A stretch of DNA of 64,000 nt, taken from NCBI RefSeq assembly GCF_024499055.1, contig NZ_CP071249.1, positions 620,001 to 684,000 of the forward strand, read 5' to 3'. The position numbers and the translations under genes are program-made. Shown piece by piece: positions 1 to 64,000 of the stretch (within the stretch, counting starts at the first letter, position 1; the number at the start of each line of letters is the position of its first letter). The stretch is from Turicibacter bilis. GTDB taxonomy: Bacteria; Bacillota_I; Bacilli_A; MOL361; Turicibacteraceae. The notes under the pieces were generated by a model, which did no database searches, was not told where the DNA came from, and saw only the letters and a program-made list of their open reading frames with translations.

Positions 1-37
1 TCAGTGGTGTTAATTATTGTTGTTTTATGGTCAAGAA

Positions 38-1105
38 TTAGCTAAATTGTACATTTGGATGTAAGGCTCGATTGAGACCATTGGAAATTAATGTCGCTAA
101 ATCCTCCATTTCTGTATCGATTTCTTTTGGGGTCACGATTAGATTATAACCATTTGGTGTTAAGACCTCAGAAATCAATTGGCGCTTCTCTTCTTCTTCT
201 AAGTTTCCGACTTGCCCCATAAATTGCTCACGAAGTTCTGGAGACGGTAAATCTTCATCGGTATATATTTGACGTGCACTTGAAAATGGCACGAGTTTTT
301 TATAAGAGCGCGACTCCTCTTTTAACGATTTCCCAATATGTTTAAGAAGAAAATCGATCGTATCACTCGTAATCGAAACCGCATCGACAACAGTTGGAAC
401 CCCGATTGCAAAAACAGGGATACCTAGCGATTCCTCATCAACTGCCTTACGTTTATTTCCGACCCCGCTACCTGGTGCAATTCCTGTATCAGTCATTTGA
501 ATCATTTTATTGACACGAGTAATCGAACGCGAAGCTAAAGCATCCACAACGACTAAGAAATCTGGCTTCACTTTTTTGACCAGTGATTCAATCACATCAT
601 ATGTTTCGATTCCAGTCATCCCCATCACACCTGGTGCTAATGCACTGACTTCACGATAACTTCGATCCACTTCATTTGGACGAAGCTCATATAAATGACG
701 CGTCACAATGACTTCATCAACGACCATTGGTCCTAATGCATCAGGCGTCACATGATCATTTCCGAGTCCAATCACTAAACAAGTATCTGTTTCTTTAATG
801 TCTCGATGTTTTAATAGCTTCGATAATTGCTCTGCAAAGACTTCCATCGCCACCGTTAACTGATCATGTTCATGAGTAATGATAGAAGACGTATCGAGTG
901 TCATATAACGACCTGCCTTTTTTCCCACACGTTCAACTGCTTCAGGTGCTACATCAATGCAAGTCACTTTTAATCCTTTAATATTATCTTCTTCGTATTT
1001 CACCCCTTCTTGAGACGCCTCATTCACTTGCCCGACCATTTGTTCAACGGCTTCTAACGCTAAATCTGAACGACATTGCCACTTTTTCATTTCCTGTTCA
1101 TTCAT
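38..1105 (-). CDS. gpr: GPR germination (spore) endopeptidase
   Basis: Aspartic-type endopeptidase that degrades the small acid-soluble DNA-binding proteins (SASPs) when a spore germinates; it is made in the forespore as an inactive zymogen. The 355-residue protein has the family's full length, with the N-terminal RSDLALEA region where GPR is processed and the conserved central stretch with VVDALASR and GSGVGNKR. An upstream GTG sits inside the ribosome binding site, so I chose the ATG at 1105, six bases after GAGGTG. It is transcribed alone; a forespore-type promoter candidate lies just upstream. Presence of this gene is good evidence for true endospore formation. Very confident. Confidence 0.96.
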   Translation of the reverse strand: MNEQEMKKWQCRSDLALEAVEQMVGQVNEASQEGVKYEEDNIKGLKVTCIDVAPEAVERVGKKAGRYMTLDTSSIITHEHDQLTVAMEVFAEQLSKLLKHRDIKETDTCLVIGLGNDHVTPDALGPMVVDEVIVTRHLYELRPNEVDRSYREVSALAPGVMGMTGIETYDVIESLVKKVKPDFLVVVDALASRSITRVNKMIQMTDTGIAPGSGVGNKRKAVDEESLGIPVFAIGVPTVVDAVSITSDTIDFLLKHIGKSLKEESRSYKKLVPFSSARQIYTDEDLPSPELREQFMGQVGNLEEEEKRQLISEVLTPNGYNLIVTPKEIDTEMEDLATLISNGLNRALHPNVQFS

Positions 1106-1132
1106 AATAATCACCTCAAAAATAGTGTGAGC

Positions 1133-1163
1133 TAGTTTTAGTTATTTCATGAAAATTTATTCA
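1133..1163 (-). promoter_or_regulatory. candidate sigma-G/sigma-F promoter of gpr
   Basis: On the minus strand TGAATA at 1158-1163 and AAAACTA at 1133-1139 are separated by 18 bases. This resembles the sigma-G pattern (TGAATA, 17-18 bases, CATACTA), and gpr is a forespore gene in known spore formers. The -10 match is imperfect; a nearby CACACTA is an alternative. Confidence 0.35.
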
Positions 1164-1183
1164 AAATTTATTCTCAAATTAAA

Positions 1184-1208
1184 AAAAGACAATTTAAGCT
1201 CGTCTTTT
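1184..1208 (-). terminator. terminator after the EamA gene
   Basis: Minus-strand hairpin with a 7-bp stem (AAAAGAC/GTCTTTT) and an 11-base loop, followed by more T residues. It overlaps the stop codon of the EamA transporter gene. Confidence 0.65.
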
Positions 1209-2085
1209 ATTCTTGTTGTATCACTTGTTTTCTTTTTAACACGCCAGGGTCCCATTCAATCATTAAGACAGCTAAGACACTGAAAATTCCACCGATACAA
1301 AGCTTGACTGTCACAGGATCGCCTAAAATAAGAACAGATAAAATGGCTCCAAATAATGATTCAAATGATAAAATCAATCCTACTTTTGCTTCAGATGTGT
1401 GACGTTGCGCGATCGATTGAATCAAGAAAGCAAACAGCGTACTCAATAACCCTAAATACAAAACGGCGATTCCACTACGAAATGAGACCTCGACCCAGGG
1501 CATCCTCAATGACCAAATGAACGATAAAACAGCAACAGTTACCATCTGTATTGTATTAAAACAATACGGATTACAACGCGGACTAAATAAGCCGGTGATC
1601 ACAATTTGAACAGCAAAACCAATTGCACAAATTAAGGTCAAAATATCCCCTATGTTCATGGAAAAATCTTTTTCAAGAGATAAAAAACTAACGCCTAACA
1701 CCATGAGTAAAATCCCAGTCCATTGTGTAACTGTTAAACGACGTTTAAAAAAGATAACTCCAAGTAGCGGGACAAGTAAGACATAAGTAGATGTAATAAA
1801 GGCATTTTTTGAAGCTGTCGTATACTGCATGCCAATTGTTTGAAACGAAAAGCCAATGAATAAAAAGATTCCGGCTAAGACTCCCCCTATCACGTCAATT
1901 TTTTTAATAGATTTTAACACTTTAAAGAAAATCATCACCATTCCTACGGCTGCAACGATAAATCTCAAAGCAGTTAACTGTGCTGGCCCCATCCCACTCT
2001 CTATCGCTAATCCAACAGCGGGAAAGCCCCCTCCCCAAATGATAGCAACGACTAACAATAATCCATCTGCTATTTTTGAATTCAT
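1207..2085 (-). CDS. EamA/DMT-family membrane transporter
   Basis: A 292-residue, ten-helix membrane protein of the drug/metabolite transporter superfamily, probably an exporter of a small metabolite; the substrate cannot be told from sequence. The two-fold EamA repeat is visible: the N-terminal half opens with an IWGGGFPA motif around residue 17 and the second half starts near residue 145, ending in a short basic tail. The ATG follows GGGGGAG at good spacing. It is a single-gene unit with terminators on both sides (1184-1208 and 2138-2173). Family assignment is secure; function beyond transport is unknown. Confidence 0.88.
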   Translation of the reverse strand: MNSKIADGLLLVVAIIWGGGFPAVGLAIESGMGPAQLTALRFIVAAVGMVMIFFKVLKSIKKIDVIGGVLAGIFLFIGFSFQTIGMQYTTASKNAFITSTYVLLVPLLGVIFFKRRLTVTQWTGILLMVLGVSFLSLEKDFSMNIGDILTLICAIGFAVQIVITGLFSPRCNPYCFNTIQMVTVAVLSFIWSLRMPWVEVSFRSGIAVLYLGLLSTLFAFLIQSIAQRHTSEAKVGLILSFESLFGAILSVLILGDPVTVKLCIGGIFSVLAVLMIEWDPGVLKRKQVIQQE

Positions 2086-2137
2086 TGATTTCTCCCCCTT
2101 TAATTGCCTCTCTTATTCATTTATGCACATCTAACAC

Positions 2138-2173
2138 AAAAAAGGACATTCTCATATTGAGAACGTCCTTTTT
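2138..2173 (-). terminator. terminator after pepD
   Basis: Long hairpin: AAAGGAC pairs with GTCCTTT, then after one mismatch TTCTC pairs with GAGAA. T-runs lie on both sides, so it could act in both directions, but only pepD (minus strand) ends here. Confidence 0.8.
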
Positions 2174-2186
2174 AAATAGGATTTAA

Positions 2187-3641
2187 TTATTTGATTGCTT
2201 TTAAAACGTCACATAAGAAATTATAGACGCGTTCAGTTGATGGAATCGATAATGATTCTTTTGGTGTATGTGCACCTGTGATATCTGGTCCGATTGAAAT
2301 CATATCAATTTTTCCAAGTTTTTGAGATAAGAATCCACATTCAAGTCCTGCATGAATTGCCGAAACTTCTAATTCTTTTCCAAACATTTCTTGATAAACG
2401 TCTTTCATAATCTCACGAACTTTTGATTCCGTTTCAAATTCCCATTCTGGATAGTCCGCAATTAACTCCATCGTTGCCCCTGTTAAATTAGCAATGGCTT
2501 GAATACGATGGTTAATTTCACGTTTTAAAGAACTTACTGAGCTTCGGATGGCACTATTGAATTCAATTTCGTTTTCATCCATCTCAACAACTCCAATATT
2601 ACTTGAACTTTCAACTAATCCTGGAATGTTAGCACTCATCGTTTGTGGTCCATAAGGGATTAACTGTAAGATATACATTAAATTTTGAGCTGTTTCTTTT
2701 GTAAAGACTTTTGTTACCGTGTCTTTTTTCGTTGTAACCACTGAGATTCCTGGATCGGCTGTTTCAAACTCAGCACGAACCATGATTTCAAAGTCTTTCA
2801 CTTTTGATTCCAATGCCTCTGACTGTTCTTGTGCAAGCGTGATATTTAAGATGGCACGCTTAGAAATGGCATTCATTTTTTCTCCACCAGCAATTGATGA
2901 AACTGACACATTTAAATCTTGAATGTAGTGTAATAAACGTCCCATTAATTTATTCGCATTGGCACGGCATTTATTAATTTCAATTCCAGAGTGCCCACCT
3001 TTTAATCCACTGATCACAATTTCATAAGAAGTTAATCCGGCTGCATCCACTTCTGTCCACTCGATTGGTAATTTTAATGAGTTACGCACTCCACCGGCAC
3101 ATGAAGCTAAAGCCACACCCTCTTCTTCTGAGTCAATGTTAATTAAAATGTCACCTGGAACATTAGCAGGATCTAAGGCCATTACACCATCCATCCCTGT
3201 TTCTTCTTCAGTTGTGACTAATACCGTTAAGGCAGGATGCTCTAACGTCTCATCCGCTAAAATAGCTAAAGACATGGCTACTGCGATTCCGTTATCGGCT
3301 CCTAATGTTGTTCCCTTTGTACGTAACCAATCACCATCTACATAAATAGGTAATGCATCTGTTTCAAAGTTAAAATCTAATTCGTCATCTTTCACACAAA
3401 CCATGTCCATATGTCCTTGTAAAATGACACGTGGAGCGTCTTCATAACCTGGCGTCGCTGGTTTTGTGATGATCACATTTTTACATGGTTCTTGAACATA
3501 GTCTAAATTATGTTCTTTTGCAAAGTTTACTAAATATTCACTAATCGCAGCCTCATTTCCTGATTCGCGTGGAATTTTTGTCATTTGTTCAAAATAATGA
3601 AAAACCGCTTGTGGTTTTAAGTTTCCTAAAATCTCTGACAT
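2187..3641 (-). CDS. pepD: aminoacyl-histidine dipeptidase (Xaa-His dipeptidase), M20 family
   Basis: Cytoplasmic zinc dipeptidase of the M20/PepD family that cleaves Xaa-His dipeptides such as carnosine and some other dipeptides. At 484 residues it has the usual length. Visible metal-site motifs are GHMDMVC near residue 76, LGADNG near 117, TTEEETGMDG near 143-152 and, at the C-terminus, HAGLECG; the dimerisation lid domain occupies about residues 200-390. The ATG follows AAGGAGG. Single gene with its own terminator. Confident in family; exact substrate range is inferred. Confidence 0.93.
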   Translation of the reverse strand: MSEILGNLKPQAVFHYFEQMTKIPRESGNEAAISEYLVNFAKEHNLDYVQEPCKNVIITKPATPGYEDAPRVILQGHMDMVCVKDDELDFNFETDALPIYVDGDWLRTKGTTLGADNGIAVAMSLAILADETLEHPALTVLVTTEEETGMDGVMALDPANVPGDILINIDSEEEGVALASCAGGVRNSLKLPIEWTEVDAAGLTSYEIVISGLKGGHSGIEINKCRANANKLMGRLLHYIQDLNVSVSSIAGGEKMNAISKRAILNITLAQEQSEALESKVKDFEIMVRAEFETADPGISVVTTKKDTVTKVFTKETAQNLMYILQLIPYGPQTMSANIPGLVESSSNIGVVEMDENEIEFNSAIRSSVSSLKREINHRIQAIANLTGATMELIADYPEWEFETESKVREIMKDVYQEMFGKELEVSAIHAGLECGFLSQKLGKIDMISIGPDITGAHTPKESLSIPSTERVYNFLCDVLKAIK

Positions 3642-3736
3642 AAATAAGCCTCCTTTTTTGTTTTTATTCTACCATATCTTTCGTAAAATGATAACAATTC
3701 TCTACATTTATACACAAGTTTTAGCAATTATATAGT

Positions 3737-3784
3737 ACTAAAAACCGGAAGCTAGTTCTCGAATCAGTAGCGTCCAGTTTTAGT
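3737..3784 (-). terminator. possible terminator after the PspC gene
   Basis: Imperfect inverted repeat downstream of the PspC gene: ACTAAAA pairs with TTTTTAGT at the base, with GCTA/TAGC and GGA/TCC in the stem. Pairing is interrupted, so the call is tentative. Confidence 0.45.
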
Positions 3785-3811
3785 TTAACTCATTTTTAAT
3801 TGAATATAGCC

Positions 3812-4099
3812 TTACACACGATCATTTTTATCAGCATCTTTAACCGTATACTCACTTGAATCAAACACTGAACTTTTCGGTTGTTGTTTTTGCTGATGAG
3901 TAACAGTCGCTTGATCTGGAATAATAAAAATACAAGCTATATATAATACAACGCCAGCAAATCCAAATGAAAAAATAGTTACAACTACCCAAATTAAACG
4001 AATAATCGTAGCATCTATGTTAAAATAATCAGCAATTCCTTGGCAGACTCCTGAGATCATGGCTCCTTGACTTGCTCGGTATAAACGTTTATTTGACAT
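3812..4099 (-). CDS. PspC-domain small membrane protein
   Basis: A 95-residue protein with a PspC domain (about residues 3-62): a basic N-terminus (NKRLYRA), the typical GMISGVCQGIADYF-like segment, then one hydrophobic membrane span, and a short hydrophilic tail. PspC-domain proteins are linked to envelope stress sensing, but small stand-alone versions like this have no defined role. The longer in-frame start (TTG/ATG upstream) is inside the ribosome binding site AAGGATGG, so the ATG at 4099 is preferred. It stands alone, divergent from the nicotinamidase gene. Confidence 0.85.
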   Translation of the reverse strand: MSNKRLYRASQGAMISGVCQGIADYFNIDATIIRLIWVVVTIFSFGFAGVVLYIACIFIIPDQATVTHQQKQQPKSSVFDSSEYTVKDADKNDRV

Positions 4100-4201
4100 C
4101 AAAATCCATCCTTCCATAACACAATTACCGTTATTATAACGTAGTTAGAAAAGAGATGACAACTTTTTTCAGATATATTTTGAAATGTCATCATGAAAGA
4201 G

Positions 4202-4230
4202 TTGGTGATAAACGTCAAATATACTATAAT
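4202..4230 (+). promoter_or_regulatory. sigma-A promoter of the NAD-salvage genes
   Basis: TTGGTG at 4202-4207, a 17-base spacer and a perfect TATAAT at 4225-4230, followed about 50 bases later by GGGAGG and the ATG of the hydrolase gene. Confidence 0.7.
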
Positions 4231-4284
4231 AGTGCTATATCTTTCCGATAGATAGAAAATTACATAAAAATGGGAGGTTTTTAA

Positions 4285-4956
4285 ATGAAGTATGATTTAA
4301 AGGCTTTACTAAAGTCTAGTGAAGCTTCTTTGACTCAAATCGTTGACATTCTAAATACAGCTCCATCCCTGATGCTTCAATCATTGGAAGCATCAAATAC
4401 AGCGATAATTATTGTAGATATGGTCAACGGATTCGTCAAAGAAGGCCCAATGTCTTCTCCACGCATTCAAACGATTATCCCTGCAATTCGTGAGTTAATG
4501 ACGCAGGCAAAAGAAAAAAAGCTTCCGATGCTAGCCTTCGCAGATAGTCACAATGAATCCTCAATTGAATTTGCTACTTATCCTCCTCACTGCTTAGTTG
4601 GAACAAGTGAAAGTAAAATCGTTGATGAACTTAAAGAAGTGGGGGGCTATGAATTAGTGCTTAAAGGTTCAACGAATGGATTTTTAGAACCAGCCTTTCA
4701 TAACTGGTTAAAAGAACATCCAACGATTGAACAATTTATTGTCGTTGGCGATTGTACGGATATTTGCGTTGAACAATTTGTTTTAACCTTAAAAACCTAC
4801 TTTACGACACTAAATCGTCCGAGCCGTATCATCGTTCCAATCAATAGTGTTGAGACGTACGACTTGGGCGTTCATGCGGGTGATTTTATGAATGTGATGG
4901 CATTATATAAAATGCACATGAATGGAATTGAAATTGTCCGTGAAATTACAAACTAG
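4285..4956 (+). CDS. isochorismatase-family cysteine hydrolase, probable nicotinamidase
   Basis: A 223-residue cysteine hydrolase of the isochorismatase/nicotinamidase fold. The predicted catalytic triad is visible: Asp in IIVDMVNGF near residue 46, a Lys in the VLKGSTNGF segment near 130, and Cys in VVGDCTDICVEQF near 156. The gene ends 15 bases before a nicotinate phosphoribosyltransferase gene, so the likely reaction is nicotinamide to nicotinate, the first step of NAD salvage. The N-terminal ~40 residues extend beyond the usual compact domain. Family is certain; the substrate is inferred mainly from the neighbour. Confidence 0.88.
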   Translation: MKYDLKALLKSSEASLTQIVDILNTAPSLMLQSLEASNTAIIIVDMVNGFVKEGPMSSPRIQTIIPAIRELMTQAKEKKLPMLAFADSHNESSIEFATYPPHCLVGTSESKIVDELKEVGGYELVLKGSTNGFLEPAFHNWLKEHPTIEQFIVVGDCTDICVEQFVLTLKTYFTTLNRPSRIIVPINSVETYDLGVHAGDFMNVMALYKMHMNGIEIVREITN

Positions 4957-4971
4957 AAAGAGGCTTTAACT

Positions 4972-6417
4972 ATGAACTTAAAATCAGTAAATTTAACGAT
5001 GCTCGTAGACTTTTACGAATTAACAATGGCCCACGGCTATTTTGAAAATGGAATGGAAGATCAAATCGCTTATTTTGATATGTTCTTCCGTCGCGTTCCA
5101 GATGAAGGTGGATTTGCGATTATGGCCGGTCTTGAGCAGTTAATTGAATATTTAAAACACTTAGAATTTACAGATGAGGACATTGAATATCTTCGCAGCA
5201 AACAATTATTCTCTGAAGGATTCTTAACCTACTTAAAAAATTTCAAGTTCGCTTGCGATATTTATGCCATTCCTGAAGGAACACCTATTTTTCCGAATGA
5301 GCCTATTTTAACGGTTCGTGGTCCAATTATCCAAGCACAATTCATCGAAACGATGATTTTATTAAGTATTAATCACCAATCTTTAATTGCTACCAAATCA
5401 AATCGTATCGTCCGTGCAGCTAATGGTCGTCCTGTATTAGAACTTGGGGCGCGTCGAGCACAAGGGGCAGACGGTGCTATTTTAGGGGCTCGTGCCGCTT
5501 ATATTGGCGGATGTAAAGGAACAGCTTGTACAATCTCTGATCGTGACTTTAATGTCCCTGCTCTTGGAACGATGGCTCACAGTTGGGTCCAAACGTTTGA
5601 TTCAGAATATGAGGCGTTCAAAAAATATGCGGAACTTTACCCAGAAAACTGTACCTTATTAGTCGACACCTACAATACATTAAAATCAGGGGTTCCAAAT
5701 GCGATTAAAGTATTTAAAGAAATCTTAATTCCAAAAGGATATAAACCAGGAGCCATTCGTATCGATAGTGGAGATGCGGCTTATTTATCAAAAAAAGCCC
5801 GTAAGTTATTAGATGAAGCGGGATTACATGAAACAAAGATTGTGATTTCAAACTCATTGGATGAGTATATTATCAAAGATTTACTCATTCAAAATGCACC
5901 GATTGATTCATTTGGAGTTGGAGAGCGTCTGATTACCTCAAAAACAGAACCTGTATTCGGTGGCGTTTATAAAATTGTAGCCGTTGAAAAAGAAGGACAA
6001 ATGATTCCAAAAATCAAAATTAGTAACAATATCGAAAAAATTACAAATCCAGGTTCAAAACAAGTGTATCGTCTATATGATCGTGATACACAGAAAGCCA
6101 TTGCTGATGTCATCACCCTAGCCCATGAAAAAATTGATGATACAAAACCATATACCATTTTTGACCCAGAACATACATGGAAACGTAAAGAAATCACAAA
6201 CTTCATTGCTCGTCCATTATTAGCGCCAATCTTCTTAAATGGAGAGCTTGTTTATACTTCTCCTACTTTAGAAGAGATTGTGACTTATTCTAAAGAACAG
6301 ATTGATATGTTATGGGAAGAAGTCTTACGCTTTGAAAAACCTCATCGCTACTATGTCGACTTATCAGAAGAATTATGGACATTAAAAACGGAACTTCTAG
6401 AAAAATATTCTAAATAA
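4972..6417 (+). CDS. pncB: nicotinate phosphoribosyltransferase
   Basis: Condenses nicotinate with PRPP to nicotinate mononucleotide, feeding NAD synthesis through the Preiss-Handler route. The 481-residue protein begins with TMLVDFYELTMAHGYF, the family hallmark, and contains LELGARRAQG with the phosphoribosyl-binding arginines near residue 160, the catalytic-loop segment GTMAHSWVQTF near 202, and IRIDSGD near 262. It is the second gene of a two-gene unit behind the probable nicotinamidase. No terminator is evident in the gap before rpsT. Confidence 0.95.
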   Translation: MNLKSVNLTMLVDFYELTMAHGYFENGMEDQIAYFDMFFRRVPDEGGFAIMAGLEQLIEYLKHLEFTDEDIEYLRSKQLFSEGFLTYLKNFKFACDIYAIPEGTPIFPNEPILTVRGPIIQAQFIETMILLSINHQSLIATKSNRIVRAANGRPVLELGARRAQGADGAILGARAAYIGGCKGTACTISDRDFNVPALGTMAHSWVQTFDSEYEAFKKYAELYPENCTLLVDTYNTLKSGVPNAIKVFKEILIPKGYKPGAIRIDSGDAAYLSKKARKLLDEAGLHETKIVISNSLDEYIIKDLLIQNAPIDSFGVGERLITSKTEPVFGGVYKIVAVEKEGQMIPKIKISNNIEKITNPGSKQVYRLYDRDTQKAIADVITLAHEKIDDTKPYTIFDPEHTWKRKEITNFIARPLLAPIFLNGELVYTSPTLEEIVTYSKEQIDMLWEEVLRFEKPHRYYVDLSEELWTLKTELLEKYSK

Positions 6418-6503
6418 GTCTAATTTTACGTATAAAAACAAATCATTCATGTATATGAGTTTAATGGAATTTTTACCATTTGATTAAATATTGTAATTTC
6501 TTC

Positions 6504-6532
6504 TTGCATTTTAGACCTTGGTCTGATAGAAT
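6504..6532 (+). promoter_or_regulatory. sigma-A promoter of rpsT with a palindromic spacer
   Basis: TTGCAT at 6504-6509, 17-base spacer, TAGAAT at 6527-6532, about 20 bases before the rpsT ribosome binding site. The spacer carries the perfect inverted repeat AGACC-TT-GGTCT (6512-6523), which could be an operator or chance. Confidence 0.65.
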
Positions 6533-6565
6533 GATTTTGTTGTATTTTCAATGGAGGTGAACGGA

Positions 6566-6829
6566 ATGCCAAATATTAAATCACAAGTTAAACGTGTGAA
6601 AACAAACGAAAAACGTCGTCAATTCAATGCTTCTTACAAAGCATCTATGCGTACAGCTATCAAAAACGTTGAAGTTGCTATCGAAAACAAAAACGTTGAA
6701 GCTGCAAAAGAAGCTTACAATACAGCTAACAAAAAATTAGACAAAGCTGTTGCAAAAGGAATTTGCCACAAAAACTTCGCAGCTCGTCAAAAATCACGTT
6801 TAAGCAAAAAAATCAACGGTTTAGGATAA
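6566..6829 (+). CDS. rpsT: 30S ribosomal protein S20
   Basis: Binds 16S rRNA in the small subunit. The 87-residue, very lysine/arginine-rich protein begins [17 protein letters not shown] and ends in a [10 protein letters not shown]-type tail, as S20 does. An upstream in-frame ATG at 6551 lies in the ribosome binding site (ATGGAGGTG), so the start is the ATG at 6566. It is monocistronic, with its own promoter and two hairpin terminators downstream. In Bacillus subtilis rpsT and gpr are neighbours; here the two are about 5.5 kb apart. Confidence 0.97.
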
Positions 6830-6835
6830 TCAAAT

Positions 6836-6858
6836 ACCGACACTTCGTCGGTGTTTTT
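6836..6858 (+). terminator. rpsT terminator 1
   Basis: ACCGAC, 5-base loop, GTCGGT, then a G and five T residues, seven bases after the rpsT stop codon. Confidence 0.8.
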
Positions 6859-6875
6859 CATCCCTTAAACATGAT

Positions 6876-6916
6876 AAAAAAGGATCTTATTTGTCTGACA
6901 AGTAAGGTCCTTTTTT
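6876..6916 (+). terminator. second hairpin terminator after rpsT
   Basis: A 19-bp stem, continuous when two G-T wobbles are allowed, with a short CTG loop and A- and T-runs at the ends. It looks like a bidirectional terminator that isolates rpsT from the converging spoIIIA operon. Confidence 0.75.
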
Positions 6917-7063
6917 ATTGCTTCTATTTTAAAACCCCGTAGACCAAACGTGTGGGATTGGTTATTTAGCCACTTGAACTAGATAAAGTCTTTAAAAACG
7001 AGATCTAATAACCATCGGAATCCAGCCATTGGTTACGTAAAAATTGTCTAACACAGCTATTTA

Positions 7064-7104
7064 AAAAAATGAGCCAAGTCCCCCATCGACCTGGCTCATT
7101 TTTT
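7064..7104 (-). terminator. terminator of the spoIIIA operon
   Basis: Stem AAAAAATGAGCCA/TGGCTCATTTTTT with a 15-base loop directly after spoIIIAH. T-runs occur on both strands. Confidence 0.85.
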
Positions 7105-7108
7105 ATTC

Positions 7109-7708
7109 TTAATTAATTGGCGTTAATTGAACTAAAACATCTGGATCAGTTGTAAATTCTGTTTTTACCATCATAATAATTTCATTTGTTTGTTCTAATG
7201 TCGGTTCTGATTGAGATTCAGATAATTGTAAATGAACTTGAACAGTCTCCTCGTTCACTCGAACTAAAACATCTGAATATCCTTTTGCTTTAATCATTGA
7301 TTCAAGAATACTTTCATGTTGTGCATCTTTATTAATTTTTTCTAAATTATCTTTTGCCTCACTTTTTTCTTCAGCATCAGCATCTTTGCTTGCAATAATG
7401 GCTGTTAAATCAGCTTGTAATTGGCTTTTAGCTTTAGCTGCCTCAGTTCTTTGCACTTGAATGGCACTAACCTCAGATGATGTTCCCGCTGTCTCTGTCT
7501 CATCATCTCCAGACTCTTGGTTTGAAACTAACTCACTTCCACTTTGAGCGTCTGTTGGATTAATCTCTAAATTTGCTTGTGGTAAAGTTGAGGTTGATCC
7601 CACTTTATTTGTTGTTGAATCGTTGCTATCTCCAATACTAATATAAAATACAGTTAATAATACGAAAACTACAAATAATGCGGCTGTTACATATGAATTT
7701 TTGTTCAT
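7109..7708 (-). CDS. spoIIIAH: stage III sporulation protein AH
   Basis: Mother-cell membrane protein whose extracytoplasmic domain pairs with forespore SpoIIQ to form the channel (feeding tube) across the two membranes. The 199-residue protein has an N-terminal membrane anchor (about residues 8-26), a long acidic, Ser/Glu/Gln-rich linker, and a C-terminal ring-building (EscJ/FliF-like) domain from about residue 100 (RTEAAKAKSQLQ to the end). It is the last gene of the spoIIIA operon; its ATG follows GGGGG and the upstream gene ends two bases before this gene's span. Confidence 0.92.
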   Translation of the reverse strand: MNKNSYVTAALFVVFVLLTVFYISIGDSNDSTTNKVGSTSTLPQANLEINPTDAQSGSELVSNQESGDDETETAGTSSEVSAIQVQRTEAAKAKSQLQADLTAIIASKDADAEEKSEAKDNLEKINKDAQHESILESMIKAKGYSDVLVRVNEETVQVHLQLSESQSEPTLEQTNEIIMMVKTEFTTDPDVLVQLTPIN

Positions 7709-7709
7709 T

Positions 7710-8162
7710 TTAATTTCCCCCTAGTTCAGATGCATTTAATAATGAAATTTGATGAATTGGAACATCAAGCAACAAACTGATGGCATGCGTCACATCATAA
7801 GGTGCTTTAATCGTCCCTCGATAGACGATCACAACGCCATTTGAAACAGTATCTGTTTGACTTGAAACAAAGAGTGTCGTTGAAGAATCAGCAACCGATT
7901 TATATGAGATATTTATACTATCGACTGTTACTCCTTCTATTGAATCAAATAAAGCTGTGATCTGTTCTTTGTGTCTTGCCTCGACAGATGGTGCCGAAGA
8001 TAAATGATTCCCAGACAGAGAGCTAAAATCATCTTTGAACAAGAATGACACCACTACGATGGCTCCAATCAGCATGATGATTCTAAATGGCCCTAGATCA
8101 GTCATTACCTTACGAATTGTTAAGCTTATTGACTCTGACTTTTCTGTCCGTTTCTTTTCCAC
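7710..8162 (-). CDS. spoIIIAG: stage III sporulation protein AG
   Basis: Second ring-forming component of the SpoIIIA-SpoIIQ channel in the mother-cell membrane. The 150-residue protein has a cytoplasmic N-terminus, a membrane span (about 29-43, IIMLIGAIVVVSFLF) and a C-terminal domain with the VVYRG and KAPYDVTHAISLLLDVP segments typical of SpoIIIAG. It is clearly shorter than the B. subtilis protein (about 229 residues), mainly between the anchor and the ring domain. The start is a GTG eight bases after GGGGG. Its stop codon lies next to the spoIIIAH ribosome binding site. Confidence 0.9.
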   Translation of the reverse strand: MEKKRTEKSESISLTIRKVMTDLGPFRIIMLIGAIVVVSFLFKDDFSSLSGNHLSSAPSVEARHKEQITALFDSIEGVTVDSINISYKSVADSSTTLFVSSQTDTVSNGVVIVYRGTIKAPYDVTHAISLLLDVPIHQISLLNASELGGN

Positions 8163-8215
8163 ATCTTCTACCCCCTATCTCACCTCATGTTAGATTCTAA
8201 TTTAGTTGCCTCTTT

Positions 8216-8701
8216 TCATCGACCTCCCCTCTTAAAAACGACATCCTCCCGATTAAGACCTAATTTATTGAGTACGCACGTTTTTGCCTCCTCCTCAGTC
8301 TCAACCATTTCTAGCGTTAGCACTTCACTGAAATCAAATCCCACGATTTGAACTTGGCATCCACCTTCAGCTTGACGAACTAATGTCTCAATCTCAGCCA
8401 TCGTTACTTTCGATAAATCAATTTCAACTAGCCCTTGGTAATACTGAATGGATTGATCAAATTCCTCTTCATTGATAAATGAAATCGAATCAATGAATGA
8501 ACTAACTTCATTATTCATTATACTAATCACCGGCTTTAAAATGATAACTATGATAAAAAAGTGAAGATAAAATGTAATTATTTTCTTATAGGAAGCCGGA
8601 ATAACCAATAAATTGACAATAGCTATCAAAAAAAACATAGCGATTATTTGCTTTGCGTATTCATATAGCATATCTTTTCCCATCTCCTCAAAACTTGTCA
8701 C
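8216..8701 (-). CDS. spoIIIAF: stage III sporulation protein AF
   Basis: Membrane protein of the SpoIIIA channel complex. Two hydrophobic helices at about residues 14-35 and 40-60 are followed by a soluble C-terminal domain, the SpoIIIAF layout; 161 residues is slightly short of the usual ~200. The start is uncertain: the GTG at 8701 lacks a clear ribosome binding site, and ATG codons at 8683 and 8671 follow GAGGAG; these would remove 6 or 10 residues without touching the membrane helices. Seven bases separate it from spoIIIAE. Confidence 0.86.
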   Translation of the reverse strand: MTSFEEMGKDMLYEYAKQIIAMFFLIAIVNLLVIPASYKKIITFYLHFFIIVIILKPVISIMNNEVSSFIDSISFINEEEFDQSIQYYQGLVEIDLSKVTMAEIETLVRQAEGGCQVQIVGFDFSEVLTLEMVETEEEAKTCVLNKLGLNREDVVFKRGGR

Positions 8702-8707
8702 CTAGAA

Positions 8708-9766
8708 TTAGTTAGTTAGTAGCATCATATTTGAACTATATAGAATAATGAAGAATGTAAAGATAAACATGACGCCAATAATAATCATAATGACGAGCAA
8801 ATTCATCATCCCTGTATTAAAGACATCTAAAATTTTAATATAATCTTTACTAATAATGGGTTGAATCACCGCTCCTAATAAACGAAATAAAATTAGGCTA
8901 ACACCCACCTTTATCACTGGGAATGCCACAATGATGACTAAAGTAATCACACTAAGTAGCCCAACACTATTTCTTAAAATGGATAACGTCGAAACAACTG
9001 AGACAACCGTATCTGTAAAACGCGTTCCGATGACAGGGATATGATTCATTAAGTTTTGTGTCGTTCGAAAAAACAATCCATCCGCAAAGCTAAGTGTCAT
9101 GTTTTGAATGGACATTAATGTTAAAAAAAAGGCAAAATAGCCACCTAACGTCCAAACTGCAATTTTATTAATAAACTCAATTAAACGACCGTACAAGTCT
9201 TCAATATTAATCTGATTAATAAATCCAAAAATCGTCCCAATGACTGTTAAAGGCATACTAATCGCGTTAATAAAGAAATAAGAAGCATTAATCAAAAAGA
9301 CAACCGCAGGTTTAAATAATGCCTGATTCCAAAGAGCACCTGTAATCGTAATCAACGATAATAAAATTGGAAAAATCGCGACGACGATATTCATATACCT
9401 CGTTAAAATATCTAATACATAATCATGATAAAAAATAAATAACTGAAAGAGCTGAACCATCAAAACTAGTTTTAAGACGGTATTTGTGATTTTCTCATAT
9501 TTCGTTGAAAACGAGGATTGAATATTTTGAAACAATGCGATAATCAACAAAAAAATTAAAATACTTTTAAATTGAGAAAAACCCGTGGATAATTCATGCA
9601 TCGCATAATCACCGAGTGATTGAAAAAATCCAACAATATCAAACTTCTCAACATTTAACAGATTAGATTTATCTAAGTAGTCGGCATTGATGAGCCAATC
9701 ATATTGGCTGTAAATCTCAGCCCAAATATTTTCAAAAGATGATAGATCCACACTTGCTCCATCCAT
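8708..9766 (-). CDS. spoIIIAE: stage III sporulation protein AE
   Basis: Polytopic membrane protein of the SpoIIIA complex, permease-like, thought to form part of the export apparatus between mother cell and forespore. The 352-residue protein shows about eight hydrophobic segments and the conserved middle part (FINKIAVWTLGGYF, SFADGLFFRTTQNLMNHIPVIG). B. subtilis SpoIIIAE is about 400 residues and begins with a cleaved signal peptide; here the first ~70 residues are hydrophilic and no signal peptide is visible. The ATG follows GGAGGGGG, so this start looks real. Identity is secure. Confidence 0.93.
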   Translation of the reverse strand: MDGASVDLSSFENIWAEIYSQYDWLINADYLDKSNLLNVEKFDIVGFFQSLGDYAMHELSTGFSQFKSILIFLLIIALFQNIQSSFSTKYEKITNTVLKLVLMVQLFQLFIFYHDYVLDILTRYMNIVVAIFPILLSLITITGALWNQALFKPAVVFLINASYFFINAISMPLTVIGTIFGFINQINIEDLYGRLIEFINKIAVWTLGGYFAFFLTLMSIQNMTLSFADGLFFRTTQNLMNHIPVIGTRFTDTVVSVVSTLSILRNSVGLLSVITLVIIVAFPVIKVGVSLILFRLLGAVIQPIISKDYIKILDVFNTGMMNLLVIMIIIGVMFIFTFFIILYSSNMMLLTN

Positions 9767-9793
9767 TGCTCCCCCTCCTAGTACATAAATTAG

Positions 9794-10177
9794 TTAGACG
9801 ACTGATAAGATAAGTTCAAACAGTGTAATAATCATAGGTAAACTATATCCAATTAAATATAACTTAACGATGTACTCAAACATCTTTCCGACATTTCCTA
9901 AACTTGCTTCCGTTAACAAAAAGCTAACGAATTCTGCATAATACACAATCCCAATTAATCGAATAATAATGGTCACATACTGCTGCTCTACATTAAAATT
10001 CAAAAAGACGTTAGTAATTTCTCCAATCATACTTGATAAGAGTTGTAAGGCCATCATAAAAAAATACGTCAGCAAAACTAAACTAAAGCATTTGGCGTAT
10101 TTTGAATTGACTTCATTTAATAATAAATAAATAATGGCACATGCAATTACGAGTGTAAGTATTTTGACAATATCAAT
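9794..10177 (-). CDS. spoIIIAD: stage III sporulation protein AD, apparent AUU start
   Basis: Small membrane protein of the SpoIIIA complex, homologous to SpoIIIAC. Conventional start codons would begin only at the TTG at 10075, giving 93 residues and cutting off the first membrane helix. The open frame continues upstream and encodes the missing family N-terminus (IDIVKILTLVIACAIIYLLL). No in-frame ATG, GTG or TTG exists there. AGGAGGGG lies six bases before ATT (10175-10177), and ATC (10178-10180) is the alternative. From ATT the protein has 127 residues, close to the usual ~130. Either translation starts at AUU/AUC, or the sequence has an error or mutation. Confidence 0.82.
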   Translation of the reverse strand: MDIVKILTLVIACAIIYLLLNEVNSKYAKCFSLVLLTYFFMMALQLLSSMIGEITNVFLNFNVEQQYVTIIIRLIGIVYYAEFVSFLLTEASLGNVGKMFEYIVKLYLIGYSLPMIITLFELILSVV

Positions 10178-10191
10178 GATGGCCCCCTCCT

Positions 10192-10398
10192 TTATAGCAT
10201 AAAAATCGTTCGTAAACTCGTCATTAAAACTTCAATCAGTTGGACAATAAAGACTAACATATAAACATACCCTGCTAGCATGACTAACTCACTTATTTCC
10301 TTTCCAACATCAAACTTTTTAAAAAACAATGCAATAAATCCAAGGATAAACGCAACTCCCGCAAACCTTAGTAATCCCGTTATATCAACTATCGGCAT
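10192..10398 (-). CDS. spoIIIAC: stage III sporulation protein AC
   Basis: A 68-residue protein with two membrane helices (about 8-25 and 37-60), typical of SpoIIIAC, a membrane part of the mother cell-forespore channel. The start ATG follows GGTGG. In other spore formers spoIIIAA (an ATPase) and spoIIIAB come first in this operon; here spoIIIAC is the first gene, and the 293 bases before it up to efp have no room for either. Thirteen bases separate its stop from the next ribosome-binding/start region of spoIIIAD. Confidence 0.92.
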   Translation of the reverse strand: MPIVDITGLLRFAGVAFILGFIALFFKKFDVGKEISELVMLAGYVYMLVFIVQLIEVLMTSLRTIFML

Positions 10399-10438
10399 GT
10401 TTCTTCCACCTCATCCTTTCATTAAAATTTGCTAATTA

Positions 10439-10467
10439 ACCTTATGTCCTCTTAAAGAAAAAAATGA
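10439..10467 (-). promoter_or_regulatory. candidate sigma-E promoter of spoIIIAC-AH
   Basis: On the minus strand TCATTTTT (10460-10467), a 13-base spacer and CATAAGGT (10439-10446) resemble the sigma-E pattern TCATATTT, 12-14 bases, CATACAAT. The position 40 bases before spoIIIAC fits an operon that begins there. The -10 match is only partial. Confidence 0.4.
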
Positions 10468-10634
10468 TACTTTCAGACCATTCTTACCGCTCCTCCTCTA
10501 TCATCTACTAAATGCACGTCATATTCCTGCTTAAAACGCCTTAAAACAAATCACCTATTGTTTTCACTGTCGGAAAAACACCTCCCTCTCGTACCTTTAA
10601 ACACCTATTTCTTGACTTGTTTTAGAAAATAAAA

Positions 10635-10668
10635 AAAGACTTAAAAAGCAGCAGCCTTTTAAGTCTTT
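10635..10668 (-). terminator. efp terminator
   Basis: 15-bp stem with one G-T pair (AAAGACTTAAAAGGC against GCTTTTTAAGTCTTT), TGCT loop and further T residues on the minus strand. It separates efp from the spoIIIA operon. Confidence 0.85.
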
Positions 10669-10691
10669 CAGAATCATTCAATTATAAACGA

Positions 10692-11249
10692 TTACCCACG
10701 AGAAACATAACGTCCATCGTTAGTGTTGATGATTAATTTATCTCCAACTTCAACGAATAATGGAACTTGTAAAGAGTATCCAGTTGAAACTGTTGCACTC
10801 TTAGTTGCATTTGAAGCTGTGTTTCCTTTCACACCTGGTTCACATTCAACAACTTCTAAAGTTACTTTTTCAGGTACTTCAACCCCTAAAATTTCGCTGT
10901 TGAATGTATTGATTTTAACTTCCATACCTTCAACTAAGAAGTTTTTCTCATAATCTAATTGTGCAACTGGGATTTCTAATTGCTCATATGTTTCATTGTT
11001 CATGAATACATATTCTTCACCCATTGAGTATAAGAATTGCATTGTTGATTTTTCAATGTGAGCACGTTTAACTTTTTCACCTGCATTGAATGTATTATCA
11101 ATAACAGCTCCAGTACGTAAGTTACGTAATTTAGAACGTACGAACGCTTGCCCTTTACCTGGTTTAACGTGTTGGAATTCGATAACTTGGAATAAGTTTC
11201 CTTCGTAATCGATTGTCATTCCTGTTTTAAAATCATTTGTAGAAATCAT
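10692..11249 (-). CDS. efp: elongation factor P
   Basis: Relieves ribosomes stalled on polyproline. The 185-residue protein has the three beta-barrel domains of EF-P; the modifiable lysine lies in [10 protein letters not shown] near residue 32, and the C-terminus ends in the family's [12 protein letters not shown] signature. ATG after AAGGAGG. It is monocistronic with its own promoter and terminator. In B. subtilis efp sits next to spoIIIAA; here it sits next to spoIIIAC, which points to deletion of the two genes in between. Confidence 0.97.
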
Positions 11250-11312
11250 AAAAATCCTCCTTGCACACTATACAAACTACTCCTAGTAGTATGATAATCA
11301 TTTCCGTATTTA

Positions 11313-11341
11313 ATTATAACGATTAATGATTAAATTGTCCA
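11313..11341 (-). promoter_or_regulatory. sigma-A promoter of efp
   Basis: TGGACA (11336-11341), 17-base spacer, TATAAT (11313-11318) on the minus strand, about 60 bases before the efp start. Confidence 0.65.
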
Positions 11342-11514
11342 TGCAAACCCGCCCTTTTTTGCCTAATAAAACCTCTTTTTTTAGCCTTTTCCTAATCTCT
11401 TAGTATTTTATCCCTGATTGTTTTAAAAACTCCCACGATATCCCTATAAAAGTGCTTTATTTTTATCTTAAAATTCTGTAAAATATTATTATAATTAAGA
11501 AAAAGGAGGTTCTA

Positions 11515-11910
11515 ATGATGGATTGGAGATTATTAATCATTGCCATTATTTTAGGGATCATTTTAGGACTATTTATTATGATGCGCCGTGAATCAAAAAA
11601 GGCTGTCGTGAATTTATCAGAAAAAGAATTCGTTGAGAATATGCGTAAAGGACAATTAGTAGACCTCCGCAAAAAAGAGGAATTTGATCAAGGACATATC
11701 AACGGGGCTCGTAACATTCCATTTGTAATGTTAACACGTAACCCAGGTAAATTACGTCGTGACTTACCAATCTACTTATATTGTGAAAAAGGTAAGGTAT
11801 GTAAACGTGCGGCATTAGTTCTTTACGGAAAAGGATATGAAAACATCTATCAACTTGAAGGTGGATTAACAAATTGGACTGGACCGTTAAAGAAAACAGT
11901 TAAAAAATAA
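11515..11910 (+). CDS. membrane-anchored rhodanese-domain protein (YqhL-like)
   Basis: A 131-residue protein with an N-terminal membrane helix (about residues 5-23) and a rhodanese domain (about 35-125). The active-site loop YCEKGKVCKRAA holds the sulfur-carrying cysteine near residue 91, so a sulfurtransferase or sulfur-carrier activity is possible; substrates are unknown. It corresponds in form and in position near efp to YqhL of B. subtilis. ATG after AAAGGAGG. A TATAAT (11490-11495) lies just upstream, with a poor -35. Confidence 0.88.
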   Translation: MMDWRLLIIAIILGIILGLFIMMRRESKKAVVNLSEKEFVENMRKGQLVDLRKKEEFDQGHINGARNIPFVMLTRNPGKLRRDLPIYLYCEKGKVCKRAALVLYGKGYENIYQLEGGLTNWTGPLKKTVKK

Positions 11911-11913
11911 AAT

Positions 11914-11950
11914 AAAAAGATTATTAAATTCTAGAATTTAATAATCTTTT
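11914..11950 (+). terminator. terminator of the rhodanese gene
   Basis: 17-bp stem (AAAGATTATTAAATTCT against its complement) around a TAG-containing loop, followed by seven T residues. Confidence 0.85.
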
Positions 11951-11984
11951 TTTATGCACACTATTAATATCTCACTCATTAAAA

Positions 11985-12008
11985 AAAACACACATAAATG
12001 TGTGTTTT
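11985..12008 (-). terminator. terminator of rpsU-yqeY
   Basis: AAAACACACAT pairs with ATGTGTGTTTT with a tiny loop, followed by T residues on the minus strand; it overlaps the yqeY stop. Confidence 0.8.
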
Positions 12009-12459
12009 AGTTTTGGTTTAAGTAAGCTTTCACTAATGTACTTACTAGGGCACCGTCTGCACGTCCCTTTGTTTTAGGAACGATTGCACCCATCAACTTA
12101 CCCATGTCAGATGGATTGATTGCGTTAATCATTTTAGCTGTTTCAGATATAAGTTGTTTAATCTCTTCCTCAGTAAGTTGTGCTGGTAAATAAGCATTTA
12201 AGTACACTAACTCTTGCTCGATTTTTTCTGCTAAATCTTCACGATCAGCATCTCTAAATTCTTTTAAAGAATCTCGACGTTGTTTAACTTCACGTGACAG
12301 AACAGTTAATTCCTGTTCTTCATTTAACTCTGCTACACCTAAATGAATTGATTCATTTTGTAAAGATGCTTTTAACATACGAATGACAGATAAGCGATCC
12401 TTTTGTTTCGCTTTCATTGCCTCTTTCATATCAGCATTTAATTGATCGAGTAATGCCAC
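12007..12459 (-). CDS. yqeY: GatB/YqeY domain protein
   Basis: A 150-residue helical protein of the YqeY family, related to the C-terminal tRNA-binding domain of amidotransferase subunit GatB; its role is not established, though it is often linked to translation because of its constant partnership with rpsU. The motif IRMLKASLQNE near residue 25 and the C-terminal MGKLMGAIVPKTKGRADGALVS are family hallmarks. I start at the GTG at 12459, six bases after AGGTG. It is downstream of rpsU by 20 bases. Confidence 0.92.
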   Translation of the reverse strand: MALLDQLNADMKEAMKAKQKDRLSVIRMLKASLQNESIHLGVAELNEEQELTVLSREVKQRRDSLKEFRDADREDLAEKIEQELVYLNAYLPAQLTEEEIKQLISETAKMINAINPSDMGKLMGAIVPKTKGRADGALVSTLVKAYLNQN

Positions 12460-12479
12460 TGAAATCACCTATTTAAAAA

Positions 12480-12668
12480 TTAGTATTTGTTACGTTTGCT
12501 AGCTGTTTTACGAGCTGCTTCAGATTTTTGTTTACGTTTGATACTCGGTTTAACGTAATATTCACGTTTACGAGCTTCAGTAAGGGTACCTACTTTAGAT
12601 ACTTCTCTCTTAAAACGACGTAATGCATCATCTAATGATTCGTTTTTTCGAACTACAGTTTTAGCCAC
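12480..12668 (-). CDS. rpsU: 30S ribosomal protein S21
   Basis: Small-subunit protein near the mRNA exit that assists initiation. 62 residues from the GTG at 12668 ([19 protein letters not shown]), which follows GGAGG by seven bases; a longer frame upstream is only leader sequence. The lysine/arginine-rich tail [15 protein letters not shown] matches S21. It forms a two-gene unit with yqeY, as in B. subtilis; there the pair lies beside mtaB, whereas here a murE and a femX-like gene lie between. Confidence 0.96.
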
Positions 12669-12828
12669 CACTAACCCTCCTTCCGCTTCGCTACGATTAA
12701 CAGTAATATTATACAACATATATCGGGTTCTGTAAACAAAACAAAATAAATTCATTAAAATGATTTTATGTTATAATAATAAACGATAATAATATTATTG
12801 ATAAACAAGAACTTAAAGGTGGAGTTTT

Positions 12829-14142
12829 ATGAAATTTGTGACCAATTTATCAGCAGAACGTTTTAATACTTTCGCTGCCAGCCATCAAAAAAATCACTTT
12901 TTACAAAGCTACGAATGGGGAGTCTTCAAATCAAAATCACCTGACTGGTCATTCGATACCGTCGGATTAGAAGATAAAGATGGAAACTTAGTTGCAGGAG
13001 CGCTCGTTCTGATTCGCTTCCTTCCGATTATCAAACGTCCTTTCTTATATATCCCACGCGGATATATTATTGACTTTAATGATGCTCAACTACTCCAAAC
13101 ATTCACAGAAGCGATGCGTCAATATGCCAAATCTAAAAAAGCGATCTTTATCAAAATTGATCCAGATATTAAATATGTTGATCGTACAGTTGATGGGGAG
13201 AAAGTTGAAGGTGCTGCCCCAAATAATGAACTTCTTCAAACTTTAACGAACTTAGGCTATCGTCACCTTGGATTCACTCAAGACTTTGATTCTAGCATTC
13301 AACCTCGTTATACATTCCGTTTAGATTTAACCCCTTCAGAAAAAGACTTATTACAAGGATGCCATTCTAAAACACGCTATAACATTAAGGTCGCTCAGAA
13401 AAAAGGAATTGAAATTGTTGAAGGAAATCGTGAAGATTTAAAAACATTTGAAGCGATTATGCGTGTCACTGGTGAACGCGATGGATTCTTAACACGCCCT
13501 CTCTCTTATTTTGAAGATATGTATGACACTTTGGCACCAAATGAAATGTGTAAACTTTACTTAGCTAAATTAAATACAAAACAGGCCTTAGCAAATATCG
13601 AAGAAGAATTAGCGCAAACCGAACAATCAATTTCTAATTTACAAGCTCAACTTCAAAATAAAGAGTTAAATGAGAAAAAGCGCCAAAAACTTCAAAACAA
13701 ATTAGAACCTGAGGCAAATAAATTAAAAAACTTAACGCAACAAAAAGAAGAGCTTCAAAAATTATACGAAGAGCATCCTACTGGTATCACAATGTCAGGA
13801 ATTATCGCGACTTACTTTGGTAACAAGTCATGGTACTTATACGGAGCAAGTGATAATGTGTATCGTGAATTCATGCCTAACTATTATATTCAGTGGCAAG
13901 CCTTCACGGAAGCTAAAAAAGCTGGCTATGAAATCTATGACTTCTTTGGAATCAGTGGAAAAACGGACGAGTCTGACCCACTATACGGTCTATATCGTTT
14001 TAAAAAGGGATTTGGCGGAGACTTTACTGAATTCATTGGGGAATTTGATTACGTGATCGATCCAATCGGTTATTTCGCTTGGACCAAACTACTCCCACAA
14101 TTTAAAAAATTCAAGAAAAAATTACGTCAGAAAAAGCATTAA
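12829..14142 (+). CDS. FemABX-family peptidoglycan bridge aminoacyltransferase
   Basis: Enzymes of this family use aminoacyl-tRNA to attach the first or later bridge residues (Gly, Ala, Ser) to the stem-peptide lysine of lipid II. The 437-residue protein has the FemABX plan: two GNAT-like domains with HFLQSYEWGVFKS near residue 22 and, after it, SKTRYNIKVAQKKGIEI near 180, and a long antiparallel coiled coil at about 250-315, rich in Glu, Gln and Lys, as in FemA and FemX. The C-terminal segment with DFFGISG and GLYRFKKGFGG is also typical. It faces murE1 across a shared terminator. Which amino acid it adds cannot be read from sequence. Confidence 0.92.
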   Translation: MKFVTNLSAERFNTFAASHQKNHFLQSYEWGVFKSKSPDWSFDTVGLEDKDGNLVAGALVLIRFLPIIKRPFLYIPRGYIIDFNDAQLLQTFTEAMRQYAKSKKAIFIKIDPDIKYVDRTVDGEKVEGAAPNNELLQTLTNLGYRHLGFTQDFDSSIQPRYTFRLDLTPSEKDLLQGCHSKTRYNIKVAQKKGIEIVEGNREDLKTFEAIMRVTGERDGFLTRPLSYFEDMYDTLAPNEMCKLYLAKLNTKQALANIEEELAQTEQSISNLQAQLQNKELNEKKRQKLQNKLEPEANKLKNLTQQKEELQKLYEEHPTGITMSGIIATYFGNKSWYLYGASDNVYREFMPNYYIQWQAFTEAKKAGYEIYDFFGISGKTDESDPLYGLYRFKKGFGGDFTEFIGEFDYVIDPIGYFAWTKLLPQFKKFKKKLRQKKH

Positions 14143-14176
14143 AAAAAGTGTTCCTCGATTGAGGAACACTTTTTTT
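14141..14176. terminator. bidirectional terminator between femX-like gene and murE1
   Basis: 16-bp perfect stem (seven A residues then GTGTTCCTC) with a 4-base GATT loop and A/T runs on both sides, between two converging genes. Confidence 0.9.
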
Positions 14177-15617
14177 ATCCAATTTGAAGTTTTTTACGTA
14201 AAATTTCTTTTGCTACTTCACGATCATCTAATTCAATATTTCCACTTTTCCAATATTGAACCTTTTCATGACCACGACCTGCAATTAAGACAATATCATT
14301 TTTCTGAGCTTTATTAATCGCTGCTTCAATTGCTTTAATACGATCAACAATGACTTCATAATGACTTTCTTCCATTCCTTGTGTCATTTCATTTAAGATA
14401 TCGACTGGGTCTTCTGAATGAGGGTCATCCGTTGTAAAAATGACATCATCCGCATAATCCACAGATAATTTTGCAATCACGGGACGTTTTGTACGATCAC
14501 GGTCACCTGGACAACCGATCACGACTTTAACAGAACTTTGTTTAATATCATTCACAAATTCTAAAACCTTCTCTACCCCATCAGGTGTATGAGCATAATC
14601 CACAATAACTGTAAAATCCTGTCCCTCATTAATAATCTCCATACGACCATCAACAGGCGATAATTTTGCAATCAATGAGACGATTTGTTCCATTGGCATT
14701 CCCGCTGCATAAGCCGAAGCCATAGCACCTAATGCATTATGCACATTAAATGTTCCAAGTAATGGTGTTTTCACTTCGTACTGACCTACTGGTGATTTCA
14801 AAGTAAAGGTCGTCCCAGATGTTGTCATCCTCACATCTAACGCTCTAAAGTCAGCATCCTTTTCAATGGCATACGTATAGAAACGTTGCTGAGCCGCTTT
14901 AAGTCGATTCACTAGTTGAATCCCATATTCGTCATCAAGATTCACAATTCCATAACCATCCGGCGTTAACATTGTAAATAATTTATATTTTGCTTCAAAA
15001 TATTCTTCCATTGTTGGGTGGAAATCTAAGTGTTCGGGTGTTAAATTCGTAAATAATGCAACTTTAAAGCGACAGTAATCCACGCGGTGAAGTTCTAATG
15101 CATGTGATGAAACTTCAATCGCTACATTTTGAACACCGGCTTTAACCATGTTGTTAAACGTTTGTTGTAAGCTTAATGGTTCAGGAGTGGTATTTCTCGG
15201 TTCTATAAATACCTCACCATAACGAATTCCATTCGTTCCAATGTAACCAACATGTCCCTCAAATCCACCTAGTAAATGTTCTAAAATATAGGCCGTCGTG
15301 GTTTTACCATTTGTTCCTGTTAACCCAAATAAATTTAACTTTTCAGTCGGTTTATTAAAGATTAAATGGGCTAAACGAGGTAACTCAGCTTTTGTATCTG
15401 CCACAATGATTTGTGGAATCCCTATATTTTCAATCGATTGCTCACAAACAATAGCAACTGCTCCCGCAACTTCTGCCTGTTTTGCAAAGCGATGACCATC
15501 AACTGTATACCCCTTAATACAGACAAATAAATCACCTGGTTGAACAAGACGGTTATCAGTTGAGATTCCCGTCACTTTCAAATCAAAATCTACATCAAAT
15601 AATAACTTAATATCCAT
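14175..15617 (-). CDS. murE: MurE-type UDP-MurNAc-tripeptide ligase with DDPH motif (murE1)
   Basis: Mur ligase adding the third residue of the peptidoglycan stem peptide. It shows the ATP loop GLTGTNGKTTTAY (about 98-110), EVSSHAL near 168, and the family's GCPGDRDRTKRP segment near 368. At the substrate-specifying position it has DDPH (about 397-400) rather than DNPR; DNPR marks diaminopimelate enzymes, while lysine enzymes have D(D/N)P(N/A). The fourth residue here is His, so the arginine that binds diaminopimelate is missing. Start at the ATG at 15617 (480 residues), seven bases after AGAGG. It is the last gene of prmA-rsmE-mtaB-murE. A second murE lies at 55160. Confidence 0.9.
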   Translation of the reverse strand: MDIKLLFDVDFDLKVTGISTDNRLVQPGDLFVCIKGYTVDGHRFAKQAEVAGAVAIVCEQSIENIGIPQIIVADTKAELPRLAHLIFNKPTEKLNLFGLTGTNGKTTTAYILEHLLGGFEGHVGYIGTNGIRYGEVFIEPRNTTPEPLSLQQTFNNMVKAGVQNVAIEVSSHALELHRVDYCRFKVALFTNLTPEHLDFHPTMEEYFEAKYKLFTMLTPDGYGIVNLDDEYGIQLVNRLKAAQQRFYTYAIEKDADFRALDVRMTTSGTTFTLKSPVGQYEVKTPLLGTFNVHNALGAMASAYAAGMPMEQIVSLIAKLSPVDGRMEIINEGQDFTVIVDYAHTPDGVEKVLEFVNDIKQSSVKVVIGCPGDRDRTKRPVIAKLSVDYADDVIFTTDDPHSEDPVDILNEMTQGMEESHYEVIVDRIKAIEAAINKAQKNDIVLIAGRGHEKVQYWKSGNIELDDREVAKEILRKKLQIG

Positions 15618-15638
15618 GCCATCGCCTCTCATTCACTG

Positions 15639-16943
15639 TTACTTAACCATTTCCCCTTGACAGATTGGATAATCTGCTTTCACAACTTTAACTGGTACAA
15701 CCTCTCCAATGAGATCAGGTGTCCCTTTAAACTCAACTTTCACATAGTTACTAGCATGCCCAACTAAGTACCCTTCATTTGTATGAGAGACTTCTTCCGG
15801 AATGACTTGTAACACTTTCCCTTCACATGAACTTGCATACTCTTTAGCTAATTGCTCACTTAATGCTAATAATTGATTCACACGCATTGACTTAATAAGT
15901 TCAGGCACTTGGTTTTCCATACGTGCAGCTGGTGTTCCATTACGAACTGAATAAGGGAAGACGTGTAACTCAGAGAATCCAATACGTTTAATTGTTTCTA
16001 ATGTTTCATTAAATAATTCTTCTGTTTCACCAGGGAATCCAACGATCACGTCTGTTGTAATCGCTAAGTTATCAAATAACTCACGTAATTCAGTCACTTT
16101 TTGTTCAAACTCAGCTAACGTATATGGACGTTTCATCCCTTTTAAAATCGTATCTGAACCCGCTTGAATTGGCATATGTAAATGATTTACAATTTTATCC
16201 GATTTCTTCATCGCTGCAATGACATCATCTGTTACTTCTGATGCCTCAATCGATGAAATACGGATACGTTTTAATCCTTCAATCTCAATTAAGTCTTGTA
16301 ATAACTTACCGAAGCTATAATCTTCTAAATCTTCTCCATAGGCAGCTGTGTGAATCCCTGTTAAAACTACTTCACAATGTCCATGTTCAACTAATTGTTT
16401 AACTTGTTCTATCACGACTTCTGGTTTTTGTGAACGAACAGTTCCACGTGCCCATGGAATGATACAGTATGTACAGAAATTATTACATCCATCTTGGATT
16501 TTTAATGTGGCACGTGTACGGTCTGAGAATTGTGTGACATTTAAAGTCTCAAATCCATCCACTTTAAAGACATTTTGAATTTGTGAAATAGGTTGACGCT
16601 CTTCACGATATTTTTGTACTAAGGCTGGAATTTGATCACGACCATGTGTCCCGATGACAATATCCACCCCATCAATATCCATAATCTCTTTTGGTTTCGT
16701 TTGCGCATAACATCCCATCACACACATCACGGCTTCTGGATTACGACGAATCGCACGTCGAATCACTTGACGACTCTTTTTATCTCCCGTATTTGTCACT
16801 GTACATGTATTAATGATATATACATCTGCTACTTCTTTAAAGTCTACTTTCTCATAACCTTCGTTTTTAAATAATTCCCATACCGCTTCTGTTTCGTAAT
16901 GATTTACCTTACATCCCAGGGTATGAAATGCTACAGTTGGCAT
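15639..16943 (-). CDS. mtaB: tRNA t6A37 methylthiotransferase MtaB
   Basis: Radical-SAM enzyme that adds a methylthio group to N6-threonylcarbamoyladenosine at position 37 of tRNAs. The 434-residue protein has the N-terminal UPF0004 domain (TLGCKVNHYETEA at residue 8, three cluster cysteines), the radical-SAM motif CNNFCTYCIIPWARG near 145 and a C-terminal TRAM domain. The ATG at 16943 follows AAGGA; an upstream TTG is too close. It is between rsmE and murE1 with short gaps, so probably cotranscribed. Confidence 0.95.
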   Translation of the reverse strand: MPTVAFHTLGCKVNHYETEAVWELFKNEGYEKVDFKEVADVYIINTCTVTNTGDKKSRQVIRRAIRRNPEAVMCVMGCYAQTKPKEIMDIDGVDIVIGTHGRDQIPALVQKYREERQPISQIQNVFKVDGFETLNVTQFSDRTRATLKIQDGCNNFCTYCIIPWARGTVRSQKPEVVIEQVKQLVEHGHCEVVLTGIHTAAYGEDLEDYSFGKLLQDLIEIEGLKRIRISSIEASEVTDDVIAAMKKSDKIVNHLHMPIQAGSDTILKGMKRPYTLAEFEQKVTELRELFDNLAITTDVIVGFPGETEELFNETLETIKRIGFSELHVFPYSVRNGTPAARMENQVPELIKSMRVNQLLALSEQLAKEYASSCEGKVLQVIPEEVSHTNEGYLVGHASNYVKVEFKGTPDLIGEVVPVKVVKADYPICQGEMVK

Positions 16944-16976
16944 CAAAATCAATCCTTTCCATACTCTTGTTGTCTT

Positions 16977-17723
16977 TTATAATTCTAATGCGTACGAAAT
17001 GGCACTTAAAATATAAATCGGTGCCGTTTCCGTCCTTAAAATACGTGGCCCTAACGCACAAGGTTTAAATCCTGATTGTAGTAATAATGTCTCTTCTTTT
17101 TCACTAATTCCACCTTCAGGCCCAACCACTACTAGCATCTTACCATTCGTTTGAATCTCCCTTAGTGATTGCTTTAACTGCGCTAACTGCCCTTGTTTTG
17201 CTGTTTCTTCATAGGCAAATAAACAAACATCATATTGTGAAGCTCGATCTAATAATTGCTTAAATGTATAAACATCAGTAACTGTCGGAACCATTTGTCG
17301 ATGCGATTGCTCTGCTGCTTCTTTGGCAATCTTATTCCAACGTTCTACTTTCTTACTCGCTTTTTTCGCATCTAACTTTACAACTGAACGTTCCATATTA
17401 AGTGGAATAAACTCACTAGCCCCACATTCCGTTGCCTTTTGAATCACCCATTCAAATTTATCACCTTTTGGTAACCCATGTGCAATTGTCACTTCAATTG
17501 GAAGCTCTGTTTGTGCTTCAATTACAGAGTCTAATGTAACTTCAATCTCTTGTCCATTCATTTGCTTAATGGTTGCAAAGTGACACGCTTTATCTTCATT
17601 ACATACAATAATTTGATCACCTGGCTCCATACGCATGACACGTGACATATGATGCGCATCATCACCCGTAATAATGGCACCATCCCCTTGAAATTGAGTA
17701 TTGTTTAAAAAATAGCGTTGCAT
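16977..17723 (-). CDS. rsmE: 16S rRNA m3U1498 methyltransferase
   Basis: SPOUT-class methyltransferase modifying U1498 of 16S rRNA. 248 residues with an N-terminal PUA-like domain and the C-terminal knot region: MLVVVGPEGGISEKE near 190 and ALGPRILRTETAPI near 225 form the SAM-binding trefoil knot. ATG seven bases after GGAGG. It lies between prmA and mtaB, the same order as yqeU in B. subtilis. Confidence 0.95.
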   Translation of the reverse strand: MQRYFLNNTQFQGDGAIITGDDAHHMSRVMRMEPGDQIIVCNEDKACHFATIKQMNGQEIEVTLDSVIEAQTELPIEVTIAHGLPKGDKFEWVIQKATECGASEFIPLNMERSVVKLDAKKASKKVERWNKIAKEAAEQSHRQMVPTVTDVYTFKQLLDRASQYDVCLFAYEETAKQGQLAQLKQSLREIQTNGKMLVVVGPEGGISEKEETLLLQSGFKPCALGPRILRTETAPIYILSAISYALEL

Positions 17724-17764
17724 TCCATTGCCTCCAATGACTGATTATTCTCTATTTACAATTA

Positions 17765-18709
17765 CTACTTGCAACCATTATAGATTGCCACAATAGCAAC
17801 CCATCCATTCTTCTCTTTTACTTCAGTTACTGTAAAATGATGAGCATTTAATGCTTGTACCACTGCGTCTTTTTCATGATCGACAATTCCTGAACAGATA
17901 AATGTTTTACCAACCGGTAATACTTTTTCAACATCGCTTAACATATTAATGATAATAGGGGCTAAAATATTAGCTACCATTAAGGTTGGTTGTTGCCCTA
18001 AAGCACCTACTCCATCAATTAAATTATTTTTTTCAACTAAAATATTTTGACAATGATTCATTTCAATATTTTCTTTCGCACGAATCACAGCCATCGCATC
18101 TAAGTCGACGGCATAAACTGACTTCGCCCCAAGTTTTGACGCTGCAATTGCCAAAATTCCTGACCCTGTCCCAACATCGACCACAACTTGTTGAGAATTC
18201 ACATATTTTTCGATTAATTCTAGACAAAGTTGTGTGGTTTCGTGTGTTCCCGAACCAAAGGCCATTCCTGGATCTAACATAATTTCAACGACCGATGGAT
18301 CCGTTGTTGGCTCTAACCAACATGGCTTAATGACTAATGTCTTAGTGATTTCGATTGGGTTATAATGCTTTTTCCAACTATTCGCCCAATCTTCTTCATC
18401 TAACATTTTAATCTCCAATTTATTATGGTCATAATGATCCAGTTTTAAATTTAATAATTGCGTTCTTACAAACTCTAATTGATTTTCAATATCTGATGTG
18501 ACCGCTAAGTAACCTTTAATAACCACACCTGTTGTTGGATAGTCATCAGGATTTAAGCGATAAATCTCACCAAAATGATCTTCATGAGCTTCTGTTAATG
18601 TATTTGAGTCTTCTACTAGTACTCCCTTTGAACCAGCTTCAATAAAAATATTGCTAACTAAATCAAATGCCTCATGAGTTGTATGAAAACTTAGTTCTAA
18701 CCAGTTCAT
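17765..18709 (-). CDS. prmA: ribosomal protein L11 methyltransferase
   Basis: Methylates lysine and N-terminal amino groups of ribosomal protein L11. 314 residues: N-terminal substrate-recognition domain (MNWLELSFHTTHEAFD) and a C-terminal Rossmann SAM domain with MLDPGMAFGSGTHETTQL near 146 and VVDVGTGSGILAIAASK near 176. ATG after GAGGTG. It follows dnaJ across a terminator, so prmA-rsmE-mtaB-murE1 probably needs a promoter of its own in 18710-18888 or read-through from dnaJ. Confidence 0.95.
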   Translation of the reverse strand: MNWLELSFHTTHEAFDLVSNIFIEAGSKGVLVEDSNTLTEAHEDHFGEIYRLNPDDYPTTGVVIKGYLAVTSDIENQLEFVRTQLLNLKLDHYDHNKLEIKMLDEEDWANSWKKHYNPIEITKTLVIKPCWLEPTTDPSVVEIMLDPGMAFGSGTHETTQLCLELIEKYVNSQQVVVDVGTGSGILAIAASKLGAKSVYAVDLDAMAVIRAKENIEMNHCQNILVEKNNLIDGVGALGQQPTLMVANILAPIIINMLSDVEKVLPVGKTFICSGIVDHEKDAVVQALNAHHFTVTEVKEKNGWVAIVAIYNGCK

Positions 18710-18888
18710 ATGGTCACCTCATTTTAAATTATCGTACTATCCATTCAAGTTGTTATAACAATCAAATAACAATTCTCGACTCGATAGCTATTTTTTCTCA
18801 TTTTCTAATTATAACACAAAATCAATCAAACATAAAATTATGTCTCTTTGTTTAATTCTGTAAATTTATAAATCTTTAGTATAAAAAA

Positions 18889-18913
18889 GGTTGTGAGAAC
18901 AAAACTCACAACC
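18889..18913 (-). terminator. terminator after dnaJ
   Basis: GGTTGTGAG pairs with CTCACAACC (9 bp, 7-base loop) followed by six T residues on the minus strand. Confidence 0.88.
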
Positions 18914-18920
18914 CTTATTA

Positions 18921-20063
18921 TTATTTAAAAGCTTTTTTTAACTTATCCCAAATTGATCCTGATTTATCTTCTAATTGATCAAATTCATGTAATAATTCAC
19001 GTTGACGATGGTTAAGTTTTTTAGGTACGACTAATTTAACTTTAACGTATAAGTCTCCCGTCATTTCGCGGTTAATGTACTTAATTCCTTTATTACGAAC
19101 TCTAAACTCAGTCCCTGATTGAGTTCCTTCCGGAATCTTCAACGCTACTTTACCATTTAACGTTGGAACTTCAACTTCTGCTCCTAATGCCGCTTGAGAG
19201 AATGAAATTGGAATTTCACAACGTAAATCGTATCCATCACGGATGAAGAAATCATGTGGTAAAACACGGAATGCGACATATAAATCACCACTTGGACCAC
19301 CATTACGTCCCGCTTCACCTTGTCCACTTAAGCGGATTTGTTGTCCATCATCAATTCCTGCAGGAACTTTGACTTCAATTGTTTTTGTTTTATTAACTGT
19401 TCCACGACCATGACAAGCATCACACTTATGTTTAATTTTCTTACCAGCTCCATGACAATCTGGACAAACAGTTTGTGTTTGCACGCGACCTAAAATCGTA
19501 TTTTGAACTTCAGTTACGCGACCGCTTCCACTACAACGTGAACATGTTTCCACATCATCTTTTGAACGCGCACCACTTCCACCACATTTCGTACACTCTT
19601 CTTCACGATTAACTGAAATTTCTTTCGTTGTTCCAAAGGCTGCCTCTTCAAATGAAATAGTAATGGCTTGTTGTAAATCATTTCCGCGTTGTGGAGCATT
19701 TGGATTACGACGACTGGCACCTCCGCCAAAGCCACCAAATCCTCCGCCGAACATACTTTCAAAAATATCACCAATGTCTTCAAATCCTCCGGCACCGCCG
19801 AAGCCTCCAAAGCCACCAAATCCACCTTGTCCACCAAAGCCTTCTGCTCCTGCATGTCCAAACTGATCATATGCAGCACGTTTTTGTTCATCACTTAACA
19901 CATCATAAGCTTCTTGAACTTCTTTAAATTTCTCTTCTGCATTTTCCTCTGTTGAAACATCGGGATGGTATTGTTTCGCTAATTTACGATAAGCACGTTT
20001 GATTTCGATATCACTTGCTGATTTTGAAACCCCAAGGACTTCATAATAATCACGTTTTGCCAT
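18921..20063 (-). CDS. dnaJ: chaperone DnaJ (Hsp40)
   Basis: Co-chaperone that delivers substrates to DnaK and stimulates its ATPase. 380 residues: J domain with HPD near residue 33, glycine/phenylalanine-rich stretch at about 75-120, four CxxCxGxG zinc-binding repeats at about 148-210 ([32 protein letters not shown]) and the C-terminal substrate-binding domains. ATG follows GAAGGAGGG. It is the last gene of the heat-shock operon, but a hairpin terminator lies between dnaK and dnaJ, so its level is likely lower than that of dnaK. Confidence 0.98.
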
Positions 20064-20110
20064 GCCTTTTTACCCTCCTTCTTTTACTTTCCTAACTATA
20101 CCATAAAAAA

Positions 20111-20138
20111 AAGTCAAAGTCATAGTAGACTTTGACTT
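20111..20138 (-). terminator. hairpin terminator between dnaK and dnaJ
   Basis: 11-bp perfect stem AAGTCAAAGTC/GACTTTGACTT with a 6-base loop and eight T residues on the minus strand. It probably causes partial termination before dnaJ. Confidence 0.78.
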
Positions 20139-20150
20139 TTTACTTTTTTA

Positions 20151-21965
<1,815 letters not shown>

Positions 21966-21984
21966 TCATCCTCCTTAATCTATA

Positions 21985-22542
21985 TTATTCGCTAACTTTT
22001 ACCATTGATGGTCGGATCACACGATCCTTTAGCTTATATCCTTTTTGTAACTCTTGTAATACCATTCCTGATTCTACACCTTCTACAGCTTCTTGCATCA
22101 CTGCTTGGTGTACTGTTGGGTCGAAAGCAACACCCTCTGCTACGATTACTTCTACTCCTTCTTGTTTAAGAGCATCCACTAATTGAGCATGGATCATTTT
22201 AAATCCTGTTAAGAATGTTTTCGTATTTTCATCTTCAACCGTACTTGATAATGCACGTTCAAAGTTATCAATTGCTGGAATAATATTTGTTACAATTGAT
22301 TGCGAACGATACTTTACTTCACGTGCACGTTCTTCATTCATACGACGCTTGAAGTTTTCAAGCTCTGCCGCATTACGTAGCAATTGATCTTTTAACTCTT
22401 CAATTTGCTGCTTTAAACTTTCAGTTTCAGAGATTGTTTCAACTGTTTCTGTTGCTTCAGACTCTTCTTGGCAGCACGTTGATTCTACAGCTTCCACATT
22501 TTCTTCATTTAATTCCTCAACTGATTGGGCATCCTTATTCAA
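21985..22542 (-). CDS. grpE: nucleotide exchange factor GrpE
   Basis: Dimeric exchange factor that drives ADP release from DnaK. 185 residues from a TTG at 22542, eight bases after AGGAGG; the nearby GTG lies inside the ribosome binding site. An acidic N-terminal stretch (Glu-rich, ~40 residues) precedes a coiled-coil stalk (about 45-95; LKQQIEELKDQLLRNAAELE-type heptads) and the C-terminal beta domain ending in RVIRPSMVKVSE. It sits between hrcA and dnaK with minimal gaps. Confidence 0.96.
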   Translation of the reverse strand: MNKDAQSVEELNEENVEAVESTCCQEESEATETVETISETESLKQQIEELKDQLLRNAAELENFKRRMNEERAREVKYRSQSIVTNIIPAIDNFERALSSTVEDENTKTFLTGFKMIHAQLVDALKQEGVEVIVAEGVAFDPTVHQAVMQEAVEGVESGMVLQELQKGYKLKDRVIRPSMVKVSE

Positions 22543-22554
22543 TCGTCCCACCTC

Positions 22555-23577
22555 CTATTTATATAAATCAGACATGATTCGAGCAACTTGTTCAAGAAGT
22601 GGAATAATTTTACGATACTCCATTCGGGTCGGACCTAGTACCGCAATTTTACCAAATTCATGATCACTAATCTGATAAGGAACTGTAATTAGCGTACAAT
22701 TCTCCATCGCTTTAATCTCATTCTCTTGTCCAATTTTAACCGTTAATTGATGGCCGTCTTCGTCGGCTTCTATTACTTTAACAATTTCATCAGCTTCAAT
22801 CATATTAAATAAATGATACGCTTTATCTAAATCGTTAAATTCAGGTTGTTTTAAAATATTTGACTTCCCACTCAAAATATAATTTTGTTGATTTAATGAC
22901 TGGGTTAAAAGTTGTAGCATCGTATACATAATTTCTTCTTTATAAGAAATAAAATCATGTAATTGATGTTCAAAACTTTCTGTCAATTTTTCATGAACCT
23001 GTCCAATGTATTCTCCTACTAATAACTCATCGAGTGCTTTGATAATGCTTTCCATTCTAGTCATATCAATATTAGTTGGAAGAGTAATTGTTCGACTTTC
23101 TACATGGCCTTGATCTGTAATCAAAACAAACACCGCTTGACGTTCTGAGATTGGAACAAGTTGAATTTTTTTCACTCGACTATAATCTCTAGAAGGTCCA
23201 AGTAAAATCGATGTGTAGTTAGTCAAACTCGATAAGAGCTTCACAGCTTCTTTAATCGTTGTTTCACGTTCAAATTGTTTTTGATCTAACAATTGTCTAA
23301 ATATTCCTACTTCTGGTGTTGTCTCCATCGGTTCTTGATTTACAATAAAATCTACATAATAGCGATAGCCTTTCTGACTAGGCACACGACCACTTGATGT
23401 ATGAGTTTTTTCAATAAATCCCAAATCTTCTAAATCCGCCATATCATTACGAATGGTTGCAGCAGAGAAGTTTAACTCCTCCTTTTTAGAAAGGATTCGC
23501 GAACCAACTGGTTGTGCAGTTTGTATGAACTCTTCTACAATTGCCTTTAAAACTAATATTTGACGTTCTGTTAGCAA
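22555..23577 (-). CDS. hrcA: heat-inducible transcription repressor HrcA
   Basis: Repressor of the class I heat-shock genes; binds CIRCE operators with help from GroEL. 340 residues from a TTG at 23577 that follows AGAGGTG by six bases; a longer GTG-started frame would run back into the operator. Winged-helix DNA-binding domain at the N-terminus (QPVGSRILSKKEELNFSAAT) and the HrcA C-terminal GAF-like domain. It heads hrcA-grpE-dnaK-dnaJ and its promoter carries two CIRCE sites, so it is autoregulated. Confidence 0.96.
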   Translation of the reverse strand: MLTERQILVLKAIVEEFIQTAQPVGSRILSKKEELNFSAATIRNDMADLEDLGFIEKTHTSSGRVPSQKGYRYYVDFIVNQEPMETTPEVGIFRQLLDQKQFERETTIKEAVKLLSSLTNYTSILLGPSRDYSRVKKIQLVPISERQAVFVLITDQGHVESRTITLPTNIDMTRMESIIKALDELLVGEYIGQVHEKLTESFEHQLHDFISYKEEIMYTMLQLLTQSLNQQNYILSGKSNILKQPEFNDLDKAYHLFNMIEADEIVKVIEADEDGHQLTVKIGQENEIKAMENCTLITVPYQISDHEFGKIAVLGPTRMEYRKIIPLLEQVARIMSDLYK

Positions 23578-23591
23578 TGTAAACACCTCTT

Positions 23592-23618
23592 TTAGCACTC
23601 ATTAACCCTAAGTGCTAA
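23592..23618 (-). promoter_or_regulatory. CIRCE operator 1 (promoter-proximal to hrcA)
   Basis: TTAGCACTC, nine bases, AAGTGCTAA: one mismatch to the classical CIRCE inverted repeat with a 9-base spacer. It lies just downstream of the -10 box and next to the hrcA ribosome binding site. Confidence 0.95.
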
Positions 23619-23622
23619 TACC

Positions 23623-23651
23623 ATTATATAAAACTCTATTAGCACTGTCAA
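23623..23651 (-). promoter_or_regulatory. sigma-A promoter of hrcA-grpE-dnaK
   Basis: Perfect consensus on the minus strand: TTGACA (23646-23651), 17-base spacer, TATAAT (23623-23628). The -35 lies inside the second CIRCE and the first CIRCE follows the -10. Confidence 0.92.
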
Positions 23652-23665
23652 CACTATAGTGCTAA
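23639..23665 (-). promoter_or_regulatory. CIRCE operator 2 (upstream)
   Basis: TTAGCACTG, nine bases, TAGTGCTAA, with correct CIRCE spacing and one weak position in each arm. The -35 hexamer lies across it. Confidence 0.88.
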
Positions 23666-23740
23666 TTTTTTTGTTTTTTATCTTTATTATACAAACTCAA
23701 ATCAGACGTTTTCGAGATAGACAATGGCTGATAATAAAAC

Positions 23741-23776
23741 AAAAGAAGGTACAATGCATAGTGTACCCTCTTTTTT
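23741..23776 (-). terminator. trxA terminator
   Basis: Eight-position stem with one mismatch (GAGGGTAC against GTACCTTC), 10-base loop, T-rich tail on the minus strand. Confidence 0.75.
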
Positions 23777-23784
23777 AAATTTCA

Positions 23785-24099
23785 TTATTTATTTGTTTCA
23801 ATTAATGATAATAATGAGGCTTTAGGTTGGAAACCTACTGTTTGTTGAACTGCTTGTCCATCTTTGAATAAAATTAATGTTGGAATTGACATTACTTTAT
23901 ATTCAGCTGCAACTGCTGGACAGTTATCTACGTTTACTTTAACAATTTTTGCTGTTCCTTCTAACTCTGTTGCTAATTCATCTAAAACTGGTGCAATCAT
24001 TTTACATGGTCCACACCAATCAGCATAGAAGTCAACTAATACTAATCCACTTGCGATTTCTTGAGCAAATGATTCTTCTGTTGCATGAATGACTGACAT
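23785..24099 (-). CDS. trxA: thioredoxin
   Basis: Small redox protein that reduces disulfides in cytoplasmic proteins. 104 residues with the active site ADWCGPCKM near residue 30, the cis-proline loop [12 protein letters not shown] near 73 and the canonical fold length. The ATG at 24099 is seven bases after GGAGG; an ATG six bases upstream lies too close to it. Monocistronic. Confidence 0.97.
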
Positions 24100-24126
24100 G
24101 TTCATTCCTCCTTTTATACCCTTTTT

Positions 24127-24163
24127 CTATACTTTAGTATAGCACATTTCCATGAAATTACAA
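24127..24163 (-). promoter_or_regulatory. trxA promoter with an overlapping palindrome
   Basis: Minus strand: TTGTAA (24158-24163), 16-base spacer, TATACT (24136-24141). The perfect inverted repeat CTATACT-AA-AGTATAG (24127-24142) covers the -10, a likely operator position. Confidence 0.5.
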
Positions 24164-24303
24164 ATAATTTGCACTTTCCCCCATATTATCTCACATTTAT
24201 CAGAATGTATCCACAAGAGCATGAACTAAAATTTTCAAAAACATGAATTTTATAGATCGTTTCATCATAACTGTCATTAAAAAATATGAACTGAATAACT
24301 CTC

Positions 24304-25053
24304 CTAAAGGCTCTTAGATAAATAACGATGTAAGAATTCTTTTGTACGCTCTTGCGTTGGATTTATGAAGATTTGCTCAGGTGTGCCTTCTTCAGCAATA
24401 ACCCCTTTATCCATAAAGACCACACGATCACTAACCTCTTTTGCAAACCCCATTTCATGTGTTACCACAATCATCGTTAATCCTTCATCCGCTAACTGTT
24501 TCATGACATCTAAGATACCACCAACCATCTCTGGATCGAGTGCACTAGTTGGTTCATCAAACAATAACACTTCTGGATCCATACAAAGGGCTCGCGCAAT
24601 GGCAACACGTTGCTTTTGTCCTCCTGATAGTTGTGTACTACTACAGTTTGCAAATTGCTCCATTCCCACTTTTTTTAAATAAAACATCGCTTTTTCTTTC
24701 GCTTCTTCTTTACTTCGTTTTAAAATTTTAGTTTGACCAATCATACAATTTTCCAAAACCGTCTTGTTTTGAAATAAATTAAAGCTTTGAAATACCATTC
24801 CCACTTTTGTTCGATGATGATTAATATTAATATTTCCCTTTAAAATATCTTTTCCATGATATAAAATTTCTCCACTATCTGGATTCTCTAATAAATTAAT
24901 ACAACGTAAAAGGGTTGATTTCCCGCTTCCACTTGATCCAATAATTGTAATAACTTCTCCTTTTTTTACATGAAACTCAATGTTATTTAAAACTTCTAAA
25001 TTCCCAAAATGTTTTTTCAAACGATGGATTTCAATAATATGATTCGCTTCCAC
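24304..25053 (-). CDS. polar amino-acid ABC importer, ATP-binding protein (lysine-regulated)
   Basis: ATPase of a type I amino-acid importer. 249 residues: Walker [10 protein letters not shown] near 37, Q-loop VFQSFNLF near 88, signature [15 protein letters not shown] near 143 and Walker [15 protein letters not shown] near 163. Third gene of a binding protein-permease-ATPase operon whose leader holds a lysine riboswitch, so lysine (or a basic amino acid) is the likely cargo. No clear terminator was found in the 200 bases after it. Confidence 0.94.
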
Positions 25054-25064
25054 TATGATCCTCC

Positions 25065-25817
25065 TTAGTCAAGCGTATTAGGTACAGTTTGTGACGCTGG
25101 AAAAGATGTTTTAGGCAGATTCATTCTTTTCTCAATAAATCGCAAAATTTGCGCCGTAATCGTTGTCAACACTAAATAAATCAAACAAGTAATAAAAAAT
25201 GTTTCTGAATATAACATCGCACTACCAGCTACTGATCGTGATTGAAAGAAAACTTCAATCACCCCAATGACATTTAGCATCGAACTATCTTTGATATTAA
25301 CGATAAATTCATTTCCGATAGATGGGAATGAATTTTTGATGGCCTGTGGTAAAATAATGTATCTCATGGTTTGCGAGCTCGTCATTCCAATACTACGTGC
25401 AGCTTCAATTTGCCCCTTATCAATGGATTGAATCCCAGAACGAATAATCTCCGCCATATAAGCACCCGTATTCACAGAAATAATTACAATCCCTGCTGTC
25501 ATCGCATCCCACCCAAGGACAGGTCTTAAGGCATAATATAAAAACATTGCTTGCACCATCATCGGCGTTCCTCTAAAGAACCACACATACAACCCCACAA
25601 TCCAATGTAATACTTTTTTTATAGCCTTAACTCCCATCGAATCACGAGGTTCGATGGCAATGGCACGAATCCCTCCTAAAACAAGACCAATAACTAATCC
25701 AAATATTGTTCCCAATAAGGCTAATAATAATGTAATTTTAATCCCATACCAAAATAAATTAAAATTATTTGTAAATAAATCAAAAGCTTTCTCAAAAAAA
25801 TCAACTTGAAACATCAT
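25065..25817 (-). CDS. polar amino-acid ABC importer, permease
   Basis: Membrane subunit of the importer, 250 residues with about five hydrophobic segments and the HisM/GlnP-type coupling motif region [28 protein letters not shown] near its middle (about 145-175), which docks the ATPase. The frame is open further upstream into the binding-protein gene, but the ATG pair at 25817/25814 follows AGAGGG, so I use 25817. One permease gene implies a homodimeric channel. Confidence 0.92.
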
Positions 25818-25827
25818 AAACACCCTC

Positions 25828-26637
25828 TTACTCTCCTGTTGGCGCTGTTTCGCGTGCAGCATTCATCCATTCCTGACGTGTCGCTTCAGAAATTTGATCT
25901 AAAGCAGCTTGTACGTTATTAAAGAAATCTGATCCGCGGCTTCCTTCTTTTAACCCAATTGATACAGATGTATCTACATCAAATCCTTCCCCATCAGCAA
26001 AATGAATAATTGTTAAACTTGGATTCGCTTGGACAACTCCTTCGGCAACTGGTAATTCAGCTGTGATTCCATCAGACTCTCCTGCTAATAATGTTTGAAC
26101 TAATTCAGGATAGCTTGAACGTGGCGTTAAATGATTAACATCTTTGATTTGATCAATGATTTCATCATAATTTGTATTCATTTGTCCGATGACATTAGCT
26201 CCACTAAAGTCATTAATTGAAGTGGCATCCACATAGTTTCCATCTTTTTTAACTATCATGACCATTTCAGATTCAAAGTATGGTGTTGTAAAGTCAATTC
26301 CTTGTTCACGCTCTTCATTCGCTGTCATCCCTGCAATAATGGCATGAATTTCCCCTGATTGAAGTGCTGGCTGTAATCCATCCCAATCTAATTTTTTAAC
26401 GACTAATTCTTTCCCCAGCGTATCTGCAATTTGTGAGGCCACTCGTATATCATAACCATCACATAATCCCGCTCCACCAATTGAAACAGCTGTTTCCGTT
26501 TCCTTATCTGTTTGCCAGTTAAATGGAGCATAATTACACTCCATTCCTACAATAAATTGATCCTCTGAATTTGTTCCGTTTGCTCCACACCCAACTAACA
26601 ACGAACCTAATGCTAAAACTCCAATAAATTTTTTCAT
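25828..26637 (-). CDS. amino-acid ABC importer substrate-binding lipoprotein
   Basis: Family 3 extracellular solute-binding protein, 269 residues. Signal peptide with lipobox LLVGC (Cys near residue 17), so it is lipid-anchored outside the membrane. It keeps the usual ligand-binding features: YAPFNWQ after the mature start, GYDIRVASQIAD, and IIAGMTANEEREQGIDFTTPYF near 100-120. The ATG at 26637 is preferred over a longer frame starting inside the riboswitch terminator. Because the leader is a lysine riboswitch, lysine is the expected ligand. Confidence 0.93.
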   Translation of the reverse strand: MKKFIGVLALGSLLVGCGANGTNSEDQFIVGMECNYAPFNWQTDKETETAVSIGGAGLCDGYDIRVASQIADTLGKELVVKKLDWDGLQPALQSGEIHAIIAGMTANEEREQGIDFTTPYFESEMVMIVKKDGNYVDATSINDFSGANVIGQMNTNYDEIIDQIKDVNHLTPRSSYPELVQTLLAGESDGITAELPVAEGVVQANPSLTIIHFADGEGFDVDTSVSIGLKEGSRGSDFFNNVQAALDQISEATRQEWMNAARETAPTGE

Positions 26638-26670
26638 ATCAATTTTTCTCCCCTTTTGATTTTCTTCAAC

Positions 26671-26699
26671 AAAAAAAGTCGTGCTATTAAACACGACTT
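26671..26699 (-). terminator. riboswitch-controlled terminator
   Basis: AAGTCGTG pairs with CACGACTT (8-bp stem, 8-base loop) followed by seven T residues, between the lysine aptamer and the binding-protein gene: the expression platform of the L-box. Confidence 0.88.
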
Positions 26700-26719
26700 A
26701 CCTTTTTAAAGTCCGCTTG

Positions 26720-26885
26720 ATTAATAGCTCCTCTTCATTTCTGAAGGAGTGTTACAGGTATTCCCTGCAACCCCAAGCTAGGCATCTGCCAATGCTAGCT
26801 TTCGGCGATGATTACCTTTCTTATCTTTCACTGTCTGCCGACTCCAAATAATACTCTGATGCACCGCTACCTCTATACGATTTTT
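26720..26885 (-). ncRNA. lysine riboswitch (L-box) aptamer
   Basis: Reading the minus strand from about 26880, the conserved lysine-aptamer blocks appear in order: AGAGGTAGCGGTGCATC, AGAGTATTATTTGGAG, GTGAAAGATAAGAAAGG, ATCGCCGAAAGC, then the hairpin with GGCAG, GGGTTGCAGGGA and CACTCC, and finally AGGAGCTATT, which closes the P1 stem. Lysine binding should favour the terminator at 26671-26699 and shut off the downstream ABC importer. Boundaries are approximate. Confidence 0.93.
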
Positions 26886-26898
26886 CTTGTCTAAACTT

Positions 26899-26927
26899 AA
26901 TGTACCATTTTTTAACATGAACCTCAA
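26899..26927 (-). promoter_or_regulatory. promoter of the lysine-riboswitch operon
   Basis: TTGAGG (26922-26927), 17-base spacer, TACATT (26899-26904) on the minus strand, about 20 bases before the aptamer. Confidence 0.6.
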
Positions 26928-26985
26928 GTATTTATAGGAAATTTTTGGATTATTTTATAAAGTAACTTAATACTCTGGTACGAAA

Positions 26986-27011
26986 AAAGACATAGGGTAC
27001 CCTATGTCTTT
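26986..27011 (-). terminator. mutS2 terminator
   Basis: 26-base perfect palindrome (AAAGACATAGGGT and its complement) followed by T residues on the minus strand, just past the mutS2 stop. Confidence 0.85.
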
Positions 27012-27016
27012 AATTA

Positions 27017-29362
27017 TTATTTTAACTCAACCACAGTTGCTCCTGTACCACCTTCACCAGCACCACCGAATCTAAATGAAGCAACATGTTTGTTTTTCTT
27101 TAAATATTTATGAACCCCTTGGCGAAGAGCTCCCGTTCCATGACCATGAATGATTGTCACGGTTTGATATCCTGCTAACAGGACTTCATCCATATATTTA
27201 TCTAAACGTAACATCGCATCCTCATAGCGTTCCCCACGTAAGTCTAGTTGAATCCCAACGTTTGTGTTACGTTTATGAATCATTTTACCTTTGCCTGAAT
27301 CTTTTTTCTTCACTGATTGACGTAAATATTCTAAATCTTCTTCTTTAATGTTTACTTTCATCATTCCAAGTTGAACCATCCAGTCACCATTTTTTGTTTT
27401 CTCAATGAGTTCTCCTTGACGATTTAATGAAAGTACCATGACTTCATCTCCTGCTTTTAGTGGGGCCTTATTACGTGCTTTACGTTTAAACTGCTCTGCT
27501 TGTTTGGCTTCTGATTTTTTAAGCGACGTTAGTTTTTCTGTTAGTTCATGATCTTTAATACTTAAGTCAGCCATTTTCTTTGCTTGACGTAAATCCGCTA
27601 CAATTTGTTCTGCTTCTTCTTTTGCCTGACGAATATTTTCAAAAGCTTCTTTTTTAATGTCTTCTAAGACACGCTCTCGTTCAGCTTCAAACTTTGCAAT
27701 CTTACGTTCATAATCAAGACGCATCGCTTCTACTTCTTGATTTTGTTTTTGTAATAATTGAATTTCATGATCTAACTCTAAACCACGATCTTCTAATTTC
27801 GTAATTAAATCAGTCATTTCCGTACGTTCTGTTTCAACATACGCACGAGCTGTTGTTAAAATCGCTTCTTTTAACCCTAAACGTTTTGAAATTTCAAACG
27901 CGTTTGAACGACCTGGTACCCCAACTAATAAACGATAGGTTGGCGATAATGTTTCAATATTAAACTCCACTGACGCATTAATGACATCATCATTTTCATA
28001 GGCATATGCTTTCAACTCCGGATAATGGGAAGTGGCAATGGTTCTTGCACCACGAACCTTCACGTAATCTAAAATAGAAATGGCTAAAGAAGCTCCTTCT
28101 TTTGGATCGGTCCCTGCCCCTAACTCATCAAATAAAATTAAGCTATTCACCGTTAAACGTTCCATGATTCGAACAATATTTGTCATATGTGATGAGAAAG
28201 TTGATAAACTTTGTTCAATGCTTTGCTCATCACCAATATCAGCAAATACATGATCAAAGATTGCTAATTGTGATGTTTCATGAGCCGGAATTAAAAGTCC
28301 AGCTTGTGCCATTAAAGTTAATAAACCAACCGTTTTTAAAGTAACAGTTTTTCCTCCTGTATTTGGACCTGTAATGACAATCGTTGTATATTCATCTCCT
28401 AATTCAATATCATTAGGAACAACGACTTTTTGATCAATGAGTGGATGGCGTGCCGCAACTAAACGGATGATTCCTTTTGTATTCATTTTTGGACGTGTTC
28501 CATTAATCAAACGTGCATATTTTCCTTTGGCAAACATGAAGTCGATTTCACCTAACACCTCTACGTTGACAGCCAACGCGTCAACGAATTTTTTCACTTC
28601 TTCCGTTAAAGCGCGTAAAATACGTTCAATTTCACGGCGCTCTTCCACGTGATACTCTTGTAATTTATTATTTAAATCAACAACTTCTTTTGGTTCAATA
28701 AAATAAGTATTTCCTGATGAGGATTGATCATGAACGGTTCCGCCAAATGTATTTTTAGCTTCGGCACGAACAGGTACAACATAACGTTCATTTCGGATGG
28801 TAACAATCCCATTTGTTAATTTATTACGACGTTCTGAGACAACGTGATTTAATTTTTCTTTAATACGTGCTTCCGTACTTTGAATCGAACGACGAATACT
28901 TCTTAATTCAGATGAAGCACTATCTAAGATGTACCCAGTTTCATCAATACAATCATTAATTGCTGTCTGTAAACTATTTAATGAGACTAAACTATTCACT
29001 TGAGACGAGAAAATTGGCGCGTCTACTTTAATTTCATTTAAACGTTCTGAAAAAGTTTTTAATTGTGAAACCGCGTATAATAAACGGCTAATCCCTAATA
29101 ATTCTTGGGCACTTAACATTGCAGAAATTTTAGCTCGTTTAATGGCTTCTGTAATGTCTGTGACCCCACCTAATGGGGCTTCACCCAATGCTAAAATAAT
29201 TTTTAACGCTTCATCCGACTGATTTAACGAATACTCCACTTGTTTCTCATCAATGGATGGACTTAAATACTCCACTCGCTTTTGTCCGAGTGAACAAGCA
29301 CATAATGAATCTACCGTTTGTTTAATTTTATTAAATTCTAATATTTGAATGGCCTGTTTCAT
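27017..29362 (-). CDS. mutS2: endonuclease MutS2 / ribosome-rescue ATPase
   Basis: MutS-family ATPase with a C-terminal Smr nuclease domain; in Firmicutes it suppresses recombination and also splits collided ribosomes. 781 residues: clamp/lever region in the first ~300, Walker A ITGPNTGGKTVTLKT near 332, Walker B LILFDELGAGTDP near 410, a long coiled coil at about 515-625, and the Smr domain at the end with LDLRGERYEDA and IIHGHGTGALRQGV. The ATG at 29362 is eight bases after GGAG; an upstream GTG overlaps that site. Confidence 0.96.
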   Translation of the reverse strand: MKQAIQILEFNKIKQTVDSLCACSLGQKRVEYLSPSIDEKQVEYSLNQSDEALKIILALGEAPLGGVTDITEAIKRAKISAMLSAQELLGISRLLYAVSQLKTFSERLNEIKVDAPIFSSQVNSLVSLNSLQTAINDCIDETGYILDSASSELRSIRRSIQSTEARIKEKLNHVVSERRNKLTNGIVTIRNERYVVPVRAEAKNTFGGTVHDQSSSGNTYFIEPKEVVDLNNKLQEYHVEERREIERILRALTEEVKKFVDALAVNVEVLGEIDFMFAKGKYARLINGTRPKMNTKGIIRLVAARHPLIDQKVVVPNDIELGDEYTTIVITGPNTGGKTVTLKTVGLLTLMAQAGLLIPAHETSQLAIFDHVFADIGDEQSIEQSLSTFSSHMTNIVRIMERLTVNSLILFDELGAGTDPKEGASLAISILDYVKVRGARTIATSHYPELKAYAYENDDVINASVEFNIETLSPTYRLLVGVPGRSNAFEISKRLGLKEAILTTARAYVETERTEMTDLITKLEDRGLELDHEIQLLQKQNQEVEAMRLDYERKIAKFEAERERVLEDIKKEAFENIRQAKEEAEQIVADLRQAKKMADLSIKDHELTEKLTSLKKSEAKQAEQFKRKARNKAPLKAGDEVMVLSLNRQGELIEKTKNGDWMVQLGMMKVNIKEEDLEYLRQSVKKKDSGKGKMIHKRNTNVGIQLDLRGERYEDAMLRLDKYMDEVLLAGYQTVTIIHGHGTGALRQGVHKYLKKNKHVASFRFGGAGEGGTGATVVELK

Positions 29363-29677
29363 TAATCTCACTCCAACTGCCTAAAAAATGCAAAAATTTT
29401 ATCTTTACTATTTTAACACAAAACACTCTAAAAACCTAGTATTCTTCTCAAGACACAAGACGTTCTATCATAAAACAAATGACTCTCAATAAATAGAGAC
29501 AATTTCTTATATTTTTCACACTTCAACACTATTTCAAGATCAAGCCACGTCAAATTTTCATTCCGACCATAAAAGTATGAACCTATAAAAATCCAACCGT
29601 TATTCTCTCATTTATAATAGGAAATTTTTTTATTTTCTGTTAAAATCATAATATCATGAAGAAGGGTTGGTGACGAG
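29363..29677. other. divergent intergenic region mutS2/rnhC, no gene
   Basis: AT-rich divergent spacer that must hold the promoters of mutS2 and rnhC. A TATAAT lies at 29613-29618 (plus strand) without a good -35. No open frame, RNA motif or repeat was recognised. Confidence 0.6.
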
Positions 29678-30595
29678 ATGGCTTCAACAATTACACTTAC
29701 AGTCTCTCAACAAATGTTAGAAAAAATGTATCAACACTATACAAATCAAATTATTAAAGTCCCAAATCATACATTATTCCAGGCGAAAACGACGCATTGT
29801 ACCATCACAGCTTATTTAAGTAAAAAGGTTGTCTTTCAAGGAAAAGCACCTGAGGTAGAGGCTCAAAAGTGGCAAACGCCCCCTCAAGCAGCGACTACTA
29901 AAGCTAAAACATCCAGCTCAAAACTTCCAGCGAATATCGCAAGTTTAAGTGCCATCGGTTGTGATGAAGTTGGAACCGGTGATTACTTTGGTCCACTTGT
30001 TGTTTGTTGTGCTTATGTCCCAGAAGAATTAATTTCTAAATTACAAGCGATGGGAATTAAAGATTCTAAAGCATTAAAAGATCCAGAAATTTGTCATCTG
30101 GCCGAACAAATCGAACCCCTTATTGCTCATCAAGTCCTCATTCTTCCAAATGAAAAATATAATACAATGATTGACAGAGGAATGAATGCTAACTCGATTA
30201 AAGCGTTCTTACATAATCAGGCGCTAATTAAATTAACAACCTCACTTCCTCACTATCCCTCATATTTGATTATGGATGAATTCGTGAACGAAAGAAAATA
30301 TTTTGACTATTTAAAAGCATTACCCAAACAACCAACAATTATTAAAGAAAATCTCCATTTTATCCAAAAAGGAGAGTCAGTTCATGTTGCAGTCGCCGCT
30401 GCTTCAATTTTGGCTCGTGCATCATTTGTTAAATATATGAATATCATGAGTAAAAAGTTAAACTTTGATTTACCAAAAGGAGCTGGAAATCCAGTTGATG
30501 TAGCTGGACGTCGTTTTGTTCAACAATTTGGACCAGAAAAACTCAATGAATTAACTAAATGGCACTTTGCAAATACGAATAAAATCTTAAAATAA
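29678..30595 (+). CDS. rnhC: ribonuclease HIII
   Basis: Removes RNA from RNA-DNA hybrids and R-loops. 305 residues: an N-terminal TBP-like substrate-binding domain (about 1-85) typical of HIII and a type 2 RNase H catalytic domain with GCDEVGTGDYFGPLVV near 98 (metal-binding Asp-Glu), a DSKALKD segment near 132, LIMDEFV near 199 and VAAASILARA near 230. ATG after GGTTGG. It diverges from mutS2. Confidence 0.95.
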   Translation: MASTITLTVSQQMLEKMYQHYTNQIIKVPNHTLFQAKTTHCTITAYLSKKVVFQGKAPEVEAQKWQTPPQAATTKAKTSSSKLPANIASLSAIGCDEVGTGDYFGPLVVCCAYVPEELISKLQAMGIKDSKALKDPEICHLAEQIEPLIAHQVLILPNEKYNTMIDRGMNANSIKAFLHNQALIKLTTSLPHYPSYLIMDEFVNERKYFDYLKALPKQPTIIKENLHFIQKGESVHVAVAAASILARASFVKYMNIMSKKLNFDLPKGAGNPVDVAGRRFVQQFGPEKLNELTKWHFANTNKILK

Positions 30596-30683
30596 AAATA
30601 TATAAATCCCAATCAGTTTTCCAAAACATAAAAACTTTTAACAAGACTATAGGATATCTTGGTATAAAATATATTTCTATTCC

Positions 30684-30793
30684 TATATAGACTAATCTAA
30701 TTAAAAAGTACCTTATGATATAGACCAAGAAAAAAGCCTATACGATAAGGTACTTTTTGTTATACTACTTTTTAATTAGTACAGTCTTTTTAT
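30684..30793. repeat. nested inverted repeat / terminator downstream of rnhC
   Basis: Two nested sets of arms. Inner: AAAAAGTACCTTAT at 30703-30716 pairs with ATAAGGTACTTTTT at 30745-30758. Outer: a region around 30691-30710 (ACTAATCTAATTAAAAAGTA) pairs almost fully with TACTTTTTAATTAGT at 30766-30780. Both use the same AAAAAGTA segment, so the folds compete. It can serve as the rnhC terminator; it may also be a small repeat element. Confidence 0.6.
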
Positions 30794-30828
30794 ATTGTTG
30801 ACAAAGGGCGGTAAATACGGGCACATAT

Positions 30829-30860
30829 AAAAAGAGCTCACATCAAGTTGAGCTCTTTTA
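30829..30860 (-). terminator. terminator of the lspA-rluD-rhomboid unit
   Basis: AAAAGAGCTCA pairs with TGAGCTCTTTT (8-base loop) with a T-run on the minus strand, directly after the rhomboid gene. Confidence 0.85.
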
Positions 30861-30863
30861 AAA

Positions 30864-32144
30864 TTATTTTTTAAATAGTTCATTAAAATCTAACTGAAGA
30901 GTTTCTATAAATTGTTCAGCTTTTTCAAGTTGATCCGTTTGATAATAATAAGCAATCATAGCTCTATTATACAGCGTATAGTCTGTTTGTTTAGTAATTG
31001 CAGCACCACGATTAAATAATCCTACTAACAAGACAAGAATAGTGGCACCTGCTAATATCGTACGCGATAAGTAATATTTATGTTTGGGTAATCCGGTAAT
31101 ACTTGCAATTAAGAACCCTCCTAAAAAGCCTCCCAAATGTCCATAAAAATCAATATTAGGTTCTAAAAATATCCATATGACTGAGAATAATAAAATCGGT
31201 AGCACAAGAGTTCGAACAAAATGCATAAACATTTTACGACTTTCGATTCCAAGAAACAATAACGCTCCAAGCAAGCCATAGGCAACGGTTGAAGCTCCAA
31301 TGGATAATCCATCAATAAAGGCATAGCTGCATAAATTTCCAAAAATCGCAGATCCAATGATGATAACTAACATTCGCCACCATCCAAATACATGCTCAAT
31401 CATTCTTCCAAATTGATAAATAAAGACAAGATTAAACAATAAATGCATTAAATCTAAATGTAAAAAAGCCGGTGTTATTAAACGATAATACTGTCCTGCT
31501 AAAATGAGTGGATTATACTTAGCACCATAATCAATCGCAACAGCAGCAAACCATTCATTAATCGGTTTAAACTGTAAAAAAGCAAAAATAGCAATTAAAC
31601 ACACAATAAATCCGTATGTAATAAATGATTTATTTTGAAACATTAGCATTTTTTTTACCTTCATTGCTTTTTCTTTCGTGGCTTGTTGCATGAGAGGGAT
31701 CAACTCAATCATTGAACGTTCTAACTGTGCTTCTTTTAAATGTGGGAATAACTGTTGTAATTCCACATCTTGTTTTAAATCACTCGGCTGATTAACATGA
31801 ACAATCTTAAGATACTTACGATGAGACTCTAGAAAACGTGAACTATATTGGTCTAAATTAAGGATAATGACATTTAATCTTCCCATTAAGTATCGACGAC
31901 GAACACGTGAACGAACAGCATCTACCTGATTAAAGAATTGAGTGGCTTGATGTTCATTAAAGAGATTACGTTGATTGATATAAATCAATTGAACAGTTGG
32001 ATGAGATAAGTTTTCTAACCAAATATCTCGTTCATTACCTACATAAACGTAATTTTCCTCAACTATGAGATAATTAATAATATTCATGGCAAGCTCACTT
32101 TGAATATCAATTCGTATTTCTTTCATCACACCTTGATTGCTCAT
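30864..32144 (-). CDS. rhomboid-family intramembrane serine protease (GluP-like)
   Basis: 426 residues: a cytoplasmic N-terminal domain (about 1-175), then six to seven membrane helices and a short C-terminal extension with a TPR-like Tyr-rich segment. The catalytic serine lies in SIGASTVAYGLLGA near 281 and the histidine in FYGHLGGFLGGF near 335, the rhomboid dyad. The size and architecture match YqgP/GluP of B. subtilis. It lies 17 bases after the RluD-type gene, so likely cotranscribed with it and lspA. Confidence 0.92.
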   Translation of the reverse strand: MSNQGVMKEIRIDIQSELAMNIINYLIVEENYVYVGNERDIWLENLSHPTVQLIYINQRNLFNEHQATQFFNQVDAVRSRVRRRYLMGRLNVIILNLDQYSSRFLESHRKYLKIVHVNQPSDLKQDVELQQLFPHLKEAQLERSMIELIPLMQQATKEKAMKVKKMLMFQNKSFITYGFIVCLIAIFAFLQFKPINEWFAAVAIDYGAKYNPLILAGQYYRLITPAFLHLDLMHLLFNLVFIYQFGRMIEHVFGWWRMLVIIIGSAIFGNLCSYAFIDGLSIGASTVAYGLLGALLFLGIESRKMFMHFVRTLVLPILLFSVIWIFLEPNIDFYGHLGGFLGGFLIASITGLPKHKYYLSRTILAGATILVLLVGLFNRGAAITKQTDYTLYNRAMIAYYYQTDQLEKAEQFIETLQLDFNELFKK

Positions 32145-32161
32145 GTTTAAATCACCTATAC

Positions 32162-33076
32162 CTATCCTAAATTTTCAAGACTCTCAAGTGCCTCCTCAAA
32201 ATATGAAGGAAGTGGCGTTGAGAATTCTAAATACTCCCCGGTCTTTGGATGATCAAATCCTAAAATTGCTGCATGTAAAAATTGACCATGCTCCCCACCA
32301 ATTGTTTTGCGTGGACCATATTGTGGATCACCCGCTAATGGATATCCAATGTATTTCATATGGACACGAATTTGATGTGTACGCCCTGTTTCAAGACGAC
32401 ATTCAATTAAGGTAAAATCTTTAAAACGTCTTAACACTTTAAAGTGAGTGACTGCATGTTTTCCCCCTTCAATAACTGTCATTTTCTTACGATCTTTTGG
32501 ATCACGACCAATTGGTGCATCAATCGTTCCATTATCATGAGGAATAACACCATGTACAAGGGCAATATAACGACGAGTCACTGTTTTTTCCACTAATTGA
32601 TTCACTAACGATTCATGAGCTAAATCATTTTTAGCTACCATTAATAATCCTGATGTATCTTTATCAATACGATGGACAATTCCAGGACGTAATACGCCAT
32701 TAATTCCAGATAAATTTTTAGCTTGAGCCATTAAACCGTTAACTAATGTTCCACTCATGCTACCTGGTGCTGGATGTACGACCATTCCAGATGGTTTATT
32801 GACAACAATCACATAATCATCTTCATGAACAATGTCTAAATCCATTTCTTCAGGAACAACATCTAATGCTTCTGGTTCTGGAATAGTAATATCGATTTGA
32901 TCGTTTAAACGACATTTATAATTTGCTTTTTCATTTTTTCCATTAATTAAAACTTGTTGATCTTTAATTAATTGTTGAATATATGAACGTGATAAATCGC
33001 TAAATAATTCACTTAACACTTTATCTAAACGCACACCTACTAATTCTTCTGGTACTAAGACTGTTTCTTGTTCCAT
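32162..33076 (-). CDS. RluD-type 23S rRNA pseudouridine synthase
   Basis: 304 residues: N-terminal S4 RNA-binding domain (about 13-75) and the RluA/RluD catalytic domain with the active-site Asp in HRIDKDTSGLLMVAK near 135. Likely modifies the helix 69 uridines of 23S rRNA. The ATG at 33076 is preferred over an upstream GTG because AAAGGATG between them is the ribosome binding site. It follows lspA, as in most Firmicutes. Confidence 0.93.
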   Translation of the reverse strand: MEQETVLVPEELVGVRLDKVLSELFSDLSRSYIQQLIKDQQVLINGKNEKANYKCRLNDQIDITIPEPEALDVVPEEMDLDIVHEDDYVIVVNKPSGMVVHPAPGSMSGTLVNGLMAQAKNLSGINGVLRPGIVHRIDKDTSGLLMVAKNDLAHESLVNQLVEKTVTRRYIALVHGVIPHDNGTIDAPIGRDPKDRKKMTVIEGGKHAVTHFKVLRRFKDFTLIECRLETGRTHQIRVHMKYIGYPLAGDPQYGPRKTIGGEHGQFLHAAILGFDHPKTGEYLEFSTPLPSYFEEALESLENLG

Positions 33077-33191
33077 AAACGCCCATCCTTTCACAAAGCA
33101 GAAAACTATTTAAGCATTTACTACTTATCTTGTTGCAATTTTATTTCTTTATGTCGATACACTGGTGTAGGAATAAATGAAGCTTTTAAAT

Positions 33192-33659
33192 CTATGATTG
33201 TGAGTGACGTTTAATATCTAAAATGGCATCCACAGCCATTAAGAATACCCCAATACATAGGGCACTATCTGCAATATTAAAAATCGGGAAATCGTAACCA
33301 AAAATATACGTATTAATGAAGTCAACGACATGTTGATACATCACGCGGTCAATGAAGTTTCCTAATGCTCCACCTAAAATTAATGATAAGGCAATCACTA
33401 GCAACTTTTCTTTTTTTATATCTAATTTTCTAATCCATAAGATAACCAAACCAATGACCACTAATGTCACAACATAAAAGAAAATCATTTTCCCTTGTAA
33501 GATTCCCCATGCTGCACCTTCATTTCGGTGAGAGGTGATATATAAAAAGTTATCAATCACTGAAATAGATTGACCTAGGGTCATGTATTTCACAACTAAA
33601 AATTTAGTTAATTGATCGACGATAATCGTCACAGCGACAATCGCTAAAACAAGCCACAT
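33192..33659 (-). CDS. lspA: lipoprotein signal peptidase (signal peptidase II)
   Basis: Cleaves prolipoproteins after lipidation. 155 residues with four membrane helices and both catalytic aspartates: [20 protein letters not shown] near 100 and [12 protein letters not shown] near 130. ATG follows AAAGGAG at a longish spacing. A TATAAT lies at 33706-33711 upstream on this strand with a weak -35 (TATACA), the probable promoter of lspA-rluD-rhomboid. Confidence 0.95.
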
Positions 33660-34330
33660 TTATCTCACTACTCCTTTAGTATTCGTTTTATTTTGACATT
33701 TTAACATTATAACAAACAATTCTATTTTTGTATATAATATTTCCCTATTGTGGAAAGCACTTCTTAATACTTTTTCATCTCTCCTTATTCTTTTGATAAA
33801 AAGAACATCAATACATAAGTCTATTTTACTATTTTTGGAATAAACAATCACCTCTTTCTGATTCTTAAAATGGGTTTGGTACACATTCTATTTAGATTTC
33901 AACTCTTATACAAACAAAGTATCTATCTACACCTTCCCCCCATCTTATTTTATAAGGATAATCATGATAAATATGAATTCACAGCTAAGCTGATACCATT
34001 CATTTGCTCTTTTCTATATCTTAATTATTAACTTTTTTTCAACTGTATGTTTTATCAATATCCTTCTTAAATAATGCAGTGAAGATTCATGATTCTATCA
34101 TTGCACTTTAATCATTGAAACTGCTATCATACGGTGAAAAATTAAGTTTACCTTTTAATCGGTCATAAAAAGATGAGTAAAGCTCTAATTTCATTAGTCA
34201 ATATCCCCTTTATTATGCCATTCTTTTTTAGATTAATTTCCATAACCTTTATTAATCGTACCTTATTCAATGACTAATAAAAAAATAGCCACTAGTTTTC
34301 TAGTGGCATCAAAATCATGCTTTTAAAAAA
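33660..34330. other. gene-poor intergenic region between lspA and the dCMP-deaminase gene
   Basis: About 670 bases of AT-rich DNA. It contains the putative lspA promoter (TATAAT at 33706-33711) and the terminator at 34278-34310. On the minus strand a short frame starts with a good ribosome binding site (AAAGGGG) and ATG at 34194, runs 28 codons (MKLELYSSFYDRLKG...) and stops at 34108; further codons in this frame are broken by several stops, which looks like gene decay. A 74-codon frame at 33660-33884 resembles nothing known and is not called. Confidence 0.5.
34278..34310 (-). terminator. terminator of the DUF4097/deaminase unit
   Basis: GCCACTAG, TTTT loop, CTAGTGGC, then a T-run on the minus strand. 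Confidence 0.85.
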
Positions 34331-34807
34331 TTATTTCATTTCTGTTTCAACAGTAATTTTAACTTCTTTCATTTGACGGTACTTCACTCCCGCTGCATCT
34401 AGCATTCGCTTTGAAGCAAGGGTGCTATCAGTATGCGCATACTTATCACTCATATAAATAATTTCCTCAATTCCAGATTGAATAATATATTTTGCGCATT
34501 CATGACACGGGAATAATGAGACATATAATCGGCATTTTTTTAAACGAGTTGTACTATTTAAAATTGCATTTTGTTCTGCGTGAACCACATAGGGATATTT
34601 AGTTTCTAGAAACTCACCTTCACGTTCCCATGGGAATTCAACATCTGAACATCCGTGTGGAAATCCATTGTAACCAATCCCAACAATGCGATTATCTTCA
34701 TTAACAATACATGCACCTACTTGTGTTTGAGGATCTTTACTTCTCATGGCTGAAAGTAATGCTATTCCCATAAAGTATTCATCCCAACTTAAATAATTTT
34801 CACGCAT
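34331..34807 (-). CDS. deoxycytidylate deaminase-family protein (ComEB-like)
   Basis: Zinc-dependent dCMP deaminase fold, 158 residues; deamination of dCMP to dUMP feeds dTMP synthesis. Zinc site visible: HAEQNAILN near residue 75 (His and catalytic Glu) and [10 protein letters not shown] near 100 (two Cys). The N-terminus [20 protein letters not shown] is typical of ComEB. ATG at 34807, eight bases after GGAG. It follows the DUF4097 gene by about 36 bases and may share its transcript. Confidence 0.92.
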
Positions 34808-34843
34808 ATAATCCACTCCTATATTGCTCTTAATGATTCATCT

Positions 34844-35803
34844 TTAATTATAACTGATATTTAAAATATTTGCTTGAATTTCATGATTTTTCTGTAGCCC
34901 TGAAAGTTTTAGCGATTGAATTTGATAGGTTGAATCTTCATTTACTAACTTAAAGCTTCCATTTAATTTTTCAACCGCAATCTCACTCAGGTAGATATTA
35001 TACCCACTAAAGTCGCCATTGACCGTTGAAGTAGATAACCCACGACCTGAGATATCTGATAATAAGAAATCACCCTTCACCGTTTCAGCAATAAATCGGT
35101 CAGCCTTGACACGTTCAACGTCTAAGCTTCCATTGACAGTCTGTAAACATAAAACATTACTAACATTACTATCGGTTACAAAAATCTCTCCATTTACTAC
35201 CGAAAGGTTTGCTTGAGTAAATGCTGAGTGAGAAATGGTTACATCACCGTTTACTGTTGAGGCTGCTAAATCTATCCCTGATAACTCAATCATTACATCA
35301 CCGTTGATTGTTTCTAAGTTCACATCTACTGATTCTGTCGGTACTTTAATGACTACTTGTGCTTTCTGATAATTATTCCACCCAAACAACCAAAATCTAA
35401 CTTGTTTTTTCTCTTTGATTTGTAGTTCTCTTCCATCAAAATCAATTCGATAACGCTCAGGAACCTTCGTCTCAATCGCTACTTCTATGTGATCGCCATC
35501 TGTTTTTTGCACCGTAACATCTGCATTCACTAAATCTGCCTCAATATCTAACTGAATACCTTGCCAAAAATATTGACTTTCATAAATAGATTGACCATCT
35601 AAGCCGGTCTCATACGTTAAATTTGAAGTGAACTTCTTATTGAAATCTAATTGGAATTCATGATTTGTAAACTCCTCTACTTCTGTGATTATACGATTCA
35701 AACTATCTGGCAATTTCGTGACCTCATAAATCATCAAAGTGATTAAACTTCCAACAAAAAGAATCACCGCTAACACAATTGAATAGATTAAATACTTTTT
35801 CAT
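34844..35803 (-). CDS. DUF4097-type beta-helix membrane protein
   Basis: 319 residues: one N-terminal membrane helix (about 5-25), then an extracytoplasmic domain of regularly repeated short beta strands (motifs such as INGDVMIEL, TVNGDVTIS, VNGEIFVTD, TVNGSLDVE and TVKGDFLLS every ~20 residues), the DUF4097 putative adhesin/toast-rack pattern. Function unknown. Such genes usually follow a HAAS/DUF1700 gene, and a broken copy of exactly that lies immediately upstream. ATG after GGGGGGAGA. Confidence 0.88.
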   Translation of the reverse strand: MKKYLIYSIVLAVILFVGSLITLMIYEVTKLPDSLNRIITEVEEFTNHEFQLDFNKKFTSNLTYETGLDGQSIYESQYFWQGIQLDIEADLVNADVTVQKTDGDHIEVAIETKVPERYRIDFDGRELQIKEKKQVRFWLFGWNNYQKAQVVIKVPTESVDVNLETINGDVMIELSGIDLAASTVNGDVTISHSAFTQANLSVVNGEIFVTDSNVSNVLCLQTVNGSLDVERVKADRFIAETVKGDFLLSDISGRGLSTSTVNGDFSGYNIYLSEIAVEKLNGSFKLVNEDSTYQIQSLKLSGLQKNHEIQANILNISYN

Positions 35804-36388
35804 GAAATCTCCCCCCTATGTATTTAAAATGACGGATGAAGTAGCGTCCAAGGACATATAGTCCATAGAAAAGTGTAATTTGGGTATTAACCAATAATAT
35901 ACTAATACTCAACAGCAAAAAAATAATGACCACGTAAAGTGAATCAATAAAAATGATACGGTAAAAGCTTCATTCCCCCCAACAATGAATCCTAAACCAG
36001 CTCAATCTACTGAAAAAGCTACTATTAAAAATATTGCACACAAGATGATAAAAAGAACTTGTTCTAAGGTCGGCTTCCCATTACTTCTCTTATTTTCTAA
36101 TGCCTCATTCAATTGATTAGTAGCTGCATTAACTCCTTTTTTGACATGATCAATCACTTCTTCTTGATTAAAATTGAATTTTGACTCATATCCAAGTGCT
36201 TGCTTGGCTTCTTTAGCCACGTCTTTAGGTGAACTTAAACGTTGTAAAATTTGATCTTCCATAGTTCCTTCAGCTAATATCTAAGAAATTTGCTCTCGAT
36301 AATTATCTAAAATATCTTCTCAATCATCTTCTAATAGCTACTTTAAGTCTTTCTTGAGTGCTTCTAGCCAGTTTTGTTTTTCAATCAT
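35804..36388 (-). pseudogene. decayed HAAS-domain (DUF1700-like) membrane protein gene
   Basis: From an ATG at 36388 the minus strand encodes a recognisable HAAS signalling domain (WLEALKKDLK, LLEDD, EDILDNYREQIS, ILAEGTMEDQILQRLSSPKDV) interrupted by in-frame TAG (codon 17), TGA (23) and TAG (36). The open part from 36262 continues through a hydrophobic helix to a TGA at 36002-36004; beyond it the same frame reads AGLGFIVGGN, then a frameshift moves to the frame of VVIIFLLLSISILLVNTQ...FIRHFKYIGGRF, which ends at the DUF4097 start. Four stops plus a frameshift show clear decay. No good ribosome binding site precedes the ATG. Confidence 0.82.
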
Positions 36389-36470
36389 TTTACAATTTAT
36401 TCATTTTAATCCTAATAACGTTTTTCACTTTCCTTTATAGAACTAAGTTTTATATAAAGAGATTTGATAT

Positions 36471-36500
36471 AAAAAAGACAATAACCTAAAGGTTATTGTC
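36471..36500 (-). terminator. ileS terminator
   Basis: GACAATAACC, TTTA loop, GGTTATTGTC, then six T residues on the minus strand. Confidence 0.9.
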
Positions 36501-36509
36501 TAAAAATTA

Positions 36510-39245
36510 CTATCCATTCACAACTTCTGAACAACGAGGACAAATTCCTTGTTCGTTCACATCAGTTACAACTAACCAGCAACGGTCACATGTGTGTCCT
36601 TCGGCTGCTTTAACGACAACAGCTAATCCATCGAATTTTAAGGCATTTTCAGGAGCTGCTCCTTCTTCAATCACTAACTCAGAAACGATGAAGATTTGTT
36701 TTAAGTCAGCTTGTAACGACTCAAGTAATTCTTTCGTTTGCGCATCTGGATATAAGTGTAATGAAGCAGTTAATGATTTACCGATAACTTTCTCATTACG
36801 AGCCTCTTCTAATGCTTTTAATACGTCATGACGAAGTGATAATAATTGATTCCATTTTACAGTCACTTCAGCCGCATTTGCATACTCTTTTACAGTCGGC
36901 ATATCAGTTAAGTAAGCTGACACTTCTGTGCTTCCTGGGATATATGAATAAACTTCATCCGCTGTATGAGGAATAACTGGTGCTAATAAGCGAACCATAT
37001 CTGATACATGGTGATATAATACTGTTTGAATAGAACGGCGAGCTTTACTATCTTCTGCATCGATATATAAAATATCTTTCGTGAAATCTAAGTAGAATGA
37101 ACTTAAATCATTTGAGATATAGTTATTCACTGTTTTGAAGACATCATCGAAACGGTATTCTTCATAGGCAGCTTTTAATTCTGCTGTTAATTCATTTAAA
37201 CGAACCATCATGAATTGATCAACTTCATTTAAGTCTTCATAAGCCATTAAATCTGTTTCTGGATTAAATCCATGTAAGTTTCCTAATAAGAAACGGAATG
37301 TATTACGCATTTTACGGTAGCTTTCAGATACTTGTTTAATTAAGTCTTCTGAAATACGAACGTCTGCTTGGTAATCAACTGAAGCCACCCATAAACGAAC
37401 GATATCTGCTCCGTAAATGTTGATTAATTTTAATGGATCGATAACATTCCCGATTGATTTAGACATTTTACGTCCTTGTCCATCTAAAACGAATCCGTGA
37501 CTTACGACTGTTTTATATGGTGCACGCCCTGTCATCGCAACTCCTGTTGATAATGAAGAGTTGAACCATCCACGATATTGATCAGATCCTTCTAAGTATA
37601 AATCTGCTGGGTATGGTAATCCACGTTCAACTAATACTCCGTGGTGAGATGACCCTGAATCGAACCATACATCCATGATATCCATTTCCTTACGGAATTT
37701 ACCATTTGGACTACCTGGGTGAGTGAATCCCGCTGGTAATAATTCTTCAGCTTCTAATTCAAACCAAATATTTGATCCTTTTTCACGGAATAAGTCAGCC
37801 ACATGATTGATTACTGCTTCATCTAAGATAGCTTCTCCATCTTCAGCATAGAAGACTGGAATTGGAACTCCCCAAACACGTTGACGAGAAATACACCAGT
37901 CCGCACGATCTTTAATCATGTTTCCTAAACGAACTTCTCCCCAAGCTGGTAGCCAGTTCACTTCTTTGATTTGTTCCATCATTTGATCTTTTAATGCTTC
38001 AATTGAAGCAAACCATTGCTCAGTCGCACGGAAGATGATTGGTTTTTTCGTACGCCAGTCATGTGGATATGAGTGAGTGATGAATTTTAATCCAAGTAAT
38101 GCACCATTCTCTTCTAATTTTTGACCAACAGCTTTGTTAGCATCTTCGTAGTATAATCCTTCGAACTCTAACGCTTCTTTTGTCATATATCCACGATGAT
38201 CAACTGGGCATAAGACTTCTAAGTTATATTTACGTCCAACATTGAAGTCGTCTTCCCCGTGTCCTGGGGCTGTATGAACTAAACCTGTTCCAGCTTCAAG
38301 TGTGACGTGATCTCCTAAAATTAATAATGATTCACGGTCAAAGATAGGGTGTTTAGCTGTCATATATTCAAAATCAGAACCTTTATGAGTTGCAACCACT
38401 TCATAGTTTTCCCATCCGAACTCTTCCGCTAATTGTTTCACTAACTCTTTAGCAACAATGAATTTACGATCGTTAACAGCAACTGTCGCATACTCTAAAT
38501 CTGCGTTCACACAGATTCCTAAGTTTCCTGGAATTGTCCAAGGTGTCGTTGTCCAGATAACGAACTCTTCATCTCCTGATAAAATACCTTTTCCATCTTG
38601 TACTTTAAATGCCACATAAATTGATGGAGATTTTTTATCATGATATTCGATTTCTGCTTCAGCTAATGCTGTTTCAGAAGATGGTGACCAATAGATTGGT
38701 TTTAACCCTTTGTAGATTAAACCGTCTTTAACCATTTTACCGAAGACTTTGATTTGCTCAGCTTCAAATTCTTTTTGTAATGTGATATATGGATTTTCCC
38801 AATCACCTAATACCCCTAAACGTTTGAATTGCGCTTTTTGTCCTTCAACTTGTTCTAAAGCATATTGCTTACATAATTCACGGAATTCAGCAATTGTTTT
38901 TTCTTTACGATTAACTTTTTTATTATTTGTTAAAGCTTGCTCGATTGGAAGTCCGTGTGTATCCCAACCTGGAATATATGGAGAATAGAATCCATTCATA
39001 TTTTTATAACGAACAACAAAGTCTTTTAAAATTTTGTTTAATGCATGTCCCATATGAATATTTCCATTAGCATATGGAGGTCCGTCATGTAAAACGAAAG
39101 GCGTTTTATCTTTATTTTTATCTAATACTCGTTGATAGACATTTTCGTCATACCACTTTTGCTCAATTTGTGGTTCACGATTTGGAAGGTTTCCACGCAT
39201 TGGGAAATCTGTTTTAGGCATTAATAAGGTTTCTTTTAATTCCAT
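36510..39245 (-). CDS. ileS: isoleucyl-tRNA synthetase
   Basis: Class I aminoacyl-tRNA synthetase charging tRNA-Ile. 911 residues: HMGH version of the HIGH motif in [14 protein letters not shown] near 60, editing (CP1) domain with [10 protein letters not shown] near 233, KMSKS in [12 protein letters not shown] near 595, and a C-terminal zinc site CDRCW...CPRC near 885-905. The start [18 protein letters not shown] agrees with other Firmicutes IleS. Expression is controlled by the T-box upstream. It sits after divIVA as in B. subtilis. Confidence 0.98.
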
Positions 39246-39296
39246 CGTACGATCGCTCCTTTTTTATATTCCTCATATAGTTTGCGAAAATAAAAA

Positions 39297-39327
39297 GAAC
39301 TTTTCATCACATAAGGACGAAAAGTTC
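39297..39327 (-). terminator. T-box-controlled terminator before ileS
   Basis: GAACTTTTC pairs with GAAAAGTTC (9 bp, 13-base loop), then T-rich sequence on the minus strand. It competes with the antiterminator formed with the T-box sequence. Confidence 0.88.
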
Positions 39328-39520
39328 CGTGGTACCACCTTAATTCGCAGTAGAAATCAAAAAGCTACTGCCTCAAACTATTTATCGCATAGTATACGTC
39401 ATGCTTTTTATCACATGAAAGCTCCTGGTTGATTCTATACTACTCTTTTTATCGGCCTTTCACCGTCACCGACTCGCTAGAAAAAAGTTGATAATATAGC
39501 ATGGTCCACTCTTCGCTAAT
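39297..39520 (-). promoter_or_regulatory. T-box riboswitch of ileS (isoleucine)
   Basis: The T-box core AAGGTGGTACCACG lies at 39328-39341 (minus strand) and can pair with uncharged tRNA. The specifier loop contains GAATCAACC with an ATC (Ile) codon at 39431-39433, matching the regulated gene. A stem I apical part (GTCGGTGACGGTGAAAGGCCG) lies between 39445 and 39475. Low charging of tRNA-Ile should favour ileS transcription. The 5' boundary is approximate. Confidence 0.93.
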
Positions 39521-39577
39521 ATTTACTATATTTGTTTATTATTTTAAAGAATTCAGTTAAAAAAATCAATAGATTTT

Positions 39578-39994
39578 TTAACTTTTTCCAAAACAATTTC
39601 GAATATCATCAACTTTTGTATTTAGGAAATCGATTAATTCATCTTTAATTTGTAGTTGTTGTTGCTCAAACAGTGCTGTTTCCTCCATGATCTTCTCTAC
39701 ATCACAAATGGCTTGCTCAATCATGACCTTAGAAATTTTTTCTGTTTCTTGAATGATTTTAATCGCATCGCGTTTGGCATGTGATTTCAATAATTCAATC
39801 TGTTCCAGTTCGGATTTCAAATGGGATTCAGAGTTTTCTTGCATAGTTTGCACTTCTTTTTTTAATGATTTATTTTGCTTTTCTAATGCTTCTATTTGTT
39901 CAATCAATAAACAAAAGACACGATAAAGTTCATCATCTGAAAACTTTCCCCACGATTTTTTCATCTGAGTCTTTAATATCTCTGCTGGCGTCAT
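39578..39994 (-). CDS. divIVA: DivIVA-like coiled-coil protein (divergent)
   Basis: 138 residues, mostly coiled coil (about 25-130; Glu/Gln/Lys-rich heptads). The N-terminus MTPAEILKTQMKKSWGKFSDDELYRVF resembles the DivIVA start but lacks the Phe-Arg pair of the GFRGY loop used for membrane binding in B. subtilis (here SWGKF). Position between ylmH and ileS is exactly that of divIVA in other Firmicutes, so it is probably the polar scaffold protein, changed. The family call rests mainly on position and layout. Confidence 0.78.
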   Translation of the reverse strand: MTPAEILKTQMKKSWGKFSDDELYRVFCLLIEQIEALEKQNKSLKKEVQTMQENSESHLKSELEQIELLKSHAKRDAIKIIQETEKISKVMIEQAICDVEKIMEETALFEQQQLQIKDELIDFLNTKVDDIRNCFGKS

Positions 39995-40009
39995 GTCTTC
40001 CCCCCCTAA

Positions 40010-40780
40010 CTACACTGTTTTCCCAATAATAACTACAATTCTTCCACTCTTAGTAATTGATTTTTGTGCCAATAGTTTATATCGTCCATATCGTTTAATC
40101 GAGATAACATCACCAATTTTACACTGATACGAGTGATTTTGTTCTAATTTAAAATTAAGCTGGATATTTCCTTGCTTCATGTATTCAAACACTTCGGAAC
40201 GTGAAGCCTTCATCAAGCTAGCCACCACAACATCAAGTCTCATCGAACTGATAATATATTCATTTTCTTCATATTGTTCTAGCTTTTCTAACCCTTTGAT
40301 ATCGACCTTCAGGAGTGAGATAGGATGTCGTCCCACCTTAGTGAAATACCGCATAATAAACGATGCAAACTCTTCACAAATAGCAACATAAATCTTCCCT
40401 GTCTCTAACACTAAAATATCACCGACCAACGCTCGGTCAATATTAAGTGCCGTTAGCGAGCCAAGAACTTGTCGATGTTCAATTGTCACTAGACGATGAT
40501 GATACTGCACCTCATAACCAACCACTGTCTGATCAAACAACTCACCTGATAAATAAGCTGGGATAATAATGGCTCGTTTTCGTTCAGCATTTTTAAAGCC
40601 TCCCTCAAATCGAACCACTACATCCTCAAACTCATTCACCAATACTTGAACAACTTGTTGTTCACGTGGTGTTAAAAATTTTGTCTTTTTTATCTTATGA
40701 CTATAATAAACTTGATGAATCCAGTCATTAACCTTCGTGACAAATTCATATTCGTGTTTATTAAAATGCTCGAGTCTCAT
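40010..40780 (-). CDS. ylmH: YlmH-family S4 RNA-binding protein
   Basis: 256 residues: an N-terminal domain (TPREQQVVQVL near 43) and a C-terminal S4 domain (about 180-250) with MRLDVVVASLMKASRSEVFEYMKQGNIQLN. YlmH homologues bind ribosomal subunits and have been linked to rescue of stalled nascent chains; the neighbouring genes suggest a link to division. It overlaps the upstream yggT gene by 4 bases (ATGA), indicating translational coupling. Confidence 0.93.
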   Translation of the reverse strand: MRLEHFNKHEYEFVTKVNDWIHQVYYSHKIKKTKFLTPREQQVVQVLVNEFEDVVVRFEGGFKNAERKRAIIIPAYLSGELFDQTVVGYEVQYHHRLVTIEHRQVLGSLTALNIDRALVGDILVLETGKIYVAICEEFASFIMRYFTKVGRHPISLLKVDIKGLEKLEQYEENEYIISSMRLDVVVASLMKASRSEVFEYMKQGNIQLNFKLEQNHSYQCKIGDVISIKRYGRYKLLAQKSITKSGRIVVIIGKTV

Positions 40781-41031
40781 AATAAGATATTAATTAATCC
40801 TTGCATAGCAAGATCTAACACGATAAATGCGATAATTGGTGAAAAGTCAATCATTCCAAGTGGAGGAATAATTTTTCTGAAAATTGACAAGTACGGCTCA
40901 ACAAATCCACCAATGACACGCCCTAATTGTGTAGAACGACTTTCTGGAATCCAGCTCATTAAAATGTAAATAATCATTAAGAATTCATAAATTCTCAAAA
41001 TAGCTGTAAATAATAATATGATTTGTGCCAT
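40777..41031 (-). CDS. YggT-family membrane protein (YlmG)
   Basis: 84 residues with two hydrophobic helices (about 5-25 and 60-82) around the YggT motif ILMSWIPESRSTQLGRVIGGFVEPYLSIFRKIIPP. Family members are linked to osmotic stress and to cell-division or thylakoid assembly in other lineages; no defined biochemical role. In the conserved set sepF-yggT-ylmH-divIVA. Confidence 0.9.
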   Translation of the reverse strand: MAQIILLFTAILRIYEFLMIIYILMSWIPESRSTQLGRVIGGFVEPYLSIFRKIIPPLGMIDFSPIIAFIVLDLAMQGLINILL

Positions 41032-41036
41032 ATGTA

Positions 41037-41537
41037 TTACTCCTCTATTTCTGGTTGTGTTTCGTTCATTGTCACTTGTCCTTCTGTTTCAACATTTTTT
41101 GGTGTACATAAGAATAAGTTTGTTCCAACGCGTTTAATATCTCCATCAATAGCATAGATTGTTCCACTTAAGAAGTCGACCACGCGTTTCGCTTGTGATT
41201 TTTCTAAGCGTTGTAAATTAATGAAAACCGGATAGTTTTCTTTTAAACAATCTGCAATATCTTGTGCATCTGAGTATTCATTTGGTTCACGAATAATAAC
41301 TTTATTTAAATTGCTATCAAATTTTAGTTTATTTGTTTCTGTATTCATTGGCATCACAGTACTCTTTCCTTTATTTATCGTTTGATTTGCTGGATTTGAT
41401 ACAACTGTTAAATCTGGTTTAGGGGCTGGCGTTGGTTTTACCACTTCAGGCTCTTCGAACTCTTCTTCGAAGTCATCCATCTCATATTCCTCTTCATCTA
41501 TTCCCATCATTGTTTTAAGCTTATCTTTAAAACTCAT
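41037..41537 (-). CDS. sepF: cell division protein SepF
   Basis: Membrane-bound FtsZ partner that organises Z-ring filaments and can replace FtsA. 166 residues: short N-terminal amphipathic region (MSFKDKLKTMMGI), an acidic/proline-rich linker, and the SepF core (about 75-155) with VIIREPNEYSDAQDIAD and RVVDFLSGTIYAIDGDI. ATG after GGAGGAG. It lies downstream of yggS in the usual order. Confidence 0.95.
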   Translation of the reverse strand: MSFKDKLKTMMGIDEEEYEMDDFEEEFEEPEVVKPTPAPKPDLTVVSNPANQTINKGKSTVMPMNTETNKLKFDSNLNKVIIREPNEYSDAQDIADCLKENYPVFINLQRLEKSQAKRVVDFLSGTIYAIDGDIKRVGTNLFLCTPKNVETEGQVTMNETQPEIEE

Positions 41538-41581
41538 CTTCTTCTCCTCCTATAACTAATTCTCTTTATGTGCTGGATATA

Positions 41582-42241
41582 CTAGTCTTGAAATAGAATG
41601 GACCCTAATCGTATATGGGTTGCTCCCTCTTCAATGGCAATCGTATAGTCATTACTCATTCCCATTGATAAATTTGAACACTCTACTCCTTCTAGATTTA
41701 ACTGTGAAATACTGACCTGTAATTGCTTTAGCGATTTGAAGCAGTCGCGAACGATGGTCTCATCTTCCGTATTTGGAGCCATTGTCATAAGCCCAATCAC
41801 TTTAATGATTGGATACTCTTTTAAAGCTTGTAAGAACGGAATCACTTCCTCAGAACGAAGACCATGTTTGCTCTTTTCTCCACTTACATTAACTTGAATA
41901 AAGCAAGGTAATGGCTGTTGTCGGTATTTCTGTATTTCTTTTGCAAGTGATAAACGATCGAGTGAATGAAGGCAAGCAATCTCATTAATCACGTCCTTCA
42001 CTTTACGTGACTGTAAGGTCCCTATAAAGTGCCACTCAATAGGTAAAGATAATTGGCATTTCTTCTCTAACAAAGAATCCACACGATTCTCACCCATCAT
42101 CGTAATTCCACTTTCAAAAAGTGCAATCATTTGCTCTGGATCAGCATATTTTGTTGCAGCAACAATGTTTACAGCTTGTGGATCAGTAGTAAATGATTGG
42201 ATATTTTGTCGAACTGCATCGACGTTTTTTTGAATATTCAT
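41582..42241 (-). CDS. YggS/YlmE-family pyridoxal phosphate homeostasis protein
   Basis: 219 residues of the PLP-binding alanine-racemase-like single-domain fold. Lysine that binds PLP in IVAATKYAD near 32; GENRVDSLLEKK near 54; WHFIGTLQSRK near 78; C-terminal MGMSNDYTIAIEEGATHIRLGS. These proteins buffer PLP and have no catalysis of their own. ATG at 42241, since the GTG upstream is part of the ribosome binding region. Confidence 0.93.
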   Translation of the reverse strand: MNIQKNVDAVRQNIQSFTTDPQAVNIVAATKYADPEQMIALFESGITMMGENRVDSLLEKKCQLSLPIEWHFIGTLQSRKVKDVINEIACLHSLDRLSLAKEIQKYRQQPLPCFIQVNVSGEKSKHGLRSEEVIPFLQALKEYPIIKVIGLMTMAPNTEDETIVRDCFKSLKQLQVSISQLNLEGVECSNLSMGMSNDYTIAIEEGATHIRLGSILFQD

Positions 42242-42348
42242 ATTACACACCTATCAACTAATAATATTACTGCATGATACTATAAATTATACCATATTTC
42301 ATATTGAATGGAAAATTTTTTTACGATGTATCTCGTAAATATGACAGC

Positions 42349-42615
42349 TTAATATTCATTTAATCGCTGAGCCACATTCACAATAATTACATCTTCCCCA
42401 ATTTTCAAAATTTGATTCCATGGGACGACAACCGCTGATTCATCTTTCGAAAAAAAACTAACAAATCTCATAGAAGGTTGTACTGTAATTGCAATAATTT
42501 GTCCTGAGTTTGTATCAATTCTTAAACTTGAAACAAATCCGATGCGCTCACCAGTCACCACATTAATTACATCTTTTTCTTCAATATCACTCAATGTCAT
42601 AATTGAATCTTTCAT
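42349..42615 (-). CDS. YlmC/YmxH-family PRC-barrel sporulation protein
   Basis: 88 residues of PRC-barrel fold: LSDIEEKDVINVVTGERIGFVSSLRID near the start and VVPWNQILKIGEDVIIV near the end. Family members are sporulation-associated but without known activity. The ATG at 42615 lies close to GGGGGAG; the longer in-frame start has no such site. It sits between sigG and yggS, as in B. subtilis, and has no terminator of its own nearby. Confidence 0.88.
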   Translation of the reverse strand: MKDSIMTLSDIEEKDVINVVTGERIGFVSSLRIDTNSGQIIAITVQPSMRFVSFFSKDESAVVVPWNQILKIGEDVIIVNVAQRLNEY

Positions 42616-42705
42616 CTTCTCCCCCGCCTTCTTATCTTTGTAATTTATTTTATGTACTTCTTTCAATAAATATGTAATATTCAAATTTACATTCAATTTT
42701 TATAG

Positions 42706-42741
42706 AAAAAGAATCAGCGCCAACAAACGCTGATTCTTTCA
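42706..42741 (-). terminator. sigG terminator
   Basis: 12-bp perfect stem AAAGAATCAGCG/CGCTGATTCTTT with an 8-base loop and T-rich tail on the minus strand. Confidence 0.88.
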
Positions 42742-42744
42742 TAA

Positions 42745-43524
42745 TTAACTTTTCATCATTTCTTCCATAATTTGTAGAGCATTCTTTTCTAAACGTGACA
42801 CTTGGGCTTGCGAAATTCCAATTTCAGCTGCAATCTCCACCTGCGTTTTTCCCATGAAATAGCGATCATGGATAATACGTTTTTCACGTTTACCAAGACG
42901 TTTAAACCCTTCTTCAAGCATCAATTTGACACTCCATTTTTCATCCGTAATACTGTCGTCTCTGATTTGATCAATCAAATGAATAGTATCTCCACCATCA
43001 TTGTAAATAGGAGAGAAAATTGAAACAGGATCAGAAATCGCCTCAACAGATAAGACAACATCTATCGGCTCAACACCTATTGCCGCGGCAATCTCTTCAT
43101 TCGTCGGATCACGCTGTAATTCAATAGATAGCTGGTCCTTCATCTGAAGCACTTTATAAGCGGTGTCTCTTAAGGAGCGAGAAACACGTAATGAGTTATT
43201 ATCTCGTAAGTAGCGTCGAATTTCACCAATGATCATCGGAACAGCATACGTCGAAAACTTCACCTCATGTGATAAATCAAAATGATCAATAGCTTTCATT
43301 AAACCTAAACACCCAACTTGGAAAAGATCATCTAGATTTTCTCCTCGGTGATTAAATTTTTTTATTATACTTAGAACTAATCTTAAATTTCCTTTAATTA
43401 ATGTCTCCCGGGCACTCATATCACCACTTTGAAATTTTTTGAATAATTCAACCATTTCTGCATTTGTTAATACCTCTAATTTTGACGTGTCTACACCGAC
43501 AATATCAACTTTATGTTTAGACAT
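42745..43524 (-). CDS. sigG: forespore sigma factor sigma-G
   Basis: Late forespore sigma factor. 259 residues with regions 2 (LIKGNLRLVLSIIKKF, DLFQVGCLGLMKAIDHFDL), 3 (RVSRSLRDTAYKVLQ) and 4 (MGKTQVEIAAEIGISQAQVSRLEK helix-turn-helix). N-terminal KVDIVGVDTSKLEVLTNAEM is specific to sigma-G. Adjacent to sigE as in all spore formers. It has its own spacing upstream (106 bases); a possible forespore promoter TGATA-N15-CATACTT lies there but is weak. Confidence 0.97.
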   Translation of the reverse strand: MSKHKVDIVGVDTSKLEVLTNAEMVELFKKFQSGDMSARETLIKGNLRLVLSIIKKFNHRGENLDDLFQVGCLGLMKAIDHFDLSHEVKFSTYAVPMIIGEIRRYLRDNNSLRVSRSLRDTAYKVLQMKDQLSIELQRDPTNEEIAAAIGVEPIDVVLSVEAISDPVSIFSPIYNDGGDTIHLIDQIRDDSITDEKWSVKLMLEEGFKRLGKREKRIIHDRYFMGKTQVEIAAEIGISQAQVSRLEKNALQIMEEMMKS

Positions 43525-43630
43525 GATGGCCCCTCCTGTTGCATTACATTGTTTCTACAAAGAAGTATGAGCAACATCATGTCATATCATTCATGATTTA
43601 CCAGTTTATTATTATCTTTTTTTCGACACT

Positions 43631-44341
43631 TTACTTTGTTTTTAAAACTTCTTTACGAATTTTATCGATGATTTTCTTCTCTAGTCGTGAAATATACGAT
43701 TGTGAAATATCTAGTTTTTGTGCAACCTCTTTTTGCGTTAACGGATCCTCACCACAAAGTCCAAAACGCATATACATAATCTCTCGCTCACGACGTTTCA
43801 GACGGTTAATCGCATCGAACACAAGTTGTCGTTCAACGTCCTCTTCAATATCTTTATAAACCTCATTCTCCTCTGTTCCTAAGATATCTGAAAGCAATAA
43901 TTCATTTCCATCCCAGTCTACATTTAATGGTTCATCTAATGAAACTTCGTGTCGAATTCTGTTAGTCTTTCTAAGGTGCATTAAAATTTCATTTTCGATA
44001 CATCGTGAAGCATACGTGGCTAATTTAATATTTTTATCCATCTTAAACGTTTGCACACCTTTAATGAGTCCAAGCGTTCCAATACTAATTAAATCTTCCA
44101 AATTAACACCAGAACTTTCAAATTTCTTTGCAATATAAACCACTAACCTTAAGTTGTGCTCAATGAGTGTTTGTCTTGCTCGTTCATCTCCAGCCTGAAA
44201 ATTTGTTAAAATTCTGAATTCCTCATCTTTTGATAATGGTTCTGGTAACGTTTCATTTCCACGAATATAATTAACATATTTCTTCTTACGTTTAAAAACC
44301 CTTTCAAACCAATTGATAAAAAACATCATTAAAGACTGCAT
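43631..44341 (-). CDS. sigE: mother-cell sigma factor sigma-E precursor
   Basis: Early mother-cell sigma factor made as an inactive precursor. 236 residues: pro-sequence with a hydrophobic, membrane-associated stretch and basic patch (about 1-27, [16 protein letters not shown]), then [18 protein letters not shown] around the cleavage site, region 2 ([30 protein letters not shown]) and region 4 with [12 protein letters not shown]. Directly downstream of spoIIGA, which encodes its protease. ATG seven bases after GGGGG. Confidence 0.97.
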
Positions 44342-44369
44342 TCCACTTCCCCCTTAACTCCCTATCCTT

Positions 44370-45143
44370 TTATATACTTCTAACCATACTTGGCTGTAAT
44401 AAAAAATCATACTCATAAAACTGATTTTCTACTACCCCTATCAGCACGTTTCGAACAACTTGGTCATTAATTAATAATAATGTTGGTTTAAAAACTAGTA
44501 AGTATTGTTGGTCATCATTAATCACAGAATAACTGGTAGACCAAGATGATATACGATGCTTCATTAAAAAATCTTCCATCGATTCTTTACAAAACATTTC
44601 TTTTGGAACCATCATGATAGGCAGCGCTGTTTTTTCATCTATTAGGTGATTTCCAGTATCCACAAAACCACTCCCCTTAATTTCAATCGGTCCGCAAAAA
44701 ATACGCACATCATAAATAAATTGATTGATTAATTGTTGATCGTTCAACCAGCGAACCTTTAATACATAGATTAAAGTAACGATAAATGCTAGAACAAGTA
44801 AAATTAAAATGTATGGAATGATTGTTAAATCAAATTTAATGAAATGACTAATAGTATAAATCGCTCCACTTAAAATAAGACTTAAACAATAGAAATACAA
44901 TACTTTGGTCATAAAACACTTGATGTTTTGTTTTGAAAATACAATGGCTAGCATCACAAATGGAACTAACCCTACTAAAGTCGTAAAATCCATCATAAAT
45001 AACAATGTACTGAGAACTAGACTACTGATTAATCCTAAGCTTAAGCGAGAGAGTCTCATTTTTTCATCAGTTAGGATAGCAACACCATTTAAAATAAGGT
45101 AATCATATATCAAATTTTGAATGATGAATAAATCGATGTACAT
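44370..45143 (-). CDS. spoIIGA: sigma-E processing peptidase SpoIIGA
   Basis: Membrane-embedded aspartic protease that cleaves pro-sigma-E in the mother cell after a signal (SpoIIR) from the forespore. 257 residues: five hydrophobic segments in the first ~130 and a soluble protease domain with the active-site Asp in VDTGNHLIDEKTALP (Asp near 162). ATG follows GAAGGAGGGGG. First gene of the spoIIG operon, with a characteristic long-spacer promoter upstream. Confidence 0.96.
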   Translation of the reverse strand: MYIDLFIIQNLIYDYLILNGVAILTDEKMRLSRLSLGLISSLVLSTLLFMMDFTTLVGLVPFVMLAIVFSKQNIKCFMTKVLYFYCLSLILSGAIYTISHFIKFDLTIIPYILILLVLAFIVTLIYVLKVRWLNDQQLINQFIYDVRIFCGPIEIKGSGFVDTGNHLIDEKTALPIMMVPKEMFCKESMEDFLMKHRISSWSTSYSVINDDQQYLLVFKPTLLLINDQVVRNVLIGVVENQFYEYDFLLQPSMVRSI

Positions 45144-45179
45144 AAACCCCCTCCTTCTTCTAACGATGATTACCTCTAC

Positions 45180-45212
45180 ATTTTATCCGACTGAGAGTGT
45201 AAAATCTGTCAA
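45180..45212 (-). promoter_or_regulatory. spoIIG promoter with a 21-base spacer
   Basis: Minus strand: TTGACA (45207-45212) and TAAAAT (45180-45185) separated by 21 bases instead of 17. In B. subtilis the spoIIG promoter has the same oddity (22 bases) and needs phosphorylated Spo0A. AGTCGGA and ATTGACA nearby resemble weak 0A boxes (TGTCGAA). Confidence 0.65.
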
Positions 45213-45414
45213 TTCTTTGTTGCTTATTCATTTTATTTAAGACGGATATTATCTTTTTTCGTAAAAACTTTTATTGTTCAAGGTATAAAAAGTATATCTA
45301 ATATATAAAATACATATATATTGATATCTTTTAATCTCGCCTTGAGTAAACTATTCCACTTACTGAGCCACACTTTCTCTTATTACAATTAACTCATCTT
45401 TATTAACAAATAAA

Positions 45415-45437
45415 AAAAGAGAGCTAAGCTCTCTCTT
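45415..45437 (-). terminator. ftsZ terminator
   Basis: AGAGAGC/GCTCTCT hairpin with a TAA loop and T-run on the minus strand, right after ftsZ. Confidence 0.8.
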
Positions 45438-46584
45438 ATTTATAACGGTTCATTAACCAGTTCGGAATCATTTCTACACTATCTCCACCAAATGGTTGAC
45501 GTTTTGGTTGAGATGGTTTTGGTTGTTCAGCCGATGGTTGTGTTTCCTGCTCTGATTGAGGTGTTGATGTTTTCTTGTTACGATTATCACCAATTAACAT
45601 TTCAACTGGCTTTGCTGTTGCATTTGTTTCGTCAAATCCAGTTGCGATGACTGTAACGATTAAATCTTCACCTAAATCAGGGTTAATTGTTGCCCCATAA
45701 ATAATATTAATCTCAGTTGTTGATGCATCACGAATTGTACGTAACGCTTCATCAACTTCAAATAGGGCAATATCCATCCCACCAGAAATATTGATAATTG
45801 CATCCGTTGCTCCATCAATATCATTTTCAAGTAATGGACTTGCAATAGCTTTTTTAGCAGCTTCAGTTGCACGGTTTTCTCCCGTTCCAAGACCAATTCC
45901 CATGATTGCTGAACCTTTGTTATGCATAACCGTTTTAACGTCAGCAAAGTCAAGATTGATTAAACCTGGTACTGCGATAATTTCTGAAATTCCTTGAACC
46001 CCTTGACGCAATACGTTATCCGCTTCACGGAATGCTTCTAACATTGGTGTTGTACGATCAACGATTTGTAATAATCGATCATTAGGAACTGAAATTAATG
46101 TATCAACATTAGCCTTTAGTTCCGCGATTCCACGTAATGCGAAATCAGTACGACGTTTTCCTTCAAATGTGAATGGACGCGTGATAATCCCAACCGTTAA
46201 CGCTCCACTTTCTTTTGCAGCTTTAGCAATAACAGGGGCAGCACCTGTACCAGTTCCACCACCCATACCACAAGTGATGAAGACCATGTCAGCTCCTTTT
46301 ACTAATTCTTTAAGCTCGCTTAAATTTTCTTCGGCAGCATGTTGACCTACTTCAGGATTTCCACCTGCACCTAAACCACGAGTTAAATCACGTCCAATTT
46401 GGAATTTGCGATCAGCAATAGCAAGATTTAATGCCTGTGCATCTGTATTAACAACCACAAATTCTACACCTTGTACATCATTTTCAATCATTCGGTTGAC
46501 AGCATTACTACCTCCACCACCAACACCAATTACAATAATTCTTGGGGCATACGTAAACTCATTTCCAAATCCGAAACCTTCCAT
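45436..46584 (-). CDS. ftsZ: cell division GTPase FtsZ
   Basis: Tubulin-like GTPase forming the Z-ring. 382 residues: [13 protein letters not shown] near 20, T4 loop [11 protein letters not shown] near 106, the T7 loop [10 protein letters not shown] near 208, a flexible Gln/Pro/Ser-rich linker and the conserved C-terminal peptide [10 protein letters not shown] that binds FtsA and SepF. ATG after GAGGAGG. Follows ftsA in the cluster. Confidence 0.98.
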
Positions 46585-46611
46585 CCCTGAAACCTCCTCT
46601 TACTTTTACTT

Positions 46612-47934
46612 CTATTCTACTTTTTCATCAAATATCATATCGAAAATACGGACTAATACACCACTGTTTTCTAACTTATGATCCATAAATGTTCTGTCAT
46701 GCCCTTTTGTTTTAGGTGTCACCTCTGTTGATATAGATTCAACCATACTCAAAGGTGAATCTGGTATGACATTCGCATATTGGTCAAAGTCAATTATATT
46801 ACTTTTTTGTCCAGTCAACAACGACATTTCATGAATAAATGTTGCCATCCCAATTAATTTTACATATTTAGCACTTCTAGCTCCAAGCATTGAAGGAGTA
46901 AAGACAGTTACCTCTTGAGCAAAGATTGCTTTTGCTAACAAATTAAACCCTTCAATCTCACTTGCACCACCTGTAAATATATATTGCATCTGGTCATGTT
47001 TATAACAATTTTCAATTAAATATTGTTTAACTACCTTCAAAATTGCTTCATAACGAGATGTAATAATATCTGTTAACATCTGACGTGTAACACAGACAAA
47101 CTGACCATCTAAATCATCAGCATAAATAATCTCGGGAGCAGTTGATTCATGATAAATTCGACCAAAGTTTAACTTTAACATTTCTGCTGTCTGTTCATCT
47201 ACTTTAAATGCATCACTTATGTGTTGTGTCACATCTTGGCCACCCGTTGATAAAGAGACAGAAGAGACAACTTTACCTGAGTGAACCACTGTAATTGTTG
47301 TCATATCCTTCCCGATATTGACATGGCAAGCTCCTTTTTTCAACTGTTCTGACGTAAGAGCGTACATCGTTTCTGCAACACTTCCCAAAACAATATCTGC
47401 AATTCTAAATCCTGCTAATTCAGCGATGTTAATTAAGTTGTAAACTAACGAGGCAGAGGCAGTGACTTTTTGTGCATGTAAGATCAATTGTTTTCCAATA
47501 ATACCAAGAGGGTTTTGAATCGCATTTTTATCATCTACAACAAAAGCTCGCGGCACAATATTAATGGCTACTTGATCATGATATGTTGGCTGATTAATAA
47601 TATCACGGAACAACTGTTTGATATTAGCATGACTAATTGGTTGATTAGGGTCAAGCTCCAACGAATTAGCCACATTATCAATGCGACATTCTACGCTAGG
47701 AACAGCTAATAAAACATTTTGAATGTCTTGCTTTAAATCTGCTTCAACATTAGCTTTTAATAGCTTTAATTTTTCAACGATTTGATTCACATTGACGACA
47801 TTTCCATTTTCAATTCCAGTTGCTACAACGGATTGCTGCGATAATACATAGAGGCGCTCTTGCCTAATATTACACACCATCATTCTAGCTTCTGCACAAC
47901 CTATTTCTAAGCAAGCATAAATATTATTTTTCAC
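46612..47934 (-). CDS. ftsA: cell division protein FtsA
   Basis: Actin-like protein that ties FtsZ to the membrane. 440 residues from the GTG at 47934 (VKNNIYACLEIG), nine bases after GGAG. Shows the FtsA folds: SVVATGIENGNVVN near 32, SHPS-like region, INIVPRAFVVDD near 128, IFTGGASEIEG near 327, and a C-terminal amphipathic membrane helix VLVRIFDMIFDEKVE. The first phosphate loop is divergent from typical FtsA. Adjacent to ftsZ and divIB as expected. Confidence 0.93.
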   Translation of the reverse strand: MKNNIYACLEIGCAEARMMVCNIRQERLYVLSQQSVVATGIENGNVVNVNQIVEKLKLLKANVEADLKQDIQNVLLAVPSVECRIDNVANSLELDPNQPISHANIKQLFRDIINQPTYHDQVAINIVPRAFVVDDKNAIQNPLGIIGKQLILHAQKVTASASLVYNLINIAELAGFRIADIVLGSVAETMYALTSEQLKKGACHVNIGKDMTTITVVHSGKVVSSVSLSTGGQDVTQHISDAFKVDEQTAEMLKLNFGRIYHESTAPEIIYADDLDGQFVCVTRQMLTDIITSRYEAILKVVKQYLIENCYKHDQMQYIFTGGASEIEGFNLLAKAIFAQEVTVFTPSMLGARSAKYVKLIGMATFIHEMSLLTGQKSNIIDFDQYANVIPDSPLSMVESISTEVTPKTKGHDRTFMDHKLENSGVLVRIFDMIFDEKVE

Positions 47935-48072
47935 CTCAAACCACTCCACTAACATATGGGTCTATTACCACAATATCATAATTTATTTTACTATATTTTT
48001 ATAACAAAGAAAAGACTATTTACAAAATATCATCGGGATAATCACACATTATACACATTATTTATCCACAGT

Positions 48073-48900
48073 CTACTCTTCAGTTAATAAGCCATTATTT
48101 TCATCCCTTAATAGAACCTTTCCAGAGCTTGAATACGGCTCAAAATAGTCTCCTACATCTAAGTGATAGGTTCCTTTTACGCCTTCATACAAACTTGAGA
48201 CTTTGTCGACCATTGTCTGATAATACTTAAGCTTATTGACCATACTATAACTATTTACATTAATGGTATTCCCATCCTTTAGAAAGAGAGAAAAACGATT
48301 AATATCTCCATACATTGGTTCATAGTGAATTTCCTTAATTAAATTAATTAGAATAGGATCAAGTTTTGTCATTGATTGAATAAATAAACTTAAAATTGAC
48401 TCCTTCAACGTTTCTTTAGTCAAACCGTAAATAACTGTACCTTGACAAGTTACATTTATCGCTTGATCATTAGCAATTAACCTTCCATCACTTAAAACAT
48501 AGCGAAAACCACCATCAAGCTCAACACATCCGATAATATCTTTTTCTTTCACTTCAATGTTCAACTGATTTAGCCCTGTTTTCTTCACGGTTACATTCGT
48601 AATCAGTGGATGTTTTAAAATATCAGTCGCAATTTTTTCCGTGTCTAACTCAAGAAAATAATCTTGATACGTTAGACCCGTCAGATGAATTAACTCTGAA
48701 CGTGAAACATAGTGTAATCCTTCAAAATAAATCACCGATAGTTTACTCAATGATGATGTAAAATAAAAGATACTCCCAACAATAAGTATAATAAAGAGAC
48801 TAAAAAAGAAGCTTTTAACCTTCTTCTTTAGTCTTTTTTTAGGTTTATTCTTTGATTTTTGACGATATTGCTCTATTGAAACAACTTTTTTTACTGCCAT
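48073..48900 (-). CDS. divIB: division protein DivIB/FtsQ
   Basis: Bitopic division protein that joins FtsL and DivIC at the septum. 275 residues: basic cytoplasmic N-terminus (KSKNKPKKRLKKKVK), one membrane helix (about 29-49), then the POTRA and FtsQ domains (VIYFEGLHYVSRSELIHLTGL near 54) and a short acidic tail. Between murB and ftsA as in B. subtilis. Sequence similarity is modest, position strong. Confidence 0.9.
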   Translation of the reverse strand: MAVKKVVSIEQYRQKSKNKPKKRLKKKVKSFFFSLFIILIVGSIFYFTSSLSKLSVIYFEGLHYVSRSELIHLTGLTYQDYFLELDTEKIATDILKHPLITNVTVKKTGLNQLNIEVKEKDIIGCVELDGGFRYVLSDGRLIANDQAINVTCQGTVIYGLTKETLKESILSLFIQSMTKLDPILINLIKEIHYEPMYGDINRFSLFLKDGNTINVNSYSMVNKLKYYQTMVDKVSSLYEGVKGTYHLDVGDYFEPYSSSGKVLLRDENNGLLTEE

Positions 48901-48911
48901 TCTCCCCTCAC

Positions 48912-49820
48912 CTACCAGTTAAACATTTCAACCTCTGGGTGTAATTCAATTCCATGCTTTTCTAAAACAACCGATTGAACATGTTGAATTAGTTCATAAA
49001 TATCTTGTGCTGTTGCATCTCCAACATTAACAATAAAATTACAATGCTTCTTTGAAACTTCAGCCCCCCCAATACGAACACCACGTAAGCCTGAGTCTTC
49101 AATTAATTTCCATGAATAATGAGGTAGCGGATTACGGAATGTACTACCAGCTGAAGGCATATTCGTAGGTTGCGATTCAATACGACGAACTTTTCGAACT
49201 TTCATTAACTCAGCAATCTCTTCATAATTTCCCGGTTCAAGTTCTAACACAGCCTCAACAACTGTCCAATTCTTTTTATCTTGGAGAATAGAGGTACGAT
49301 AAGCAAATTCTAATTCTTCATTAGATAACCAAATTAACTGTCCTTCTCCATCAATTACTAGCGCTTTTATTAAAATATCTTTAATCTCTTTATTATAAGC
49401 ACCTGCATTCATGTAAATAGCGCCACCCACTGAACCCGGAACACCTGAAATAAATTCTAATCCTGATAAATTATTTTTTGCTACACGATTAGCAAGTAAG
49501 ATGGTTGATACACCTGCTCCAACAGTCACTGTATTCTCATTGATTTCAATGTGATCTAATCCTTTATCACACTTCACAATGATTCCTTCGAATAACTGAT
49601 CCGATGGAAGTAAATTCGAACCTCTTCCAATTACTTTATATTTTAGATCGAGTTCACGAATTAATGTTAATGTTTGAACAAGAGATTCTTTTGAATTTGG
49701 CGTTACAAAAATACGAGCAGGCCCTCCCACACGAAACGTCGTATGCTTTGCAAGTGGCTCATTTTCTAATAAAAGTCCTAAATTGTTTTTTGTATACTCT
49801 TCTATAAAACTTTTAAACAT
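48912..49820 (-). CDS. murB: UDP-N-acetylenolpyruvoylglucosamine reductase
   Basis: FAD/NADPH enzyme making UDP-N-acetylmuramate. 302 residues: FAD-binding HTTFRVGGPARIFV near 25 and GSNLLPSDQ near 62, GVPGSVGGAIYMNAGAYN near 128, and the active-site Ser in PSAGSTFRNP near 228. It is of the shorter type II family used by Gram-positive bacteria. ATG at 49820 preferred over the upstream GTG, which lies in AGGTG. Confidence 0.96.
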   Translation of the reverse strand: MFKSFIEEYTKNNLGLLLENEPLAKHTTFRVGGPARIFVTPNSKESLVQTLTLIRELDLKYKVIGRGSNLLPSDQLFEGIIVKCDKGLDHIEINENTVTVGAGVSTILLANRVAKNNLSGLEFISGVPGSVGGAIYMNAGAYNKEIKDILIKALVIDGEGQLIWLSNEELEFAYRTSILQDKKNWTVVEAVLELEPGNYEEIAELMKVRKVRRIESQPTNMPSAGSTFRNPLPHYSWKLIEDSGLRGVRIGGAEVSKKHCNFIVNVGDATAQDIYELIQHVQSVVLEKHGIELHPEVEMFNW

Positions 49821-49829
49821 TAAAAACAC

Positions 49830-50924
49830 CTACTTTTTTTCAATAATTTCATTCATCAATGTTATCAGACGTTGTGCTGCATCTGGAATTCCAAGTTGCT
49901 TTGAGGTGTTTTGCATATTTAGACGTAATTGATCATCTCTCATAATCCTATCTATTTCGTTATATAAGCGATCCCCGGTTAACTCTTTCTCAAGTAACAA
50001 GACGCCTCCACCATGATCTGTTAAGCTTCGTGCATTATACTCTTGATGATTCGCAGTAACATATGGAGATGGAATTAAAATACATGGAACGCCTAAAGCT
50101 GTGACTTCCGCTAAGAAAGTTGCACCTGAACGTCCGACAAATAAATCCATATTAACTAAGTATTGAGGCATGTTATTAATGAATGGTAAAATATGTACAT
50201 TTTGTAATTCTTCTACATTCTCAATACGATTTTTAATGGCTTCATAATGTTTGTTCCCCGTTACAAAAACAACTTCATAATCTGCTTTTTCATACTCTTT
50301 AATCATTGAAATAAAAGCATCGTTAATTGGCTCTGCACCACGACTACCCCCACTAATCATGACTGTCTTTTTATGAGGATTTAATCCTAAAGCACTTTTG
50401 CCAACCTTTAATGTCGATACAACTTCAGTAGCTCTTGGATTTCCTGTTAAAACGACTTTATTCTGAGGGAAATACGAACGTGCTTCCTCAAAACAAATGG
50501 CTACCTTATCAACATAGCGTGCTAAGAATTTATTCGTCACACCAGGCAAACTATTTTGTTCATGAATAATCGTTGGAATTTTTAATTTAGCGGCACTGTA
50601 CACAACAGGCCCACAGACATAGCCACCGGTACCGACGACAACATCTGGTTTAAACTCTTTAATATATTTTTTTGAAACCGAAACTGATTTAAAAAACTTC
50701 ATAATCGTCTTAAAATTCTCTAATGATAATGAGCGTTTAAATCCTGCTATTTCAATATGTTTAAATGGTAACCCTTCATGAGTTACAATTTCATTTTCTA
50801 ATCCTTTTTCAGTTCCTATGTATAAAACTTCTAACTGGTCATCTACTTGTTGCAATGTTCGAACGACTGCAAGTGCTGGGTAAATATGACCACCTGTCCC
50901 ACCACCAGTGACAAGGACGCGCAT
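49830..50924 (-). CDS. murG: UDP-GlcNAc:lipid I GlcNAc-transferase MurG
   Basis: Makes lipid II from lipid I on the inner membrane face. 364 residues of the GT-B fold: GGGTGGHIYPALAV near residue 7, GTGGYVCGPVVYSA near 97, HEQNSLPG near 121, and the UDP-binding GRSGATFLAE near 263. Its stop meets the murB ribosome binding site. Transcribed toward ftsZ, away from the inverted SEDS gene. Confidence 0.97.
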   Translation of the reverse strand: MRVLVTGGGTGGHIYPALAVVRTLQQVDDQLEVLYIGTEKGLENEIVTHEGLPFKHIEIAGFKRSLSLENFKTIMKFFKSVSVSKKYIKEFKPDVVVGTGGYVCGPVVYSAAKLKIPTIIHEQNSLPGVTNKFLARYVDKVAICFEEARSYFPQNKVVLTGNPRATEVVSTLKVGKSALGLNPHKKTVMISGGSRGAEPINDAFISMIKEYEKADYEVVFVTGNKHYEAIKNRIENVEELQNVHILPFINNMPQYLVNMDLFVGRSGATFLAEVTALGVPCILIPSPYVTANHQEYNARSLTDHGGGVLLLEKELTGDRLYNEIDRIMRDDQLRLNMQNTSKQLGIPDAAQRLITLMNEIIEKK

Positions 50925-51181
50925 ATTCTCACTCCTTATTAGACTGAATCGTCTTTTTTATCATTTTATATTTTAACACACTTTAAACAAAATCCGTTAG
51001 CTTAATTTAAAATTCATCTAAATAATGTCTGATTTTATATTTTTTTCTTATTTTTTTATATAATATATTGTTATTTATGGAAATAGATACATTTATTTTT
51101 ATGTTTTTTTGATTTTATTTCAAATCAATCCATCTTCTATCATATACATTACTATATATTTTAAACCAAAGGGGAATTCCA

Positions 51182-52279
51182 ATGAAAAATAAATTACCTT
51201 CAATTGATTTACTAACCCTACTACTCGCTTTAAGTATTAGTACCATCGGTTTAATTTTTGTTCTCTCCTCTTCATATATTTGGGCAGAGTATAAATTTGA
51301 CGATGCCTTCTACTTTTTCAAACGGCAATTATTATTTGCCGCCATTGGAGTTGTAGGTATGATTGCCATTTCACGAATTGATTATCAAATTTACAAAAAG
51401 TATGCCACACCCTTTTTCTTTACTAGTTTAGTTCTATTAATACTTGTTCTCGTTCCAGGAATAGGACTTGTCCGTGGAGGTGCACGAAGTTGGATTGGAA
51501 TTGGAGCCTTTTCTTTACAACCATCAGAGTTCATGAAACTTGGATTAATTATCTTCTTAGCAAAATATATGAGTAACTATGTTGAAGAAGCAAAGACATT
51601 TAAAAAAGGCGTTGTCCCGCTTCTTTTCTTTATTCTACTTGTGTTTGGAATTATTATGTTACAACCCGATTTTGGAAGTGGGATGGTCATTGTTGCTACA
51701 GGATTTGTTATGCTATTTATCTGTGGTGTGCCAATCCGTTACTTCATGTATTTTATTTTAACTGGTGTTGCTGGAATTGTCGCTCTTATTATCTCTGCAC
51801 CTTATCGTCTTGAACGAATTACAGCTTATCTTGATCCATGGAGTGATCCAAGAGGATCAGGATTTCAAATTATTCAATCACTTTATGCTATCGCTCCAGG
51901 GGGACTATTCGGAATAGGACTTGGAAATAGTGTTCAAAAACACTTCTTTTTACCTGAACCACAAACCGATTTCATCTTTGCAGTTGTTTCAGAAGAATTA
52001 GGATTTATAGGGTCAGTTGGTATTCTTATTCTATTTATTTTATTTTTTGCAAGATGTGCCTATATTATCCTTAAAACAGATGACCTTTTTGCAAAATATA
52101 TCGTCGTTGGAATTATGTCCATGCTAATGATTCAAGTCATGATAAATATTGGAGTTGTCATTGGACTTCTTCCTGTTACCGGAATCACGTTACCGCTAAT
52201 GAGTTATGGAGGTTCATCTCTAACAATTACTTTATTATCAATTGGAATCATCTTGAATATTAGTCGCTACATGAAGTAA
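51182..52279 (+). CDS. SEDS-family glycosyltransferase (FtsW/SpoVE/RodA), inverted in the cluster
   Basis: Polytopic peptidoglycan polymerase of the SEDS family, 365 residues with about ten membrane helices. Motifs: SWIGIGAFSLQPSEFMKLGLI near 100-120, LQPDFGSGMVI near 160, ERITAYLDPWSDPRGSGFQIIQSLYAIAPGGLFGIGLGNS near 215-255, and a C-terminal GITLPLMSYGGSS. In other Firmicutes spoVE/ftsW lies here but on the same strand as murD and murG; here it is reversed. RBS AAAGGGG. I cannot tell FtsW from SpoVE by sequence alone; position favours SpoVE or FtsW over RodA. Confidence 0.93.
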   Translation: MKNKLPSIDLLTLLLALSISTIGLIFVLSSSYIWAEYKFDDAFYFFKRQLLFAAIGVVGMIAISRIDYQIYKKYATPFFFTSLVLLILVLVPGIGLVRGGARSWIGIGAFSLQPSEFMKLGLIIFLAKYMSNYVEEAKTFKKGVVPLLFFILLVFGIIMLQPDFGSGMVIVATGFVMLFICGVPIRYFMYFILTGVAGIVALIISAPYRLERITAYLDPWSDPRGSGFQIIQSLYAIAPGGLFGIGLGNSVQKHFFLPEPQTDFIFAVVSEELGFIGSVGILILFILFFARCAYIILKTDDLFAKYIVVGIMSMLMIQVMINIGVVIGLLPVTGITLPLMSYGGSSLTITLLSIGIILNISRYMK

Positions 52280-52377
52280 TTCATTGGCTCTACTCCTTTA
52301 AATACGTATAGTTCTAGCCACTAATAGTGTATTCAACACTCTGTAAAATGTCCTTACTTAGTAAAAAGCTTTCTAAA

Positions 52378-52416
52378 AAACTCCTATCAATCCCAATTGA
52401 TAGGAGTTTAATTTTA
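52378..52416 (+). terminator. terminator of the inverted SEDS gene
   Basis: 14-bp perfect stem AAACTCCTATCAAT and its complement with a CCCA loop, then T-rich sequence. Confidence 0.88.
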
Positions 52417-52751
52417 TTATCAAATAACGTCCAATCCCTCCCTATATACAGAAATATTTTCTACATTTACTCTAGCAATCTAAATAGTTAATATTTCTAC
52501 CATTCAAAACATCCTATTGTCCAAATACAGGTTTTTAGGATATCAAAAAACTTATCTAGGGTTATATATAAGGCGACAAGATTTTAGCCTAATTTGAACA
52601 TGAATTTTAACATAGAGACCATTTTGATATAAGTTATGCGCATTTTTTTGTTACAGATCGCATGAGTAAAAACTACAAATGATATTTCGCTATAGATATA
52701 AATCAACATTTTAAATCCTCATTAGTATACATTTTAATAAACATAATCATA

Positions 52752-52786
52752 AAAAAGAAGAGCTTAGTTTAAGCTCTTCTTTTTTA
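52752..52786 (-). terminator. murD terminator
   Basis: 14-15-bp stem (AAAAAAGAAGAGCTT with its complement), short loop and T-run on the minus strand. Confidence 0.9.
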
Positions 52787-52796
52787 GCCAGACACT

Positions 52797-54152
52797 TTAT
52801 TTATTCTTTAATTGTTCAACTAACTCAATAAAGTGATCCCCACGTGTTTCAAAATTAGGATATTGATCCCAACTTGCACAAGCGGGTGAAAGTAAAACAT
52901 GATCACCTGCCGTGGCAAGTTTAGCTGATTCCTTTACTGCTTCGTCTAATGTCTCTACTACGATACATGGCATCTGGTGCTCATCAGCTAATGCTTTGAA
53001 TCGATGTTTCGTCTCTCCAAATGTCACAATAGCTTTGATCTTAGAGAAATAAGGGAGCAATCCACTTAAGTCATGCTGACGATCTAATCCACCCGCTAAT
53101 AGAATGATAGAATCATCAAACGCCTTCAACGCTGTTTGAGTTGCGATTACATTGGTTGCTTTAGAGTTATTATAGTATTTAACACCATTCACTTCATCAA
53201 CATATTGAAGTCGATGTTTCACTCCTACGAATCGCTTTAACACACGCTTAATGGCTTCTGTGTCACAACCATATAATTTACTGACAGCAACAGCACCTAA
53301 GACATCTTGAAGATTATGGTCACCTTTTAACAAAATAGATTCAATATCAATAATCTTTTCATCCTTAAAGTAGACATCTCCTTCAGATAAATAAGCACCA
53401 TCGACCACACTTGTTAAAGAAAATGGAACACAAGTGGCTTTTGTACGTGATAATCCATTGACAATAACCTCATCTTCTGCATTATAAACACAAAACTGAT
53501 CAGCCGTTTGATTTGCAATTAAATTCAACTTTGCTTGGCGATACTCATCAATATCTGTATGATAATCTAAATGCGCTTCTGTAATATTCAATAGCAGTGA
53601 AATTTGCGGCGTAAATGAATCAATCCCCATTAATTGAAAAGATGATAATTCAGTTACTAATACTTGTTCTTTAGACGCTTGCTGTGCAACTAAAGACGCT
53701 ACTTCTCCGATATTACCAGCAATTAATGGTTTTAATTGATCTTCTTCTAACATTTCATAAATTAACGTCGTTGTCGTTGTCTTCCCATTTGTCGCTGTAA
53801 TTCCGATAAATGGTGCCTCACTAACATCATAAGCCAACTGCACTTCAGTTAAAATTGGAATCTTACGCTTGATGGCTTCCATTAATAACGGAACTTTACG
53901 ATATGGAATTCCTGGATTTTTCACAATTAAATCAAATCCTTGATCTAACAGTTCTAATGGATGCCCGCCTGTCACGACTTCGAATCCTTCTGCCATCATT
54001 TCAACCGCATCTGGATTGTCTTCTAATGAATTACGATCATTAATTACTACATTCGCTTTTAATTCACGTAAAAGTCGCGCAGCTGCTTTTCCACTCTTAG
54101 CCAATCCAATGACTAATACTTTTTTATTTTCGTATTTAATCGTCTTTTTCAT
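52797..54152 (-). CDS. murD: UDP-N-acetylmuramoylalanine--D-glutamate ligase
   Basis: Adds D-glutamate to UDP-MurNAc-L-Ala. 451 residues: N-terminal Rossmann VLVIGLAKSGKAAARLL, ATP loop GITATNGKTTTTTLI near 116, LSSFQLMGI near 162, NITEAHLDYH near 182, HRLQYV near 312 and the C-terminal LLAGGLDRQ and LLSPACASWDQYPNFETRGDHF. Part of spoVD-murE-mraY-murD; the next gene in the normal order (spoVE) is inverted. Confidence 0.97.
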   Translation of the reverse strand: MKKTIKYENKKVLVIGLAKSGKAAARLLRELKANVVINDRNSLEDNPDAVEMMAEGFEVVTGGHPLELLDQGFDLIVKNPGIPYRKVPLLMEAIKRKIPILTEVQLAYDVSEAPFIGITATNGKTTTTTLIYEMLEEDQLKPLIAGNIGEVASLVAQQASKEQVLVTELSSFQLMGIDSFTPQISLLLNITEAHLDYHTDIDEYRQAKLNLIANQTADQFCVYNAEDEVIVNGLSRTKATCVPFSLTSVVDGAYLSEGDVYFKDEKIIDIESILLKGDHNLQDVLGAVAVSKLYGCDTEAIKRVLKRFVGVKHRLQYVDEVNGVKYYNNSKATNVIATQTALKAFDDSIILLAGGLDRQHDLSGLLPYFSKIKAIVTFGETKHRFKALADEHQMPCIVVETLDEAVKESAKLATAGDHVLLSPACASWDQYPNFETRGDHFIELVEQLKNK

Positions 54153-54189
54153 AAGAATCTTCCCTTTAATAAAAGTTTATTCTATCTTC

Positions 54190-55158
54190 TTAAATGGCAA
54201 TGAATAAGCCAATTACTCCACAAATTAATGCGATAGCCCATAAGAAGGTCACGACTTTCCACTCACTCCATCCACATAATTCAAAGTGGTGATGGATTGG
54301 GGCCATTTTAAAAATACGTTTTTGTGTACGTTTATAATAAGCAACTTGGATGATGACAGATAAAGTTTCAATCACGTAAACTAATCCAACGATGACTAAT
54401 AGTAACTCTTGTTTTAAGAGAATTGAAACAGCTGCAATGGCTGCCCCTAACGCAAGTGATCCCGTATCACCCATAAATACCTTAGCAGGATTTAAGTTGA
54501 AAACTAAGAATCCAAATAATGCGCCTACAACTGCAAAACAGAATAAAGCAATTCCAACTTGTTGTTGAGCGATGGCAATCATTCCAAATGTACCAAAAGT
54601 AATGACACTCACTCCACCACATAATCCATCTAATCCATCTGTTAAATTAACTGCATTTGAGAATCCAACCATCCAAAATAAAATGAATAATCCATAAACC
54701 CAATATAAATTAATATTAAATAAATTAAAGAAAGATAACTCTGTTGAATAACCGCTCTTTAAAAATAGATAGAAAAAGACTGCTGCTAATACAAGTTGAG
54801 CTAATAATTTTTGCTTTGGTTTAAGTCCTTCGTTATTTTTTCGAACAACGATAATAAAATCATCAACAAAACCAATCGCACCAAATCCGACAAGAGTTAA
54901 AAGTAGCATCATTAACTCATTACTCATTGTCGCATACTTCGTAAAGAAAACTGTTACTAATAAAATAACAACAATCGAGGTGATGAAAATAATACCTCCC
55001 ATAGTTGGTGTTCCCGATTTTTTTCGATGAGATTGCGGACCTTCTTCACGAATCGCTTGACCAAATTTTAAACGATGTAAAAAAGGTATGAAGAATGGTC
55101 CGATAATCGTTGCGATAAAAAATGAGAAAATTAATACAAATAAAGTTGATTTTAACAT
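54190..55158 (-). CDS. mraY: phospho-MurNAc-pentapeptide translocase MraY
   Basis: Makes lipid I by joining UDP-MurNAc-pentapeptide to undecaprenyl phosphate. 322 residues, ten membrane helices. Conserved: KKSGTPTMGG near 46, GFVDDFII near 97 (Mg-binding aspartates), NLTDGLDGL near 168, FLGFLVFNLNPAKVFMGDTGS-type loop near 218-230 (second aspartate motif) and APIHHHFELCGWSEWK near the C-terminus. ATG after AAAAGGGG. Confidence 0.97.
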   Translation of the reverse strand: MLKSTLFVLIFSFFIATIIGPFFIPFLHRLKFGQAIREEGPQSHRKKSGTPTMGGIIFITSIVVILLVTVFFTKYATMSNELMMLLLTLVGFGAIGFVDDFIIVVRKNNEGLKPKQKLLAQLVLAAVFFYLFLKSGYSTELSFFNLFNINLYWVYGLFILFWMVGFSNAVNLTDGLDGLCGGVSVITFGTFGMIAIAQQQVGIALFCFAVVGALFGFLVFNLNPAKVFMGDTGSLALGAAIAAVSILLKQELLLVIVGLVYVIETLSVIIQVAYYKRTQKRIFKMAPIHHHFELCGWSEWKVVTFLWAIALICGVIGLFIAI

Positions 55159-55159
55159 T

Positions 55160-56611
55160 TTATATACCCCTTTTTCTAATCACTTCTTCAACGACTATTT
55201 TATCATTAAAAGGAACAATTTTACCATTAATATTTTGGGTTTTTTCATGTCCCTTCCCTAAAACAACAACTAAATCATTCGGCTTTGCTTTTTTTATCGC
55301 AGCTTCAATAGCCTTTGCTCGATCCACAATCACTGTATAATTGACACTACTTGTTCCAGATAATAAGTCATAAATAATACTCAGTGGATCTTCATTTCGT
55401 GGATTATCACTCGTAAAGAACACATGATCAGATAAACGTGTTGCATGTTTTCCCATAATCTTTCGTTTCGCTTTATCACGATTCCCACCTGCCCCTAAAA
55501 CCGTAATGATCTGTCCTGTCGCAATAACATTTAAGCAGGTCAAAACTTGGAAAATAGCATCCGGATTATGTGCATAATCAATTACGACTGTCACGCCATC
55601 TTGGGTTTTTAAATATTCAAATCGTCCTTCTATTGAAGAGACATTTTCAATAAATGAAACGATTTTTAATGGATCATATCCTAAAGAATAAAAATAGGCA
55701 AGCACGGATAAAGCATTGTAAACATTATATTTACCGAATAAAGGAATAGACATTCGCTTCACAAATTCCCCTTTCACATAAAGCGAAAACTCGGTACGCT
55801 CTAACGTATAAACAATATCTTTGGCAAACAAATCTGCGTGAGGCTTGCAGCCATAGGTTAGAATACGTCCATTTGTTGCCCCAATAAAATAATCGGCATG
55901 TTCATCATCACAGTTTATAATGGCTACTTTATCTTCTTGATAATCACTCAATTGAATAAATGGTCTCATTTTGGTAAAAAGATAATCTTCAAATGTCTTA
56001 TGATAATCTAAATGCTCTGGGGTGATATTAGTGAAAATTAAACGATCGAATTGAATTTGATCCACTCTATTTTCTTTAATCCCATGGGATGAAACTTCCA
56101 TAACAAGATAGGGTAAATTATGTTTCACCCCTTCTTTTAATAAATCATTCAAATCTAAACTCATCGGTGTCGTATGTGTCGCTTTTTTCTTTTGTCCAAC
56201 CCAAGAACCATTCGTTCCAATTAAACCACTATCCACCCCTAAACATTCAAACACATGTTGAATCAGGTAGGTAATTGTCGTCTTTCCGTTCGTTCCAATC
56301 ACACCAACTAAATTAATATCTTTTGATGGGGTTTGATAATACTCATTTGATACGACAGCCAAAGCTTTTTTAGTATTGAACACTTGAAAGTAGGGAATAT
56401 CAAATGTTAAATCTTCTTCTCCAACAATGGCAATTGCGCCGTTTTGAATAGCTTTTTCAATATATTCATGTCCATCTTGATCCTGACCTTTAATCGCAAA
56501 AAAGACGCCCCCAGGTTCGATTTCACGAGAATCGTAAGCTAAGTTAGAAATAACTTGGTTTTCCCCTATAAATCTAATTCCTAACAAATCACTCATTTCT
56601 ACTAAATTCAT
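55160..56611 (-). CDS. murE: MurE, UDP-MurNAc-tripeptide ligase with DNPR motif (murE2)
   Basis: The cluster copy of MurE, 483 residues. ATP loop GVIGTNGKTTITYL near 103, MEVSSHGIKENRVD near 171, GAGGNRDKAKRK near 373 and DNPR at 402-405, the marker for meso-diaminopimelate as third stem residue. So this copy should be the housekeeping or DAP-type ligase, unlike murE1 (14175) with DDPH at the matching place. It lies directly behind spoVD with a 21-base gap. Confidence 0.95.
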   Translation of the reverse strand: MNLVEMSDLLGIRFIGENQVISNLAYDSREIEPGGVFFAIKGQDQDGHEYIEKAIQNGAIAIVGEEDLTFDIPYFQVFNTKKALAVVSNEYYQTPSKDINLVGVIGTNGKTTITYLIQHVFECLGVDSGLIGTNGSWVGQKKKATHTTPMSLDLNDLLKEGVKHNLPYLVMEVSSHGIKENRVDQIQFDRLIFTNITPEHLDYHKTFEDYLFTKMRPFIQLSDYQEDKVAIINCDDEHADYFIGATNGRILTYGCKPHADLFAKDIVYTLERTEFSLYVKGEFVKRMSIPLFGKYNVYNALSVLAYFYSLGYDPLKIVSFIENVSSIEGRFEYLKTQDGVTVVIDYAHNPDAIFQVLTCLNVIATGQIITVLGAGGNRDKAKRKIMGKHATRLSDHVFFTSDNPRNEDPLSIIYDLLSGTSSVNYTVIVDRAKAIEAAIKKAKPNDLVVVLGKGHEKTQNINGKIVPFNDKIVVEEVIRKRGI

Positions 56612-56632
56612 ACTATCTCTCCAATCTTTATA

Positions 56633-58540
56633 TTAATTGCCTAAATATAATCTAACTGTTCCACCTTCAATGGTACGTGAAAAGGCTGCTGGCTGTTGAG
56701 AAATAACTTTTGTCCCTTCACCGTGATATTCAATATTATACAGATAAGAAGATTCAATCTCTTTCGGCTCCTTCCCAACAAAATCTGGAACCGTTACATA
56801 TTTTGTATCTGTCCATAGATATTTTTTCTCAATTTGTTCTTCACGAGGTTCAACTCCGATATACGGTAGTGCCTCTGCTAAGATTGAACGGGCAATTGGG
56901 GCGGCAACAACTCCACCATACTGAACCGTGTTTTTCGGGTTATCAATTGCTACATAAACAACTAACTGAGGATCATCCATGGGTGCAATTCCAACGAACG
57001 AAAGAATATACTCTCCGCTAATATATGCTCCATCTTTTGCTTTTTGGGCTGTCCCTGTTTTACCTCCTACACGGTACCCATCAATATACGCACCCTTCCC
57101 ACTTCCTTGTGCACCAACCATTTCTAAGGCATAACGCATCGTTTCCGATGTTTCCTCAGAGATGACACGACGTTTGATGCTTGGCTCGCGTTCGTATAAT
57201 ACTTCATTCGTATAGGGATGCAACATTCGCTTCACAATATAAGGTTGCATTAAATTTCCACCATTTACAGCGGCACTCACTGCTGTTACTAATTGAATCG
57301 GTGTAACTGAGTTTCCTTGTCCGAATGATGAAGTCGCTAGCTCAACATTTCCAATGTTGTCTGGATTAAAGATAATTCCTTGAGATTCTCCTAACATATC
57401 GACACCCGTTTTTTCATTAAATCCATAAGCTCGAATGTACTCAAATAATTTCTCTTTCCCTAAACGTTGCCCAAGTTCAATAAATCCCGGGTTACATGAG
57501 TTCATAATGACTTCTAACATCGATTGATCACCGTGTCCACCAGCTTTCCAGTCACGAATACGTACTCCATCAACAATGGCATAACCAGGATCGAAAAAGC
57601 GATCTTCAAGCTTCATGACTCCTTCTTCTAACGCAGCAGAAAAAGTTACAATTTTGAAGGTTGAACCTGGCTCATACGTTGACCAAATTGGTAAATTTCG
57701 GTTAAAAATTTCTTGATCATAATCTTGATAGTTTTCAGGGTCATAGGTTGGCCGCGAGGCCATTGCTAAAATTTCACCTGTATTTGGGTCCATAATTATA
57801 CCTATCATTTGATCAGGATCATATTTAGCAACTGCATTATCAAACTCTCGCTCCAAGATTTCTTGTAAATGTAAGTCAATCGTCAGCTCAATATCCAATC
57901 CTCGCGAAGCGGGAGCATAATCATCTGAAAATTGTGGTAAAGAGTTCCCCTTGGCATCAGAAAAATATTTCCATACCCCGTTTTCTCCCATTAAGTAATC
58001 ATTATACACATACTCAAGACCAGTAATTCCTTGGTTATCGATTCCTGTAAATCCAATTGTTTGAGCTAATAAATTTCCATATGGATAGCTTCGTTTCACA
58101 TCATTCACCAGATATACCCCATCCAAATTAGCCTCTTGAATAGCTTGAACTTGCTCAAGTGAAAGTTTACGTCCTTCAGGCTGTATTCTTTCAATGGAAA
58201 CACCATGTGTGACATGCCTTTTCGCTTCTTCTACGCTTACTTCTAACACTTCAGCTAAGACTTCAGACGTTCTATCAACATCTGTGACTTGCTTTGGGAT
58301 GACAATCACAGATGGTGCCACCTCATTTTCAACAATTGCATCATGATTTCGATCATAAATAATACCACGTTGTCCTTCAATCGGTAAATTTCGTGACCAT
58401 AACGATTCGGCTCGGTCAACCAATGTCCCTGAATTAAAAATTTGCAAATACGCAAGTCGAATAAACAGTGCTATAAAATAAATTAAAATGATTGAGAGCA
58501 ATACGACTAATCGTCGTTGTATAACTCCTGACTGTTTCAT
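56633..58540 (-). CDS. spoVD: SpoVD-type penicillin-binding transpeptidase (one PASTA domain)
   Basis: Class B PBP, 635 residues: short cytoplasmic N-terminus, one membrane helix (about 11-33), dimerisation domain, and the transpeptidase domain with active site STFK (Ser near 293), SCN near 348 and KTGTAQ near 490. A single PASTA repeat closes the protein (about 575-635). B. subtilis SpoVD, needed for spore cortex, has this one-PASTA layout, whereas the adjacent division PBP has two. A terminator upstream separates it from that PBP, and a mother-cell promoter candidate precedes it. Confidence 0.9.
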   Translation of the reverse strand: MKQSGVIQRRLVVLLSIILIYFIALFIRLAYLQIFNSGTLVDRAESLWSRNLPIEGQRGIIYDRNHDAIVENEVAPSVIVIPKQVTDVDRTSEVLAEVLEVSVEEAKRHVTHGVSIERIQPEGRKLSLEQVQAIQEANLDGVYLVNDVKRSYPYGNLLAQTIGFTGIDNQGITGLEYVYNDYLMGENGVWKYFSDAKGNSLPQFSDDYAPASRGLDIELTIDLHLQEILEREFDNAVAKYDPDQMIGIIMDPNTGEILAMASRPTYDPENYQDYDQEIFNRNLPIWSTYEPGSTFKIVTFSAALEEGVMKLEDRFFDPGYAIVDGVRIRDWKAGGHGDQSMLEVIMNSCNPGFIELGQRLGKEKLFEYIRAYGFNEKTGVDMLGESQGIIFNPDNIGNVELATSSFGQGNSVTPIQLVTAVSAAVNGGNLMQPYIVKRMLHPYTNEVLYEREPSIKRRVISEETSETMRYALEMVGAQGSGKGAYIDGYRVGGKTGTAQKAKDGAYISGEYILSFVGIAPMDDPQLVVYVAIDNPKNTVQYGGVVAAPIARSILAEALPYIGVEPREEQIEKKYLWTDTKYVTVPDFVGKEPKEIESSYLYNIEYHGEGTKVISQQPAAFSRTIEGGTVRLYLGN

Positions 58541-58602
58541 CTCTTATCCCCCTTATTGAATTGAATTAAGATTCGTTTATTACCTCTTCTACATCCATAG
58601 TA

Positions 58603-58631
58603 AATATATGAGTGCACGCTTGAGTAAATAC
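58603..58631 (-). promoter_or_regulatory. candidate sigma-E promoter of spoVD-murE-mraY-murD
   Basis: Minus strand: GTATTTA (58625-58631), 14-base spacer, CATATATT (58603-58610), resembling sigma-E -35 and -10 patterns. A related CATATACATT lies upstream of the SEDS gene. Weak evidence. Confidence 0.35.
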
Positions 58632-58750
58632 ATAATCCTTCACTTCAAATCCCTTTTATTCAAATTTATTACACTTATTTACTCTTTATGAAAACTATTT
58701 TTACTTCATGTGATGAATCTAGACTCATCTACTGCTCTCTATGTAAACAA

Positions 58751-58794
58751 AAAAAAGACCTAATTGCTCCGATATAGCAATTAGGTCTTTTTTT
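58751..58794 (-). terminator. terminator between the division PBP and spoVD
   Basis: About 18-bp perfect stem (AAAAAAGACCTAATTGCT with its complement), 7-base loop and T-run on the minus strand. Confidence 0.92.
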
Positions 58795-58796
58795 AT

Positions 58797-61004
58797 TTAT
58801 TGAGAACCTTCATCTTTGGATTCAGTTGTTAAATCTTCAGGTTGTATCTGAACTTCTTGCAAGTTAAGTTTTTCATTAATTTGAGTTAAATCTTTCGTTA
58901 ACGTCAGCGTTATTCCAATTGGATTTGTCAACAACTGTCCTTGTTGAATAGATTGTTCCAACACATATCCTTCTCCCATGTACTCGACCTGTAATCCTGT
59001 TAACATCGCAAACTGAACCACTTCATCTTTCGTCCACCCAGTAAAATTAGGTAAGGCATATGTTTTTGAGGTTTGAATAAACACCTTGCTTCCAACACTA
59101 ACAGAAGACATTGCTTTTGGAGATTGAGCAAATATTTGCGTTCCATCCCCAATAATAATTGGTGTTAATCCTGCCTCTTCAATTTTTAGAACGGCTTCCT
59201 CGATTGATTCATTAATAATCTGTGGAACTTCTGTATTTTGATAAACATCAGCAATATCCACGACTGGTGTTTTTTCAGCTCCTAAATAGACTAACGAATT
59301 TTGCATAACAAAGCGATAAATTTGTCCTAATTGATCATGTCCACCTGTTTCAGGTCGTTTCATTGCAACATACATCACCAATTCCGGATCTTCAGCTGGA
59401 GCAAATCCGATATAACTATACAGATACTCATTGGCTAAGTAACCATTGGCTCCATCTGCAATCTGAGCTGTTCCAGTCTTCCCACCACTTGTAAAACCAT
59501 TTAAACTATACGCAAGTCGCCCAGAACCGGTTTTATTTGAAGTAACACCAACCATTAACTGCTTTACCTGTTCAGCCGTTTGAGCGGTAATTGGTGTTTC
59601 TCCCAGTTCTGCTTTAAATTCATAAATCATTTCCTCAGTATTTGAATCATAGACTTGTGAAATCAATTGAGGTTTAATAATTTGCCCACCATTTAAAATA
59701 GCTGAAATAGCTTGAATATGCTGAATGGGAGTCGTTAAAATCCCTTGTCCAAATCCAGCCGTCATTTTTTGTGTTAAATCCCAATCTGTTGGCAATGTTC
59801 CAGCACTTTCTGATGGAAGTGGTAATCCTACCTGACTTCCAAATCCAAACGCTTCTAAATATTCAATATATTTATCCGGACTAATCCAATTCGTTAACAT
59901 ATCAATAATCGCAGTATTTGAGGAACGATAAAATCCTTCATCATAAGTGATTGTTCCCCAAGTTGTATTATAGTCTCGAATCGTTGATCCATTAACTAAG
60001 CGAGATCCTGACTCATAAAACTGACTCCCTGAATACTTTCCTTCATTAATCGCTGCTGCATAAGTATAAATTTTCATCGTCGATCCCGGTTCAAATGGTT
60101 CAGAGACAACTGGATTATTATAATTCTCAATATCTCTAATGTTAGGATCAAAACTCGAACGACTTCCCATCGCCAAAATTTCACCCGTTTTTGGATTAGC
60201 CACAACAGCTACTAAACTTTCAGGATTAGCTTGTTCCCAAACTTTATTCATCGCTTCCTCTAAAAAAGTCTGAATCGTTGAATCAAGTGTCAAATAAAAA
60301 TCATAACCATGTTTTACTGGTTGAATCACATATTCTTTTTTATTGGGCTGTAAATAACCTTTTTTATCTTTAATATATTGGATAACTCCATCTTTTCCAG
60401 CTAAATATTCATCTAAATAAAGTTCTAATCCCATTTCACCCTTTAAGACATTTGTTTCTTCATTTAGCTTCGTATAACCTAGCGTATGCGAAGCGAAAAT
60501 ACCATTTGGATAAAATCGCTTAGTATTTTGTCGGAATCCAATTCCACTTAATCCTAATTGATCAATTTTTTCTTTTTCTAAATAGGTTAACTGTCGCCCT
60601 GCTGTCCCAAACTCTACTTGATAAGCATCTTTCGATAAAATTTCAACAATTTCTTCTTTTGACAAATCAATAACTGTACTTAATTTCTCTGCTGTCTCAT
60701 CAATATCCTCAACCACGTCACCATACTCTTCGTATAAATTGGCGTATAAGGTATATGAAGTTAATTGTTCTGCTAAAGCATTTCCATCACGATCATATAA
60801 AGTGCCACGTCTTCCTGTTACAACTTCCTCGACTAAATATTTTTCAAGAGCAAATTCATATAAATCCGTCCCTCTTGTTTGTCCCGTTACCGCAATTTTA
60901 ACAAAACAACCAGCTACATATAAAAATAGCACTCCAAAAAAAGCTGTCGTTATGAACAGTGTCCATCTCCCCAAGTTATTTAATTGTTGTTTCTTTCGTT
61001 TCAC
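58797..61004 (-). CDS. pbpB: division penicillin-binding protein (PbpB/FtsI-type, two PASTA domains)
   Basis: Septal transpeptidase, 735 residues. One membrane helix (about 15-38), dimerisation domain, and transpeptidase motifs STMK (Ser near 308), SSN near 365 and KTGTAQ near 506, followed by two PASTA repeats (about 585-710) and an acidic tail. Starts at a GTG after GAGG. Downstream of ftsL as in B. subtilis; separate from spoVD because of the strong terminator. Confidence 0.95.
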   Translation of the reverse strand: MKRKKQQLNNLGRWTLFITTAFFGVLFLYVAGCFVKIAVTGQTRGTDLYEFALEKYLVEEVVTGRRGTLYDRDGNALAEQLTSYTLYANLYEEYGDVVEDIDETAEKLSTVIDLSKEEIVEILSKDAYQVEFGTAGRQLTYLEKEKIDQLGLSGIGFRQNTKRFYPNGIFASHTLGYTKLNEETNVLKGEMGLELYLDEYLAGKDGVIQYIKDKKGYLQPNKKEYVIQPVKHGYDFYLTLDSTIQTFLEEAMNKVWEQANPESLVAVVANPKTGEILAMGSRSSFDPNIRDIENYNNPVVSEPFEPGSTMKIYTYAAAINEGKYSGSQFYESGSRLVNGSTIRDYNTTWGTITYDEGFYRSSNTAIIDMLTNWISPDKYIEYLEAFGFGSQVGLPLPSESAGTLPTDWDLTQKMTAGFGQGILTTPIQHIQAISAILNGGQIIKPQLISQVYDSNTEEMIYEFKAELGETPITAQTAEQVKQLMVGVTSNKTGSGRLAYSLNGFTSGGKTGTAQIADGANGYLANEYLYSYIGFAPAEDPELVMYVAMKRPETGGHDQLGQIYRFVMQNSLVYLGAEKTPVVDIADVYQNTEVPQIINESIEEAVLKIEEAGLTPIIIGDGTQIFAQSPKAMSSVSVGSKVFIQTSKTYALPNFTGWTKDEVVQFAMLTGLQVEYMGEGYVLEQSIQQGQLLTNPIGITLTLTKDLTQINEKLNLQEVQIQPEDLTTESKDEGSQ

Positions 61005-61065
61005 CTACATCAACCTCACAACTCATTCTCTTTCTTGATGTTAAAAATACGGAGAGTAACCGAAG

Positions 61066-61419
61066 TTACTCTCCAATCGTAATCGTATTCTCATAAGTTG
61101 AAAGACCATTTTCTTTCGCAATTTCCATCGCACGTGAATAGGTCGATAATTCTGAAATTTTTGAATATAACTCTTCATTTACGACCACTTGTTGGTCAAT
61201 TTCAAGTTTCTTTCTCTCTACCTGATAATGAAGCTCATTAATTTGAGCATCTAAATACAGTTGTCCAATTAAAAGAAGAAATACTCCTACGACTGTCATC
61301 CCTACTAATCCTTGTAGTGAGTATAATCCTTTTTTCTTCGCTTTTCGTTTTTGAGTTGGTTTAACCGTTCTTCTTTGAAGCGGCTGTTGCTGTTCAACCT
61401 GTCTTTTTAATGGACTCAT
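61066..61419 (-). CDS. ftsL: cell division protein FtsL
   Basis: Short bitopic division protein, 117 residues: basic cytoplasmic N-terminus (RTVKPTQKRKAKKK), one membrane helix (about 33-55) and an extracellular coiled coil (about 57-110). Forms a complex with DivIB and DivIC. Position between rsmH and the PBP is diagnostic; sequence alone would be weak. Confidence 0.9.
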   Translation of the reverse strand: MSPLKRQVEQQQPLQRRTVKPTQKRKAKKKGLYSLQGLVGMTVVGVFLLLIGQLYLDAQINELHYQVERKKLEIDQQVVVNEELYSKISELSTYSRAMEIAKENGLSTYENTITIGE

Positions 61420-61436
61420 CTATTTTCCCCCTTATC

Positions 61437-62369
61437 CTATTTTAACTTCATTGCTACCCTTAATTTAGCAGAATGCGAGCGATTATTCTCTGCTAATTCC
61501 CCTTCGTCAGCAACGATCGGCTTACGTGTAATGACCTTAAATTCTGGCTGGAATTCCTCAGGAATAATTGGTAATCCACGTGGAATATCTTTCGCTTCAC
61601 TTCTCTTTTTGAACATATGTTTACAAATTCGATCTTCTAATGAATGGAAAGTGATAACCGCAACACGCCCATTAATCGCAAGCATATCCATGGCATCCTT
61701 TAGAGCATATTCGAATACTTTGAGTTCATCATTTACTGCAATACGTAATGCTTGGAAGGTACGTTTAGCAGGATGTCCACCTTTTCGACGCGCAGGTGCA
61801 GGAATCGCAGATTTAATGATTTCAACCAATTCAAATGTCGTTTCAATTGGCTGCTTTTCACGATAGCGCTCAATAGCACGTGCAATCTGTTTTGAAAACT
61901 TCTCATCACTATAAACACGGAAAATAAATTCTAAATCTTTATATTCCCACTCATTAACAATTTCATAAGCTGATAATTCGGCTTCTTGATCCATACGCAT
62001 ATCTAATTTTGCATCATGGTTATAACTAAATCCACGCTCTGGTGTATCAAATTGTGGAGATGAAACACCTAAATCAAAAATAATTCCATCAATTTTTTCA
62101 ACTCCTCGTGCATTTAACTCGTCCTTCAAATGAACAAAATTACTTTTAATAATCGTGAAATTATTTCCAATCGCTTGTAGACGTTTCGTTGCATTTTCAA
62201 TAGCAAATGTATCTTGATCAAATGAATACAAATGCCCAGTCGTTAGTCGTTTTAAAATCTCGCTACTGTGGCCTCCTCCACCTAATGTGCAATCAACGTA
62301 AATTCCATCTTCTTTGATGTCTAAATTTTCAATTGATTCATGAAGTAATACTGAGTAGTGATTAAACAT
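61437..62369 (-). CDS. rsmH: 16S rRNA m4C1402 methyltransferase RsmH
   Basis: Methylates N4 of C1402 in 16S rRNA. 310 residues: SAM motif [15 protein letters not shown] near 25, [24 protein letters not shown]-type loop near 95-120, [14 protein letters not shown] near 205 and [17 protein letters not shown] near 238. ATG after AGGAGG. It normally follows mraZ at the head of the cluster; no mraZ is present upstream here. Confidence 0.96.
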
Positions 62370-62721
62370 GGTTGAAACCTCCTATAAATCAACTCTTATA
62401 TCAGTGATATATCAAGTTCTGTTTCTTTAATTTATCGATTATAACTAAATGACCTATCTACGATGAATAGGTAACATTCTTTCGTATCATCAGCAAAAAG
62501 TGTGTTTATCATGCATCCTCAACAAATATCTATTAATCTAATAATAAAACTATAAATGATGGCTTATATATCCACTTTTCACCACTAATTATACATTATC
62601 TCCATTGCATTTGAAATAAATTTGAAATGATTTATACAAAAAAATTCTAATGTTCCATCTTCTTTCATATAATGATCATTTAACTTTAAAAAAAGCTCCC
62701 CAAAAATTGGGAAGCTTTTTT
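62370..62721. other. 352-base spacer before rsmH, no mraZ
   Basis: Holds the leader of the dcw genes and, at 62688-62721, the engB terminator. A TATAAT on the minus strand (TTATAATCG, about 62440-62450) may be the rsmH promoter with a weak -35. A perfect 15-base palindrome TATATCA-G-TGATATA (62397-62411) lies between it and the rsmH start. No mraZ or other frame was found. Confidence 0.6.
62688..62721 (-). terminator. lon-engB terminator
   Basis: AAGCTTCCC/GGGGAGCTT hairpin (one bulge) with T-run on the minus strand, abutting the engB stop. Confidence 0.85.
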
Positions 62722-63348
62722 CTATTCCTCTTCAAGCGCCATTTCAGCTAGTACTTCATGATATTGTTTGATTAAATCTTCAAAAATCTCTAATACTTCT
62801 TCACGTCCTTCATGTGTTTCAGAAGAATAAGCAACAAACACATCATTTTCATCAAAATCAAGGGTTTCCTTAATTAATTTTTCTTGTTTTTTATGTTGGC
62901 TGCGATTAACTTTATCTTTTTTTGTTCCAATCACTAAAGTTGGAATCTCATAGTATTTATATAAACTATACATCGCAATATCTTCTTGAGTCGGTTTATG
63001 ACGGTAATCTACTAGCAAAACACCTAAGATTAGCTCATCACGTTCGACTAGATACTCTTCAATCATACGTCCAAATGACTCTTTTAATGAACGATTAACT
63101 TTTGCATATCCATAACCAGGAACATCAACTAAATACATCATATCATTAATGTTATAGAAATTTAATGTCTGAGTTTTCCCTGGACGACTTGATACACGCG
63201 CTAATTGTTTGCGATTTGTTAATGAGTTAATGAAAGAGGACTTTCCTACATTCGAACGCCCTGCGAAAATCATCTCTGGTAATCCGTCCGTTGGATAGTG
63301 TTCCGCACGAACACAACTTTTTACATATTCTGCTTTATTAATTTGCAT
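62722..63348 (-). CDS. engB: ribosome-biogenesis GTPase EngB (YsxC)
   Basis: TRAFAC GTPase for 50S assembly. 208 residues: G1 GRSNVGKSSF near 31, G3 DVPGYGYA near 75, G4 GTKKDKV near 137 and G5 SSETHEG-type loop near 178. It follows lon by 12 bases, the conserved lonA-ysxC order. Confidence 0.95.
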   Translation of the reverse strand: MQINKAEYVKSCVRAEHYPTDGLPEMIFAGRSNVGKSSFINSLTNRKQLARVSSRPGKTQTLNFYNINDMMYLVDVPGYGYAKVNRSLKESFGRMIEEYLVERDELILGVLLVDYRHKPTQEDIAMYSLYKYYEIPTLVIGTKKDKVNRSQHKKQEKLIKETLDFDENDVFVAYSSETHEGREEVLEIFEDLIKQYHEVLAEMALEEE

Positions 63349-63360
63349 ATAATCAACACC

Positions 63361-64000
63361 TTATCGTAATGCCTGCTGTAATACTTCATCAATTGTTGAA
63401 ACTGGGATAAATGTGATATCTTCTTTCACACTTTGTGGGATATCATCTAGATCTTTTTCGTTATCTTTTGGCATAATAACAACTTTTAATCCCGCACGAT
63501 GAGCCGAAATTGATTTTTCTTTTAATCCACCAATTGGTAACACGCGGCCACGTAATGTTACTTCACCTGTCATCCCAACTTCACGCTTAACAGATTTTTT
63601 CGCTAATGCTGAGACAAGAGCTGTTGTCATCGTTACCCCAGCAGATGGGCCATCTTTTGGAGTTGCTCCTTCTGGAACATGGATATGAATATCATGATCT
63701 TTAAACATTAATGGATCAATTCCGAAACGTTCTGCATTCGCACGAACATAACTAATCGCTGTTTGTGCAGATTCTTTCATCACATCTCCCAATTTACCTG
63801 TTAAAACCATTTTCCCAGTTCCTTTATAATACGTCACTTCGACTGGTAAAATATCACCACCAAATTGTGTATAAGCTAATCCAGTTACCACTCCAATTTG
63901 GTCTTCTTGTTCCACTAATCCATGAGTAAACTTATGTTTACCAAGTAATGAAACAAGCACTTCTGAGTTGACATGAACAGTTTCTAACTTTTCAGTCAAT
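63361..64000 (-). CDS. lon: Lon protease, C-terminal part (gene cut by window edge)
   Basis: The last 212 residues of an ATP-dependent Lon protease: the proteolytic domain with catalytic Ser in PKDGPSAGVTMTTALVSALA and Lys in LKEKSISAHRAG. The 5' part lies beyond base 64000. Followed by engB. Confidence 0.95.
   Translation of the reverse strand, partial: LTEKLETVHVNSEVLVSLLGKHKFTHGLVEQEDQIGVVTGLAYTQFGGDILPVEVTYYKGTGKMVLTGKLGDVMKESAQTAISYVRANAERFGIDPLMFKDHDIHIHVPEGATPKDGPSAGVTMTTALVSALAKKSVKREVGMTGEVTLRGRVLPIGGLKEKSISAHRAGLKVVIMPKDNEKDLDDIPQSVKEDITFIPVSTIDEVLQQALR

Follow-up and report, generated by a model that had tools for sequence, protein, structure and literature searches.

MurE genes and their neighbourhoods in the window

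The window (the whole stretch of 64,000 nucleotides of Turicibacter bilis DNA that was analysed) contains two murE genes, murE1 and murE2, which are presented with their neighbouring features in Table 1. Both ORFs lie where the preliminary description of this DNA had placed two unlike MurE enzymes, and in the alignment the DDPH of MurE1 (D-type) and the DNPR of MurE2 (N-type) fall on E. coli residues 413-416. The two proteins share 37% identity over 471 aa and, as had also been described, are full-length with intact ATP loops (TGTNGKTTT in MurE1 and IGTNGKTTI in MurE2), each having all three Mur-ligase Pfam domains. These domains and P-loops, together with TIGR01085 scores of 515.7 and 475.8 bits (curated cut-off 257.3), place both proteins in the MurE family, and no other protein of the one-contig genome of 2.79 Mb scores above the MurE cut-off. 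The span of 15617-14175 earlier given to murE1 corresponds to a real ORF with its first ATG at 15632, but the second ATG, at 15617, has the better-placed ribosome-binding sequence (GAGAGG). The DDPH of MurE1 is invariant in all five members of the genus and in a second genus (G006), and the DNPR of their MurE2 likewise, so that the difference is not one of chance or damage.

Table 1. Features of the two murE loci and of lysine supply in the window.
Feature	Position	Strand	Evidence and remarks
femX-like FemABX aminoacyl-tRNA:lipid II ligase	12829..14142	+	PF02388, E 4e-105; convergent with murE1
Bidirectional terminator-like hairpin, femX/murE1 gap	14144..14178	.	Sequence AAAAAAAGTGTTCCTCGATTGAGGAACACTTTTTTT
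murE1, D-type MurE	14175..15632	-	ORF; TIGR01085; motif TTDDPHSED; synteny; AlphaFold model; probable start 15617
mtaB (MiaB-like methylthiotransferase)	15639..16952	-	ORF, synteny; conserved upstream neighbour of D-type murE
rsmE (16S rRNA methyltransferase)	16977..17723	-	ORF, synteny; conserved neighbour
Polar amino-acid ABC transporter	24304-26694		Riboswitch-preceded; ORFs, Pfam
Lysine riboswitch	26717..26883	-	RF00168, 69.4 bits; upstream of amino-acid ABC transporter
murD	52797..54152	-	ORF
mraY	54190..55158	-	ORF; 1 bp from murE2
murE2, N-type MurE	55160..56611	-	ORF; TIGR01085; motif TSDNPRNED; ten pocket positions
spoVD, sporulation transpeptidase	56633..58540	-	TIGR02214, 738.7 bits (cut-off 688); directly upstream of murE2
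spoVD upstream region	58541..58796	-	Terminator after preceding PBP gene and weak sigma-E-like elements
Terminator 3' of preceding PBP gene	58750-58794		In spoVD upstream region

murE1 is the last gene of the series grpE-dnaK-dnaJ-prmA-rsmE-mtaB-murE1 and, as reported earlier, adjoins a FemABX ligase. The full-length PF02388 match of femX (352 bits) and its relatedness to FmhB/FemX structures assign it to the FemABX lipid II aminoacyltransferases; the nearest solved chain is the S. aureus lipid II:glycine glycyltransferase FmhB (6snr, E 8.6e-77), and its 111 bits lie below the 500-bit cut-off of the FemX lysine N6-alanyltransferase equivalog NF047883. The two genes do not form one operon, because they are convergent, 32 bp apart and share a bidirectional terminator. 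Their adjacency is conserved in G001, G003, G004 and G006, and the link is family-specific, since other D-type families are without FemAB. S. aureus FmhB adds glycine to the lipid II lysine, but the gene found here is not diagnostic of lysine. Besides the lysine-type stems named earlier, Fem ligases can act on ornithine and LL-DAP stems, so FemX speaks against meso-DAP more than it proves lysine.

The murE2 operon does contain spoVD, as had been noted, in the order spoVD-murE2-mraY-murD. Expression of murE2 in growing cells too is probable, because the gene is co-directional with, and joined to, the essential mraY-murD. At -151 of spoVD the element TCATAAA-N14-AATAAATT has 12/14 sigma-E matches, which is not significant per sequence, and its position is conserved in four of the five genus members, with a variant in G002. 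It was not accepted as a sigma-E promoter: 12/14 matches also turned up in 8-12% of the shuffles for three species and 11/14 in 79% of those for one species, with G002 alone scoring above every shuffle, and spoIVA of the same species has a perfect sigma-E promoter in contrast to the weak element before spoVD. Also located in the dcw cluster is an ftsW/rodA-like gene (51182-52279, +) on the strand opposite to its neighbours, an arrangement conserved in G002, G003, G004 and G006. The SpoIIIA cluster at 7109-10398 (-) carries AC to AH but is without AA and AB; in five genomes of the family, no SpoIIIAA ATPase scored above the cut-off.

Both lysine and DAP are available to the cell, since lysA, lysC, asd, dapA, dapB, dapH and dapF are found in one cluster, and the ABC transporter behind the lysine riboswitch is a probable lysine uptake system. 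The two MurE types, the DAP and lysine pathways and sporulation genes are thus all present in the genome. A second DapF-like gene lies outside the dap cluster (G000:C1:1163400-1164203, L212; 180 bits, over the cut-off), and two such genes are present in four of the five members of the genus.

Substrate pocket residues

According to the structures of the S. aureus and E. coli enzymes, the second DAP carboxylate is bound by the Asn and Arg of the DNPR motif and the side-chain amino group by an Asp and a distant Glu; the pocket of lysine-adding MurE is more acidic, a property that favours lysine (Ruane 2013, PMC3829189). In MurE1 the Asp and Glu are retained, as is Arg389, but both carboxylate-binding residues are changed, Asn414 to Asp and Arg416 to His. 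MurE2 has the DNPR of meso-DAP enzymes, and its ten pocket positions are those of the B. velezensis and L. monocytogenes meso-DAP MurE. From these residues we infer that MurE2 takes DAP and that MurE1 takes a basic residue without a second carboxylate. The motif rule given earlier has DNPR for meso-DAP and D(D/N)P(N/A) for lysine; DDPH falls outside the published lysine motifs (DNPA or D(D/N)P(N/A)); its nearest characterised relative is the DDPR of T. maritima, the sole characterised D-type. Nor is the change of Asn414 to Asp required for lysine, since the S. aureus lysine enzyme retains Asn (DNPA).

Both proteins pass the NCBIfam DAP-ligase equivalog (MurE1 with 550.7 bits against a cut-off of 373). 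MurE1 reaches 362.3 bits, below the cut-off of 536, with the L-lysine equivalog PRK14022, so it is not filed in that subfamily and is only proposed to act like it; the DAP and L-lysine models are blind to residue 414. A rule based on Asn or Asp at this residue would correct the database names. The AlphaFold model of MurE1 (pLDDT 92) has S. aureus MurE (4c12, Z 46.8) as its best structural match, and the lead over 1e8c (Z 44.9) was set aside as a substrate argument, being too close and conformation-dependent.

Compared with known systems, MurE2 resembles the meso-DAP enzymes of the B. subtilis group, L. monocytogenes and E. coli (1E8C), and the dcw order spoVD-murE-mraY-murD is that of B. velezensis; the difference lies in the second, unlike MurE of the genome studied here. 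MurE1 is like the L-lysine MurE of S. aureus (4C12) in fold, Tyr139, non-Gly386, the acidic pocket and an FmhB-like FemX partner, but the S. aureus enzyme has DNPA and SKGRE where MurE1 has DDPH and GRGHE and scores below the NCBIfam lysine-ligase cut-off. With T. maritima MurE (4BUB, L-/D-lysine) it shares Asp414 and the GRGHE loop, whereas that enzyme keeps Arg416, has Ser389 and Gly386, and is the single MurE of a non-sporulating bacterium.

Two MurE kinds across the class

The comparison took in 85 MurE copies from the same GTDB class, spread over 58 wall-making genomes. The kinds were defined as N or not-N at residue 414 (E. coli numbering); what the comparison shows is that every not-N copy has D, with N in 35/35 copies of one kind and D in 50/50 of the other. 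Columns 386 (G vs A/P) and 139 (L vs Y) switch along with it, and Ala386 and Tyr139 are common to the S. aureus lysine enzyme and the D class. The phylogeny, proposed in the preliminary description as a check, clusters the N/D label, with four changes among 97 rows against about 33 with shuffled labels. The usual place of the N kind is spoVD-murE-mraY-murD, with spoVD directly adjoining it in 17 genomes, while the D kind is located at rsmE-mtaB-murE in families f1, f6, f9, f13 and f19, as in the window; no D-type MurE was seen beside spoVD. Two genomes (G063 and G105; loci L198 and L199) carry a tandem DDPH and DNPR pair within the dcw cluster, which is an independent origin of the same residue pair, so that the two-MurE state has arisen more than once. 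G017, a relative of these two without spoIVA, retains only the D copy, and G086, also without spoIVA, has an ENPR copy.

Relation to sporulation and DAP synthesis

spoIVA was taken as the marker of sporulation and DapF as that of meso-DAP synthesis, and FemAB was also scored. The N-type occurs in 32/39 genomes with spoIVA and 2/19 without (Fisher p 2e-7; this and the other genome-level p values overstate independence, the genomes being related), which means that spoIVA is found in 32/34 genomes with the N-type and 7/24 without. DapF accompanies the N-type in 27/34 genomes, compared with 1/24 of those without it (p 5e-9), and because 23 of the 24 genomes with the D-type only are without DapF, most of these could not supply DAP. 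Among D-type genomes, the N-type is kept in 22/29 with spoIVA and 2/19 without (p 2e-5). When collapsed to families, the association of the N-type gives p 0.03 with spoIVA and p 0.008 with DapF. In f19, spoIVA, DNPR and DapF all occur in one and the same genome only (G072), and spoVD, spoIVA and the N-type are jointly absent in f6, f9, f17 and most of f19.

Exceptions occur: seven genomes have spoIVA and no N-type (G039, G047, G070, G074, G084, G088 and G098), G107 has the N-type without spoIVA, and SpoVD without N-type MurE is also seen in the class. Of 30 genomes tested for DAP dehydrogenase, an alternative source of DAP, G107 and G019 alone have the enzyme. The correlation with sporulation is confounded by genome reduction in which DAP synthesis is lost. 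Three genomes (G014, G036 and G053) have DapF and are without LysA, so DAP is apparently made there for something other than lysine. An association of FemAB with the D-type (p 0.09 across the class) was not accepted as a general rule.

A possible lysine wall and DAP cortex

We consider it fairly probable that MurE1 adds L-lysine for the growing wall, which FemX extends, and that MurE2 adds DAP mainly for the cortex. The two would be an ancient MurE pair with different third-residue substrates, in which MurE2 (DNPR, spoVD-murE-mraY) would add meso-diaminopimelate and MurE1 (DDPH, rsmE-mtaB-murE) a basic amino acid that has no distal carboxylate, L-lysine being the likeliest. The changes of Asn414 to Asp and Arg416 to His would deprive the pocket of both contacts to the second DAP carboxylate and raise its acidity, with the Asp and Glu contacts to the epsilon-amino group retained. 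MurE1 would make the precursor of the vegetative wall, FemX would then extend the side chain of the lysine by an amino acid, and MurE2, together with SpoVD, would serve chiefly the spore cortex by supplying the DAP precursor. The assignment of MurE1 to growth and of MurE2 to the cortex is suggested by the correlations: the N-type is kept almost only in lineages with sporulation genes, and this pattern suggests that growing cells and spores differ in wall chemistry. Two stem-peptide types, as first proposed, are thus the best-supported reading, with the reservations that DDPH is no established lysine motif and FemX is not diagnostic; a functional switch, the other proposal, is unsupported. The more specific idea of a DAP cortex with a lysine wall agrees with the N-type adjoining spoVD, tracking spoIVA and DapF and being usually absent in relatives without sporulation genes, but not with the seven spoIVA-bearing genomes that have no N-type, and, with 1 bp between murE2 and mraY-murD, strict timing is only a possibility.

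That last arrangement also fits an explanation that we regard as unlikely, in which both enzymes are active during vegetative growth, so that the wall contains Lys and DAP together or in a ratio that depends on conditions, and the sporulation link arises secondarily from loss of the DAP pathway in reduced genomes that do not sporulate. The weak promoter evidence at spoVD and the joint loss of DapF and the N-type in reduced genomes point the same way; against it stand the direct spoVD-murE(N) adjacency in 17 genomes, the joint absence of spoVD, spoIVA and the N-type in the families named above, and the dual-MurE genomes themselves, 22 with spoIVA and 2 without. Moreover, an FmhB-type FemX is not known to occur together with meso-DAP stems.

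The substrate of MurE1 allows for further readings. Instead of L-lysine alone it may add L-ornithine or diaminobutyrate, or both D- and L-lysine like the T. maritima enzyme, which would leave the two-wall logic the same. This is rather improbable, given that the genome makes and imports lysine and that D-only genomes without DapF and LysA (e.g., G012 and G023) still have lysine for protein synthesis and no obvious ornithine supply; yet ornithine can fit acidic pockets, a plasmid MurE paralog of Deinococcus, a genus of the Orn type, likewise carries Asp414 and Ala386, and the closest motif, the DDPR of T. maritima, uses L- and D-Lys (PMC3829189). That both enzymes add meso-DAP, MurE1 being a redundant paralog with a drifted motif, is very improbable: the DAP-ligase equivalog accepts both and MurE1 keeps Arg389, but DDPH is invariant in two genera, Asp414 in 50 copies, and 23/24 D-only genomes have no DapF.

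A lysine vegetative wall with a DAP cortex is known from Lysinibacillus (Bacillus) sphaericus (1970s work), a member of an unrelated class, with the same division of labour between two MurE-type activities as is proposed here. The literature search returned no paper on Lysinibacillus MurE, no published wall type for the genus Turicibacter and no report of a lysine wall with a DAP cortex for this lineage; the principle thus has a precedent. What decides between lysine and DAP at the third residue in different bacteria is an acknowledged open question (PMC4015370). A natural MurE pair in one cell, tied to growth and to the spore, would make it directly testable. Host NOD1 senses DAP fragments, and if the growing wall were without DAP, the cell and the spore of a spore-former would give the host different signals.

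On a wider scale, and more tentatively, an early two-chemistry envelope may have existed across the erysipelotrich/mollicute lineage, set by the Asn/Asp switch at MurE 414. The pair would have arisen at least twice (the window type and the G063/G105 tandem), and loss of sporulation would have taken SpoVD, N-type MurE and DAP synthesis together, leading to lysine-only walls on the road to wall-less mollicutes; we hold this possible but somewhat doubtful.

Other MurE-like genes

G005, which has no FemX and DNPR in both copies, was discarded as a natural experiment, since its other MurE comes from a contig whose G+C differs, and the MAG has 3% contamination. Its dcw MurE2 (L128:1-1620) is without the N-terminal UDP-binding domain and has the loop GKSGKST, so this copy is probably decaying or re-purposed. 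Loci of Paenibacillus, Bacillus and Virgibacillus (L009-L012, L014-L019, L021, L023, L025, L026, L028, L029, L045 and others) carry an extra MurE-like paralog with SDNPK and no R389 loop, e.g., GADGESGTEKRR. In L045 and L011 it lies 3' of a gene of 395-401 aa without a Pfam family, with an Asp/Glu racemase nearby, and these loci look like a separate peptide-ligase cluster.
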